Assembly (NCBI GenBank): GCA_947567595.1
Contig: CANOMQ010000033.1
Location: forward strand, 1-47,637
Source: an uncultured Lachnospiraceae bacterium
GTDB taxonomy: Bacteria; Bacillota; Clostridia; Lachnospirales; Lachnospiraceae
DNA length: 47,637 nt
Reading direction: 5' to 3'
In this document: positions 1-47,637 of the stretch, piece by piece
Layout of the letters: each line of letters opens with the position of its first letter
Numbering within the stretch: position 1 is the first letter of the stretch
Notes under the pieces: generated by a model
What the model saw: only the letters and a program-made list of their open reading frames with translations
Databases searched by the model: none
Told to the model about the DNA's origin: nothing
Position numbers and translations under genes: made by a program

Positions 1-52
1 GAGCAACGGCCTTCTAAGCCGTGGGTCGGGGGTTCGAATCCCTTCGAGCACG
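1..52 (+). tRNA. tRNA-Arg (anticodon TCT), 5' end cut by window
   Basis: The 3' part of a tRNA. The anticodon arm has loop CTTCTAA (anticodon TCT, reads AGA), followed by a variable region, a T arm (stem GGGGG, loop TTCGAAT, stem CCCTT) and the 3' acceptor strand to about position 52. The acceptor 5' strand and most of the D arm lie outside the window. CCA is not encoded. First of four closely spaced tRNA genes on this strand. Confidence 0.9.
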
Positions 53-85
53 TTTTGAGATTGAGCATGCCTTATCTCACAACAT

Positions 86-160
86 GGTGGGTATAGCACA
101 GTTGGTTAGCGCGTCAGATTGTGGTTCTGAAGGTCCTGGGTTCGAATCCCAGTACCCACC
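86..160 (+). tRNA. tRNA-His (anticodon GTG)
   Basis: Complete cloverleaf. Acceptor strands GTGGGTA and TACCCAC pair, and an extra G at 86 faces C160, the G(-1):C73 pair that identifies histidine tRNAs. The anticodon loop holds GTG and the T loop is TTCGAAT. CCA is not encoded. Lies between tRNA-Arg and tRNA-Gln in one cluster. Confidence 0.95.
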
Positions 161-164
161 TTCT

Positions 165-236
165 TGGGCTATCGCCAAGCGGTAAGGCACAGGGTTTTGA
201 TCCCTGCAGTCGCTGGTTCGAATCCAGCTAGCCCAG
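165..236 (+). tRNA. tRNA-Gln (anticodon TTG)
   Basis: Complete cloverleaf. Acceptor strands TGGGCTA and TAGCCCA pair, with discriminator G236. The anticodon stem CAGGG/CCCTG encloses loop TTTTGAT, giving anticodon TTG. It starts only four bases after tRNA-His, so the two are co-transcribed. GatCAB is encoded at 28270-31560; in bacteria lacking GlnRS it can also amidate Glu-tRNA-Gln, but this window does not show whether GlnRS is absent. Confidence 0.95.
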
Positions 237-267
237 TTTCAGTATTAATTTTCATTATATAGGATAT

Positions 268-340
268 GGGATATTAGCTCAGGTGGTAGAGCACTTGACT
301 TTTAATCAAGTTGTCCGGGGTTCGAGTCCCCGATGTCTCA
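268..340 (+). tRNA. tRNA-Lys (anticodon TTT)
   Basis: Complete cloverleaf. Acceptor strands GGGATAT and ATGTCTC pair (two G-T wobbles), with discriminator A340. The anticodon stem CTTGA/TCAAG encloses loop CTTTTAA, anticodon TTT. Last tRNA of the cluster and directly followed by a terminator. A tyrosine integrase gene points towards it from 485-1444, so its 3' end is a natural candidate attachment site, although I found no second copy of the tRNA end in the window. Confidence 0.95.
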
Positions 341-349
341 TGAAAAAAG

Positions 350-391
350 ATAGCGGAAAACCAAGTAAAATCAAGGTTTTCCGCTATTTTC
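350..391 (+). terminator. Rho-independent terminator of the tRNA cluster
   Basis: A 13-bp perfect stem (350-362 with 375-387, ATAGCGGAAAACC and its complement), a 12-base loop and a T run at 387-390. It starts ten bases after tRNA-Lys and closes the tRNA operon. Confidence 0.85.
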
Positions 392-436
392 ATCTGTATA
401 TTGTAAGTGCAAAGTAGACGATTGTAAACGGTTGTA

Positions 437-488
437 AATGACTCATTTTTGACTCACCTACGGACATAATGACTCATTTTTGACTCAC
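437..488. repeat. Direct repeats with four TGACTCA heptamers (candidate integrase arm sites)
   Basis: A 21-base sequence occurs at 437-457 and again at 468-488. Each copy holds two TGACTCA heptamers eleven bases apart (439, 450, 470, 481), so four heptamers are regularly spaced at 11, 20 and 11 bases. The second copy overlaps the stop codon of the integrase. Short repeated sites between an integrase and its tRNA target are typical of arm-type binding sites at the attachment region; that role here is inference. Confidence 0.6.
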
Positions 489-1444
489 AAAACCATTGCC
501 GCGGACACGGTTTCCGCGGGCTTTTCTTTCCCTAATATTTCATGGTTGTACACTTCGACCACCATCTTTGGCGTATCGCCTAAAAGTTCAGCGATTTTGT
601 TGATTGAGAGTGCCGGGATCTGATAACAAAGCGTGGCACAGTAGTTGTGGCGGAATATGTGCGGCGTAAGGTTTGCAATGGGTTCTTTTGACACCTTCTG
701 CATTTTCCGTATGATACGCGCCCACATTTTATCAAGCGACGATTTTGTGATATAGTTGCCGTCCTCCATATGGAAAAGGTTTGTGCACTTCAATCCTTTC
801 AGGTAATCGGCAATGACGGGATAGACCGATTCGGGAATGGGCACCGTGCGGTGCACTCTGTTCTTGGTGTCCTTGAGGTAGGGAGTGTTCACGTCGAACG
901 CTACCGCCTTATTTACGGATATTTCTTTCCGGTCGAGGGAAATATCAAACCTTGTCAAAGAAACCGCCTCTCCGCGCCTTAGACCGCACCCAAACAGTAT
1001 GTAAACAAACACCCTTTCCATAGGTGAAAAGTCTGCCAACGGTATGGCGGCTTTTTCGTGGGCGGACAGGGGACGCTTTTCGGGGGATTTGTACTTTATC
1101 TTTACACTGTCCTCAAAGATTTCATCAAGGGCAGCAGGCGCGATCAGACGGTCACGCACGGCGCTCTTAATGATTTGCTTAAATGTCATGGCTGCCTGCT
1201 GTCTTGTGCGTGCACCTTCAATATTGTTGATTGTGAACACATAGACCGCCCTGCTGACATCTCCGACGCGGCATGAAATATTGCAGAAGTGCTTTTCGAT
1301 AATGTTTTCATACATTTTTCGGGTGTTCAACGAGGCATCGGCTTTATAGAGCCTTAGCCACTCGCGGGTGTAATCAATGAATAATGCGTCGGAGTTGCGG
1401 ACAAATTCGCGCGCATTCACTTTTGCGTTAAATTCACTTACCAT
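485..1444 (-). CDS. Tyrosine-type site-specific integrase
   Basis: Tyrosine recombinase of a phage or integrative element, expected to cut and join attachment sites. The N-terminal third carries a core-binding domain (YTREWLRLYKAD onward). The catalytic domain shows all main boxes: GCGLRRGEA (first Arg), a lysine in DTKNRVHRTVPIP, HIFRHNYCATL (His-x-x-Arg) and the nucleophile in VYNH. The usual third histidine is Asp (LLGDT). The ATG at 1444 is the only normal start in the frame, but the same frame stays open for 24 codons upstream without a start codon (about 1445-1516), so an N-terminal arm-binding part may have been lost to a frameshift. The gene runs towards tRNA-Lys; no excisionase gene is seen beside it. 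Confidence 0.88.
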   Translation of the reverse strand: MVSEFNAKVNAREFVRNSDALFIDYTREWLRLYKADASLNTRKMYENIIEKHFCNISCRVGDVSRAVYVFTINNIEGARTRQQAAMTFKQIIKSAVRDRLIAPAALDEIFEDSVKIKYKSPEKRPLSAHEKAAIPLADFSPMERVFVYILFGCGLRRGEAVSLTRFDISLDRKEISVNKAVAFDVNTPYLKDTKNRVHRTVPIPESVYPVIADYLKGLKCTNLFHMEDGNYITKSSLDKMWARIIRKMQKVSKEPIANLTPHIFRHNYCATLCYQIPALSINKIAELLGDTPKMVVEVYNHEILGKEKPAETVSAAMVL

Positions 1445-1533
1445 TGTTTCAAGCTCGCGGCTGCTTTTATTTGTCCGTAGGTTTACAAGATGTTTCTTAC
1501 CGTCTTGGGTTAAAGTCTACCGTAGTCTTTTTA

Positions 1534-1547
1534 TTGCGACGTCGCAA
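1534..1547. promoter_or_regulatory. 14-bp perfect palindrome upstream of integrase
   Basis: TTGCGACGTCGCAA is a perfect palindrome about 90 bases upstream of the integrase ATG. It could be an operator or recombination-related site. It could also be coding: read on the minus strand, an AAGGAG-preceded TTG start would give LRRRNKK, which resembles the basic start of an integrase in a different frame from the main ORF. Confidence 0.35.
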
Positions 1548-1587
1548 CAAATCTTTTAAAACTCCTTGCGTCCTACTCCATGATATG

Positions 1588-1790
1588 TTATATTAGGCAC
1601 TCCACAAGCGCACGGATTACCGAAAAATCACTTACCTCCTGCGAGGCCGCATCGCCAATCCCAAAAACCCCTTCCAGCCTTTGCCGGTAAGCGCCACTCC
1701 TCCAAAAAGACAGAGGTCATCTCCAAAACCGTCTCCGTTTTTCCGTCCCGCGCCGCATACTCCAAAACCCTTGCCATTCCAAAAAGCGTT
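1588..1790 (-). pseudogene. Inverted fragment of an Hpt-type phosphotransfer region
   Basis: Read on the minus strand from about 1785, this encodes MARVLEYAARDGKTETVLEM then VFLEEWR, which looks like the later helices of an Hpt domain as found at the C-terminus of hybrid histidine kinases (LAKELEYAARDG... type). After EEWR the frame must shift once to continue as YRQRLEGVFGIGDAAS and end VIRALVECLI at a TAA (1590-1588). The adjoining plus-strand piece at 1783-1968 encodes what should follow this segment, so a stretch of about 200 bp seems to have been inverted in place. No start codon or promoter belongs to it; it is a remnant. Confidence 0.6.
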
Positions 1791-1968
1791 GCAGGAGATG
1801 GAATTTGACGCGGCGGACGAGGCGGCGGCAAAGCTGCGCGAATTTTCGTATCCCGCTGAAATTGAGGCGGATATGCAGGCGCTTTTGGAGTCGGTGACGA
1901 ATTTGGATGTGGACGAAGTGCAGCGTGTTGCGGGGAGGTTGTCGGAAGAGATGGCGAATGGTGTTTAG
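1783..1968 (+). pseudogene. C-terminal remnant of a hybrid kinase / Hpt protein
   Basis: Plus-strand reading KALQEMEFDAADEAAAKLRE then FSYPAEIEADMQALLESVTN and a short tail ending at TAG 1968. This resembles the helical tail following the Hpt domain in Lachnospiraceae hybrid kinases (LENFDFDAADE... FSYPEEI... VTNLD). The open frame extends upstream to 1681, but those residues are only the shadow of the inverted piece on the other strand. A good terminator (1986-2029) follows, so this is the original 3' end of a gene whose body has been lost. Confidence 0.6.
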
Positions 1969-1985
1969 GGGCGAAATGAAATAAA

Positions 1986-2029
1986 AAAGGACATTGCTTT
2001 TGTCATTAAGGCAGTGTCCTTTGCGTTTT
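1986..2029 (+). terminator. Rho-independent terminator
   Basis: Arms 1986-1997 and 2011-2022 pair (AAAGGACATTGC with GCAGTGTCCTTT, one G-T pair) around a 13-base loop, followed by GCGTTTTTG. It terminates the broken signalling gene and separates it from the AT-rich cluster. Confidence 0.75.
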
Positions 2030-2224
2030 TGACTGTTAATCAAGATTAATTTGTTATGTCAGTGAATCAGGCTACGTTTCATGAATAAAAAAGGAACAAT
2101 AGGTATATTAATTTGGAATAATAGGCGTATTGACGCTTTTCGTATTAAAATGTAGAATAAAAACAAGCAACGTTTTGATTATTTCACATGTTCTATTTAG
2201 AAATAAAAATAGTTTTTAAAAATA

Positions 2225-2233
2225 TGGTATAAG
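2225..2233 (+). promoter_or_regulatory. Possible extended -10 promoter of the protease/GTPase cluster
   Basis: TGGTATAAG at 2225-2233 matches an extended -10 element (TGnTATAAT, one mismatch). No good -35 is visible. It lies about 65 bases before the first gene of the cluster. The rest of the 2030-2298 gap is AT-rich and shows nothing else I can name. Confidence 0.4.
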
Positions 2234-2298
2234 AACATTTGTGGAGGCTGATATTTGAGTCTGAGTATATGTGATAATAAAGGACAGACCGAGACTGG

Positions 2299-3543
2299 AT
2301 GATTGTGGATTTGAATGAGAAAAGAAAAAAACAGGTTGAAAACATTATATGTAAAAAGGTAGCATGGCATTTTTGGCTGGTGTTAATAGTTTGGGTGATA
2401 GTCCTTTTGGTGGCAATAGTTGCGGAATGTTGTGCAAAGACAGATAGTGTTGCAAAAATGATAGGAGAAAATATTGACAAATTCTATGATTTAGTAGTCA
2501 CCATTAGTACAATACTGACTGCAGCAGTTGTGTTTTTTTATGGCATCATTGATAGTAAACGGTTGGGGGTTGCTAACCGTACGATTATTTCTTATTATGT
2601 TGGAGGATATACAATTCCAATTTGGTTTATGCTCACATTGATTAATCTACTGATTTTATGTTTGTGTATAAACGCGGAGTATGTATATGTGGCGGTTGCT
2701 GAGACCGGATATCTGTTTCTCTTGCAGCTGGGAATTATTTTTCTGATATTAATGTCAACTTCATATCGTAAACATATTAAAGCGATTTGTAAGATTGAGA
2801 AGAAGCAGCTGCTTCTTATGTTGGAGTGTGTCGAAAACGATGAGGAACCTCCATGGATATATATGGTTCATCATATGGAGAGTATAGCAGGCTCAGATAG
2901 CTTGTTTCTTGATAAATCACAGATGATTTGTGAATTATTGAAGGTTCCTTTGAAAGTAGAGAATCAAACGGGAGTGTACTGGAAGAAAGTAATTTATAAG
3001 TATTATTATCAGAATCTTTCGGAACTTTTTGGACGAATCAGTGCAGAACAGGAGTTGGAGAAAATTTATGAGATTTTATACGAATTTGCACAGGAAAATG
3101 CGCAACGCAGTTTAGACGATGAATCACGCAGTATATGCATTTTGGTTAATTCTGCGATTTTGAATGCAGCTTTGGACAGTGGAACAGTGGGAAAAAGCGG
3201 ATTTTGTAAGTGCTTTATCAATAAATATGTGAATGATGAAATGCGCAATAAGCAGATTATCTTGTTTTACCTGTTTCATGAGCTGATGTGCGGGAGGAAT
3301 ATTAATATAATTGATGAGCAAACGATAAAATCGCTAAATTTTGTTGGGGAATTGAAGGAAGAGTTAGAGGAAATGGAGGATGAATGCAGGGATTTTTGGG
3401 AAATATGGGCTGAACAGTATAGGATTTCGATAGAAACGAGCACGGTAGGTTTTTCTAATGCAATGTGTACACTGGAAGGAAAAAACCAAAAATCATATCC
3501 TATGATGTATATTAAAAATTTATTACGCAAGAAGGAGAGATAG
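2299..3543 (+). CDS. Multi-pass membrane protein, first gene of the protease-MBL-GTPase cluster
   Basis: 414 residues, family not recognised. The N-terminal 155 residues hold about four hydrophobic segments: around 22-45 (WHFWLVLIVWVIVLLVAIVA), 62-84, 98-127 and 132-152. The remaining 260 residues are hydrophilic, helical and probably cytoplasmic (KKQLLLMLECVENDEEPPW onward). The ATG at 2299 has only a weak purine-rich stretch (AAAGGA) upstream. The stop is followed after two bases by the next gene, so the two are translationally linked. In bacterial conflict systems a membrane subunit often acts as the killing effector or anchor; here that is inference from position only. Base composition is clearly more AT-rich than the pilus operon downstream. 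Confidence 0.75.
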   Translation: MIVDLNEKRKKQVENIICKKVAWHFWLVLIVWVIVLLVAIVAECCAKTDSVAKMIGENIDKFYDLVVTISTILTAAVVFFYGIIDSKRLGVANRTIISYYVGGYTIPIWFMLTLINLLILCLCINAEYVYVAVAETGYLFLLQLGIIFLILMSTSYRKHIKAICKIEKKQLLLMLECVENDEEPPWIYMVHHMESIAGSDSLFLDKSQMICELLKVPLKVENQTGVYWKKVIYKYYYQNLSELFGRISAEQELEKIYEILYEFAQENAQRSLDDESRSICILVNSAILNAALDSGTVGKSGFCKCFINKYVNDEMRNKQIILFYLFHELMCGRNINIIDEQTIKSLNFVGELKEELEEMEDECRDFWEIWAEQYRISIETSTVGFSNAMCTLEGKNQKSYPMMYIKNLLRKKER

Positions 3544-3545
3544 CG

Positions 3546-4412
3546 TTGGTTATTCGGAGAATTCAGCTGAAAAACAACCTGTATTTGGATAAGGAGCAGG
3601 ATAAGGACGATCAGAATTCTAAACCATTAGGGGAGTACTGTACATTTGGATATTTTGACGCGATGAGTATTGACAAGAAAGTGGGGAAAAACTTAGGGGT
3701 TTGGCAGGTACTGAGCGAAGGCATTATTGGTGAAATAGATGGCAGTTGTTCGGTTCGCAGTCTGTTATGTGTATCGGGTGACGAGAAAAAGGACAAGGAG
3801 TTTTGGGAGATAGATCCAAAGATTGAAGCCTATCCGCTGCTGTTTGTATCAGTTATCCGTTTGAAAGAATCAATGGATGGCGTTGCTGTGAAGGCTGAAA
3901 TGGACGAATTGAATAAGTGTAAAACGAAAATTGCATATTTTTCTTATGAACATAGTGAATTGATTACATTTTATAAGACAAAAAAATTTTCAGACGGACA
4001 TGACTTCTGCCATGATTTACATAAAAAGTTTGAAATTTATAAGATGTATACAATATTTTCGGTAAAAGAAGAAACGTTAGTATCATATGATAGAATAAAA
4101 CAGGAAATAATAGATGAGAAAGTGGACTGTCGGCTTCGGGCAATTGTAAAAGACAGGGAAAAAATTCATGAAATAAAAGAAAAACTTGAGAATGCTTTGA
4201 AAGAAGACACCGTTTGTAATCCGTTCATTTTGGAGTATCATATGATGGGGAATTCGGATGTAATGTTTGAACTCAATGGCATATCAATTCAAAAACTGCT
4301 AGCCTGCTACAAAACGAATGAATTGCTTACACATTCAAACACAGATTACCAGAAAGCATTCTATAACGTTGAGACGGAAATTCTATGGGTGGAGGAACCA
4401 AATGCAGGTTGA
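3546..4412 (+). CDS. Unknown cytoplasmic protein with possible repeated alpha/beta modules
   Basis: 288 residues, TTG start at 3546 supported by AAGGAGAG seven bases upstream; no signal peptide or membrane segment. Three stretches share a strand-turn-strand look with an aromatic/Asp pattern: CTFGYFDAMSIDK (about 32-44), IAYFSYEHSELITFYKTKKF (about 129-148) and EYHMMGNSDVMFELNG (about 231-246), each following a helix-strand run. This suggests tandem ferredoxin-like modules, such as those found in ligand-sensing or nucleotide-cyclase-like folds, but no catalytic signature is visible. Its end overlaps the next start by 11 bases (ATG 4402, stop 4410-4412). A sensor or adaptor role is a guess. Confidence 0.7.
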   Translation: MVIRRIQLKNNLYLDKEQDKDDQNSKPLGEYCTFGYFDAMSIDKKVGKNLGVWQVLSEGIIGEIDGSCSVRSLLCVSGDEKKDKEFWEIDPKIEAYPLLFVSVIRLKESMDGVAVKAEMDELNKCKTKIAYFSYEHSELITFYKTKKFSDGHDFCHDLHKKFEIYKMYTIFSVKEETLVSYDRIKQEIIDEKVDCRLRAIVKDREKIHEIKEKLENALKEDTVCNPFILEYHMMGNSDVMFELNGISIQKLLACYKTNELLTHSNTDYQKAFYNVETEILWVEEPNAG

Positions 4413-5997
4413 GTGGATTAAAAAAAATATTGTTGATTTGAAAAAGCTTTATGAAAAAAGCGCAGGAGAGCAGGCGTTATCTTCTTATATTATTTCCGTT
4501 ATAAGATTATTGAATGGAATGGTACAAATTGCGAATGGAGGATTTCACAGATATGAACGGATTATTTTGGGTAAAGCCATAAAGTTATTTTGTGAACATT
4601 TTCAGGAACAGGTACAATGTGCATTGGATTGTGTGGATGATGTCAGGGAGAAGAATGAAATCATTTTGGATATAGAGGATGCAGTTATGCAGATTGCTCA
4701 GGTTTACAAAAATGTAATTGACAGTACAGCAAATGCAGATAAAAGAATGTTCATGAGTCTGGCGGTGGATACAAGCTTATATGAGTTTTCGCCAAAGCTA
4801 TGCGGATTGTACGCACATGTGTTGGAACAGCTGGTAATTTTAATGGATGTGTCAGGGACGGGGCAGCCGGATTATGCCTTTTTGATACATCCTACGCTGG
4901 AAAGCAATATTAAGGCGAAGGTACTTTTCAAGAAGAGAGAAAATTCCGGAAAGGTGGTAGTGGTTTACATTCCTGTCAATATTCTTGATCAGACTGATTT
5001 GATTCCTGTTATAGCATTACATGAGGCATTTCATGTCCTCACAAAAAAAGAAAGAGAGCGTAAATACCGCGCAAGGCTGCTGATGAGAGTGATGCTGCTC
5101 GGAATGGAAGATTATCTGTTTGGTGATGTGATATTGTGTGAAGACGATAAAAACCTTGACCGCAGGAGAAAAAGTCAATTGATGGAGATATGGTTTGGAA
5201 AAATTAGAGACGATTTTATGCGGGAATGTAATGAGTTGAATGAGGATAATCGTTGTTGGTATGGCGAAAAACTGCTCCAGAATGTTACTAGGAAATTAAT
5301 AGAGGGATTACGGTGCGCAATAGAGTTTTTGGAACAAAGTAAGTTTATTGAGCTATATATTGGCGAAACAGGTAATGGGTTTAAAAAATGTGTGGAAGAG
5401 TATCAGAACATGAGTGAGAAAAGTATGTATATTTTAAGAAATATGCATAAGGTCATTATAGGTGATACACTTTATAAGATGCTTGACCGTTATATTCATA
5501 TTCTACAGGAGGCATACGCGGATGTTGCCTGCATTGTTATTGCCCAGCTGAAACCAGAGTTGTATGATATGGCATTTGAGTGTTCTGTACAATTTAAAAC
5601 GCAGAAAAAATATTTTAAAGACGAGGATCGTGAAATGCGTCGGATGCTTGTTTATGATACGGTTATATTTTATTCAGAAGAGCTTGGACAACAATGGCGT
5701 GAGAATAAGATAAAAAAACATGATGACGATTCTGAGTTTGGAAATTTATGGTTTTATGATGAAAATATGCTGAATATAGCTAGACAAAACAGGGAAAAAT
5801 GTGTTAAAATACCTATGGTATACTTGGGGTGTTTGGATTACTTGGGGAAATGTATACAAAATTTACAGATTATAGCTCAAAACCCCGAGATCGATAAGTT
5901 TCGTAAGAAACTGAATGGTATAATGGCAGATCGGGACGATGTAGTATTAAAAATTTTAGGAGGCGTGGAGGTAGAAAATGAAACGGACTATTGTTGA
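4402..5997 (+). CDS. HExxH zinc metalloprotease (gluzincin-like), cluster component
   Basis: 531 residues from the ATG at 4402, chosen because GGAGG lies seven bases upstream and the longer reading start at 4318 sits deep inside the previous gene. The centre carries a zincin active site: ALHEAFHVLTKKERER gives HEAFH at residues 207-211, and EAYADVACI at about 370-378 offers the distal glutamate ligand plus an Asp, the gluzincin pattern. The N-terminal 200 residues and the C-terminal third are helical and unrecognised. No signal peptide is seen, so it probably acts in the cytoplasm. Within this cluster a second protease (trypsin-like, 7448-10159) is encoded, suggesting a proteolytic activation scheme. 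Substrate unknown. Confidence 0.75.
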   Translation: MQVEWIKKNIVDLKKLYEKSAGEQALSSYIISVIRLLNGMVQIANGGFHRYERIILGKAIKLFCEHFQEQVQCALDCVDDVREKNEIILDIEDAVMQIAQVYKNVIDSTANADKRMFMSLAVDTSLYEFSPKLCGLYAHVLEQLVILMDVSGTGQPDYAFLIHPTLESNIKAKVLFKKRENSGKVVVVYIPVNILDQTDLIPVIALHEAFHVLTKKERERKYRARLLMRVMLLGMEDYLFGDVILCEDDKNLDRRRKSQLMEIWFGKIRDDFMRECNELNEDNRCWYGEKLLQNVTRKLIEGLRCAIEFLEQSKFIELYIGETGNGFKKCVEEYQNMSEKSMYILRNMHKVIIGDTLYKMLDRYIHILQEAYADVACIVIAQLKPELYDMAFECSVQFKTQKKYFKDEDREMRRMLVYDTVIFYSEELGQQWRENKIKKHDDDSEFGNLWFYDENMLNIARQNREKCVKIPMVYLGCLDYLGKCIQNLQIIAQNPEIDKFRKKLNGIMADRDDVVLKILGGVEVENETDYC

Positions 5998-6175
5998 GAA
6001 CACGAGCGGATTGTGGGAACGAATCCCGCATAGGGATATCGAGATTTCGGTGGGGAGTAATTACCAACGACGGGATTACAGTTGTTTCTACGAAGTCGGT
6101 TCATCGTCTGAAGCACCATTATGGGGAAGCCATGTGGTGGAGGAAAGTCCGTTTATTAAATCTTTTGATCCATGA
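5978..6175 (+). CDS. Small hypothetical ORF, possibly frameshifted
   Basis: A 65-codon frame starts at ATG 5978 with an excellent site (GGAGGT five bases upstream) and overlaps the end of the metalloprotease gene. It reads MKRTIVENTSGLWERIPHRD onward. A second frame through the same bases gives GVITNDGITVVSTKSVHRLK and runs to TAG at 6222-6224; joining the first 26 codons to it would make an about 82-residue protein, so this may be a small gene with a frameshift. I recognise neither reading. The rest of the gap to 6410 holds a hairpin (6225-6259) and AT-rich DNA. Confidence 0.3.
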   Translation: MKRTIVENTSGLWERIPHRDIEISVGSNYQRRDYSCFYEVGSSSEAPLWGSHVVEESPFIKSFDP

Positions 6176-6224
6176 GTTGAGCAAGTGTGTTTTAGGGGCT
6201 GTCGGAAAATGGCAGTTAAAGTAG

Positions 6225-6263
6225 AGGAGGCAGGGACTCGAAATGAGTTAATGCCTCCTTTAT
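6225..6263 (+). terminator. Possible terminator or attenuator hairpin inside the cluster
   Basis: AGGAGGCA (6225-6232) pairs with TGCCTCCT (6252-6259) around a 19-base loop; the T tract afterwards is interrupted. It separates the first half of the cluster from the MBL and trypsin-GTPase genes, so partial readthrough is likely if all belong to one system. A TATAAT-like -10 (6335-6340) lies downstream without a clear -35. Confidence 0.4.
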
Positions 6264-6410
6264 GCTTTTACAAGAAAATGATGCTCTGGTCTATACACTG
6301 AAAAAGTGATGGAGGAATTAGATTACAATCCAATTATAATGTATGCTGTAGTTAAGGAATGAAAGCAATTTTACTAAGATGAAAGATAAATTCATGGAGG
6401 ATATAAGAAA

Positions 6411-7442
6411 ATGACAGTACATATGCTTAGAGCGCGTAATGGAGATGCTTTTGTTATACAACATAAAGACTCCAAAGGAAAAGCTCATAATCTTATTATA
6501 GATGGTGGTCCGGCAGGCGCCTATAAAAATGAATTAAAACAGTTATTTGAAACCGTTAATAAAGAGGGAATCGATGCTGTAATTTTGACGCATGCAGATG
6601 ACGATCATATTGGCGGAATACTTAAATTTTTTTCACAGACGCAAACACTGAATGTGGGGAAGGTATATTACAATAGTGCAAGACTGTTGGCGTGTAAGCT
6701 TGGTATAGAGGCAGATAAGAAGAATGAGTTATTGCTTGACATGAGCGATGTAAATCATAGTTACAGACAGATGGTTTCACTCGAAGATGTATTATGTCAA
6801 AAAGGTATTGATAAAAACACTAACCTGATTTGTGATGATAGCCAGAACATTAAAATTGGCGATATTGAATTGGAGATACTCTCGCCAACTAAGGAGCAAC
6901 TGAAGAAGCTTGGCAGAAAGTGGGAAAGAGAACAATACCTAGAAACAGATAATGGGGGAAAGTTGTCAGATCATAAAAAGAAAATAAGAGACTTATGGGA
7001 TAATTTGGAGCAACCGGAAAATACAATTACAAATGATTCAAGCATTGCTTTTTTACTGAAATATAAGCAGGATATTATTTTGTTTATGGGTGATGCCAAT
7101 CCGGAAACGATACAAAATGCTTTAGCTAACCGGGGATATAAGATAGATAATAAAATAAGATTATCTTATATGAAATTGTCCCATCATGGAAGCAGGCATA
7201 ATATTACGACAGAGCTGCTGGACATGATTGAATGTAATAAATATTTGATATCAACAAATGGGACAAGACATGGTCATCCAGACAAAGAAACGCTTGCCAA
7301 GATAATTAAGAATAGGAGTAATAGTGATGATAAGATATATTTTTATTTTAACTATGAGTATGGAGACATAATAACAGAAGAAGAGATGAAAAAATATAAT
7401 GTTGTGTGTGAAGTTAAGAGAAAATTTGAGATAGGAGGTTGA
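6411..7442 (+). CDS. ComEC/Rec2-like metallo-beta-lactamase fold hydrolase
   Basis: 343 residues with GGAGG ten bases before ATG 6411. The fold starts with MTVHMLRARNGDAFVI and LIIDGGP, then the metal motif LTHADDDHIGGI. The second histidine of HxHxDH is Asp, as in the MBL domain of competence protein ComEC. Later come LFMGDANPETIQNAL and MKLSHHGSRHN, the remaining metal ligands of this subgroup. It lacks the membrane channel of ComEC, so it is a stand-alone cytoplasmic enzyme, likely a nuclease or phosphodiesterase, with substrate unknown. The stop (7440-7442) falls five bases before the ATG of the trypsin-GTPase gene, so the pair is co-translated. Protease plus MBL pairs are known from bacterial conflict systems, as I recall; the exact set here I do not recognise. 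Confidence 0.85.
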   Translation: MTVHMLRARNGDAFVIQHKDSKGKAHNLIIDGGPAGAYKNELKQLFETVNKEGIDAVILTHADDDHIGGILKFFSQTQTLNVGKVYYNSARLLACKLGIEADKKNELLLDMSDVNHSYRQMVSLEDVLCQKGIDKNTNLICDDSQNIKIGDIELEILSPTKEQLKKLGRKWEREQYLETDNGGKLSDHKKKIRDLWDNLEQPENTITNDSSIAFLLKYKQDIILFMGDANPETIQNALANRGYKIDNKIRLSYMKLSHHGSRHNITTELLDMIECNKYLISTNGTRHGHPDKETLAKIIKNRSNSDDKIYFYFNYEYGDIITEEEMKKYNVVCEVKRKFEIGG

Positions 7443-7447
7443 TTAAG

Positions 7448-10159
7448 ATGAATGAAAACATCGTAAAGGTACAGTTGGGGGATATGAGGGGTACTGGTAT
7501 TGTTATTTATTCGGATGAGGATAACTTTGCAGTAATAGTGACCGCGGGGCATTGTTTGAAAAATGCAGGTGATGATTTTAAAAATATTGAAATTGTGGGA
7601 CATAAAGGATGCGAGGTTATTAACTGTATTGTGGCAAAAGAAGCGGATGCAGCGTTTCTGATATGCAGAGGCTTCCTTTATCAAGAAGTTTTATGGAAAA
7701 TGCAGGATAGTGTTATTGAGCATATAACATGTGCATGTGTAAAGGGATTTCCGATAAACAAAGAATCAGATAAGGACGAATATGAAGTAGAATTCACGGA
7801 CATAAAATTTTATAAAGAAAAAAATCAACGTGTAGGGAAGCTTAACGAGGACATTGGCGAGGAAAAATCAAGTTTGATGAATGGTATGTCCGGTTCACCG
7901 GTATATGATAGAGAGAGCATGGAACTGTATGGCATGTATTTAGGTTCACTTGAAAAAAACTATAATTATAATGAGAACAGAATATTACCTGTTCATGTAA
8001 TACTCCGGCTGGCTCGGAAATATGACGTAATCTATTTAAAGAAAGCTACAAATAAGATAGGGCTATACAATAAGTGTAAGTATTTAAGTATAGGACAAAG
8101 CGCTCCTTTGGATTTAAGGAAATATAAGGAGCTAAATTTTTTGTTATTGGGGAAGAGCGGTAACGGAAAATCAGCATTTATTAAAAGCTTTTTGAAACAT
8201 AAGGATTTAATCCATTCCACAGGTGAAGGACGAACAACTCGAATTAACTGCGAATATAAAATAATATATGGGGATTACGAAGATGATAAAAAACCTTGTG
8301 TCACTATTGAATTTTATGATAAAAGTAATTTTGCGGATAGAAGATGGAGTATGCTTGAAGATAAAATAAACGGGTTGGGGAATTCCTGTGAAGCTGATGA
8401 TATGTTCCAGTACCTTTGTTATGATGAAGGCTTTTTTTCAATAGATGAGTTTGATGATGAAATTCAGGAGGAAATACAAAATCTGTTTGATGAAATTTTT
8501 AAGGCAGATGAGAGCAATAAGATAGAGATTAAAGTTTGTGAGGAGGAAGATTTACACGATATTCGTGTTTTGGTGAACAATTTTTATGAACAAACCATAA
8601 GTTTATTAAAAGACAAATTAAGTTTAAAGAAAAAAGTTATTGATTTGGAAAACTATACTCAGGAAGAAATTGATTTTTTAGATTTGTGCATTCATGAAGT
8701 GAGAGATAGGACTTATGCAGGATTAGTTGAAAAGATAGAGGTATATGACAGGATTTGTGATGAATACTGTCAAGTTTGTGATGAATTAAAAATTGATAAC
8801 ATATTATTAGTAGATACATATGGGCTTGACCACGTCAATGATGATGATAAAAACAGGGTAGATCAACGTTTATATGATTTAATATGTGTCGAATATGAAA
8901 AGATAAAGAATGTATTATATATACGAAAGCTGAATTCGGATTCGCCGAATGATTTGGAATACTATCTGCCTGCCTTATATAAGATAGACCCGAACGTCAT
9001 ATTGAATGTAGTCTTTACGGAAATAGATAAAAATGATTATATTAACAATCAATGTGATGAAAGCACAGATATAAACTTGATAGAATTTGCTCAAAAGGGT
9101 TTTATTAATAGCAAATCAGTTAAATATTTTATAGAAAAAGAAAATAATATAAGATGTAAAAAGAAAAATGAGCTTAAGCAGGCGATACAGAATGGTGTGA
9201 AAAGTGAGTTATATGCGGAAGCGATTTTTGAATATATTCTTAAATATTTGACTCCTTATTGTGCAGCGGAAGGAGAAATAGATGATAAATATCTCGTCAA
9301 TAATTGTAATAAAGTTAAGAGGTTATTTAATGCAATAATAAACGAGGAATATCGGGGAAATGGCATTATAAATCTAAAAAGATGCAGAGAGAATCTTGAA
9401 GGCGGGCTAAAAAAGAGGGAGGGCGAATGTTATACGGTTTTTAAGGGGCTGATAGCCGAGATGTTTAAGGATGCAGATATCGGATGGGGAGTTTCTAATT
9501 ATCACAGAGGGCATTGGAAAACAAAGCAGGCGAATATTACATGTATTCAGAGATTGGAACTTGGGTACTGCGGTACACATGATGACAGATGGAGTAGCAG
9601 CTTTAAGCAGGCGTATTTCAAGCTTTTTTCCACGATGGATAAAGAGCGGTTTAAAAAGATGTTTGGTGAGGAAAAGGAAACAAACAGCGGTATTTCTATA
9701 CAGATGATTTTAAACGCATTTATTACGAAGATGGTAGGCTGTGAAAAAAATTCGCGAGATTCTTTCTGGAGTCAAAAGGATCGATGCTCGGGATGTGGAT
9801 ATAACTGTTTTAAAAAAAAACTGCTGAATGCTTATGAGGAAAATGAATTAACCAATAATGCTGTACAAACGCGTGAAGGGTGGTTAAATGCGCGTACTAA
9901 CTTTAAAAAGCGCTTTGAGAATCATGAAGAAGAGTTCTTAGATTATTTCACGGATGCTTTTTTGGAAATTATGTTTGAATTTGAAAAGCACAATTTAAAT
10001 AAGATTGAGAAGACATTGAAGGATGGGGGAGAGAAAGAAAATTTTGACGAACATTTAAAGGAGATAAAGATACAAATGCAAAATCTTTTCAAAAATGAAT
10101 GTGAGATGAAAGATGAAATAGCATTATATATGGGAGAGAGCTACAAGAGTTTGAACTAG
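7448..10159 (+). CDS. Trypsin-like serine protease fused to a P-loop GTPase
   Basis: 903 residues from ATG 7448 (AGGAGG nine bases upstream; a TTG at 7439 is less likely). Domain 1 (1-190) is a trypsin-like protease with the full triad: His35 in VTAGHCL, Asp67 in EADAAFL, Ser148 in GMSGSPVY. No signal peptide, so it is intracellular. Domain 2 (about 228-600) is a GTPase: Walker A GKSGNGKS at 235-242, a switch-I-like GRTTRINCEYK, G3 motif DTYGLDH at 456-462 and a G4-like FTEIDK; a long acidic helical insert separates the first motifs, as in dynamin/GIMAP-like GTPases. The C-terminal part is helical with a CSGCGYNC cysteine cluster at 780-787. Nucleotide state may gate proteolysis of a partner such as the neighbouring metalloprotease or membrane protein (inference). 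Last gene of the AT-rich cluster. Confidence 0.87.
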   Translation: MNENIVKVQLGDMRGTGIVIYSDEDNFAVIVTAGHCLKNAGDDFKNIEIVGHKGCEVINCIVAKEADAAFLICRGFLYQEVLWKMQDSVIEHITCACVKGFPINKESDKDEYEVEFTDIKFYKEKNQRVGKLNEDIGEEKSSLMNGMSGSPVYDRESMELYGMYLGSLEKNYNYNENRILPVHVILRLARKYDVIYLKKATNKIGLYNKCKYLSIGQSAPLDLRKYKELNFLLLGKSGNGKSAFIKSFLKHKDLIHSTGEGRTTRINCEYKIIYGDYEDDKKPCVTIEFYDKSNFADRRWSMLEDKINGLGNSCEADDMFQYLCYDEGFFSIDEFDDEIQEEIQNLFDEIFKADESNKIEIKVCEEEDLHDIRVLVNNFYEQTISLLKDKLSLKKKVIDLENYTQEEIDFLDLCIHEVRDRTYAGLVEKIEVYDRICDEYCQVCDELKIDNILLVDTYGLDHVNDDDKNRVDQRLYDLICVEYEKIKNVLYIRKLNSDSPNDLEYYLPALYKIDPNVILNVVFTEIDKNDYINNQCDESTDINLIEFAQKGFINSKSVKYFIEKENNIRCKKKNELKQAIQNGVKSELYAEAIFEYILKYLTPYCAAEGEIDDKYLVNNCNKVKRLFNAIINEEYRGNGIINLKRCRENLEGGLKKREGECYTVFKGLIAEMFKDADIGWGVSNYHRGHWKTKQANITCIQRLELGYCGTHDDRWSSSFKQAYFKLFSTMDKERFKKMFGEEKETNSGISIQMILNAFITKMVGCEKNSRDSFWSQKDRCSGCGYNCFKKKLLNAYEENELTNNAVQTREGWLNARTNFKKRFENHEEEFLDYFTDAFLEIMFEFEKHNLNKIEKTLKDGGEKENFDEHLKEIKIQMQNLFKNECEMKDEIALYMGESYKSLN

Positions 10160-10349
10160 AATGTATGGGGGTAATTTTTATAGAAAGGATTTTCCATGTA
10201 GGGATGCTATATTGATTATAATAAAAGATGCTGGAATTTGCTGGTTACATAAGGGGTTTACATATTGTATATGACTACAAAAATGTCTTAAAATGTCCTA
10301 AAAAAACCGTGCAAAATACATGAAATGTGCATAAAAATGTGTAAAAAGA

Positions 10350-10378
10350 TTGTAGTTTTGTGCAGGTTGAATTATAAT
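10350..10378 (+). promoter_or_regulatory. SigA-type promoter of the pilus operon
   Basis: TTGTAG (10350-10355), 17-bp spacer, TATAAT (10373-10378). Transcription would start near 10385, about 190 bases before the pilin ATG. The gap 10160-10349 before it is AT-rich and shows no clear terminator for the upstream cluster. Confidence 0.65.
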
Positions 10379-10384
10379 GTATAC

Positions 10385-10577
10385 GGATAGAGCCGCAGTT
10401 GTACCACTTTTGTATACGTGGGTTTCGCGTGCCTGCTTAGGAAGACGCCTTTTTGGGTGGTGTGTACGGGGGGCAGCGGGGCGGTATGTGCAGTGATGTA
10501 TGGAATGGATACATATTGGTACGGCGATTGTGCGGACGCAATCACAAATATATTATGAAAAAGGAGAAGTGAGTCCA
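10385..10577 (+). promoter_or_regulatory. Long structured 5' leader of the pilin mRNA
   Basis: About 190 untranslated bases, noticeably G-rich in the middle (10456-10484). Two clear hairpins are visible: ATGTAT (10496-10501) with ATACAT (10509-10514), and GATTGTG (10526-10532) with CGCAATC (10537-10543) closed by a CGGA tetraloop. CCAC/GTGG and GCGT/ACGC pairings are possible further upstream. It may be a cis-regulatory RNA; I could not match it to a cyclic-di-GMP riboswitch consensus, the class that controls pili in other clostridia. Confidence 0.45.
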
Positions 10578-11018
10578 ATGAACAATTTAAAGGAACAGAA
10601 AATGAATAACAAAGGTTTCTCCCTTGTGGAGTTAATCATTGTTATTGCAATTATGGCAGTGCTGATTGGTGTGCTTGCACCTCAGTATTTGAAGTATGTT
10701 GAGAAGTCAAGACAGTCAGCAGATCTTGATAATGTAGACTCTATACTTTCAGCGGTTACAACTTATTCAGCAGATCCTGCTAATCAATTGGTAATTGGTC
10801 ATGTAACATGTGCTTCAGGTGTTGTGACAGCAGATGGTGCAGTAGGAACAAAAGGTGACGTGAAAGACGCTTTAAATGAAGCAGGAATTAATCTCCCAAC
10901 AACTGCATTAATGAAGAGCAAAGCATATCAAGCATGGGATATTGAATTTAAGCCAGATGGTACTATGGCATTTACAGGTACTAATGGTCCAGCTTTACAA
11001 ACGGCATTGGGACATTAA
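10578..11018 (+). CDS. pilA: Type IV major pilin
   Basis: 146 residues from ATG 10578, with AAGGAG upstream; an internal ATG at 10602 is an alternative. The class III signal peptide ends MNNKG, followed by FSLVELIIVIAIMAVLIGVL, so cleavage after Gly leaves an N-methylated Phe and the Glu5 needed for assembly. After the N-terminal helix (YLKYVEKSRQSADLDNVDS) comes a small globular domain with two threonine/glycine-rich strands. It is the first gene of an operon encoding its peptidase and the assembly proteins PilMNO. No sortase or cell-wall motif. The subunit is expected in a cell-surface filament used for twitching, adhesion or DNA uptake. Confidence 0.9.
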   Translation: MNNLKEQKMNNKGFSLVELIIVIAIMAVLIGVLAPQYLKYVEKSRQSADLDNVDSILSAVTTYSADPANQLVIGHVTCASGVVTADGAVGTKGDVKDALNEAGINLPTTALMKSKAYQAWDIEFKPDGTMAFTGTNGPALQTALGH

Positions 11019-11062
11019 TCATAATTGCGTGTTAATAATTAAAGATTGAAAGGACACACCAA

Positions 11063-11833
11063 ATGCTCCCAACTATACTTTTATCAATCATCATATTCCT
11101 CTACGGAATCACAATCGGCAGTTTCCTCAACGTATGCATCTGCCGGTTGCCCAAAAAAGAAAATATAGTCACAACAAGAAGCCACTGCACAAGCTGCGGA
11201 ACCCAACTGAACTGGTATGACCTCATACCCCTGTTCAGTTGGGTGGCTTTGGGAGGAAGGTGTCGCAAGTGTAAGGCACGGATATCCGTTCAGTACCCGA
11301 TTATCGAGGCACTGAACGGGGTTCTGTGGCTTACCATATTTTTCGTCTGTGGCGTTAGCATTGAGACAGCACTCTACTGTATTATGGCAAGTGCGCTTCT
11401 TGCACTCTCCGTCATAGACTTTCGGACATACGAAATCCCGTTTGGGTTTAACTTGATTATCGCAGCGCTCGGGCTGATACGTGTACTGACAGATTTACCG
11501 AACTGGACAGCATATGTTATCGGCTTTTTTGCAGTCAGCGTGCCCCTGTACCTGCTCTATGCGGTCACAAAGGGGCGGGCAATCGGCGGCGGCGATATTA
11601 AGCTGATGGCGGCGGCAGGGCTGCTTTTGGGGTGGCAGCGCGTGATACTGGCGTTTGTAATCGGGTGCGTTTTAGGCTCCGTGATTCATGTCATTCGTAT
11701 GCGTGTTGCACAGGCTAAGGGTTCGGCGGCGGAGCATATGCTTGCGATGGGACCATACCTTTCCGCAGGAATTTTTATCGCGGCGCTTTGGGGCGGGCGG
11801 CTGATTGCGTGGTATCTTGGTTTTTACCAGTAA
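11063..11833 (+). CDS. pilD: Prepilin peptidase / N-methyltransferase (A24 family)
   Basis: 256 residues. Integral membrane aspartyl protease that cleaves prepilins after Gly and methylates the new N-terminus. The N-terminal part has the start motif GSFLNVCICRLPK and a four-cysteine zinc site (CTSC and CRKC) typical of the bifunctional enzymes. The catalytic aspartates are in SVIDFRTYEIP and in the GxGD motif GRAIGGGDIKLMAA. About seven hydrophobic segments. AAAGGACACACC precedes ATG 11063. Its substrates are clearly the pilin and the four pseudopilins of the same operon. A large inverted repeat follows it before pilM. Confidence 0.93.
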   Translation: MLPTILLSIIIFLYGITIGSFLNVCICRLPKKENIVTTRSHCTSCGTQLNWYDLIPLFSWVALGGRCRKCKARISVQYPIIEALNGVLWLTIFFVCGVSIETALYCIMASALLALSVIDFRTYEIPFGFNLIIAALGLIRVLTDLPNWTAYVIGFFAVSVPLYLLYAVTKGRAIGGGDIKLMAAAGLLLGWQRVILAFVIGCVLGSVIHVIRMRVAQAKGSAAEHMLAMGPYLSAGIFIAALWGGRLIAWYLGFYQ

Positions 11834-11842
11834 AGAAAACAA

Positions 11843-11906
11843 AGTGCCTATTTCCTATAGTCCCATTTGGCAAAAAACGGAAATGGAGCTATAGGAAATA
11901 AGCGCT
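11843..11906 (+). repeat. Long imperfect inverted repeat between pilD and pilM
   Basis: Arms TATTTCCTATAG (11849-11860) and CTATAGGAAATA (11889-11900) pair perfectly, followed inward by CCATTT/AAATGG and outward by AGTGC/GCGCT (one wobble). The 12-base loop is GGCAAAAAACGG. No T run follows, so it is not a classical terminator. It could be an mRNA-processing or stability element, a partial terminator, or a small repeat of the host genome. Confidence 0.6.
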
Positions 11907-11933
11907 GTAAGGTGCAAATGGAGGGAAAACAAC

Positions 11934-13508
11934 ATGGCAAAAGTACTAAGCATAGAGATTGGCTTTTCAACGATTAAGATTGTTGAGATGGATCATCAGA
12001 AGAAAAAGCCAAAGGTTTACCGGTGCGTGGAGACCAAGACACCGGACGGGGCAATTCGGGACGGCTATCTCAACCCTGACAAAATGGAGGCATTGAAGGA
12101 GCAAATCCGTGACGCCCTGCGGGAGCATAAAATCCGTACCAAGCGCGTGCTTTTTACTGTTTTTTCAACAAAAATCATCAGCCGTGAAATTACGGTTTCG
12201 GCGGTGAAGGAGCATCAGATTGGTGCGTTTATCGAGTTGAACATTACCGAGTATTTTCCGATTGAGCTGACGGATTACAAGATTGCCCATTTCATCATAC
12301 AGACATACCGTGACGGGGAAAACGCGGGGAAGCACAAGGTGCTTGTCATGGCGGCAGAGAAGTCGCTTTTGGAAGGGTATGAAAAGCTTGCGCAGGAGCT
12401 CGGGCTTTTTATCGCGGATATTGATTACATCGGAAATTCGGTCATTCAGGCAACGCGCATGAATGCCGGCGCGGAAGCGATTATGACGGTGAAGGTCGAG
12501 GAGGAGAACGCGCTTGTTACGATTCTTCGGCAGAGTACGATGATGATGCAGCGAACCGTCAATTATCAGGTGGGGCATATGGACGATGATGTGCTCCCTG
12601 ACAAGGACGAGCGCAATGAGATATTGACCGGAACAGTCACCCGACTGATTGACTTTTATTCGGCGAACAATGAGGACAGCAAGATTTCACAGATTTATAT
12701 TATCGGTGACGGCTCGCGCGACTGGTCCATTACGGAATTAATGACACAGCAGACCGGCGTTCCCAGCCGTTTCTTGGAGAATGTGCGTGCGACGACGATT
12801 ACGCGCCGTGCGGACAACAACATGATGAACGTGTTTGCAACGGCAATCGGTGCGGGCGTAAGGAGCGTGGGCTTTGACGCGGAGAAGGAGAAGGAGCGGC
12901 ACGAGACGAATTATGTTTCGGCGTGTATCCTAGTCATTATTTTGTTTATCGTGCTGATTGGCGCGGTGCTTTCGATGGCGCTTGTTCCTTATAATACGGC
13001 GCTCACGGAGCAGAGCTCTTTGCAGCGGCAAAAAGAGCAGCTTGAGCCGGCAAGGCTTGTGCATGACCAGTATCTTGGCTTGAAGGATTTTATTGAGCAG
13101 GTTCGCTATGGAAACAGGCTGACAGAGCATTTTAATGATGGTATTATTGCATTTTTTGAGGAGCTTGAGATGAATCTGCCTTCGGATGTGGAAATGACGG
13201 ACTTTTCTTCTGACGATGAGCAGTGCGTCATGACAATCCGCGTGGGCGATAAGGAGACGGCGGCAGGAATTATCAAGATGCTGCGTGATTTTGAGTCGCT
13301 TGAGAGCGTGACGGTTGAGAGCCTGATTGAGGAGGTTACCGAGGATTCGCTTGAGGGGATTATGGTAGAGACCTTGCAGGGCAATGAAGTGAAAACGGTT
13401 AATTTTACGGTGACGTGTACATACAGGACTGAGGTTTTGACACCGCCTGTACCTGCGATGCAGCCTCCTGCTGCGGATGGCACTGCGGACGCGGCAACGA
13501 CGGAATAA
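11934..13508 (+). CDS. pilM: PilM-PilN fusion, type IV pilus assembly protein
   Basis: 524 residues, AATGGAGGG upstream of ATG 11934. Residues 1-320 are an actin-like PilM ATPase (MAKVLSIEIGFSTIKIVEMD at the start, YIIGDGSRD and FATAIGAGVRS later). A membrane segment follows at about 328-350 (SACILVIILFIVLIGAVLSM), then a coiled stretch and a PilN-like alpha/beta domain (EELEMNLPSDVEMTDF, MTIRVGDKETAAGIIKML), with a proline/alanine-rich end. PilM and PilN are normally separate proteins, PilM docking onto the cytoplasmic tail of PilN; here they are one chain. The next gene is PilO-like, so this encodes the inner-membrane alignment complex. Confidence 0.85.
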   Translation: MAKVLSIEIGFSTIKIVEMDHQKKKPKVYRCVETKTPDGAIRDGYLNPDKMEALKEQIRDALREHKIRTKRVLFTVFSTKIISREITVSAVKEHQIGAFIELNITEYFPIELTDYKIAHFIIQTYRDGENAGKHKVLVMAAEKSLLEGYEKLAQELGLFIADIDYIGNSVIQATRMNAGAEAIMTVKVEEENALVTILRQSTMMMQRTVNYQVGHMDDDVLPDKDERNEILTGTVTRLIDFYSANNEDSKISQIYIIGDGSRDWSITELMTQQTGVPSRFLENVRATTITRRADNNMMNVFATAIGAGVRSVGFDAEKEKERHETNYVSACILVIILFIVLIGAVLSMALVPYNTALTEQSSLQRQKEQLEPARLVHDQYLGLKDFIEQVRYGNRLTEHFNDGIIAFFEELEMNLPSDVEMTDFSSDDEQCVMTIRVGDKETAAGIIKMLRDFESLESVTVESLIEEVTEDSLEGIMVETLQGNEVKTVNFTVTCTYRTEVLTPPVPAMQPPAADGTADAATTE

Positions 13509-13521
13509 TGGGAGGATTGAC

Positions 13522-14445
13522 ATGGCTAAGGAAAAGAAAGTAAAAGAGAAAAAGGTTAAGGAAAAGAAAGTTAAAGAAAAAAAGGTGAAGAAGGATAAAC
13601 AGGCGAAGGAGTCCAAACCACTGAAAAATTATTTTAACCAGAAAACGTTTCTGGGTGTGACGCTTGTGGGCGTCTTGGCGCTTGTGGTTGTTTATGTGTT
13701 TGTGTATCTGGACTATACACAGCGCACGGAGGAGCTTGAGAAGTCGAATGACGACCTTCGCGCGGTGGTGAGTGAGCTTGAGGAATACAACACAAACATG
13801 GAGGCGTACAAGATTGAGATTGACGAAATCGAGGCGGAAATCGAGTCCATCATGGACGAATATCCGGCGGACGCGCGCGAGGAAGACGCGCTGATGCTTG
13901 CGGTGGAGCTTGGGGAACGCAACCTCATTGACTTTGACGCGATTAACATGGAGGAGAAGGAGAGCGTTTACACGATTGAGCCGTATCTTGTCCAAGCGGC
14001 AGCAATTGAGGGGCTTGACGAGAGTCTTGTCTTCACACAGAAGCACGCCGTTTATGTAAACCAAACGACATATACGGCGTTGAAAACGGTGATTGCACAG
14101 ATTTACGAGTCGGGCAACCGGATTGGAATTGACAACATTGTCTATACGAAGAACGAGGAGTACGGCGTTCTTGAGGGGAATATTGATTTGTATTTCTACA
14201 GCCTTGCGGGGACTGACAAGGAGTATGAGGCGCCTGACATTGCCGAGTATCCTGCCGGGACAGGCGACCCGTTCCGTTCGGAGGAGATTGCAAGGCAGAT
14301 GGCGATGGATATGATGGACGAGATGATGGGTGACGGCGAGGAAGGCATGGAAGGCGACGAAGGATTTGACGGGGAAGAAGATTTTGGCGGAGAAGAAGGT
14401 TTTGAAGGTGAAGAAGGCGAGGGCGGAGCTGAGGAGAATGCGTAG
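13522..14445 (+). CDS. pilO: PilO-like type IV pilus alignment protein
   Basis: 307 residues from ATG 13522 with GGAGG upstream; a longer reading from 13477 overlaps pilM. The cytoplasmic start is extremely lysine-rich, made of four EKKVK repeats (residues 4-23). One membrane segment follows at about 41-62 (FLGVTLVGVLALVVVYVFVY), then a coiled coil (EELEKSNDDLRAVVSELEEY) and a PilO-like alpha/beta region. The last 40 residues are almost only Glu, Gly, Asp and Met. That basic head and acidic tail are unusual for PilO and may be charge-based contacts on either side of the membrane. The assignment rests mainly on topology and position after PilMN. Confidence 0.75.
   Translation: MAKEKKVKEKKVKEKKVKEKKVKKDKQAKESKPLKNYFNQKTFLGVTLVGVLALVVVYVFVYLDYTQRTEELEKSNDDLRAVVSELEEYNTNMEAYKIEIDEIEAEIESIMDEYPADAREEDALMLAVELGERNLIDFDAINMEEKESVYTIEPYLVQAAAIEGLDESLVFTQKHAVYVNQTTYTALKTVIAQIYESGNRIGIDNIVYTKNEEYGVLEGNIDLYFYSLAGTDKEYEAPDIAEYPAGTGDPFRSEEIARQMAMDMMDEMMGDGEEGMEGDEGFDGEEDFGGEEGFEGEEGEGGAEENA
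13531..13590 (+). repeat. 15-bp tandem repeat encoding EKKVK x4
   Basis: Four in-frame copies of a 15-base unit (GAAAAGAAAGTAAAA-like) at the start of the PilO-like gene. The DNA copies differ at silent positions. Copy number could vary between strains by slippage without breaking the frame. Confidence 0.7.
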
Positions 14446-15934
14446 TAGGAAGATGTTGTTTGGGAGAAAGCTGAATAACAGGGGAATGTCTTTGGTCGAG
14501 GTAATTATTGCGATTACCATTCTTGGCATTGTCGCGGTGCCGGTGCTGCATTCTTTGACGACGGCGATGGTTTATAACCAGAAGGCGCGAATCCGGCAGG
14601 AGATGACGTTGACGGCGGAGAGTATTATGGAGACGTTTAAGGGCTACAGCCTTGACGAGCTTAAGACGCGGTTTACGTCGGGCGGTGCCGGGATTGAAGG
14701 CGTGAAATTGGCGACTCCTACTGATACAGAGGTTTATGATCCAAATCCGGATACGGGAACGGGATTTCATTATAAATATGATGCTCCTAATCCTTCTGAT
14801 CCAACAGTGGTTGGTGGTGCTTATACCTTTAACATTAATGAAATGAAAGCGGAGAATGGACAGTTTTATGATGTGACAATTACGGCGACGCCAAACAGCG
14901 TTGAGAAGGTCATGGAGCCTAAAAATGCGGAGACAACGCGTGATGCGATTTTTCAGGGCAACCGGAAGTGGGATAAGAATGCAGTCAAAGAGGTGAAGTC
15001 TGATTTTGCCAATTATAAGACAGGATTGGAGGGCGCTTTTGAGGCGAACGCGGTTGTGAAAATTAATGACACGGTGACTGCGGTGCAGGGGAATATGGAT
15101 AAGCTGTTTAACGAAAGTGCAGCGAGTGTTTATGTGGGAAATTATCTTCATTTACATGATAGGACGCTTACCTTTGAGATTACGATTGATGGTGATGATT
15201 ATAAAGTCACGCCGAAGATGATGTACCGCTATTATCTGAAAGATTATCCATACTATGTCAAAGGGGAAGAGGAGTCGCGCAGCGACGAGTATCCGGAAAC
15301 GGGAGATTCAGGTGGTTCGTCGGGAAATGTAGAGGAATCCATTGGCACGAGCAAAACCCTTGACCGTTTTCCTGTTGACGGAAGTTTCTTGGAATATGAG
15401 GTTGATTTGACGGCTTCCGATCCGACGGGCGGTCCATCTTATTCGGACGGATATATTTATAAAAACAAAAAAGAAGCGGGCTTAAACCGGCTGGTGATTT
15501 ATTATTATCCGCAGTACAATCTTGAGGCAGGGAATGACAAGATTGTGGTTGATAATCAGGCAGGAATTAAGGATTTCCAGTGCTATGTCTTAAAGCAGCG
15601 CGCAGCGGACATCAATGACAGTCAGACAAAAATTAAGGAAAATAGTTACAAGGCAGATGTTGAAATCCGAAATTCCGCAGAAGGATTTGAAGTTTTTCAT
15701 AATTTTGACGACAATATCGCTGACGGAAGCTCAACGACACCGCCGCATTTGTGGGGAACATATGCGAACGCATACAGTTATACAAAGCTGGTATCAGGTA
15801 CGACGACGCCAGAGCTTGTGGATAAGTTTGAGGAGTCGGAGGTTCTTTCTTATAAGATTGAGCTAAAGGTGGAGCAGGGCGGCAGGGAGATTACGAAGCT
15901 TGAAAGTACGATGAATGAAAAGATTAAAGATTAA
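14438..15934 (+). CDS. Minor pseudopilin (GspI/PilV-like), large
   Basis: 498 residues from ATG 14438 (GAGGAG directly upstream; overlaps the previous gene by 8 bases). A prepilin leader ends LNNRG and is followed by MSLVEVIIAITILGIVAVPV with Glu5 present. The early mature part (AMVYNQKARIRQEMTLTAES) fits GspI/PilV-type minor pseudopilins. The globular domain of about 430 residues is much larger than usual and rich in Gly, Ser, Asp and Tyr. Expected to be processed by PilD and to help initiate or cap the filament. In operon with three further pseudopilins. Confidence 0.8.
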   Translation: MRSRKMLFGRKLNNRGMSLVEVIIAITILGIVAVPVLHSLTTAMVYNQKARIRQEMTLTAESIMETFKGYSLDELKTRFTSGGAGIEGVKLATPTDTEVYDPNPDTGTGFHYKYDAPNPSDPTVVGGAYTFNINEMKAENGQFYDVTITATPNSVEKVMEPKNAETTRDAIFQGNRKWDKNAVKEVKSDFANYKTGLEGAFEANAVVKINDTVTAVQGNMDKLFNESAASVYVGNYLHLHDRTLTFEITIDGDDYKVTPKMMYRYYLKDYPYYVKGEEESRSDEYPETGDSGGSSGNVEESIGTSKTLDRFPVDGSFLEYEVDLTASDPTGGPSYSDGYIYKNKKEAGLNRLVIYYYPQYNLEAGNDKIVVDNQAGIKDFQCYVLKQRAADINDSQTKIKENSYKADVEIRNSAEGFEVFHNFDDNIADGSSTTPPHLWGTYANAYSYTKLVSGTTTPELVDKFEESEVLSYKIELKVEQGGREITKLESTMNEKIKD

Positions 15935-16688
15935 CGGTAAGGGTGTGGTGAATGTGAAACTGAATAATAAGGGAGCTGCGCTTGTATCCGTTTTGGTTGT
16001 TACAACCTTTATTACAATCATTGCGACAACAATGCTTTATATGGCAGCCATGAACTATCAGCAGAAGCTGACGGATTATCAGAATAAGCAGAGCTTTTAC
16101 GGGGCGGAGAAGGCGCTTGACGAGCTGAAAAGCATTTTGGTTGCAGATGTGCAGGAAGCATATGTTACGGCATACAATAAAACGACACGGCAGTTTTTGG
16201 TCTTAAAGACGCAGCAGGCACGCAGCGAGTTTTTTCAAGATGCGTTTATCCATGAGCTGAACGAGAAATGGAAGACGCGGGTGAACTTAAACAGCAATGA
16301 TTTGGCGGCGGCTGTGCGCTCTGTCATGACAGGCGAATATGAGACGGAGAAGGACAGTATTTATAAGGTTTTGGATTATGGTGTGTATCAGACGACGACA
16401 TCAACAGGCAGCACAAAGAAGTTTGCGTTAAGGGGTGTACAGACAAAATTTACGTCCGGCTCTTATACGACTTTTATTTATACGGACATTTGTCTGGAGC
16501 CGCCAAAGGTGAACTGGGCGGACGCGTATAGCAGTGCAGGAGATACTGTGACACAGCCGGCGGACAGGGAAACAATTGCGTTTACGGATTATGTGTATTA
16601 TGTAAACTGGTGCAAGGCGGATTATGATGAGGGTGTTGCAGGCAACTACGATAATTTTGATATTGGAAATAAGATTACAAGTCCATAA
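15915..16688 (+). CDS. Minor pseudopilin lacking Glu5 (GspK/PilX-like)
   Basis: Up to 257 residues. The ATG at 15915 overlaps the previous stop by 20 bases; a GTG at 15954 giving the short leader VKLNNKG is an equally good start. The mature sequence begins AALVSVLVVTTFITIIATTM, so position 5 is Ser and not the usual Glu. In type II secretion the pseudopilin without Glu5 is GspK, which sits at the very tip. The stretch YQQKLTDYQNKQSFYGAEKALDELKSIL resembles PilX/GspK. Probably the tip-complex organiser of this pilus. Confidence 0.75.
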   Translation: MKRLKINGKGVVNVKLNNKGAALVSVLVVTTFITIIATTMLYMAAMNYQQKLTDYQNKQSFYGAEKALDELKSILVADVQEAYVTAYNKTTRQFLVLKTQQARSEFFQDAFIHELNEKWKTRVNLNSNDLAAAVRSVMTGEYETEKDSIYKVLDYGVYQTTTSTGSTKKFALRGVQTKFTSGSYTTFIYTDICLEPPKVNWADAYSSAGDTVTQPADRETIAFTDYVYYVNWCKADYDEGVAGNYDNFDIGNKITSP

Positions 16689-16723
16689 AAAGTTTGATGG
16701 CGGAAAGGAGGAAGCCACGGCTT

Positions 16724-17269
16724 ATGAAAAAACTGAATAATGACATTCGCGGTTTTTCGCTGGTTGAGGTGATTATTGTTGTTTCAATTATGTCTGTGAT
16801 CATTGGCGTGATAGGCTATGGAGTGTCCTTGTCAAGCGGCAAACCTGCAGAGGAATGTGCAAAGAAGCTTAGCGCGGCGATTTCACATGGACGGACAACA
16901 ACGATGGGGAAATACCGGAATGTGATTACCGTAAAGAAAGAGGATGATGGCAGGCTTACGGTTACGGAGAGTACGTTTAGCAGTGAGAGTGACATTCTGA
17001 ATGATAGTCCAAGCCAGAAGCGTTTCAGCACGGTTGGGACTAAGAATGTGACGGTGGAATATAAAATTGGTACAGGCAGCTATGTGACGATGAACAATGG
17101 TGATGCGATTGAGCTCCGGTATGACTCGGGAAGCGGCGCGATGAAAAAAACGGCAAACAGCGGTACGGAATGTTATACGGGATTCCGGATTTCCAAAGCG
17201 GGTAAGGTGTGGTTTGTGAACATGGAGACGCTTACGGGAAAGGTAACGGCTTCGACAACTGAGACTTAA
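16724..17269 (+). CDS. Minor pseudopilin (GspH/FimT-like)
   Basis: 181 residues from ATG 16724, with AAAGGAGG upstream; another in-frame ATG at 16697 overlaps that site and is unlikely. The leader ends DIRG, followed by FSLVEVIIVVSIMSVIIGVI with Glu5. The small beta-rich domain (KKLSAAISHGRTTTMGKYRN, then short strands ending GKVWFVNMETLTGKV) fits GspH/FimT-type minor pseudopilins. Third of four consecutive pseudopilin genes. Confidence 0.8.
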   Translation: MKKLNNDIRGFSLVEVIIVVSIMSVIIGVIGYGVSLSSGKPAEECAKKLSAAISHGRTTTMGKYRNVITVKKEDDGRLTVTESTFSSESDILNDSPSQKRFSTVGTKNVTVEYKIGTGSYVTMNNGDAIELRYDSGSGAMKKTANSGTECYTGFRISKAGKVWFVNMETLTGKVTASTTET

Positions 17270-17339
17270 CAGATTTTTGCAGTTATTTGTTGATTGGATT
17301 GGTAAAAAGCAAAGTTCGTTTGGGAAAGAGTTGGGTATT

Positions 17340-20300
17340 ATGATGAAAAGGATTTTGAATAAGAATTTACATAAAACAAAATGGGATAACAGGGGACTGT
17401 CGCTGGTAGAGGTATTATGTGCGGTGGCAATTCTCGCGCTTGTGACGGGCGTTATCGGGAGCGTTATTGTGATTAGTACGCGTACATACCGGCGCGGGAT
17501 TTCGGAGACGAATATCCAGCAGGAGGCACAGCTTGCGGCGAATAATATCGGGAATATTGTGAAGGACGCATGCAGTGTTATTTACGGTACAGGTGATAGC
17601 AGTGAAGCAGATTATAATGGCGGATATTATTTTAAGAATGGTGATTTAAGTGAAAGGATACCTGAAGGTGGTGACTTTAAGAAGCAGGCTGCAGGGTACA
17701 AAGAGTTATCCATTATTACAAATGAAAAGATACAGTATACGATGACGTACGATGAGCACAATAAAAAGCTTTTGTATCAGGAGTTCAATACGGAAGACAA
17801 TTCACCGCGGACGGATCCCGAAATTATGGCAACGAATATCGTTGAGTTTAAGGCGGATACAAAAGACTTTGAAAACAGCAAGGCCATTAAGCTGACGATG
17901 AAGGTTGAGGACAGCGATACAAACAGAAATATTCCGATGGAATATACGATGACTTCCCGCAACGGAGACGGGGAAGGCGGGGAATATGTCACGAATACGG
18001 ACAGTGTCGTGATTATTTTCCTTGAGGAAGACGTGGTGCTTGTTCCGGGCGAGACTTATCAGATCCCGATTTCCGTAACAGGAAGGCTGAATGAAGGCGG
18101 ACTGGAGTGGGAAAGCGTGACAGGGCTTGAGACGGTTGCTCTTACAATGGACTATGCGGAAGTGAAGGTTCCGATTGACTCCGACGGCGCGCCTGCTTCA
18201 TTCACGATTAAGACAAAGGATAAGAAGGCAGACACCACTCCGAAGGATCAAAAGACATGTGACGTTTATATTAGAAAAGTGAACAGCGTGTCGGTAAGCC
18301 ATTCGATTGATACGAGTGGTTCGCGCGGCGGAATGCTTGAGACGGCAGGAACGGTTTATACATTTAATGCGAATATCGAGGGAAGCGAGCTTGCAAAGCG
18401 GGTTGCCTATGCGTATGACAGCAATTATAAGACGGCACAGGCGGTTATATGGAGCTGGGAGCTTGTGGCGGACGGTGTTACCTATAAGCGGAATTGGACG
18501 TGCAGCCAAAATGCGGACGGCAAATATGAGTTTGCGGAGGGCATAGAAGGCGAGCAGTCGAAGTTTGATGAGTATATCAGTGTTACACTGAATAAGGAAG
18601 ATGCGATTATTCCGCAGCTTATCATGAAGATTGAGAAGGATATGCCAGCGGATTTTGTCCTTACGGTGAGGGCGACCTCGAAGCATGCGCTTGGGGTGAA
18701 TAAGGCGGATTCGGCGTATGGGGATAAGGATAATGCGGCGTACTTTGGCGAAGATGTTGTAAAGCCGAGAGAGACGGTTATGAATCAAAATCTTGTGGTT
18801 ACCTTAGAACCCTATGAAACAGGTAAAGTTGCGCTGGATATGAAGGGTGGACGTGAGAGTAACATTGAGTTTGAGTACCATGATGCGAGTGATTTGCGCA
18901 ATGAATCGAATACAAACGGAACGATTGCAACCTATAACGCGACAGACGATGCGGTAGAGATTACGTTAGGAAAAGACGAGATAGGCAGCGGAAAGAACAG
19001 CGCAGTACCCTATACGTTTACGATTGATGTAAAGGCAGGCGGTGTGGTCAAAACTACGATTACGGTGCATGTGTGCAGGATTGATGAACTTTCGATTGAA
19101 GTGAAGGATAATTTTACGGATAAAAAAGGGAATGTCATGGAACTCCCGACATATGATTTCCGCGCACGCTTTAATGATAGTAATGCTAACGTGTTAGAGT
19201 CTCAGCGTGTAACGGCAAACATGATTCAATACAAACCGGACGGTACGCTTGATGAGGAAGCTGTCAGAAGGACATTTTCTTCAACGATTACATGGGAGTT
19301 GATTGACCACAATAAGAATGGAAAGGTGGAATATTCGGAAAAGGTTGTCTGCATGGCGAATATAGGCTCGGGAGAAAAGAACAATGAGCCGAGTTACACG
19401 AAGAAGTATACCAATGGTCCAGCAACATTTGAGATTGTCAATGTGAAGCCGGCGCGTGTGGAACAGGACGGGAGTGGTAACTGGTTTCTCAAGCAGTTTC
19501 CGGAGGTTGATATTTCGCCCTCGGCAAAAACGTCTACAGGACTTCCGGAAAATTATGAGTTGAAGGTAACCATTGAGGCGCTTCATCCGCTTGGCTCGGC
19601 AGAAGGACAGCAGACGAACAAGACGAATACGTCATACAAACAGGATGTTAAGGCAAGTGCTTCCATATTTGGTGTTATGACAATTAAAGCGCCATCGCAG
19701 CTTGTGATTGTTGAGCCAGGACAGGGTACGAACAGTACGGAAATGTCTGATAAAGAAATTGTAATACCGATTTCGGTTGGTGGCGTGGCGGCATATGAGA
19801 TGAAAGCGACCATATCGGAGCATAGCAGCAGCGATACGAAGATTGCACCATATAAAGATGGAAATCCGTACAAAGGGAGTAATATTTCGAGCGTGGGCGG
19901 CGATGCAACTTGGTATTTGGGACTTTTGATTGGTGAGAAAGAAGTCGGTAACCATGCCGGACGCATAAAGGTGCATGTTGAAGCGTACAACAGCAAAAAG
20001 GAAAAGCTTGCTTCAACTGATTTTGAGCTTGGAGTAAGGCGTGTTGATACGATTGACGTGAAGCTTACAGACGGTAAGAAGTTTAGTTTGGTGAATAAGG
20101 CAAATAGTACACTGACGATTGAGGCGACGCCAAGAGGGCGCGGCAACAACGGCACGGAGTTTTACGATATTCAGAAAGATGACAAAGGAAACACATGCCG
20201 ATGGGAGAAGAAGGGAAACGGCGAGTATAAGGAGCCGTCTCCGATGGAATGGAAGATGCTGACGAAGGGTACGGAGAAGCCGCTTAGCGAGTGGACGGAA

Positions 20301-21509
20301 TACTTTGAGGCAAATTCGATTAAGACTTCCGTCAATGAAAGCGACCATAAAGCGTCTGTGACATTTAAGCTGAAACAGCCGCTCCCGATTGGGGCGAAAA
20401 TCCGTGCTTATTCGCTTCATGCGCGTGGTAACAACGGGAAAGACGAGGCGGCTTCGGATTATGTGAAGTATAACAAGTCAGGGAAGAAGTACGCGAATAC
20501 ATACGGCGAGCTTACGGTTGCGGACGACGGTTTCCAGAGAGCAGACGAATTTACGTTTGTTGAGAATATTGCGGATATGCGTCAGGGCTTTGGCGACAAC
20601 GAGTATGCTTCGGATCAGTGCAGCTTTTTCCGTTACCGCATTAAGGGCGGGGCATGGACACCGTATTATCAGTTAGAGGATAAGAGCCCGCGGATTGCGC
20701 GGTTTATTGGTACGAAAGAATCGCTTGTATTTTTGCCAGAGAATGATTATGACCTTGAGATTATCAATGTCGTTTACAGCAAGAGTAAGAAGTTGATTTA
20801 CTGGCCGCTGAATGATGCGCTGTTAGAGGCTGGCAGAGGTTGGAAAGAAGATGGTTTCAGATTATGGAACGGCGATGAGATTATGAAAAATTCCAACTAT
20901 GACGGCACCTATAAGCAGCAGATGATTGAGAAGGAACATGCGCTTTATGAGCAGATAAAAAGCTCTAAGGAGAAATGGCAGTGGACGTTTGATGTGCCAA
21001 AGGTGAATATTAATTTTGAAGTTGGTGATGCGAGACAGTGGAAAGTGAAAGACTCCAAGGTAACATTAGCAACAATGTCGGAAGCCACCCCGCTTCATTT
21101 ACAGGGCGGCAGTAAGACAGAGCATTGGATACCGGGCGATGAAATTGCAGTTAAATTGGCACCTTCGTCATTTTGTCTGTGGAAACGGCAGTACCATATG
21201 AATGCGTATGTAGACAAAAAGGTAGACGGACAATGGCAGGAGATTGCTGTAACGGAGTCAGGATGGGGCGGACGAATTGATGGTGGTTTTGAAGATTGGT
21301 ATTTGCAGACCAGTTGCCCGCAGTTCCAGATTTATAATGTTTATGGTCTTGCAAAAGGGGACTATCGAATCCGCACGCTCATCAAGGACATGGAATGGAT
21401 GAAGATTAACGGCAGGCTCTTTGACAGAACCTATGAAGGATATAATTTGGATACACCGCTGTTTAACTTATCGAATGGCGAGGGTGTGTTGTATGTGAGA
21501 TTTAATTAA
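17340..21509 (+). CDS. Giant pseudopilin (about 1390 aa), candidate pilus-tip adhesin
   Basis: The start is ATG 17340 or the adjacent ATG 17343. A prepilin leader ends WDNRG and is followed by LSLVEVLCAVAILALVTGVI with Glu5, so the N-terminus is GspJ/PilW-like (SVIVISTRTYRRGISETNIQ). The remaining 1300 residues are beta-rich extracellular sequence: repeated strand patterns near VVIIFLEEDVVLVPGETYQI and YIRKVNSVSVSHSIDTSGSR suggest several Ig-like or bacterial-adhesin domains in the first 800 residues, and a Trp/Tyr-rich C-terminal part follows. No sortase motif or second membrane segment. Normal GspJ/PilW proteins are 200-350 residues, so this is probably a tip-mounted adhesin. Last gene of the operon, closed by a strong terminator. 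Confidence 0.8.
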   Translation: MMKRILNKNLHKTKWDNRGLSLVEVLCAVAILALVTGVIGSVIVISTRTYRRGISETNIQQEAQLAANNIGNIVKDACSVIYGTGDSSEADYNGGYYFKNGDLSERIPEGGDFKKQAAGYKELSIITNEKIQYTMTYDEHNKKLLYQEFNTEDNSPRTDPEIMATNIVEFKADTKDFENSKAIKLTMKVEDSDTNRNIPMEYTMTSRNGDGEGGEYVTNTDSVVIIFLEEDVVLVPGETYQIPISVTGRLNEGGLEWESVTGLETVALTMDYAEVKVPIDSDGAPASFTIKTKDKKADTTPKDQKTCDVYIRKVNSVSVSHSIDTSGSRGGMLETAGTVYTFNANIEGSELAKRVAYAYDSNYKTAQAVIWSWELVADGVTYKRNWTCSQNADGKYEFAEGIEGEQSKFDEYISVTLNKEDAIIPQLIMKIEKDMPADFVLTVRATSKHALGVNKADSAYGDKDNAAYFGEDVVKPRETVMNQNLVVTLEPYETGKVALDMKGGRESNIEFEYHDASDLRNESNTNGTIATYNATDDAVEITLGKDEIGSGKNSAVPYTFTIDVKAGGVVKTTITVHVCRIDELSIEVKDNFTDKKGNVMELPTYDFRARFNDSNANVLESQRVTANMIQYKPDGTLDEEAVRRTFSSTITWELIDHNKNGKVEYSEKVVCMANIGSGEKNNEPSYTKKYTNGPATFEIVNVKPARVEQDGSGNWFLKQFPEVDISPSAKTSTGLPENYELKVTIEALHPLGSAEGQQTNKTNTSYKQDVKASASIFGVMTIKAPSQLVIVEPGQGTNSTEMSDKEIVIPISVGGVAAYEMKATISEHSSSDTKIAPYKDGNPYKGSNISSVGGDATWYLGLLIGEKEVGNHAGRIKVHVEAYNSKKEKLASTDFELGVRRVDTIDVKLTDGKKFSLVNKANSTLTIEATPRGRGNNGTEFYDIQKDDKGNTCRWEKKGNGEYKEPSPMEWKMLTKGTEKPLSEWTEYFEANSIKTSVNESDHKASVTFKLKQPLPIGAKIRAYSLHARGNNGKDEAASDYVKYNKSGKKYANTYGELTVADDGFQRADEFTFVENIADMRQGFGDNEYASDQCSFFRYRIKGGAWTPYYQLEDKSPRIARFIGTKESLVFLPENDYDLEIINVVYSKSKKLIYWPLNDALLEAGRGWKEDGFRLWNGDEIMKNSNYDGTYKQQMIEKEHALYEQIKSSKEKWQWTFDVPKVNINFEVGDARQWKVKDSKVTLATMSEATPLHLQGGSKTEHWIPGDEIAVKLAPSSFCLWKRQYHMNAYVDKKVDGQWQEIAVTESGWGGRIDGGFEDWYLQTSCPQFQIYNVYGLAKGDYRIRTLIKDMEWMKINGRLFDRTYEGYNLDTPLFNLSNGEGVLYVRFN

Positions 21510-21528
21510 AAGAAATAGATAAGTTAGC

Positions 21529-21568
21529 AAAACAGGAACAGTTTATAACAGGCTGTTCCTGTTTTGTC
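21529..21568 (+). terminator. Rho-independent terminator of the pilus operon
   Basis: A 13-bp perfect stem (21529-21541 with 21553-21565, AAAACAGGAACAG and its complement), an 11-base loop and a T run. It ends the operon that starts at 10350. Confidence 0.85.
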
Positions 21569-21732
21569 GTAAGGGATTAATTGGAATAATATATTGAAAA
21601 AGTGTGGAGAAGAGAATGTTTTTACTGTTAGTTGTTTGATTTTGGATTAAAAGTCCAATGCAGGAATGAAAAATAGAGGGTACACTCTTATTACCTAAGC
21701 AATTCTATTCCTTGATTAGAACAAACGAGCGA

Positions 21733-21761
21733 TTGAATGTGCTTGGAGTAATTGATATAAT
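21733..21761 (+). promoter_or_regulatory. Promoter-like element touching the rpn ribosome site (copy 1)
   Basis: TTGAAT (21733-21738), 17-bp spacer, TATAAT (21756-21761), immediately followed by AGGAGG (21762-21767). A start at the usual distance would fall inside or just after the ribosome site, giving an almost leaderless mRNA. The same arrangement is kept in copy 2 (TATAAT at 23124-23129). Confidence 0.4.
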
Positions 21762-21775
21762 AGGAGGTACCAAAG

Positions 21776-22705
21776 ATGTTAAATGTAAAGGTAAACAGGG
21801 AGTACAAGGACCGGCTTTTCCGGTTTCGCTTCGGAACGGAGGAGTATAAAGCGGATATGCTGTCATTGTACAATGCGCTGAATGGAACAGCGTATGAAAA
21901 TGTGGAGGAGCTTTCCATAACGACGATAGAAGATGTGATTTACATTGGCATGAAAAACGACGTATCTATTTTGCTAGATGGAAATCTCTCTTTATGGGAA
22001 CAGCAAAGTACAATAAACCCAAATATGCCGATAAGGGGGCTGATGTATTTTGCAAACCTGTATGAACAGTATATTAAGGTAAATAAACTGAACATATACG
22101 GGACTAAATTACAGAAGATACCGACGCCGCGATATGTTGTCTTTTATAATGGAATAGGTAACAGCGAGGCAGTTACGGAACTAAAGCTGTCAGATGCTTT
22201 TTTGCATGAAAGCGATGGCGGCTTTGAGTGGACGGCAGTTGTGTATAACCTGAACAGGGGAAAAAACGATAAGTTATTGGAGCAATGCAAGCCGTTATCG
22301 GAATACATGGAGCTGTTGAACAGGATACGGGATAACCAAAAGAGTGGCATGGACATCAAATCGGCAGTCAATGCGGCGGTTGACAGTTGTATAGCAGATG
22401 GAATCATGGCAGAGTTTTTGATAAAACATAAAGCGGAGGTAATGAGTATGTGTCTGACGGAATTTGATGAAGAAGTATTTGTGAATGGGATGAAGGAAGA
22501 GGGGAGAGAGGAAGGAAGACTGGAAGAAAAGGCAGAAAGTATTTTTGCACTTTTAGAGGACTATGGGGAAATTCCTGAAATGTTAAGAAAGCTGATTATG
22601 GAGCAGACCGATTTGGAGCTTTTAAGGAAATGGCTAAAGTATGCGGCAAGGGTGGAAAGCATAGAGGAATTTGAAGATAAAATAGGGTTGGTCAGGAAGA
22701 GCTGA
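21776..22705 (+). CDS. Rpn-family PD-(D/E)XK nuclease / putative transposase, copy 1
   Basis: 309 residues with TAGGAGGTACC before ATG 21776. The N-terminal 190 residues are a PD-(D/E)XK nuclease-like fold of the Rpn (recombination-promoting nuclease) group: KDRLFRFRFGTEEYKADMLS, then Asp62 in NDVSILLDG and Glu75/Gln77 in SLWEQQST as likely metal-site residues, followed by NPNMPIRGLMYFANLYEQYI. The C-terminal 70 residues are charged and helical (EEGREEGRLEEKAES). Rpn proteins act in RecA-independent recombination and some act in phage defence. It has its own promoter-like element and terminator (22931-22976), so it is a stand-alone unit, and a near-identical copy follows at 23144-24073. Confidence 0.85.
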   Translation: MLNVKVNREYKDRLFRFRFGTEEYKADMLSLYNALNGTAYENVEELSITTIEDVIYIGMKNDVSILLDGNLSLWEQQSTINPNMPIRGLMYFANLYEQYIKVNKLNIYGTKLQKIPTPRYVVFYNGIGNSEAVTELKLSDAFLHESDGGFEWTAVVYNLNRGKNDKLLEQCKPLSEYMELLNRIRDNQKSGMDIKSAVNAAVDSCIADGIMAEFLIKHKAEVMSMCLTEFDEEVFVNGMKEEGREEGRLEEKAESIFALLEDYGEIPEMLRKLIMEQTDLELLRKWLKYAARVESIEEFEDKIGLVRKS

Positions 22706-22802
22706 TGGTGGGGGTTATATGGTAATATAGCTTATATGGCAGAAACATTTTATTTAAGATAAGGCAGGCATATAAAATACCGACAGAAAGTGAGAGTTAA
22801 TA

Positions 22803-22898
22803 ATGGGAAATGGGATAAAAGAATACACTGTATGGGAAGACTTGGGAATTGAAAGCGAGGCAGAGGTTTATATGCAGGAGACATTAAATTATATTTAA
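22803..22898 (+). CDS. Very small ORF between the rpn copies
   Basis: A 31-codon frame reading MGNGIKEYTVWEDLGIESEA and ending ETLNYI at TAA 22896-22898. No strong ribosome site. It may be a fragment of a larger gene. Otherwise the stretch 22706-22930 between the rpn genes shows nothing. Confidence 0.25.
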   Translation: MGNGIKEYTVWEDLGIESEAEVYMQETLNYI

Positions 22899-22930
22899 AT
22901 AGGATAAAGGGATAACGAAAATTTTATAAA

Positions 22931-22976
22931 AAGGTGTAAAATCTGTTGCTTTTGACATGGATTTTACACCTTTTTT
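22931..22976 (+). terminator. Rho-independent terminator after rpn copy 1
   Basis: AAGGTGTAAAAT (22931-22942) pairs perfectly with ATTTTACACCTT (22961-22972), followed by more T. A closely related hairpin recurs after the second copy (24387-24433). Confidence 0.8.
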
Positions 22977-23009
22977 GTATAAGTTTGTGAAAGGGCAGTG
23001 CTCCTGTTG

Positions 23010-24073
23010 TTGGATTAAGTGTCCAATGCGAATATTAAAAAGATAGGGTACAATCTTATTACCTAAGCAGTTCTATTCTTTGGTTAGAACAAACGAACGA
23101 TTGAATGTGCTTGGAATAATTGATATAATAGGAGGTACCAAAGATGTTAGATGTAAAGGTAAACAGGGAGTACAAGGACCGGCTTTTCCGTTTCCGTTTT
23201 GGAACGGAGGAGTATAAAGCGGATATGCTGTCATTGTACAATGCGCTGAACGGAACAGCGTATGGGAATGTGGAGGAGCTTTCCATAACGACGATAGAAG
23301 ATGTGATTTACGTTGGCATGAAAAACGACATATCTATTTTGCTAGATGGAAATCTCTCTTTATGGGAACAGCAGAGTACGCTGAACCCGAATATGCCCAT
23401 AAGGGGGCTGATGTATTTTGCAAACCTGTATGAACAGTATATTAAGGTAAATAAACTGAACATATACGGGACTAAATTACAGAAGATACCGACGCCGCGA
23501 TATGTTGTCTTTTATAATGGAATAGGTAACAGCGAGGCAGTTACGGAACTAAAGCTGTCAGATGCTTTTTTGCATGAAAGCGATGGCGGCTTTGAGTGGA
23601 CGGCAGTTGTGTATAACCTGAACAGGGGAAAAAACGATAAGTTATTGGAGCAATGCAAGCCGTTATCGGAATACATGGAGCTGTTGAACAGGATACGGGA
23701 TAACCAAAAGAGTGGCATGGACATCAAATCGGCAGTCAATGCGGCGGTTGACAGTTGTATAGCAGATGGAATCATGGCAGAGTTTTTGATAAAACATAAA
23801 GCGGAGGTAATGAGTATGTGTCTGACGGAATTTGATGAAGAAGTATTTGTGAATGGGATGAAGGAAGAGGGGAGAGAGGAAGGAAGACTGGAAGAAAAGG
23901 CAGAAAGTATTTTTGCACTTTTAGAGGACTATGGGGAAATTCCTGAAATGCTAAGAAAGCTGATTATGGAGCAGACCGATTTGGAGCTTTTAAGGAAATG
24001 GCATAAGTATGCGGCAAGGGTGGAAAGCATAGAGGAGTTTGAAGAAAAAATAGGGTTGGTCAGGGAGAGCTGA
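23010..24073 (+). repeat. Copy 2 of the 1064-bp tandem duplication
   Basis: Begins TTGGATTAAGTGTCCAATG and matches 21642-22705 base for base in length. The terminator and leader just upstream (22905-23028) recur once more at about 24352-24487, in front of the chemoreceptor, as a third leader without a gene. Confidence 0.85.
23144..24073 (+). CDS. Rpn-family PD-(D/E)XK nuclease / putative transposase, copy 2
   Basis: 309 residues, same start context (TAGGAGGTACC) and length as the protein at 21776-22705. The two differ at only eight positions, five within the first 80 residues and three in the last 25; the roughly 200 residues between are identical. Asp62 and Glu75/Gln77 of the nuclease-like site are conserved (NDISILLDG, LWEQQST), so both copies should be equally active. 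Such identity in the centre of otherwise diverging copies suggests recent gene conversion between them. Confidence 0.85.
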   Translation: MLDVKVNREYKDRLFRFRFGTEEYKADMLSLYNALNGTAYGNVEELSITTIEDVIYVGMKNDISILLDGNLSLWEQQSTLNPNMPIRGLMYFANLYEQYIKVNKLNIYGTKLQKIPTPRYVVFYNGIGNSEAVTELKLSDAFLHESDGGFEWTAVVYNLNRGKNDKLLEQCKPLSEYMELLNRIRDNQKSGMDIKSAVNAAVDSCIADGIMAEFLIKHKAEVMSMCLTEFDEEVFVNGMKEEGREEGRLEEKAESIFALLEDYGEIPEMLRKLIMEQTDLELLRKWHKYAARVESIEEFEEKIGLVRES

Positions 24074-24095
24074 TAAACGAAAATTGATTATACAG

Positions 24096-24123
24096 TTACA
24101 TTTTTCACATAATCCGCTATAAT
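24096..24123 (+). promoter_or_regulatory. Promoter of the small gene at 24170
   Basis: TTACAT (24096-24101), 16-bp spacer, TATAAT (24118-24123), about 45 bases ahead of an ORF with AAAGG before its ATG. Confidence 0.5.
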
Positions 24124-24169
24124 GATTATAACAAATAAATGACAGTATTAACGAAAAGGCGGTGAAAGG

Positions 24170-24367
24170 ATGGCTGAAGAAATGAGTAAAGAGGGACTTA
24201 TGAAAATATCTGTTGAAGAGTTTTCGAGACTTCAGAAATGGATGCTGTCCGCAAGGGATAAAGATTCCGAAACATATAATATGATGTAGGAACGATATGT
24301 TGAATTAAAAGTTATTTTGTCAAATCTGAGTGTTAATGTGACAGATTTGGATAGGATAAAAGCGTAA
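24170..24367 (+). pseudogene. Small gene interrupted by an in-frame TAG
   Basis: ATG 24170 with GGTGAAAGG upstream opens a frame reading MAEEMSKEGLMKISVEEFSR and LQKWMLSARDKDSETYNMM, then TAG (24287-24289). The same frame continues naturally as ERYVELKVILSNLSVNVTDL and DRIKA to TAA (24365-24367). A single AAG-to-TAG change would explain the stop. The full product would be about 65 helical residues; family not recognised. It has its own promoter and the 24387 terminator. Confidence 0.55.
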
Positions 24368-24386
24368 CATAAACGTTATAATAATT

Positions 24387-24433
24387 AAAAGGGTGTAAAA
24401 TCTGTTGTTTTTGATATGGATTTTACACTTTTT
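24387..24433 (+). terminator. Terminator, copy of the one at 22931
   Basis: GTGTAAAAT (24393-24401) pairs with ATTTTACAC (24420-24428), extended by G-T and A-T pairs and followed by T residues. The sequence is clearly related to 22931-22976. Confidence 0.7.
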
Positions 24434-24467
24434 TGTATAAGCTTGTGAAACAACAGCACTCCCGTTA

Positions 24468-24486
24468 TTGGATTGAGTGTCTAATG
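24468..24486 (+). repeat. Third copy of the rpn leader element, no gene attached
   Basis: TTGGATTGAGTGTCTAATG corresponds to the elements at 21642-21660 and 23010-23028. Similarity fades within about 40 bases, where the chemoreceptor promoter region begins. It looks like the scar of a third unit or the original junction of the amplification. Confidence 0.6.
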
Positions 24487-24607
24487 TAAAAATAAAAAGG
24501 ATAAGAGACAATCTTTTTTTTACGCAATTTTATGCCGATTTTACACAATTTAAAGATGATGTTTTTGTGCAAATTTTCCGTTTTTTTGGCTTTATTTCAT
24601 GTTAGTA

Positions 24608-24637
24608 TTGAAAAAGTGTGACTTTTCACGGTATAAT
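24608..24637 (+). promoter_or_regulatory. SigA-type promoter of the chemoreceptor gene
   Basis: TTGAAA (24608-24613), 18-bp spacer, TATAAT (24632-24637), about 43 bases before the ATG at 24681. Confidence 0.6.
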
Positions 24638-24680
24638 TATATTAATTCACTGCCAAATTCGATAAAAAGGAGAGAAACGT

Positions 24681-26246
24681 ATGAAGTTAAAACAAAAATT
24701 GCTTGCGTTAGTTATGATTCCTGTTATATTGTTAGGTTTAGGCGTAGCACTGATAGCTGCTTATCTTGCGAGGGCAGCTATGGTACAAAGTACAAGAATA
24801 CAGTTGGAGGTTGCGTGTCAGGGGTATAACGGAAACGTTTTTGCCTATGAGGCACAGGATATTGACATTACAGTATTTTCCGGGGATACGCGAATTGTCA
24901 GCTCAATTGAAGGGGCTGTCGGAACAAAGGCGTCTGAGGAGGTCATTGAAGCGACGTTAAAAGGAGGAAAGCCATTTTTTAGCACGAATGCGAATGTAAA
25001 CGGACAGCTGTATTACGGGTATTATATACCAACAGTATCCGGTATGCTGTTTGCGGGTGAGCCGCAGGCGCAGGTTCAGAAAAGTATCAACGGTCTGGTA
25101 GGAACGATTATCGGTTTTTCCGTGGTTGCGATGATTATTGTGGCGATTATCGCCTATCTGATTTCAGCGAGGATTGCGTCGATGATTATCAGCATCAGCA
25201 AGACCGTTCATTCTGTCGCGGAGGGCGATTTGACCTGTGAGGTGCGGGATATTAGAGGGCGTGACGAAGTGATTGCCATGAACAATTCCGTCAAGGGAAT
25301 GGTCATGAACCTGCGGGAGGTGCTTTCCAAGACGCTTGGTGTCAGCCGTGAGGTCTTAAATTCTTCGGAAACGCTGAGCGATACTTCGACATCAACGCTG
25401 CACGCGTGTGAGGAGATTGCAAGGGCGATTGAGGACGTGGCGCAGAACAATACGGCGCAGGCGGGAATCGCGTCAGATGTTTCAACAGGCGTTGCCATCA
25501 TGCAGGAGAAAACGGCGGACATTTCCGCAAGTGTCAGCGATATTGAGAGCTGCTCTGCAAGCTTGGTGGAAAACTGCAACGATATGCGTTCGAAGATTAC
25601 GGCGACGCAGAAAAACAGCGCGATGATGTCGGAGAGCGTCATCGGGATTAAGGAAAAGATTGATGAGACGAACAAGGTCATTGCAAAGATGTCTGAAATT
25701 CTTGCGGGAATTGAGGATATTGCGTCACAGACAAAGCTGCTGTCCCTGAATGCTTCCATTGAGGCGGCAAGAGCAGGCGAGTTTGGAAAAGGGTTCAGCG
25801 TTGTTGCCGACAGCATCCGTACCTTGTCGGAAAATACGGGGCAGGAGCTTATCAGCATTAAGGACATTATTGCAAACATAACAAGCGACTTTAAGGAGTG
25901 CGCGGACAGCATTGACATCGCGGTGGAAAACAACAACGAGAGCGCTAAGAGCATTTCGGAGGTTATCAGCTCGTTCGAGGCGGTTGATTACGCGATTCAG
26001 GATACATCAAAGCAGGTAGAGCTGATTAGCGCGGCGGTAGACGAGACCAATAAGCAGTTGGTTGAGGTGGCGCGCGAGATTACGACGCTTGGCGAGGCGT
26101 CCGAGAGCAACGCGGCGGCGAGCCAGCAGGTGAATGCTTCGGTTGAGGAGCTGACGGCATTGATGGGTGCTGTGGATCAAAGCACGGGTGACCTTTCCGA
26201 GGAGGCGAAGAGCTTACAGGAGGCACTTCGGATTTTTAAATTATAA
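24681..26246 (+). CDS. Methyl-accepting chemotaxis protein
   Basis: 521 residues, AAAAGGAGAG before ATG 24681. Transmembrane receptor feeding CheA/CheW: first membrane segment about 7-29 ([20 protein letters not shown]), a short extracellular sensor of about 110 residues of single-Cache type ([32 protein letters not shown]), second segment about 138-162, a HAMP domain ([20 protein letters not shown]), then the long signalling coiled coil. The hairpin tip is well conserved ([20 protein letters not shown], then [18 protein letters not shown]). No C-terminal CheR-binding pentapeptide is evident. Ligand unknown. Stands alone behind its own promoter. Confidence 0.93.
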
Positions 26247-26253
26247 AAAATGC

Positions 26254-26282
26254 TTGAAATTGTCCGTTTTGTATGTTATTAT
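26254..26282 (+). promoter_or_regulatory. SigA-type promoter of aspS
   Basis: TTGAAA (26254-26259), 17-bp spacer, TATTAT (26277-26282). Predicted start near 26289, leaving a leader of about 168 bases. Confidence 0.65.
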
Positions 26283-26289
26283 AGTACGA

Positions 26290-26456
26290 AGCTGTTAATA
26301 ACAGGAATTTTATATGGTAAATATAAGCAAAAAAAGACAACGGCGTCACTGGTATAGAGATGTTTTTGTGGTGCGTTGTCCATACAATAAGGAAGCTTAT
26401 CCGTCCCGGTGTACATCTGTATTCCGGGGCGTTTCATATTATAAGGAGGAGAGAAA
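26290..26456 (+). promoter_or_regulatory. Structured leader of aspS with an overlapping upstream ORF
   Basis: Three pairings are visible: CTGTT/AACAG near 26292-26304; a long stem GACAACG-CGTCAC (26336-26349, one bulge) with GTGGTG-CGTTGTC (26368-26380); and CGTCCCGG (26402-26409) with CCGGGGCG (26424-26431). A 52-codon frame runs ATG 26314 to TAA 26472, preceded by AGGAA and overlapping the aspS start. No T-box consensus (AGGGTGGNACCGCG) is present. Regulation by structure or uORF translation is possible but unproven. Confidence 0.45.
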
Positions 26457-28193
26457 ATGTATCGTGATGTAACAATGAAAGAGATAAGCGAAGACCATAT
26501 CGGAAAGACACTACAGGTAGCTGGCTGGGTGGAAAATATCCGCGACCACGGCGGCGTGTCCTTCATTGATTTGCGTGACATGTACGGCGTATTGCAGGTC
26601 GTAATGCGCGACACATCGCTTTTGGATGGTATTACAAAGGAGATGTGCGTGTCCATTGAGGGGCTTGTGGAAAAAAGGGACGAGGAGACCTACAACCCGA
26701 AAATTCCGACGGGAACGATAGAGCTTGAGGCGAAAAAAGTGACGGTTCTTGGAAAAGTATACCAGCAGCTTCCGTTTGAGATTATGACTTCGAAGGAAAC
26801 GCGGGAAGACGTGCGTTTAAAGTACCGTTATTTGGATTTGCGAAATGCGAAGGTGCGGGATAACATGATTTTCCGCTCGCAGGTGATTGCTTTTTTGCGG
26901 CAGAAGATGACGGAGCTTGGTTTTTTGGAAATGCAGACGCCGATTTTGTGCGCGTCGTCGCCGGAGGGGGCAAGGGATTATATTGTGCCGTCGCGTAAGT
27001 ATAAGGGGAAATTTTACGCGCTGCCGCAGGCGCCGCAGCAGTATAAGCAGCTTTTGATGGCATCGGGATTTGATAAGTATTTTCAGATTGCGCCGTGTTT
27101 TCGGGACGAGGACGCGCGTGCTGACCGTTCGCCGGGGGAATTTTACCAGCTTGATTTTGAGATGAGCTTTGCGACGCAGGAGGATGTATTCCGGGTGGGC
27201 GAGGAGGTGCTTTCTTCCACGTTTGAAAAATTTGCGCCCGAAGGTTATGCGGTGCCAAAGGCACCCTATCCGGTGATTCCCTATAAGCAGGCGATGTTGG
27301 AGTTTGGTACGGATAAGCCGGATTTGCGCAATCCGCTGCGAATTTTAGATGTGACGGACTTTTTTCAGAGGTGCAGATTTAAGCCGTTTCTTGGCAGGAC
27401 AGTGCGGGCGATTAAGGTGCATTCCGAGATGTCGAAGGGCTTCCATGAAAAGCTGCTTGATTTTGCGACAGGAATGGGCATGGGTGGTCTTGGGTATCTT
27501 GAGATTGCGGACGATATGAGTTATAAGGGACCGATTGACAAGTTTATTCCGCAGGAGCTGAAGCCGGAGCTTGCAAAGCTTGCTATGCTTGCAGCAGGGG
27601 ATACGATTTTCTTTATCGCGGATAAGGAGGAGCGGGCAAATTATTACGCGGGGCAGTTGCGTATGGAGCTTGGTGAAAAGCTTGACTTGTGTGAGAAGAA
27701 GGCGTATCGTTTTTGTTATGTAAACGATTTTCCGATGTATGAGCGGGATCCGGAAACGAAACAGATTGGATTTACGCACAATCCGTTTTCCATGCCGCAA
27801 GGGGGATTGGAGGCGCTTGAGAAGGAAAACCCGCTGGAGATTTTGGCGTATCAGTATGATATTGTGTGCAATGGCGTGGAGCTTTCGAGCGGCGCGGTGA
27901 GAAACCATGATATTGACATTATGGTGAAGGCGTTTGCGATTGCGGGGTATGACGAGGAGACGCTTAAGGCGAAGTTTGGTGCGTTGTATCAGGCGTTTCA
28001 GTTTGGCGCTCCGCCGCACGCAGGGATGGCGCCGGGGGTTGACCGGATGCTGATGCTGCTTAAAAATGAGGAGAATATCAGGGAGACGATTGTGTTCCCG
28101 ATGAGCGGTTCGGCGCAGGATTTGATGTGCGGCGCGCCAAATGACGTGACGGAGCAGCAGCTTCGGGAGGTGCATATAAAGGTGCGGGATTAA
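26457..28193 (+). CDS. aspS: Aspartyl-tRNA synthetase, probably non-discriminating
   Basis: 578 residues, AAGGAGGAG before ATG 26457. Bacterial-type class II enzyme charging tRNA-Asp. The N-terminal OB fold (GWVENIRDHGGVSFIDLRDM), motif 2 (FRDEDARADRSPGEFYQLDF), the GAD insert region and motif 3 (GMAPGVDRMLMLL) are all present at normal length. Residue 31 is His (RDHGG); discriminating enzymes such as that of E. coli have Leu here, and His31 was reported for the non-discriminating Pseudomonas enzyme (recalled from literature). With gatCAB immediately downstream, Asp-tRNA-Asn formation followed by amidation is likely. Confidence 0.97.
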   Translation: MYRDVTMKEISEDHIGKTLQVAGWVENIRDHGGVSFIDLRDMYGVLQVVMRDTSLLDGITKEMCVSIEGLVEKRDEETYNPKIPTGTIELEAKKVTVLGKVYQQLPFEIMTSKETREDVRLKYRYLDLRNAKVRDNMIFRSQVIAFLRQKMTELGFLEMQTPILCASSPEGARDYIVPSRKYKGKFYALPQAPQQYKQLLMASGFDKYFQIAPCFRDEDARADRSPGEFYQLDFEMSFATQEDVFRVGEEVLSSTFEKFAPEGYAVPKAPYPVIPYKQAMLEFGTDKPDLRNPLRILDVTDFFQRCRFKPFLGRTVRAIKVHSEMSKGFHEKLLDFATGMGMGGLGYLEIADDMSYKGPIDKFIPQELKPELAKLAMLAAGDTIFFIADKEERANYYAGQLRMELGEKLDLCEKKAYRFCYVNDFPMYERDPETKQIGFTHNPFSMPQGGLEALEKENPLEILAYQYDIVCNGVELSSGAVRNHDIDIMVKAFAIAGYDEETLKAKFGALYQAFQFGAPPHAGMAPGVDRMLMLLKNEENIRETIVFPMSGSAQDLMCGAPNDVTEQQLREVHIKVRD

Positions 28194-28202
28194 AAAACGA
28201 AA

Positions 28203-28243
28203 AGAAAATCTAAGGTGATAAAGTACATCACCTAAGATTTTCT
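28203..28243 (+). other. 17-bp hairpin between aspS and gatC
   Basis: Arms 28203-28219 and 28227-28243 are complementary with one mismatch, around a 7-base loop. Only scattered T follows (AAGTTTCG), so termination would be weak. It may lower or process transcription between aspS and gatCAB. Confidence 0.6.
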
Positions 28244-28269
28244 AAGTTTCGTTTGGAGAGGTGAGGAAA

Positions 28270-28560
28270 ATGGCTAATATTATTTCAGATGAGACGATTG
28301 AATATGTAGGAATTTTGGCAAAGCTTGCGCTGTCTGACGAGGAGAAGGAGCAGGCAAAGAAAGATATGGGGCGTATGCTGGATTATATCGACCAGCTTGG
28401 CGAGCTGGATACGTCGGGGGTGGAACCAATGTCCCATGTGTTCCCGGTGGAGAATGTGTTTCGGGAGGACGTGGTCGTAAACGGCGACGGGAGCAGTGAG
28501 ACGCTTTGCAATGCGCCGGAGGAGAAGGACAATATGTTTGTCGTTCCAAGGACAATCTGA
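28270..28560 (+). CDS. gatC: Asp-tRNA(Asn)/Glu-tRNA(Gln) amidotransferase subunit C
   Basis: 96 residues from ATG 28270 (GTGAGG just upstream; a GTG at 28261 is less likely). The small GatC chain wraps around GatA and GatB and stabilises the complex. Typical features: [20 protein letters not shown] at the start, [20 protein letters not shown] in the middle, VFREDVV and a VVPRTI end. The stop is ten bases before the gatA ATG. Confidence 0.95.
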
Positions 28561-28570
28561 GGAGGTAGAG

Positions 28571-30103
28571 ATGGATTTATTATCATACAGCGCCGTGGAG
28601 CTTGCGGCGGCAATCAGGGCGGGGGAAGCGACCGCCGTGCAGGCGATGGAGGCGGTGCTTTCCAAAATCGATGAGAAGGAAGAACAAATCAACGCGTATG
28701 TCACATTGGACAGGGAGGCGGCGTTGAAGGCGGCGCAAAAGACGCAGAAAAAAATAGAAGCGGGTGAACTTACGGGGGCGCTTGCGGGCGTGCCCGTGGC
28801 GGTGAAGGACAACCTGTGTACAAAGGGAATGCGCACGACCTGCGCGTCAAAAATGCTTGGCAATTTTATACCTACCTTTTCGGCGCAGGCAGTTATCAAT
28901 TTAGAGCAGGCGGGAGCGGTGATAATCGGAAAGACAAATATGGACGAATTTGCAATGGGTTCCACAACGGAAACCTCGGCGTACGGCGAGACGAAAAATC
29001 CGTATGATTTCAATCATGTGCCGGGGGGGTCGTCAGGCGGTTCGGCGGCGGCAGTGGCGGCGGGCGAATGTTTCTTTGCGCTTGGCTCCGACACAGGCGG
29101 CTCCATTCGTCAGCCTGCGTCGTTTTGCGGCGTGGTGGGATTAAAGCCGACCTATGGAACCGTTTCAAGATATGGATTGGTTGCGTACGGCTCGTCCTTA
29201 GACCAAATTGGTCCATTGACGAAAAATGTGCCGGACTGCGCAGCCGTGCTGGAGGTGCTTGCCACGCAGGACGCAAAGGACTCCACTTCCATCAGGCGCG
29301 AGGACACGGATTTCACTTCCGCACTGACTGCCGATGTCACGGGACTGCGGATTGGTATCCCGAAGGACTATTTTGGCGAAGGGCTTGACGCCGAGGTGAA
29401 GGAGGCGGTGCTTGCGGCGGCAAAGGCGCTTGCAGAGGCGGGCGCGGTTGTCGAGGAGTTTGATTTAAGTCTTGTAAAATACGCCATTCCTACGTACTAT
29501 ACGATTGCTGCGGCGGAGGCAAGCTCAAACCTTGAGCGGTTTGACGGCGTAAAGTACGGATTTCGTGCGACAGAGTTTGACGGTCTGCACAATTTATATA
29601 AAAAGACGCGTTCCGAGGGCTTTGGCGCGGAGGTCAAGCGTCGGATTATGCTTGGCTCGTTTGTGCTAAGCTCAGGGTATTACGACGCGTATTATCTGAA
29701 AGCATTGAAGGTCAAGGCAATGATAAAACAGGCATTTGACGACGCGTTTGCAAGGTATGATTTGATTTTGGGACCAGTTGCACCCACGACTGCGCCGCGG
29801 CTTGGCGAGAGCTTATCCGATCCGCTGAAAATGTATCTTGGCGATATTTATACGATTTCCGTAAACCTTGCGGGATTGCCTGCGATTTCCGTTCCGTGCG
29901 GGAAGGACAAGGCGGGACTGCCAATCGGAGTGCAGCTTATTGCCGACCGCTTTGCGGAGAAAACGCTGCTGCGGGCGGCTTACACGTACGAGACACTGCG
30001 CGGTGCGTTTGCCTTATGCACAGACCCGTGCAGAGGAAATATGCCGCTAAGGCGGCGCACGGGTCGCGCGGCGAGTATAGAAGATACTCGATTTGGAGAC
30101 TAG
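28571..30103 (+). CDS. gatA: Amidotransferase subunit A
   Basis: 510 residues, GGAGGT before ATG 28571. The amidase-signature subunit that releases ammonia from glutamine for GatB. The Ser-cisSer-Lys triad is visible: Lys in [11 protein letters not shown], cis-Ser in [16 protein letters not shown] and nucleophile Ser in [16 protein letters not shown]. The conserved [20 protein letters not shown] and LDQIGPLT follow. The last 25 residues ([19 protein letters not shown]) differ from the usual short end, but the core is complete. Confidence 0.96.
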
Positions 30104-30123
30104 GAAAGGACGGGAAATGGGAA

Positions 30124-31560
30124 ATGTCAAATACAAAACAATATGAAACGGTGATTGGCTTGGAGGTGCACGTGGAGCTTGCGACCAAGACGAAAATTTT
30201 CTGCGGCTGTTCGACGGAATTTGGCGGCGCGTCGAACACGCATACCTGTCCTGTGTGCACCGGTATGCCGGGGACGCTGCCCGTGCTCAATAAACAGGTG
30301 GTAGAGTACGCGCTGGCGGTCGGGCTTGCGACAAACTGTGCGATTACGCAGCATTGCAAATTTGACCGGAAAAATTATTTTTATCCTGATAATCCGCAGA
30401 ATTATCAGATAAGTCAGCTCTATCTGCCAATCTGTCGGAACGGGTTTGTGGAGATTGAGACGGCGGCGGGGAAAAAGCGTGTGGGCATTCACGAAATCCA
30501 TATGGAGGAGGATGCGGGAAAGCTTGTGCATGACGAGTGGGAGGACTGCTCGCTTGTGGATTACAACCGTTCGGGCGTGCCGCTCATTGAGATTGTCTCG
30601 GAGCCGGATATGCGAAGTGCCGAGGAAGTGATTGCGTATTTGGAAAAGCTGCGCATGACAATCCAGTATCTTGGCGCGTCGGACTGTAAACTGAACGAAG
30701 GTTCGATGCGCGCGGACGTGAACTTATCCGTGCGCGAGGTGGGCGCGGAGGCGTTCGGGACACGCACGGAGATGAAGAATTTAAACTCATTTCGGGCGAT
30801 TACGCATGCCATTGAAAATGAGCGGGAGCGGCAGATTGAGCTGCTCGAATCGGGGCAGCAGGTGATACAGGAGACAAGGCGGTGGGACGACAACAAGGAG
30901 TATTCCTATGCCATGCGCTCGAAGGAGGACGCGCAGGATTACCGTTATTTCCCTGATCCGGATTTAACGCCTGTTTTTATCAGCGACGCGTGGCTTGACG
31001 CGGTGCGAAAAAGCCTCCCGGAGTTTCGTGAGGAGAAGATGGCACGGTACAGGGAGGAATTTGACATTCCGGAATATGATATTGGAATTCTCACGGATAC
31101 AAAGCATATGGCGGATTTGTTTGAGGATACGGTGGCGATTTGTAATCAACCCAAGAAGGTGTCAAACTGGCTGATGGGGGAGACGCTTAGACTGCTAAAG
31201 GAGAATGGGATGGATGCGCAGGATATCCGGTTTTCGCCTGCAAACCTTGCAAAGCTGATTGCGCTCGTGGACAGTAAGGCGATTAATATAAATGTGGCAA
31301 AGGACGTGTTTGCGGTGATGTTTGATAAGGACGTCGATCCGGAAAAATATGTGGAGGAAAAGGGATTAAAAACTGTCAATGATGAAGGTGCGCTCCGCAG
31401 AACAATTGAGGAGGTTATCGCCGCAAATCCGCAGTCAGTGGAGGATTACAGAAACGGCAAGGAGAAGGCAATCGGCTTTTTGGTAGGGCAGACAATGAAG
31501 GCAATGAAAGGAAAGGCGGACCCTGCTTTAGTGAACCGGATTTTAAAGGAATTGTTATAG
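30124..31560 (+). CDS. gatB: Amidotransferase subunit B
   Basis: 478 residues from ATG 30124. The subunit binds the mischarged tRNA, phosphorylates the acyl group with ATP and transfers ammonia. Conserved start YETVIGLEVHVELATKTKIF, the zinc-site cysteines in FCGCSTEF and CPVCTGMPG, the kinase-site KNYFYPDNPQNYQISQ, DYNRSGVPLIEIVSEPD and DYRYFPDPDL, and the helical YqeY-like C-terminal tail are all present. With the Asp- and Glu-type complexes sharing the same subunits, one operon can serve both Asn-tRNA and Gln-tRNA formation. Confidence 0.97.
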   Translation: MSNTKQYETVIGLEVHVELATKTKIFCGCSTEFGGASNTHTCPVCTGMPGTLPVLNKQVVEYALAVGLATNCAITQHCKFDRKNYFYPDNPQNYQISQLYLPICRNGFVEIETAAGKKRVGIHEIHMEEDAGKLVHDEWEDCSLVDYNRSGVPLIEIVSEPDMRSAEEVIAYLEKLRMTIQYLGASDCKLNEGSMRADVNLSVREVGAEAFGTRTEMKNLNSFRAITHAIENERERQIELLESGQQVIQETRRWDDNKEYSYAMRSKEDAQDYRYFPDPDLTPVFISDAWLDAVRKSLPEFREEKMARYREEFDIPEYDIGILTDTKHMADLFEDTVAICNQPKKVSNWLMGETLRLLKENGMDAQDIRFSPANLAKLIALVDSKAININVAKDVFAVMFDKDVDPEKYVEEKGLKTVNDEGALRRTIEEVIAANPQSVEDYRNGKEKAIGFLVGQTMKAMKGKADPALVNRILKELL

Positions 31561-31626
31561 TTTTTCACAGAAATATGGCGGAAATGTGAAACAACACAAA
31601 AAACTGTAGGAAATTGACGGATAATA

Positions 31627-31664
31627 TGGTATAATTACCTTAAGCATAAAATATTAAGGTAATT
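31627..31664 (+). promoter_or_regulatory. Extended -10 promoter overlapped by a perfect inverted repeat
   Basis: TGGTATAAT at 31627-31635 is an extended -10 without a good -35. Overlapping its end is an 11-bp inverted repeat, AATTACCTTAA (31633-31643) and TTAAGGTAATT (31654-31664), separated by ten bases and covering the expected start site. This is a typical repressor position, or the first hairpin of the mRNA. Confidence 0.5.
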
Positions 31665-31734
31665 GGCATACGGCAGTTCGGGAGATATTGGTCAGAACGG
31701 GCGACCTGTGTAGCACAAGAAGGGGGGGCGCTGT

Positions 31735-32193
31735 ATGGATACGAAATTAATCCAGTACGTACAGATTTATGACGTGCCGACCGTTTGCAAAAGCTGCGGC
31801 GGCGTGTTGGTTTACAGAGGTTTAGGCGAATACCGCTGTGAAAAGTGCAGGGAAGCAGACTTTGACAATTACGGGAAAACGCGCAATTATATTGAGAAAA
31901 ATCCGGGTGCGTCGGCGGTGGACATCGAGAAAAACACTGGCGTGAGCAAGGCGGCAATTCGGGAAATGCTAAAGGAGTCGCGCTTTGAAATTGTGGAAGG
32001 TACGAAGTCCTTTTTGCGCTGTGAGGGCTGCGGCAAGGAAATCCGCAGCGGCAGGTATTGTTCGGAATGCGAGAAGAATATTCACCTGACGATTGAGAAG
32101 CAGCAGCGCGAGAAGCTGCGCGAAAACATGCAGGGCTTCGCAATGAACAAGGGCGGTGAAAAAGGACAGAGGCGGTTTGTGCGGGATAAGTGA
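31735..32193 (+). CDS. Zinc-ribbon / helix-turn-helix protein, YvyF-like
   Basis: 152 residues, AAGGGGGGGC before ATG 31735. Two zinc ribbons flank a small helix-turn-helix: CKSC (18-21) with CEKC (about 35-38), then VDIEKNTGVSKAAIREML, then CEGCGKEI with CSEC. This layout matches the flagellar-operon-associated family typified by B. subtilis YvyF, a putative regulator. The C-terminus is a charged helix with a basic end. It stands alone here, with no flagellar genes in the window. Name tentative, architecture clear. Confidence 0.8.
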   Translation: MDTKLIQYVQIYDVPTVCKSCGGVLVYRGLGEYRCEKCREADFDNYGKTRNYIEKNPGASAVDIEKNTGVSKAAIREMLKESRFEIVEGTKSFLRCEGCGKEIRSGRYCSECEKNIHLTIEKQQREKLRENMQGFAMNKGGEKGQRRFVRDK

Positions 32194-32218
32194 TTAGGAT
32201 GTTAAAATGCAGTACTTA

Positions 32219-32256
32219 AAAATGCGGGGAATGTCATAAGGCATCCCCCGTATTTT
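32219..32256. terminator. Bidirectional terminator between convergent genes
   Basis: AAAATGCGGGGAATG (32219-32233) pairs with CATCCCCCGTATTTT (32242-32256) with one mismatch and one G-T pair. A-rich on one side and T-rich on the other, so it can stop transcription from both the zinc protein gene and the flavin reductase gene. Confidence 0.75.
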
Positions 32257-32260
32257 ACTG

Positions 32261-32764
32261 CTATCTTGCCAAAACCTCAATGATTTCCCCGACATACATC
32301 GTATGCATATCCCCATCCTGATACCATTTTTCGATTTCTGGCAGCAGGAAGCTGTCTTTTGTGATTTTTACCGCCGCCATTTTGTTGCACAGCAGGATTA
32401 ATTCGCCCTCATCGATAAATGGGATGGAGTGCTTGTAATTCCATGTCAGCCCTGCCGCGGCGAGCTTGTCGCCGTCGCGTCCGGAGTGGGCGCCGCAGTA
32501 GTTGAGTGCGTCGCGGTGTCCGGCGCCTAAGAAGGAAACGGAGAAAAAATCGCCCTTGTCAATAAATTCTTTTGTAAATCTTGAGTCGCGGATAAAGATG
32601 AACGCAACATTTTTGCCCCAAAGGACACCGACGCCGCCCCAACTGACGGTCATGGTGTTTGCACGTTCCTTTGTTCCTGCGGAGACAAGCCCCCAGTTCT
32701 GCCCAATGGTTGTGAACGGGTTTAATTCCAGCTCCTCAAGTGGAAATGGTTGAAATGAATGCAT
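32261..32764 (-). CDS. Flavin reductase-like FMN-binding protein
   Basis: 167 residues from ATG 32764 (AAGGAAGG upstream on the minus strand); the longer frame from 32818 has no ribosome site. Split-barrel flavin reductase fold: PFTTIGQNWGLVSAGTKERA, NTMTVSWGGVGVLWGKNVA and RDSRFTKEFIDKGDFFSVSF contain the usual FMN-contact region, with AHSGRDGDK later. Probably an NAD(P)H:flavin oxidoreductase or iron-sulfur-free redox protein; substrate not evident. Transcribed from its own minus-strand promoter, divergent from the hybrid kinase. Confidence 0.88.
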   Translation of the reverse strand: MHSFQPFPLEELELNPFTTIGQNWGLVSAGTKERANTMTVSWGGVGVLWGKNVAFIFIRDSRFTKEFIDKGDFFSVSFLGAGHRDALNYCGAHSGRDGDKLAAAGLTWNYKHSIPFIDEGELILLCNKMAAVKITKDSFLLPEIEKWYQDGDMHTMYVGEIIEVLAR

Positions 32765-32818
32765 AAGTATCCTTCCTTTCTGCTTAGAAGCGAATTTGAA
32801 AGCTTTTTTGATATTCAA

Positions 32819-32847
32819 ATTATACTATCATATGCAGAAATTGTCAC
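32819..32847 (-). promoter_or_regulatory. Promoter of the flavin reductase gene
   Basis: On the minus strand GTGACA (complement of 32842-32847), 17-bp spacer, TATAAT (complement of 32819-32824), about 55 bases before the ATG. Confidence 0.65.
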
Positions 32848-32877
32848 GGTGTAAAACTGTTTTTTAAAGAAAATGTG

Positions 32878-32906
32878 TTGCATGTAAGCGATGAAAAAAA
32901 TATAAT
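32878..32906 (+). promoter_or_regulatory. Promoter of the hybrid kinase operon
   Basis: TTGCAT (32878-32883), 17-bp spacer, TATAAT (32901-32906), about 48 bases before ATG 32954. Divergent from the flavin reductase promoter. Confidence 0.65.
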
Positions 32907-32953
32907 AGATAAAAAGGAAAACACAAGAGGAATAGGGTAAGCGGAAAGAAACA

Positions 32954-35521
32954 ATGAAATTGAAACGGAAAAAAAATAAAATGGATCGGGGAGCATCCCT
33001 TCTTGTTTCCATTATCGTAATTTTTAGTATATTAGGCGCGGTCGTGTTCTCGGTGGCATGGAAAATATCGGTCGAGATGTCTGCGTCGGCAATTCAGAAT
33101 TTGAGCGAGAGTCTGGACCTGATTGAGTGTACCATTGAGGCAATCTTAAATAAAGAGGCGGAGTTTCAGCGTCTGATAGCAAAGGAAATTGCATTGGTGG
33201 AAAATAAGGAGGAATATATCTGTTCTTATAAGAAAAACAGCACGATGGTCAAACTATCGCTGGTCTGTGCAGGTGAGACAGAGGGAATTTCCAATACGGG
33301 TGAGGTTTTTAATGCGCAGGAGCTGGATTTTTCGGCGGGCGGAACAGTCGACGGGCTTGCGGTTTCCAAGTCCTACGTAAATTATATGGGAACATGGGCA
33401 TATACCATGAAATGCCCTGTCATACAGGACGGGCGTGAGGCGGCGACGTTTTATATCGAATATGTTTATGCTTCGCTCGACAATTCGCTGCCGAACGGCT
33501 TTTATAACGGCAATGCAATGCTCTACATTATGGATGCCGAGAGTGAGCGTCTTGTGCTAAAGCCAAAGGGCATGGGTGAGCGCACCGCAGGGCATCTGAA
33601 TTTGGAGGACTTTTTCAGGGCAAATGATATTATGGAAAAGGATTTGCTTGCAGAGGTGTTTGAGAGTGTGCGTTTGGGAAAAAACATGATGTTTTACCAT
33701 GATATCCGCGGGAAAAGCTCGTTGATTTATATGTGGTCGGTGAATGGAGGCACGCTTTATCTGATTGGATATGTGCCGATTGAGGCAATCCAGCAGGAGG
33801 GGCGCACAGTCAATCAGAATATTTTCATTGTCGTTGCGTCTATGCTTGTTGCGTTTTTTCTCTGCTTTCTGTTGTATTATTTCAATCAGCGGGAGCAGAA
33901 CAAAGTCCGCCGGGAGCGGGAGCAGGAGCGTGAAATCCATAACAGGCAATTGGCGGAGGCGCTGCAGACGGCACAGGCTGCAAGCAGCTCCAAGACGATG
34001 TTTCTTTCGAATATGTCACATGATATCCGCACGCCGATGAACGCGGTTTTGGGTTTTGCGACGTTGCTTGAGAAGGATGCGGAAAATCCCGAGAAGGTAC
34101 GTGAGTACACGAAGAAGATTATGTCGTCGGGGCAGCATTTGCTTGGGCTGATTAATGATATTCTGGATGTTTCCAAGATTGAGAGCGGAAAGGTTGTGCT
34201 TGCGATTGAGGAATTTACGTTGAACGATTTGGTGTCGTCGGTGGACGCAATTATCCGTCCGATGGCGGAGGCGAAAGAGCAGATGTTCCATGTCGAGGTG
34301 ACAAACATTGCGCATGAATATTTGATTGGCGATGAAACGCGGATTAATCAGATTTTAATCAATCTGCTTTCCAATGCCGTGAAATATACGCAGCAAGGGG
34401 GGAATATCTGGTTTCGCATTATCGGATTAAAGCAGCATTCAAGCCAGTATGAGCATATCCGCATTGAGGTACAGGACGATGGCTATGGCATGACACAGGA
34501 GTACCTAAAGACGATTTTTGACGCATTTACAAGAGCGGAGAACAGCACTACAAACAAGGTTCAGGGAACAGGGCTTGGCATGGCGATAACGAAAAACATT
34601 GTGGAGCTGATGGGCGGCACGATCGAAGTGTCAAGTGAGATGGGCAAAGGCAGTCTGTTTCAGGTGGAGCTGGAGCTGCGGATTTCCAAAGAGCAGGAGT
34701 ACAGGGAGTTTTGGGAGAAAAGCGGCATTTCGCGTGTGCTTGCGGTGTGCGGCAATGCGGAGAGCGGGAAAACGATACAGATGCTGTTAAAGGACGTGGG
34801 GATTGTCGTTCATACGGCGTTTGACGCGCAGGAGGCGCTAAGTCTGGCTGTGGATAGCGGCAGTTACCATGTAGTTTTGATGGACTGGGATGCAATGAAG
34901 ATGAATGCCCTTCGGGTAGCGGGGGAGCTTAGGGAGATTTTGTCTAAGGAGGTGCCGATACTGTTTTTAACGGCGCAGGGTTTTGATGGCATGAAGGATG
35001 TGCTTGCGATCGAAAATACAGGCGCGCTTGCCAAACCGTTTTTCCTCTCGGCGTTTCAGGAAAAGCTTTTGGAACTGCAAGGACATGGGGAAGACGAGGT
35101 GGAAAAGGAGCCGCAGCAGGAGCTGAATTTGTCGGGACTGCATTTCCTTGCCGCGGAGGACAATGAAATTAATGCGGAAATTCTGCGTGAAATTTTGCTG
35201 ATTGAGGGCGCGGATTGTGAAATTGTCGAGAACGGGCAGCTTGCGGTGGAACGGTTTGAAGCGGCAAAGGAGGGCGAGTTTGACGCAATCCTGATGGATG
35301 TGCAAATGCCGGTAATGAATGGATATGAAGCGACAAAGGCAATCAGGACACTGGTGCGTAGCGACGCGCAGACAATCCCGATTATTGCGATGACGGCGAA
35401 CGCTTTTGCGGAGGACGAGAAGGAGGCGCTTAGTGCAGGTATGAACATCCATTTGGCAAAGCCGATTGACATTGCGTTATTGAGGAAGGTTATCAGGGAG
35501 TGTGTACAGGGAAAGGAATGA
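32954..35521 (+). CDS. Hybrid sensor histidine kinase with two receiver domains
   Basis: 855 residues. Membrane segment 1 at about 14-36, an extracytoplasmic Cache-like sensor (about 40-290), segment 2 at about 293-315, coiled linker, HisKA with His356 in SNMSHDIRTPMNAVLGF, and HATPase (LLSNAVKYT, QDDGYGMTQEYL, GTGLGMAITKNIVELMGG). The first receiver is degenerate: the acidic pair is replaced by LAVCGNAESGK, though Asp in LMDWDAM and Lys in LAKPF remain. The second is complete (FLAAEDNEIN, LMDVQMP, LAKPID). No Hpt domain or DNA-binding output, so phosphate must pass to another protein. The solute-binding lipoprotein gene starts four bases after its stop and may deliver the ligand to the sensor. 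Confidence 0.92.
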   Translation: MKLKRKKNKMDRGASLLVSIIVIFSILGAVVFSVAWKISVEMSASAIQNLSESLDLIECTIEAILNKEAEFQRLIAKEIALVENKEEYICSYKKNSTMVKLSLVCAGETEGISNTGEVFNAQELDFSAGGTVDGLAVSKSYVNYMGTWAYTMKCPVIQDGREAATFYIEYVYASLDNSLPNGFYNGNAMLYIMDAESERLVLKPKGMGERTAGHLNLEDFFRANDIMEKDLLAEVFESVRLGKNMMFYHDIRGKSSLIYMWSVNGGTLYLIGYVPIEAIQQEGRTVNQNIFIVVASMLVAFFLCFLLYYFNQREQNKVRREREQEREIHNRQLAEALQTAQAASSSKTMFLSNMSHDIRTPMNAVLGFATLLEKDAENPEKVREYTKKIMSSGQHLLGLINDILDVSKIESGKVVLAIEEFTLNDLVSSVDAIIRPMAEAKEQMFHVEVTNIAHEYLIGDETRINQILINLLSNAVKYTQQGGNIWFRIIGLKQHSSQYEHIRIEVQDDGYGMTQEYLKTIFDAFTRAENSTTNKVQGTGLGMAITKNIVELMGGTIEVSSEMGKGSLFQVELELRISKEQEYREFWEKSGISRVLAVCGNAESGKTIQMLLKDVGIVVHTAFDAQEALSLAVDSGSYHVVLMDWDAMKMNALRVAGELREILSKEVPILFLTAQGFDGMKDVLAIENTGALAKPFFLSAFQEKLLELQGHGEDEVEKEPQQELNLSGLHFLAAEDNEINAEILREILLIEGADCEIVENGQLAVERFEAAKEGEFDAILMDVQMPVMNGYEATKAIRTLVRSDAQTIPIIAMTANAFAEDEKEALSAGMNIHLAKPIDIALLRKVIRECVQGKE

Positions 35522-35525
35522 CAGA

Positions 35526-36833
35526 ATGAATCGAGACAAAATGAAACAAATTGGTATGGTTATGATTGTGTGCGCGGCTGTGATTGGCATGACGGCGTGC
35601 GGGGGAATACCAAAGTTAGGAAATAATTTGATTTCTGATGATGAGAATAATATACGGATTGTGCGGATGTTTAGTCCGATGGAAAAAACCATGCCGGATG
35701 CTGATAATGTGGCAAGGAGTGCGTCGGATAAGACCGTTGTCATGGCAGAGGAGGCACTTGGTGTTTCAATGGACTATATCACGTACACGGCGCAGGATTA
35801 TCAGGATAAGACATATGATGATGTGGCGCTTGAGCGGGCGCGCAACAATATGGACGATTTGTATTTGCTTAATCCCGATGTGATTAAGACGCTTGGCGAA
35901 GAGGGGAAGCTTATGGACTTGTCAGGGCTTAGCAGCGCGAAAAATCTGCGGGATGTGGTGAAAATGGCAAATGTGGTGGATGGGAAGCTGGTGGCAATTC
36001 CGCAGGAAGTTGTGGCGTACGGGCTGTTTATCAATAAGGATATGTTTGACAAGTACAATCTATCGCTGCCGGAAACACCGGAGGATTTTTTGGAATGCTG
36101 CCGTGTTTTTAAGGAGAACGGGGTGGAAACGCCTGTCGGCGCAAATCGCTGGTGGCTGGAAACGTTTGTTTTGGCACAGGCGTATGCCGATATGTATAAC
36201 GGGGGCAACACGCAGGCGGAAATTGCGGCACTCAACAGCGGGGAACGCAAATATAGCGAATATATGCGTCCGGGGTTTGAATTTTTGCAGGAGTTGATTG
36301 ACTGTGGTTATATTGATGCAAAAAAGGCTTATGTGAGCGAGGCAATCGAGGGTGAGGGTGAGGACTTTTTGGCACAGAAAACGCCGATTGTCATGGCGTA
36401 CTGGAGTGCGGCAAACTCGGAGACTGCCTATGGCAAACCGGATTTTAACATGCTTGTGATTGGATTTCCGAGCAGCAGGGGGCAAATGCCGGTTATGCCG
36501 ATGACAGGGTTTGGGGTTGGCGTGGAGGCAGAACACGCGCAGGACGCAATGGATATGCTGGACGTGATGACTTCCGACGAGGCACTGCAGATTTACGCGG
36601 AGACGAACAAGGTGATTTCGCCTTCCAAAAATGTCGAGGTGGAGTGCATTCCCGCGCTAAAGCCGCTCAATGACAGGATTAACGAGAATGTTTATGTGCT
36701 TGGCGCGAATGCGTCGATGAAGCTGGAGCAGTGGGGGAATACGTGCCTGATTGTCCGCGAATTGCTGAACGGGGCGACGGTGGATGAATGTATGGCGGAA
36801 TTTGACCGGCTGCAGGAGGAGACACTGCAATAG
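35526..36833 (+). CDS. Extracellular solute-binding lipoprotein
   Basis: 435 residues from ATG 35526 with GGGAAAGGA upstream. A signal peptide ends with a lipobox (VIGMTACGG), so the mature protein is anchored by lipidated Cys. The fold is that of family-1 (sugar-type) ABC binding proteins: VVAYGLFINKDMFDKYNLSL, PETPEDFLECCRVFKENG, PVGANRWWLETFVLAQAYAD and a trailing helix FDRLQEETLQ. No permease or ATPase genes are nearby; it sits in operon with a hybrid kinase, which suggests a sensing role instead of, or as well as, transport. Confidence 0.9.
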   Translation: MNRDKMKQIGMVMIVCAAVIGMTACGGIPKLGNNLISDDENNIRIVRMFSPMEKTMPDADNVARSASDKTVVMAEEALGVSMDYITYTAQDYQDKTYDDVALERARNNMDDLYLLNPDVIKTLGEEGKLMDLSGLSSAKNLRDVVKMANVVDGKLVAIPQEVVAYGLFINKDMFDKYNLSLPETPEDFLECCRVFKENGVETPVGANRWWLETFVLAQAYADMYNGGNTQAEIAALNSGERKYSEYMRPGFEFLQELIDCGYIDAKKAYVSEAIEGEGEDFLAQKTPIVMAYWSAANSETAYGKPDFNMLVIGFPSSRGQMPVMPMTGFGVGVEAEHAQDAMDMLDVMTSDEALQIYAETNKVISPSKNVEVECIPALKPLNDRINENVYVLGANASMKLEQWGNTCLIVRELLNGATVDECMAEFDRLQEETLQ

Positions 36834-36924
36834 ACGGGGATTAGGCTATGTGTAGAAAAATGCACTAAAACGCACGCAAAAACCAATATATTCGAAAAAA
36901 GTGCAACAAATTTGCAAATACCTC

Positions 36925-36953
36925 TTTACAAATGCGGAAAAATTTTTTATAAT
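36925..36953 (+). promoter_or_regulatory. SigA-type promoter upstream of gltB
   Basis: TTTACA (36925-36930), 17-bp spacer, TATAAT (36948-36953). Predicted start near 36960, about 165 bases before gltB and upstream of a terminator hairpin. Confidence 0.7.
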
Positions 36954-36959
36954 GCTAAA

Positions 36960-37110
36960 GAAAAGTAGTGGTACAAAAAAGAACTACTAAAATATGGAAA
37001 TGGATATAAAAAGCAACCAAAGGCGGTTCAAGGCGTTTTTTTGGTTGCTTTTTATGCACACGGACGCTGTCCGCGTCCGGCGTGTAAGTAGGGAAAACGG
37101 TTCAAGGTAA
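36960..37110 (+). promoter_or_regulatory. gltB leader with internal terminator (attenuator or small RNA)
   Basis: Contains a small hairpin AGTAGT/ACTACT (36964-36988) followed by a strong terminator (37008-37053). A 38-codon frame, ATG 36994 to TAA 37108-37110, runs straight through the terminator but has no obvious ribosome site. The ten bases CGGTTCAAGG occur in the terminator loop (37024-37033) and again just before the gltB ribosome site (37098-37107). Either gltBD is controlled by attenuation, or a roughly 95-base RNA is made here. Confidence 0.5.
37008..37053 (+). terminator. Intrinsic terminator hairpin in the gltB leader
   Basis: AAAAAGCAACCAAA (37008-37021) pairs perfectly with TTTGGTTGCTTTTT (37040-37053). 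It lies between the 36925 promoter and gltB, not behind the upstream gene, which ended at 36833 before that promoter. Confidence 0.75.
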
Positions 37111-37123
37111 AGGAGAAGCTGCG

Positions 37124-40100
37124 ATGTTTGATGTAAAATTAGATGTCCCCCAAGCGCCGCTTTACAGGGCGGAGTATGAGCATGACAACTGCGGTATCGG
37201 CGCGGTCGTAAACATCAAGGGGAAGAAATCGAGGGAAACGGTTGAGAATGCCCTGCGGATTGTGGAAAATTTGGAGCACAGGGCAGGAAAGGACGCGGAG
37301 GGAAAGACAGGCGACGGCGTCGGCATTTTGGTGCAGATTTGCCATTCGTTTTTTACGAAGGTGACAAAGCCGCTTGGCATTACGCTCGGAGGAGAGCGCG
37401 AGTACGGTATCGGCATGTTTTTCTTCCCGCAGGACGAACTCAAACGCAATCAGGCAAAGAAGATGTTTGAGATTATCGTCGAAAAGGAAGGCTTGGAGTT
37501 TTTGGGATGGCGCGAGGTGCCGTGCGTGCCGTCGGTGCTCGGGCATAAGGCGGTTGAGTGTATGCCTTGTATTATGCAGGCGTTTGTGAAAAAACCCGCG
37601 AACGTGGAAAAGGGGCTTGCCTTTGACAGAAAGCTCTACATTGCAAGGCGCGTGTTTGAGCAAAGCTCGGACAATACCTATGTGGTGTCTTTAAGCAGCA
37701 GGACGATTGTCTACAAAGGCATGTTTCTTGTGACACAGCTTCGGACATTTTTTCAGGATTTGCAGAGCGCGGATTATGTTTCCGCGATTGCGATTGTGCA
37801 CTCGCGTTTTTCCACAAACACGAACCCAAGCTGGGAGCGGGCGCACCCGAACCGTTTTATCGTACATAACGGCGAGATTAACACCATTCGCGGCAATGTT
37901 GATAAGATGATTGCGCGTGAGGAAAACATGGAATCGGAGTTTTTAAGCCGTGAGTTTCATAAGGTGCTTCCGGTTGTCAACGCGCAAGGCTCGGATTCGG
38001 CAATGCTTGACAATACGCTGGAATTTCTTGTGATGAGCGGAATGGATTTGCCGCTTGCGGTGATGATTACCATTCCCGAGCCGTGGGCGAACAACCGCAC
38101 GATGTCGCAGTCGAAGAAGGATTTTTACCAGTATTATGCGACGATGATGGAGCCGTGGGACGGGCCCGCGTCCATTCTGTTTTCGGACGGGGACATCATG
38201 GGGGCGGTGCTTGACCGCAACGGGCTTAGACCGTCTAGGTATTACATTACGTCGGACGACCAGCTCATTCTTTCGTCGGAGGTGGGTGTGCTGCCGGTTG
38301 ATGCGGCGAAGATTGTGAAAAAGGACAGACTGCGTCCCGGAAAAATGCTTCTTGTGGACACGGTCAAGGGTGAGATTATTGACGATGACACGTTGAAGGA
38401 GATGTATGCGAAACGCCGTCCTTACGGGGAATGGCTTGACTCCAACCTTGTGTCGTTAAAGGAGTTAAAGATACCAAACGTACGTGTGCCTGAATTTTCC
38501 GATGGGGAACGGCAGCGTATGCAGAAGGCGTTTGGTTACACCTATGAGGAGCTAAAGACAGGCATTCTGCCGATGGCAAAAAACGGTGCGGAGAGCATTG
38601 GCGCGATGGGTGTTGACACGCCAATTCCTGTGCTTTCGGGTACGCATCATCAGCTTTCGCATTATTTCAAGCAGCAGTTTGCGCAGGTGACAAACCCGCC
38701 GATTGACGCAATCCGCGAGGAGGTTGTCACGGCGACGACGGTTTACATTGGAAAGGACGGCAACATTCTGCACGATACGGAGAAGAACTGTAACGTGCTA
38801 AAGGTCAACAATCCAATCCTCACCACGACGGATTTGCTGAAGATTAAAAATATGAAGCGGGAGGGCTTCAAGGTAGAGGTTATTCCGATTATTTATTATA
38901 AAAACACGAGCCTAGAGCGCGCCATCGACCGCCTTTATGTGGAGGTTGACCGCGCGTACCGGGACGGCGTGAACATCATCATTTTGTCGGACAGGGGCGT
39001 GGACGAGAACCATGTCGCAATCCCGTCACTCTTAGCGGTTTCCGCAATGCAGAAGCACTTGGTGCGCACGAAAAAGCGTACGAGTGTGGCACTCATTTTG
39101 GAGTCGGCGGAGCCAAGGGAGGTGCACGATTTTGCGGCGCTCATTGGGTACGGCGCGTGTGCGGTCAATCCGTACCTTGCGCAGGAGTCAATTAAGGAGC
39201 TGATTGACAACGGAATGCTTGACAAGGATTATCATGCGGCAGTGGATGACTATAACGACGCGATTTTGCACGGCATTGTGAAAATTGCGTCAAAAATGGG
39301 CATTTCTACAATCCAGTCATATCAGGGCTCGCAGATTTTTGAGGCGGTCGGCATTGACGCGGACGTGATTAACAAATATTTTACAAACACGGTCTGCCGT
39401 ATTGGTGGGATTACGCTCACAGACATTGCAAAAGAGGTGGACGATTTGCATTCGCTTGCGTTTGACCCGCTCGGGCTTGCGACGGATTTGACGCTTGACA
39501 GTCCCGGTCAGCACAAGGCAAGGGGCGGCGCGGAGGAGCATTTGTACAATCCGGCGACCATTCATCTGTTACAGCAGGCGACAAGGCGCGGCGATTATGA
39601 TTTGTTTAAGCAGTATTCGGCGCTTTTGACAGCCGAGGACAGTGTGCGCAACATTCGTGGACTGATTGATTTTCAATATCCCGAAAAAGGCATTGGGATT
39701 GACGAGGTGGAGAGCGTGGAGAGCATTGTCACGCGCTTTAAGACGGGCGCGATGTCGTACGGCTCGATTTCCAAGGAAGCGCATGAAACGCTTGCGATTG
39801 CGATGAACATGCTTCACGGAAAGTCCAACTCGGGTGAGGGCGGCGAGGATTTGGAGCGCATGGAAATTGGCGCGGACGGCTTGAACCGCTGTTCGGCAAT
39901 CAAGCAGGTTGCAAGTGGGCGTTTTGGCGTGACGAGCCGGTATTTGGTCAGCGCGCAGGAAATTCAGATTAAGATGGCGCAGGGCGCAAAGCCGGGCGAG
40001 GGCGGTCATCTTCCGGCGGGGAAGGTGTACCCGTGGATTGCAAAGACGAGGCATTCTACGCCGGGTGTGGGCTTGATTTCACCCCCGCCACATCATGATA

Positions 40101-41665
40101 TTTATTCGATTGAGGACTTGGCGCAGTTGATTTATGATTTGAAGAACGCCAACAAGGACGCACGAATTAGTGTGAAGCTTGTTTCGGAAGCAGGCGTCGG
40201 GACGGTTGCGGCAGGCGTTGCGAAGGCAGGCGCGCAGGTGGTGCTGATTTCGGGCTATGACGGCGGTACGGGCGCGGCGCCAAAAAGCTCCATTCACAAC
40301 GCGGGACTACCGTGGGAGCTTGGGCTTGCGGAGACTCATCAGACGTTAATCCAGAACGGGCTTCGCAACAAGGTGCGCATTGAGACGGACGGGAAGCTGA
40401 TGACAGGGCGCGATGTGGCGATTGCGGCAATTTTGGGCGCGGAGGAGTTTGGCTTTGCGACGGCGCCGCTTGTGACGATGGGCTGTGTGATGATGCGTGT
40501 CTGCAACCTTGACACCTGTCCTGTGGGTGTGGCGACGCAAAATCCGGAGCTTCGCAAGCGATTTACGGGCAAGCCGGAGTATGTCATCAACTTTATGAAA
40601 TTTATCGCGCAGGAGCTGCGAGAATACATGGCGCGTCTTGGCGTGCGGACGGTTGATGAGCTTGTCGGGCATACGGATTTGCTGAAAATGAAGGAGACGC
40701 TGCCAAAGGGCACGGTTGCGCTTGACTTGCGCATGATTTTAAACAATCCGTATCAGAAGGAAAAGGCGGTGTTTGACCCGAAGCAGGTGTATGATTTTGC
40801 ACTGGAAAAGACGCTTGACGAAAAGGTATTACTGAAAAAGCTTGGCAGTGCGCTTGCGGCGGGGGAGCCAAAAACGCTTGAGTTAGACGTGACGAACACA
40901 GACCGCGCGTTTGGCACGATTTTTGGCGCGGAGATTACGAAACGCTATTACAATACGCTTTCGGACGATACCTACAGGGTGCGCTGCAACGGCGCGGGCG
41001 GTCAGAGCTTTGGCGCGTTTATCCCGAACGGTCTGACGCTGGAGCTTGCAGGGGATTCGAACGATTATTTCGGGAAAGGTCTGTCGGGCGGCAAGCTGGT
41101 GGTGTATCCGCCAAAGGGAAGCACGTTTAAGCAGGACGAGAATGTCATTATCGGAAACGTCGCGCTTTACGGGGCGACGAGCGGTAAGGCGTTTATTAAC
41201 GGCGTTGCGGGCGAGCGGTTCTGTGTCCGCAATTCGGGCGCGGCTGCGGTTGTCGAGGGCGTGGGCGACCACGGCTGTGAGTATATGACGGGCGGACGTG
41301 TGGTCGTGCTTGGCACAACGGGCAAGAACTTTGCGGCAGGCATGAGCGGCGGGATTGCGTATGTCTTGGACGAGGAGAACGACCTTTATATCCGTGTGAA
41401 TAAGGAAATGATTTTGATGAGCGAGATTACGAATAAGTATGATGTGATTGAGCTGAAGGAAATGATAGAGGAGCACGTGGCATGTACGGGCTCGAAGAAG
41501 GGTAAGCACATTCTTGACAATTTTGGCGAGTACCTGCCGAAGTTTAAAAAGATTATTCCTTATGATTATGACAGAATGCTAAAGACCATCGTGCAGATGG
41601 AGGAAAAGGGACTGAGCGCGGAGCAGGCGCAGATTGAGGCATTCTACGCAAACACGAATAAGTAA
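37124..41665 (+). CDS. gltB: Glutamate synthase, large (alpha) subunit
   Basis: 1513 residues, AAAGGAG before ATG 37124. Converts glutamine and 2-oxoglutarate to two glutamates with electrons from GltD. The class II amidotransferase domain starts at Cys23 (HDNCGIGAVVNIKG) after a 22-residue propeptide that must be cleaved. The FMN synthase domain has the 3Fe-4S cysteines spaced as in known enzymes (GCVMMRVCNLDTCPVGVATQ: C-x5-C-x4-C). The C-terminal GXGXG helix domain is present (GAGGQSFGAFIPNGLTLELA). Length normal. gltD follows after 17 bases. Confidence 0.97.
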   Translation: MFDVKLDVPQAPLYRAEYEHDNCGIGAVVNIKGKKSRETVENALRIVENLEHRAGKDAEGKTGDGVGILVQICHSFFTKVTKPLGITLGGEREYGIGMFFFPQDELKRNQAKKMFEIIVEKEGLEFLGWREVPCVPSVLGHKAVECMPCIMQAFVKKPANVEKGLAFDRKLYIARRVFEQSSDNTYVVSLSSRTIVYKGMFLVTQLRTFFQDLQSADYVSAIAIVHSRFSTNTNPSWERAHPNRFIVHNGEINTIRGNVDKMIAREENMESEFLSREFHKVLPVVNAQGSDSAMLDNTLEFLVMSGMDLPLAVMITIPEPWANNRTMSQSKKDFYQYYATMMEPWDGPASILFSDGDIMGAVLDRNGLRPSRYYITSDDQLILSSEVGVLPVDAAKIVKKDRLRPGKMLLVDTVKGEIIDDDTLKEMYAKRRPYGEWLDSNLVSLKELKIPNVRVPEFSDGERQRMQKAFGYTYEELKTGILPMAKNGAESIGAMGVDTPIPVLSGTHHQLSHYFKQQFAQVTNPPIDAIREEVVTATTVYIGKDGNILHDTEKNCNVLKVNNPILTTTDLLKIKNMKREGFKVEVIPIIYYKNTSLERAIDRLYVEVDRAYRDGVNIIILSDRGVDENHVAIPSLLAVSAMQKHLVRTKKRTSVALILESAEPREVHDFAALIGYGACAVNPYLAQESIKELIDNGMLDKDYHAAVDDYNDAILHGIVKIASKMGISTIQSYQGSQIFEAVGIDADVINKYFTNTVCRIGGITLTDIAKEVDDLHSLAFDPLGLATDLTLDSPGQHKARGGAEEHLYNPATIHLLQQATRRGDYDLFKQYSALLTAEDSVRNIRGLIDFQYPEKGIGIDEVESVESIVTRFKTGAMSYGSISKEAHETLAIAMNMLHGKSNSGEGGEDLERMEIGADGLNRCSAIKQVASGRFGVTSRYLVSAQEIQIKMAQGAKPGEGGHLPAGKVYPWIAKTRHSTPGVGLISPPPHHDIYSIEDLAQLIYDLKNANKDARISVKLVSEAGVGTVAAGVAKAGAQVVLISGYDGGTGAAPKSSIHNAGLPWELGLAETHQTLIQNGLRNKVRIETDGKLMTGRDVAIAAILGAEEFGFATAPLVTMGCVMMRVCNLDTCPVGVATQNPELRKRFTGKPEYVINFMKFIAQELREYMARLGVRTVDELVGHTDLLKMKETLPKGTVALDLRMILNNPYQKEKAVFDPKQVYDFALEKTLDEKVLLKKLGSALAAGEPKTLELDVTNTDRAFGTIFGAEITKRYYNTLSDDTYRVRCNGAGGQSFGAFIPNGLTLELAGDSNDYFGKGLSGGKLVVYPPKGSTFKQDENVIIGNVALYGATSGKAFINGVAGERFCVRNSGAAAVVEGVGDHGCEYMTGGRVVVLGTTGKNFAAGMSGGIAYVLDEENDLYIRVNKEMILMSEITNKYDVIELKEMIEEHVACTGSKKGKHILDNFGEYLPKFKKIIPYDYDRMLKTIVQMEEKGLSAEQAQIEAFYANTNK

Positions 41666-41682
41666 GGAAAGGAGTCACGAAA

Positions 41683-43176
41683 ATGGGAAAGCCAACAGGA
41701 TTTTTAGATTATGAGAGAAAGACCTCCGCGGCACAGCCGCCAAAGGAACGGGTAAAGCATTTTAACGAGTTCCATGAGCACCTTCCGATGGAGGAGCAGC
41801 AAAAACAGGGCGCGCGCTGTATGGAGTGCGGCGTGCCGTTCTGCCAGTCCGGCATGACGCTTGCAGGCATGACCTCGGGCTGTCCGCTGCACAATCTTGT
41901 GCCGGAGTGGAACGATTTGGTCTATACGGGGAATTGGGAGCGCGCGTATAACAGGTTGAAAAAGACGAACAATTTTCCGGAATTTACGTCGAGGGTGTGC
42001 CCTGCTTTGTGTGAGAATGCGTGTACGTGCGGCTTGAACGGCGATGCGGTGGCAACGAAGGAAAACGAGTATGCGATTATTGAGAATGCATACAAGACAG
42101 GACTTGCGGCGGCGAAACCGCCAAAGGTGCGCACGAATAAAACGGTTGCGGTTATCGGCAGCGGACCTTCCGGTCTTGCGGTGGCGGATCAGCTCAACAA
42201 GCGCGGGCATAACGTGACGGTTTTTGAGCGCAGTGACCGTGTGGGCGGGCTTTTGATGTACGGCATTCCAAATATGAAGCTGGAAAAGCATATCATTGAG
42301 CGCAAGATTAAGGTGATGGAAGAAGAGGGTGTTCAATTTGTAACAAATGCCGACATCGGGCGCGACGCGAAGTCCAAGAAGCTTGTTGAGGGCTTTGACC
42401 GCGTGGTGCTTGCCTGCGGCGCGTCCAATCCGCGCGACATCAACGCGCAGGGGCGTGACGCGAAAGGGATTTATTTTGCGGTGGATTTTTTAAAGGGTGT
42501 GACGAAGAGCCTTTTGGATTCGCAGCTTAGGGACAATACGTTTGTTTCGGCGAAGGGGAAAAACGTCGTGATTATCGGCGGCGGCGACACGGGAAACGAC
42601 TGTGTCGGCACATCTATCCGGCTGGGTGCAAAGTCGGTGACGCAGATTGAGATGATGCCGAAAGCGCCGGATACGAGGGCGGAGAACAATCCTTGGCCCG
42701 AGTGGCCGAAGGTCTGCAAGACGGATTACGGTCAGGAGGAGGCGATTGCGCTGTTTGGGCATGACCCGCGGATTTATGAGGCGACGGTGAAGGAATTTCT
42801 GAAGGATAAAAACGGGAACCTTTCGGGCGTAAAAATCGTAAAGCTTACGTGGGAGAAGGATGCGGCGACGGGTAAAATGAATATGAAGGAAGTCGAGGGC
42901 AGCGAACAGGTGCTTGAGGCGCAGCTTGTGCTGATTGCGGCGGGCTTTCTTGGCAGTCAGAAGTATGTGACGGATGCCTTCGGGGTGGACGTGGACGCGC
43001 GGACGAATGTAAAGACCGAGCCGGGGAAATTTCAGACGAGCGCCCCGAATGTGTTTGTGGCGGGCGACATGCATACGGGGCAGTCGCTGGTGGTTAAGGC
43101 AATCCGTCAGGGGCGCGAGTGCGCGCGGGCGGTTGATGAGAGTTTGATGGGGTATTCGAATATGTTTATACAGTGA
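41683..43176 (+). CDS. gltD: Glutamate synthase, small (beta) subunit
   Basis: 497 residues, AAGGAAAGGAG before ATG 41683. NADPH-oxidising flavoprotein passing electrons to GltB. N-terminal cysteines for two 4Fe-4S clusters (CMECGVPFCQ, SGCPLHN; RVCPALCENACTCG), an FAD site (VIGSGPSGLAVADQLNKRGH) and an NADPH site (VIIGGGDTGNDCVGTSIRLG). C-terminal VFVAGDMHTGQSLVVKAIRQ is the usual second FAD motif. Complete and of normal length; last gene of the gltBD unit. Confidence 0.97.
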   Translation: MGKPTGFLDYERKTSAAQPPKERVKHFNEFHEHLPMEEQQKQGARCMECGVPFCQSGMTLAGMTSGCPLHNLVPEWNDLVYTGNWERAYNRLKKTNNFPEFTSRVCPALCENACTCGLNGDAVATKENEYAIIENAYKTGLAAAKPPKVRTNKTVAVIGSGPSGLAVADQLNKRGHNVTVFERSDRVGGLLMYGIPNMKLEKHIIERKIKVMEEEGVQFVTNADIGRDAKSKKLVEGFDRVVLACGASNPRDINAQGRDAKGIYFAVDFLKGVTKSLLDSQLRDNTFVSAKGKNVVIIGGGDTGNDCVGTSIRLGAKSVTQIEMMPKAPDTRAENNPWPEWPKVCKTDYGQEEAIALFGHDPRIYEATVKEFLKDKNGNLSGVKIVKLTWEKDAATGKMNMKEVEGSEQVLEAQLVLIAAGFLGSQKYVTDAFGVDVDARTNVKTEPGKFQTSAPNVFVAGDMHTGQSLVVKAIRQGRECARAVDESLMGYSNMFIQ

Positions 43177-43234
43177 TGTGGAGCGGTGATCATGCCGGAG
43201 GACTAGGCGGGGAACAATCCCTCTCACGGTAACA

Positions 43235-43252
43235 ATTTCCCTTACGGGAAAT
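43235..43252. promoter_or_regulatory. Inverted repeat upstream of fic (possible operator)
   Basis: ATTTCCC (43235-43241), four bases, GGGAAAT (43246-43252); a further TTCC at 43257-43260 extends the pattern. No T run follows, so it is not a terminator for gltD. It lies just upstream of the fic promoter. Confidence 0.45.
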
Positions 43253-43263
43253 GAAATTCCGGC

Positions 43264-43291
43264 TTACTATTATGGGGAAATGTGCTATACT
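43264..43291 (+). promoter_or_regulatory. Possible fic promoter
   Basis: TATACT at 43286-43291 is a good -10; TTACTA at 43264-43269 with a 16-bp spacer is a weak -35. About 38 bases before the GTG start. Confidence 0.4.
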
Positions 43292-43329
43292 GTAAGAGGA
43301 AGTTTTGAAAGAGAAGGAGGGCTTTTTTT

Positions 43330-44097
43330 GTGGACTATCAGGAGCTGTTTCGGAAAAAGGGAGTATACAGCCAGTGCCGGAAATCCATCCCGGAATTTAC
43401 CACGTTCACCTTTGACCAAGCGTTTGAAATAGAATATACCCACAATTCCACCGCCATAGAAGGGAATACCCTGTCGCTTATCGAGACAAAGGTGCTCTTA
43501 GAGGACGGGATCTCCATCGGGGGGAAGGCACTGCGGGAGATCTATGAGGCAGTCAACCACCGCAAGGCGTTCCGCTATGTGAAGGAATGCATCGGGAAAG
43601 GGATGCCCTTGGACGAGGGGAAGGTCAAGGACATCCATGCCCTGCTGATGGAGAACATCCAAGTCGGCGGGGTATACCGGGACGTGCAGGTGTATATCTC
43701 CGGCGCACAGCATATGCCGCCGCCCCCGCCGCTCATGTACCGGCAGGTAAAGGACTTTTACGCGAACCTGTCATGGAAAGGGAAGGAACTGAACCCAGTG
43801 GAGCTGGCGGCGTGGACCCATGCGGAATTTGTGAAGATACACCCGTTCATGGACGGGAACGGGAGGACTTCAAGGCTTATCATGAATTACCAGCTCATGG
43901 CGGAGGGGTTCCCGCCTGTTTCCATCGCCAAGGAGGACAGGCTGGAATATTTCAAGGCACTGGAGGCTTATGCGGTGGAGGGAGACCTACAGCCCTTTGC
44001 GGAGCTGGTGGCAGGGCTTGTGGACAAGCAGATGGAGCGGTACATTGAGCTTTCCGAACCACGGCAGGAGAGGGATCAGTTCCCCACATTACAGTAA
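43330..44097 (+). CDS. Fic-domain AMP-transferase with N-terminal inhibitory helix
   Basis: 255 residues from GTG 43330 (AAGGAGG ten bases upstream). Class II Fic protein: the inhibitory motif [S/T]xxxE[G/N] appears as Ser40-Thr-Ala-Ile-Glu44-Gly45 in HNSTAIEGNTLS, and the catalytic motif HPFMDGNGRTSR starts at His171 with all usual residues. The flap region VGGVYRDVQVYISGAQHMPP is also typical. Such enzymes transfer AMP (or related groups) to proteins and are held off by Glu44. No separate antitoxin gene is next to it, consistent with a self-inhibited form. Target unknown. GC-richer than its right-hand neighbours. Confidence 0.93.
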   Translation: MDYQELFRKKGVYSQCRKSIPEFTTFTFDQAFEIEYTHNSTAIEGNTLSLIETKVLLEDGISIGGKALREIYEAVNHRKAFRYVKECIGKGMPLDEGKVKDIHALLMENIQVGGVYRDVQVYISGAQHMPPPPPLMYRQVKDFYANLSWKGKELNPVELAAWTHAEFVKIHPFMDGNGRTSRLIMNYQLMAEGFPPVSIAKEDRLEYFKALEAYAVEGDLQPFAELVAGLVDKQMERYIELSEPRQERDQFPTLQ

Positions 44098-44135
44098 GAC
44101 CATAAACAGAAGAAAGAGATTTTGAGACGGCAGGG

Positions 44136-44167
44136 CGCCGGATGCAGAGATGTGTCCGGTGTTTTTT
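44136..44167 (+). terminator. Terminator of fic
   Basis: CGCCGGA (44136-44142) pairs with TCCGGTG (44155-44161, one G-T), followed by six T residues. The remaining DNA up to 44421 is AT-rich; a TATAAT near 44354 could be the -10 of the next gene. Confidence 0.7.
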
Positions 44168-44421
44168 ATGCGCACGGACACCCAAATGAAATATAGGAAA
44201 ATATCGAAGTATGGCTGCGGTCATGCTTTTTTACGGCAAACGACAGGAAAAACAGAACGATATACACACTTTTTTAAAAAGAGCTGTTATATACTGGTAA
44301 ATATTTAACCATAAAACCGCAAGAAATATGAAAAGTCAAATGAAATATCCTGCTATAATATAATGGCAACTTGGAAATCATTATTTCGAAACTGCCACGA
44401 AAGCAAAAGGAGGAAACTGCA

Positions 44422-45117
44422 ATGCCGGGGAATATTAAAAATGTAATGGCGGCAATCGACTACATCGAAAGCCACCTGCGCGAAAAGCTGGACTTGGATA
44501 CCGTTGCGGGGGCAGTACATTATTCAAAATATTATTTACATCGAATGTTTACAGATACAATAGGATTGAAGCTGCTTGGTGAAAACGGAGTTGCGGCAAT
44601 CACAATCATGATTTATACGCAGTTTTTCTTGAGTGCCTTTTATATCGGTTTTTCGATGGGAGTAGCCCCTGTTCTCAGCTATAACTACGGGAAGCAGGAC
44701 GAAAAACAGCTAAAGAATGTATTTTCAATTTGTATGCGGATTATTGGCTTTGTTTCTATTTCTGTTTTTGCAATGGCTTTTCTTTTTGGTTCGCCATTGG
44801 TTGGTATTTTTGCCAAAAAGGGAACGCCTGTTTATGGAATTGCACAAAACGGATTTTTGATTTTTCCCTTTAGCTTTCTGTTTTGTGAGCTGAATATTTT
44901 TACCTCTGCCACATTTACGACATTGTCAAATGGGAAGCTGTCAGCGGTTTTGTCCTTCCTGCGGACGTTCGGATTGATTACAGTTTTGTTGCTTACATTG
45001 CCGAATGTTTTGGGCGTGACGGGCGTATGGCTTGCAGTACCGATAGCAGAGTTCATCACCATGATTGTGGCACTGGTTTTTCTTCATCAGAATAAAGAGA
45101 AGTATCATTATGCGTAA
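44422..45117 (+). pseudogene. AraC-MATE chimera: HTH fragment fused in frame to half a transporter
   Basis: 231 codons from ATG 44422 (AAAGGAGG upstream). Residues 1-48 are the start of an AraC-type DNA-binding domain (AIDYIESHLREKLDLDTVAG, VHYSKYYLHRMFTDTIG). From about residue 50 the sequence is abruptly the C-terminal half of a MATE efflux pump: KLLGENGVAAITIMIYTQFF, FSMGVAPVLSYNYGKQD and several membrane helices to the end. Missing are the rest of the HTH and the first MATE half. A deletion joining two neighbouring genes around 44560-44570 is the simplest explanation. The product is unlikely to work as regulator or pump. Confidence 0.8.
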
Positions 45118-45206
45118 AAAGGAGATTTTATGTCGCCCGAACAGTACTGATATTGGTGCAGATAATGGGACGGGACGATTTTTCAGAGAATTCGATAGAA
45201 TGATTA

Positions 45207-45230
45207 CTATTTAAAAATATTTTTAAATAG
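45207..45230. promoter_or_regulatory. Operator 1 of the SdpR-type repressor (24-bp perfect palindrome)
   Basis: CTATTTAAA (45207-45215), six bases, TTTAAATAG (45222-45230), a perfect palindrome ending three bases before the -35 box of the repressor's own promoter. The same architecture recurs at 45263-45286. Confidence 0.65.
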
Positions 45231-45233
45231 TTG

Positions 45234-45262
45234 TTGACTGCCTCATACAGATTTCGTATAAT
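45234..45262 (+). promoter_or_regulatory. SigA-type promoter of the sdpR-sdpI unit
   Basis: TTGACT (45234-45239), 17-bp spacer, TATAAT (45257-45262), 36 bases before the TTG start. Flanked on both sides by copies of the same palindrome. Confidence 0.75.
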
Positions 45263-45286
45263 CTATTTAAAGATTTATTGAAATAG
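45263..45286. promoter_or_regulatory. Operator 2 of the SdpR-type repressor
   Basis: CTATTTAAA (45263-45271), six bases, TTGAAATAG (45278-45286), one mismatch to operator 1. It covers the predicted transcription start, directly after the -10 box. Confidence 0.6.
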
Positions 45287-45297
45287 AGGGCGGTAAA

Positions 45298-45567
45298 TTG
45301 GCGGTCAATGAGATTCTTGCAGCGTTGGCAGATGAAAACCGAAGGAAAATTCTGCAGAAATTAAAGGAAGGAAAAATAAGTTCCGGTGATTTGGCAAATG
45401 CTTTAAGCATGACGCCGCAGGCGTTGTCATATCACTTATCAAAATTAAAGAAGGCGGATTTGATTTATGAAACAAAATATAAGAATTTTATTTATTATGA
45501 ATTGAATTTGTCTGTACTTGATGAAACGATTTTGTGGATTAGCGAGTTACGAGGAGGTCAGAAATGA
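45298..45567 (+). CDS. ArsR/SdpR-type winged-helix repressor
   Basis: 89 residues, TTG start at 45298 with GAGGGCGG upstream. A compact ArsR-family winged helix: ILAALADENRRKILQKLKEG, then recognition helix region SMTPQALSYHLSKLKKADLI and wing YETKYKNFIYYELN. No cysteine metal site, as in the SdpR branch, which represses its own operon with a membrane partner SdpI. The sdpI-like gene overlaps its end by four bases, and two matching palindromes flank its promoter, so autorepression is strongly suggested. Confidence 0.87.
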   Translation: MAVNEILAALADENRRKILQKLKEGKISSGDLANALSMTPQALSYHLSKLKKADLIYETKYKNFIYYELNLSVLDETILWISELRGGQK

Positions 45568-46131
45568 AAACAAAGAAAACGGTGTATTATATTTTGATGT
45601 ATCTTCCGTTAGCGGTTGTCTTACTTGCATTGCCGCAGCTTCCTGAAAAAATTCCCGCTCATTTCGGGTTTGATAATCAGGTTGACCGTTGGGGAAGCAA
45701 ATATGAGGCTTTGCTGTTTCCGGTAATCAGCCTTTTAATGGGCTATTTTCTGCTTGGAATGGCAAAACTGGCGGCGAAAAAGGAAAGGTATGGGGAAAAC
45801 AATAAAAAGGTCACAATGATTATGGGGATTTTCGTGCTGATTTTGTTTAATGCTTTAAATGCTTATTTCCTTTACACAAGCTTGAACAAGGTTGAAGATT
45901 TATCGTCTGTTTCCTTGGATCTTTATCAGCTTGTTTTTGGTATTATGGGTGTGTTAATGATTGTTACGGCTTATAGGCGGGATTTCCTTTATTGTTGGGG
46001 GAGTGATGATAATAGGTATTTGTATTGCCGTGAAGGGGATTTTTTGCATTGTGTCTGTTTTAGGGGTATGGGTAATTATGATTGTGGTTGATGTTGTTTT
46101 AACATATAGGGTTGCTAAAAGGAACGGGTAG
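45564..46131 (+). pseudogene. SdpI-family immunity/signal protein, broken by deletion and frameshift
   Basis: Starts at ATG 45564 overlapping the repressor gene. The N-terminal DUF1648 part is intact (LPEKIPAHFGFDNQVDRWGS) with membrane helices up to VFGIMGVLMIV. There the conserved loop expected in this family (MPK...NSxxGxRT...W) is missing. The frame continues as unrelated residues to a stop at 46091, while the next frame carries the lost last helices GISFIVGGVMIIGICIAVKG and VLGVWVIMIVVDVVLTYRVA to TAG 46131. About 100 bases have been deleted with a shift near 45970-45985. Intact SdpI protects against the toxin SdpC and sequesters SdpR; this one probably does not. Confidence 0.75.
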
Positions 46132-46224
46132 GTTGCCAATGTCGTTAAGATTAGTGCATATTCCATGAAGTTAGTCAAAATTTATGCATTTGATTAAATT
46201 CCTGTTAAGTTTAGCCCCAAATGC

Positions 46225-46254
46225 TTAACACACATTTTCTGTATCCTATATAAT
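46225..46254 (+). promoter_or_regulatory. Promoter of a possible noncoding transcript
   Basis: TTAACA (46225-46230), 18-bp spacer, TATAAT (46249-46254). No convincing ORF follows before the terminator at 46485. Confidence 0.5.
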
Positions 46255-46261
46255 GTAAGCA

Positions 46262-46528
46262 GGTATAAAGACAAGGCTGTTTCAGCCATGCAGATATTAA
46301 TTGGATTGTTTGATTGATTGTTTGGATTTTAAGGTTTTGTGGTTGGGAGATTAAGGTATACAGGTATTTTTTAAAGGTTTTCATTTTATCAGATTAAAGG
46401 CGTACAGGGTATTTAAGAGTGTTTAAAGGTTAAAGTGTGTTAAGAGGGAATAAAAGGATTTGAAGCATGGGCGCATGGAGAAACAGGAGAATTTTGTTGT
46501 GTTTTGCACAGCATTTTTCTCCTTTTGT
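46262..46528 (+). ncRNA. Candidate noncoding RNA of about 265 bases
   Basis: Bounded by the 46225 promoter and the 46485 terminator. The sequence is T/G-rich, with a GGCTG/CAGCC hairpin near 46274-46286 and repeated TTGATTG/TTAAAGG-like words. The only plus-strand frame nearby (46460-46738) starts at its very end and lies antisense to the TnpW-like gene, so it is unlikely to be real. Family unknown. Confidence 0.3.
46485..46528 (+). terminator. Intrinsic terminator
   Basis: AGGAGAA (46485-46491) pairs with TTCTCCT (46517-46523), with an inner TGTG/CACA pairing, followed by TTTTG. Confidence 0.55.
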
Positions 46529-46611
46529 ATTTACACCAAATCTGATGAAACGGAGATAATAAGAATGGACAGACAGTCATTTCCTGTTGCTACTTGTCAA
46601 GGACGTATTCA

Positions 46612-46812
46612 TCATTTTTCATCACTTTTTCTCATTCTGCCTTGTTTCCTATGCTCTAAGTCGTGGAGAATGACACGCTTTAACCTGTCCTCTACGCGTT
46701 GGGTACTCGTATCAGAAAAATGTACCTCGACTAAGTAGGTCATCTTATCAATCTTGTTTTGCAAACAGGGCGTTAATCGCCCTGTGGTGTTGGTCTGAAT
46801 GTTGTCGCCCAT
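46612..46812 (-). CDS. TnpW-like transposon-encoded small protein
   Basis: 66 residues with a perfect AAGGAGG site before ATG 46812 on the minus strand. The sequence TTGRLTPCLQNKIDKMTYLV, then EVHFSDTSTQRVEDRLKRVI and LHDLE, matches my memory of TnpW-family proteins carried on Firmicute transposons and integrative elements (short strand pair followed by an amphipathic helix). Function of the family is not known. Its presence, next to a Rpn-type gene on the same strand, suggests that the right edge of the window lies in a mobile or formerly mobile region. Confidence 0.7.
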   Translation of the reverse strand: MGDNIQTNTTGRLTPCLQNKIDKMTYLVEVHFSDTSTQRVEDRLKRVILHDLEHRKQGRMRKSDEK

Positions 46813-46828
46813 TGTTCCTCCTTAATGG

Positions 46829-46870
46829 CAAAAAAATAGAGCATATAGATTTCAGTTCCTATATGCTCTA
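46829..46870 (-). terminator. Terminator of the minus-strand Rpn-type gene
   Basis: TAGAGCATATAG (46837-46848) pairs perfectly with CTATATGCTCTA (46859-46870); read on the minus strand, seven T follow the stem. It lies between the partial nuclease gene and the TnpW-like gene. Confidence 0.8.
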
Positions 46871-46908
46871 ACGCTGTTACTGTATTTGTTTTTGATTGAT
46901 ACGATTGA

Positions 46909-47637
46909 TTATGCAAACTGCATTGATTGGCTTGCTAATTCTTTTATCGTGTCAAGAGATAATTCTGTATAGTCGGCTATATCTTCCAGTGACATTTTAC
47001 CTGCCTTAATCATACGAATAGCCATCTTTTTTGCTTTATTTTGTTCTGCCTGCTGTGCCGCTTCATTCCTCATATCTTCCATAATCTTACACATAGCCGC
47101 AACTCCTTTCTCGTCCTGCTTAAAATATCGTGCCCTTTTAGCAAGCGCTTCATAATTCATATCGTCGGGGTTCGTGCATGAAAAATCGTGCATTAGCTTA
47201 CCGACTTCATCATTGCCCCTATATTTCCCATTAACATATATGATATGCGAACCGTCGCCAAACAATTCCTTTCCCTCGTTGGTTTCCACATACCGCTGTA
47301 TATGATATATGGCTTGGTTTTTTCCCATAACATCATTCTCTGTAATAAAGATTACATAGCTATCGGGAATATCCTCCATATCATCTCCGGGTTTTAATAT
47401 ATGCGCATCTAATAAACTGCTATTGTGTCTTGCCCTTTTTGCACCTGATCCTGCATCTTTCCTTTGAATTTCAATGTCAAACTCTTTCTTGGTGCTGTCA
47501 ACCGCATGAATGTCTAAAATGGCAGAACGCCCCTGCAAATTCTTCAACGGCTCTTGTGTCCTGACCGATTTGATTTTTATGTCCTCCCGCCCTAAAACAA
47601 TCCGCAGTATCAGTTCCACACCCTCAAAATTATCTGC
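46909..47637 (-). CDS. Rpn-family / PD-(D/E)XK nuclease, 5' end beyond the window
   Basis: At least 242 codons; the frame is open to the window edge (ADNFEGVELILRIVLGREDI), so the N-terminus is missing and the GTG at 47619 is not the true start. The nuclease-like core is visible: SAILDIHAVDSTKKEFDIEI with Asp and a following ExQRK (EIQRKDAGSGAKRARHNSSL), as in the Rpn/transposase_31-like group. The helical C-terminus (KMAIRMIKAGKMSLEDIADY) is also typical. It is a different subgroup from the duplicated proteins at 21776 and 23144. Confidence 0.82.
   Translation of the reverse strand, partial: ADNFEGVELILRIVLGREDIKIKSVRTQEPLKNLQGRSAILDIHAVDSTKKEFDIEIQRKDAGSGAKRARHNSSLLDAHILKPGDDMEDIPDSYVIFITENDVMGKNQAIYHIQRYVETNEGKELFGDGSHIIYVNGKYRGNDEVGKLMHDFSCTNPDDMNYEALAKRARYFKQDEKGVAAMCKIMEDMRNEAAQQAEQNKAKKMAIRMIKAGKMSLEDIADYTELSLDTIKELASQSMQFA

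What the first reader, a model, noticed from the sequence alone, without database searches (positions are those of the whole stretch)
2299..10159. Candidate undescribed conflict system: membrane protein, possible alpha/beta-repeat protein, HExxH protease, ComEC-like MBL, trypsin-GTPase
Two independent protease folds, a metallo-beta-lactamase and a GTPase are packed in one AT-rich, tightly spaced cluster near a tRNA-linked integrase, unlike the housekeeping genes around it. The parts fit a scheme in which nucleotide binding unlocks the trypsin domain, which cleaves and activates the metalloprotease, MBL or membrane protein. Protease-MBL pairs have been reported in bacterial immunity (from memory), but I do not recognise this five-part combination.
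Basis: partly seen in the sequence, partly recalled or inferred. Interest (0 to 1): 0.85.

Follow-up and report, generated by a model that had tools for sequence, protein, structure and literature searches.

The report
Two adjacent protease-based defence candidates
What looked like one five-gene immune machine in a bacterium is more likely two neighbouring protease systems: a GTPase-linked version of a known self-destruct DNA-cutter switch, and a less familiar metalloprotease cassette whose relatives often carry a signal-making enzyme instead of the membrane protein seen here.

Summary
The five genes exist as described, but the evidence is against one five-part system. Module B (MBL 6411-7442, trypsin-GTPase 7448-10159) recurs without module A; in 7 of 7 loci where that flank is present an MBL gene adjoins the trypsin/GTPase, and two of these loci lie beside known defence genes (Gabija; type I restriction and NsnA). 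B belongs with the pro-nuclease/trypsin pairs of Hachiman, AVAST, Lamassu and DRT (Tuck et al. 2025), here with a GTPase-like domain in the sensor position; my searches found no description of that. Module A (membrane protein p1, p2, HExxH protein p3) recurs without B. p2 and p3 are fused in 12 of 17 loci. In all 17 the next gene is a membrane protein (9, including the window) or a DisA-type (DAC) cyclase protein (8; 4 above Pfam's cut-off). HExxH is kept in 17 of 17. A and B shared only the window's own genome in paired surveys of 98, 397 and 398 genomes, and a 413-base gap with a stable hairpin separates them. Best reading: two independent abortive-defence modules. B's mechanism is inferred from tested homologues; A's is speculative.

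The parts
2299..3543 (+). Module A, p1: membrane protein, four N-terminal hydrophobic stretches and a C-terminal soluble part
   Evidence: frame; hydropathy; blastp relatives in the same position in L013, L037, L010; no Pfam family above cut-off
3546..4412 (+). Module A, p2: predicted alpha/beta protein of unknown family, fused to p3 in 12 of 17 loci
   Evidence: weak internal repeat; no family hit
4402..5997 (+). Module A, p3: predicted zincin metalloprotease, HExxH (207-211) and ExxxD (370-374)
   Evidence: HExxH in 17 of 17; ExxxD in 16 of 17 by a pattern drawn from the alignment, and read as EIYPD in the 17th, L040; weak Peptidase_M48 similarity in 3 of 19 rows
6223..6261 (+). Terminator-like hairpin between modules A and B, followed by a short T-rich tail
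   Evidence: fold of 6185-6300, z = -5.26, 0 of 200 shuffles as stable; not listed by the simple terminator scan
6411..7442 (+). Module B, p4: MBL-fold predicted pro-nuclease, THxDxDH motif, insertion loop with Ile192
7448..10159 (+). Module B, p5: N-terminal trypsin-like protease, P-loop GTPase-like domain, long C-terminal region (alternative TTG start at 7439)

Best explanation
Two separate defence-type modules lie side by side. Module B (p4-p5): the GTPase-like domain senses infection or is switched by a partner, brings p5 copies together, and so activates the fused trypsin domain. That domain cuts a gating loop of the MBL protein p4, turning an inactive pro-nuclease into a DNase that destroys DNA and stops the infected cell. 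Shown here: gene pairing, intact catalytic motifs, homology to the tested pairs. Inferred: sensing, oligomerisation, cleavage, DNA degradation. Module A (p1-p2-p3): p3 is a zinc metalloprotease held in check by, or directed through, p2. On a cue it acts on, or releases, the membrane protein p1, giving membrane damage and growth arrest. In sister systems a diadenylate-cyclase-type protein takes p1's place next to p2-p3, so p2 may read a nucleotide or another small ligand. Shown here: the recurring cassette, the exchange of partners, the conserved metal-site motifs. Inferred: everything about function.
For: Separation: p5 relatives in 3 of 98 genomes and p3 relatives in 4 of the same 98, shared only in the own genome; 4 and 13 of 397, again only own; 2 and 1 of 398, only own. 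B without A: G017 has MBL + trypsin-GTPase and, upstream, a gene that reads as a MATE-type transporter, with no p3 match in that genome. A without B: G003, G007, G010. Spacing: 2 bases and an 11-base overlap inside A, 5 bases (or an overlap) inside B, 413 bases with a hairpin between. B: MBL adjacent in 7 of 7 loci where that flank exists (window, L004, L034, L035, L036, L061, L093); in an eighth, L005, the contig ends inside p5. THxDxDH, trypsin His, GxSGxP Ser and P-loop are kept in 7 of 7. L061 is followed by GajA 3.6e-206 and GajB 2.6e-214; L093 lies between a type I restriction protein 4e-145 (1.5 kb upstream, two short frames between) and NsnA 4e-61. Mechanism shown for Hachiman and AVAST pairs (PMC12799240). 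A: in 17 of 17 loci the next gene to p2-p3 is a membrane protein (9) or DAC-type (8); SLATT_5 in L039; HerA beside the closest relative L013, AbiLi near L040, AriA near L043. A DAC is essential in a validated phage-defence system, DS-2 (PMC13092281).
Against: No activity was tested. Absence from other genomes rests on samples and on single-sequence or small profiles with few candidates scored per genome; many genomes are incomplete. Defence neighbours were seen in a minority of loci and without a random-locus control. The MBLs of L034, L035 and L036 lack the second insertion loop, so gating may differ within the family. The GTPase-like domain matches no family above cut-off; in L061 the PADLOC LmuA protease model aligns over residues 4-464, past the trypsin, so kinship with Lamassu's LmuA beyond the trypsin is not excluded. 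Only 3 of the other 8 membrane partners (L013, L037, L010) match p1 by blastp; the rest share position and hydropathy only. DAC relatives elsewhere (3 plasmid, 4 viral-contig loci viewed) have no p2-p3 beside them (0 of 7), so the DAC is not specific to this protease. The window's module A has no cyclase. Because A and B adjoin in this genome, cooperation here is not strictly excluded.
Confidence: 0.62

Rival explanations
1. One five-gene system: nucleotide binding unlocks the trypsin, which activates metalloprotease, MBL and membrane protein.
For: Adjacency and same strand in the window; similar low G+C across both modules.
Against: Each module recurs alone and they share no other genome in three paired surveys; 413-base gap with a hairpin; each module has its own recurrent partners.
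Confidence: 0.06
2. Module B is a Lamassu or AVAST type 1 system, or a derivative that has lost the other genes of one.
For: p4 scores best against PADLOC LmuA (4.2e-98); p5's trypsin region hits an LmuA protease model (2.2e-14), and in L061 that match runs to residue 464 (3.1e-22); plasmid MBL relatives sit beside Lamassu-type ABC-three-component genes and beside Avs1.
Against: The GTPase-like domain recurs with MBL and trypsin; no SMC or STAND gene was recognised in the window cluster and none of the frames read around the relatives suggested one, though those flanks were not all scanned; p4 scores 206.6 bits against a cut-off of 420 for NCBIfam Avs1a.
Confidence: 0.08
3. Module A is a housekeeping or stress-response membrane protease cassette, not defence.
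For: Many A loci lie among genes that read as ordinary; the cyclase partner could serve general c-di-AMP signalling.
Against: Patchy: 13 of 397 family genomes and only the own genome of 398 phylum-wide; high divergence; partner exchange; HerA, AbiLi, AriA and SLATT near four loci, without a control for background.
Confidence: 0.25

Closest known systems
Nuclease-protease pairs of Hachiman, AVAST type 1, Lamassu and DRT (Tuck et al. 2025, PMC12799240; parts 1-3 of 6 of the text read)
   Same: MBL-fold predicted pro-nuclease immediately upstream of a trypsin domain fused to the N-terminus of another enzyme; catalytic motifs and one insertion-loop Ile present in the window
   Different: The fused partner is a P-loop GTPase-like domain with a long C-terminal region. 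The words GTPase, dynamin and P-loop were not found in that paper's held main text; its supplement, which shows further loci, could not be seen.
Lamassu with hydrolase-protease effectors (PADLOC LmuA models)
   Same: Best PADLOC match for p4 and for p5's trypsin region
   Different: No SMC-type ATPase or middle component recognised in the window cluster; a GTPase-like domain instead
DAC-containing CBASS (DefensePredictor DS-2, PMC13092281; passages read)
   Same: Diadenylate cyclase in a defence operon; 8 of 17 relatives of module A have a DAC-type partner
   Different: Partner is a HExxH protein, not a CD-NTase plus phospholipase; the window copy has a membrane protein and no cyclase
GTPase-centric GAP1 conflict systems (Kaur et al. 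2020, PMC7159879; passages read)
   Same: GTPases, peptidases and SLATT-type effectors in mobile operons
   Different: No GAP1, GASH or FNIII component recognised beside p5; my term searches of that paper found no 'lactamase'

Membership tests
Nuclease-protease pairs (module B) | MBL-fold hydrolase with intact metal motif | tested here: met
   THxDxDH and HHG[SA] in 7 of 7 loci; ComEC/competence proteins as sequence matches in the PDB
Nuclease-protease pairs (module B) | MBL gene directly upstream of a trypsin domain fused N-terminally to another enzyme | tested here: met
   Adjacency in 7 of 7 loci; fused in 6, while in L034 the trypsin is a separate gene before the GTPase
Nuclease-protease pairs (module B) | Active-site gating insertions with conserved cleavage Ile | tested here: inconclusive
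   Second-loop Ile192 aligned in window, L004, L049, L050, L051, L052; Val in L054; loop absent in L034-L036. No conserved Ile seen in the first loop. No structure available.
Nuclease-protease pairs (module B) | Proteolytic activation of a DNase | not testable with these tools
   Needs biochemistry
Lamassu | SMC-type LmuB (and LmuC) in the operon | tested here: not met
   No such hit among p1-p5
AVAST type 1 | STAND NTPase Avs1b/Avs1c, and Avs1a above the curated score | tested here: not met
   p4 206.6 bits, cut-off 420; no STAND hit in p5
GAP1 GTPase-centric systems | GAP1 protein beside the GTPase | tested here: inconclusive
   No such hit in p1-p5, but whether Pfam holds GAP1 models was not checked
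Zincin metalloproteases (module A, p3) | HExxH with a downstream acidic ligand motif | tested here: met
   HExxH in 17 of 17; ExxxD in 16 of 17 by pattern and read as EIYPD in L040; that ExxxD supplies the third ligand is recalled from gluzincins, not shown
Zincin metalloproteases (module A, p3) | Profile match to a known peptidase family | tested here: not met
   Peptidase_M48 in 3 of 19 rows, best E 0.029, below cut-off; no PDB sequence relative that covers the HExxH region
Nucleotide-signalling (DAC/CBASS-like) systems (module A) | Nucleotide cyclase in the operon | tested here: not met
   None recognised in the window cassette; DAC-type partner in 8 of 17 loci

The most novel reading that the evidence does not exclude
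Module A is the membrane-protein branch of an undescribed immune type in which a HExxH metalloprotease, not a nuclease or phospholipase, is the output of a dedicated sensor. One branch is driven by a DisA-type cyclase making c-di-AMP or a relative (with a SLATT membrane protein in one case). The other, including the window, has a four-helix membrane protein in the cyclase's place that is the protease's switch or target. Next to it, module B adds a GTPase to the known triggers of the pro-nuclease/trypsin cascade.
Probability: 0.3. Interest if true: 0.8.

Novelty: new variant of a known kind. Interest (0 to 1): 0.6.

Why it matters
Module B would extend a tested immune mechanism, proteolytic activation of a DNase, to a GTPase-like trigger, so GTP-dependent sensing in bacterial immunity becomes testable with a two-gene construct. 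Module A links an uncharacterised metalloprotease family to diadenylate cyclases and membrane proteins by consistent gene pairing, giving a concrete candidate for a protease output of nucleotide signalling. The case also shows that adjacency in one genome can suggest a cascade that comparison takes apart.

Tried and rejected
Five-part system: disfavoured by the co-occurrence surveys and the spacing. Mobile element with tRNA-Lys attachment sites: searched for direct repeats in 60-12000 and for a second copy of the tRNA-Lys 3' end in the window, found none; in G010 and G004 the tRNA cluster and the pilin operon lie on different contigs, and in the own genome the genes that follow tRNA-Lys in those relatives are on another contig with no tRNA found in the 19 kb fetched, so the flanks look rearranged and the insertion history is unresolved. 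A further gene in the gap 5998-6410: short frames only, no convincing relative among the fetched loci. Plasmid collection: no p5 or p3 relatives, nor any for the L061 homologue of p5; phage collection: no p5 relatives (p3 not tried); viral contigs: one p5 relative, none for p3 or the fused L012 protein. p2 as a clear tandem repeat: not significant. DAC relatives outside the family as carriers of p2-p3: 0 of 7 viewed. Literature: DACNH as a whole word gave 0 papers, and as a word start one unrelated paper; combined searches for GTPase/trypsin/MBL defence and for DisA/metalloprotease defence gave 0; some searches gave, in the rows listed (15 of 39, 15 of 28), nothing on either module beyond the papers cited. 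Of these papers I read PMC12799240 parts 1-3 of 6 and passages of PMC13092281 and PMC7159879; the rest are listings. PMC10127676 (on DAC architectures) is not held. The library holds open-licence papers only, so this is weak evidence of absence. No control for defence-gene density around random loci was made.
Full report
What is there. Five frames on the plus strand fill 2299-10159: p1 (membrane protein), p2, p3 (HExxH), p4 (MBL) and p5 (trypsin plus P-loop domain). p5 more likely starts at ATG 7448 than at TTG 7439: the relative L004 has a Met at the same place, and a GGAGG lies at a suitable distance. The region is 32-38% G+C. The host is related to Lachnospiraceae: a same-genus genome (G003, contig of 76,604 bases) and the record of 'Lachnospiraceae bacterium UBA7179' (contig of 76,604 bases) carry the same locus; that the two are one genome is my inference.

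The modules come apart. In 98 relatives, p5 matches occur in 3 (own, G014, G017) and p3 matches in 4 (own, G003, G007, G010). In 397 genomes of the family the counts are 4 and 13; in 398 genomes of the phylum 2 and 1. In all three pairs the only shared genome is the window's own. The queries differed in sensitivity (single sequence or small alignments), few candidates were scored per genome, and the samples overlap, so these are lower bounds, not frequencies. p1, p2 alone and p4 were not surveyed in genomes. G017 has MBL and trypsin-GTPase with a gene that reads as a MATE-type transporter upstream; G003, G010 and G007 have the A genes and no p5 match. Between p3 and p4 lie 413 bases with a stable hairpin at about 6223-6261 (z = -5.26 for the 116-base stretch; the simple terminator scan did not list it).

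Module B. p4 matches PADLOC LmuA (4.2e-98), RTasMBL (1e-67) and Avs1a (1.6e-47); p5 residues 3-194 match an LmuA protease model (2.2e-14). In the relative L061 that model aligns over residues 4-464 (3.1e-22), past the trypsin, which leaves open some kinship of the following region with LmuA. The GTPase-like domain (GxSGxGKS, a conserved TTR, DTxGLD) has no family match above cut-off; weak hits of relatives to mad8 (best 3.2e-5) and of the profile to Toc34 in the PDB (E 0.061) cover the P-loop region. Eight loci with the GTPase were found: window, L004, L005, L034, L035, L036, L061, L093. In the seven where the flank exists, an MBL gene adjoins; L005 is cut by the contig end. MBL, trypsin and P-loop motifs are kept in all seven; DTxGLD is seen in six, and L004 ends before it. 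L061 is followed by complete Gabija genes. L093, a viral-collection contig, has a type I restriction protein 1.5 kb upstream, with two short frames between, and an NsnA-like protein downstream. Flanks of the other relatives were read as frame lists only. In plasmids, 86 records hold MBL relatives; of six neighbourhoods viewed (H1, H2, H5, H8, H12, H14), two have Lamassu-type ABC-three-component genes, and one each Avs1, a serine protease, a caspase-family protein and a NACHT protein.

How B probably works. Tuck et al. show that HamM and Avs1a are gated pro-nucleases that need cleavage by their partner trypsin at isoleucines in insertion loops; for Hachiman, replacing HamA by a dimerisation domain makes the protease toxic, so oligomerisation is the proposed trigger. 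p4 has a second loop with Ile192, conserved in L004 and L049-L052, Val in L054, and the loop is missing in L034-L036; I see no conserved Ile in the first loop. So cleavage at one loop is the simplest prediction for the window, and it may not hold for the whole family. GTPase was not found in the held main text of that paper; its supplement, which shows further loci, could not be seen.

Module A. p2-p3 relatives occur at 17 distinct loci (13 including the window; G003, G007 and G010; L013; L014 duplicates G003 and was dropped). p2 and p3 are separate in the window, L010, L013, L037 and L042 (in L042 the raw match crosses two stop codons, so that split may be a break) and fused in the other 12. 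HExxH is kept in 17 of 17, ExxxD in 16 of 17 by a pattern drawn from the alignment, with EIYPD in the last. The next gene on the same strand is a membrane protein in nine (window, L010, L011, L012, L013, L037, L040, L042, L044) and DAC-type in eight (L038, L039, L041, L043, L045, L046, L047, L048). By blastp only the partners of L013, L037 and L010 match p1; common descent of all nine is not shown. Of the eight DAC-type, four have a Pfam DAC and/or DACNH hit above cut-off (L039, L041, L045 both; L046 DAC), three only below it (L038, L043 both domains; L048 DACNH), and L047 was recognised only by a profile built here from the other seven (5.5e-47). The partner lies upstream in 15 and downstream in two (L045, L048). 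The motif IDGA is present or nearly so (D and G invariant in the seven aligned); the segment I recall as RHR in classical cyclases reads R-x-N-S, so activity and product are open. A tree of 15 p3 sequences needs two changes between partner types and places the window with L013, L037 and L010 (100/100), all membrane-protein types; several branches are long and flagged as unsafe (L042 and L047 were not in the tree).

Context of A. L013, the closest relative (37% identity), follows an HD-domain protein, a 292-aa protein without a hit, and a HerA ATPase (4.7e-32). L040 lies near an AbiLi-like protein (4.1e-66), L043 one gene from an AriA-like ATPase (5.1e-36), and L039 has a SLATT_5 protein directly downstream (3.8e-10). 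The neighbours scanned in L012, L037, L044 and L047 gave no hit; the remaining loci were read as frame lists. There is no random-locus control. DACs are established in defence: the DAC of DS-2 is essential for protection. Relatives of the L039 DAC occur on 6 plasmid records; of three viewed, one lies beside a patatin-like phospholipase and a nucleotidyltransferase, one beside restriction-type genes and one beside neither. None of these three, nor of four viral-contig relatives, has p2-p3 nearby (0 of 7): the cyclase type is shared with other systems, the pairing with p2-p3 was seen only in the family set.

Verdict. I rate the two-module reading as strong (about 0.85), B's mechanism as likely (about 0.75), and A as a defence system as more likely than not (about 0.6), with its mechanism open.

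Noticed in passing
window 21776-22705 and 23144-24073: Two tandem 309-aa frames, identical at 302 of 310 positions with the stop counted, in a low-G+C stretch; they look like a recent duplication.
   Followed up: partly
window 10500-21509: Run of genes that read like type IV pilus or pseudopilus genes (prepilin-type starts, a prepilin-peptidase-like protein); 11063-13508 is 83% identical in G010.
   Followed up: partly
window 1-341 and 10228 onward: The tRNA cluster and the pilin operon that flank the cluster here are on different contigs in G010 and G004, and genes that follow the tRNA in those relatives are on another contig of the own genome.
   Followed up: partly
L082 9694-11605: Upstream of the same pilin operon, G010 carries a defence-like ATPase (HEC-02A, NsnB and AriA-type hits) followed by a 230-aa protein without a hit; this flank may be a hotspot.
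   Followed up: partly
L040 12142-13008: A further MBL protein (PADLOC PDC-M48B 6e-19) about 2.4 kb from module A genes, beyond the AbiLi-like gene.
   Followed up: partly
L034 6318-7136 and 7114-9387: Trypsin and GTPase are separate overlapping genes here, unlike the fusion in the window.
   Followed up: yes
window 5978-6224: Short overlapping frames between the modules with no convincing relatives among the fetched loci; possibly a decayed small gene.
   Followed up: partly
L011 26-4272: In G010 module A lies a little downstream of genes that read like phage-tail or contractile-injection components; not examined.
   Followed up: no
L095 766-4076: In a viral-collection contig a DAC relative lies downstream of a gene that reads like a CD-NTase, in line with the published DAC-CBASS association.
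   Followed up: partly
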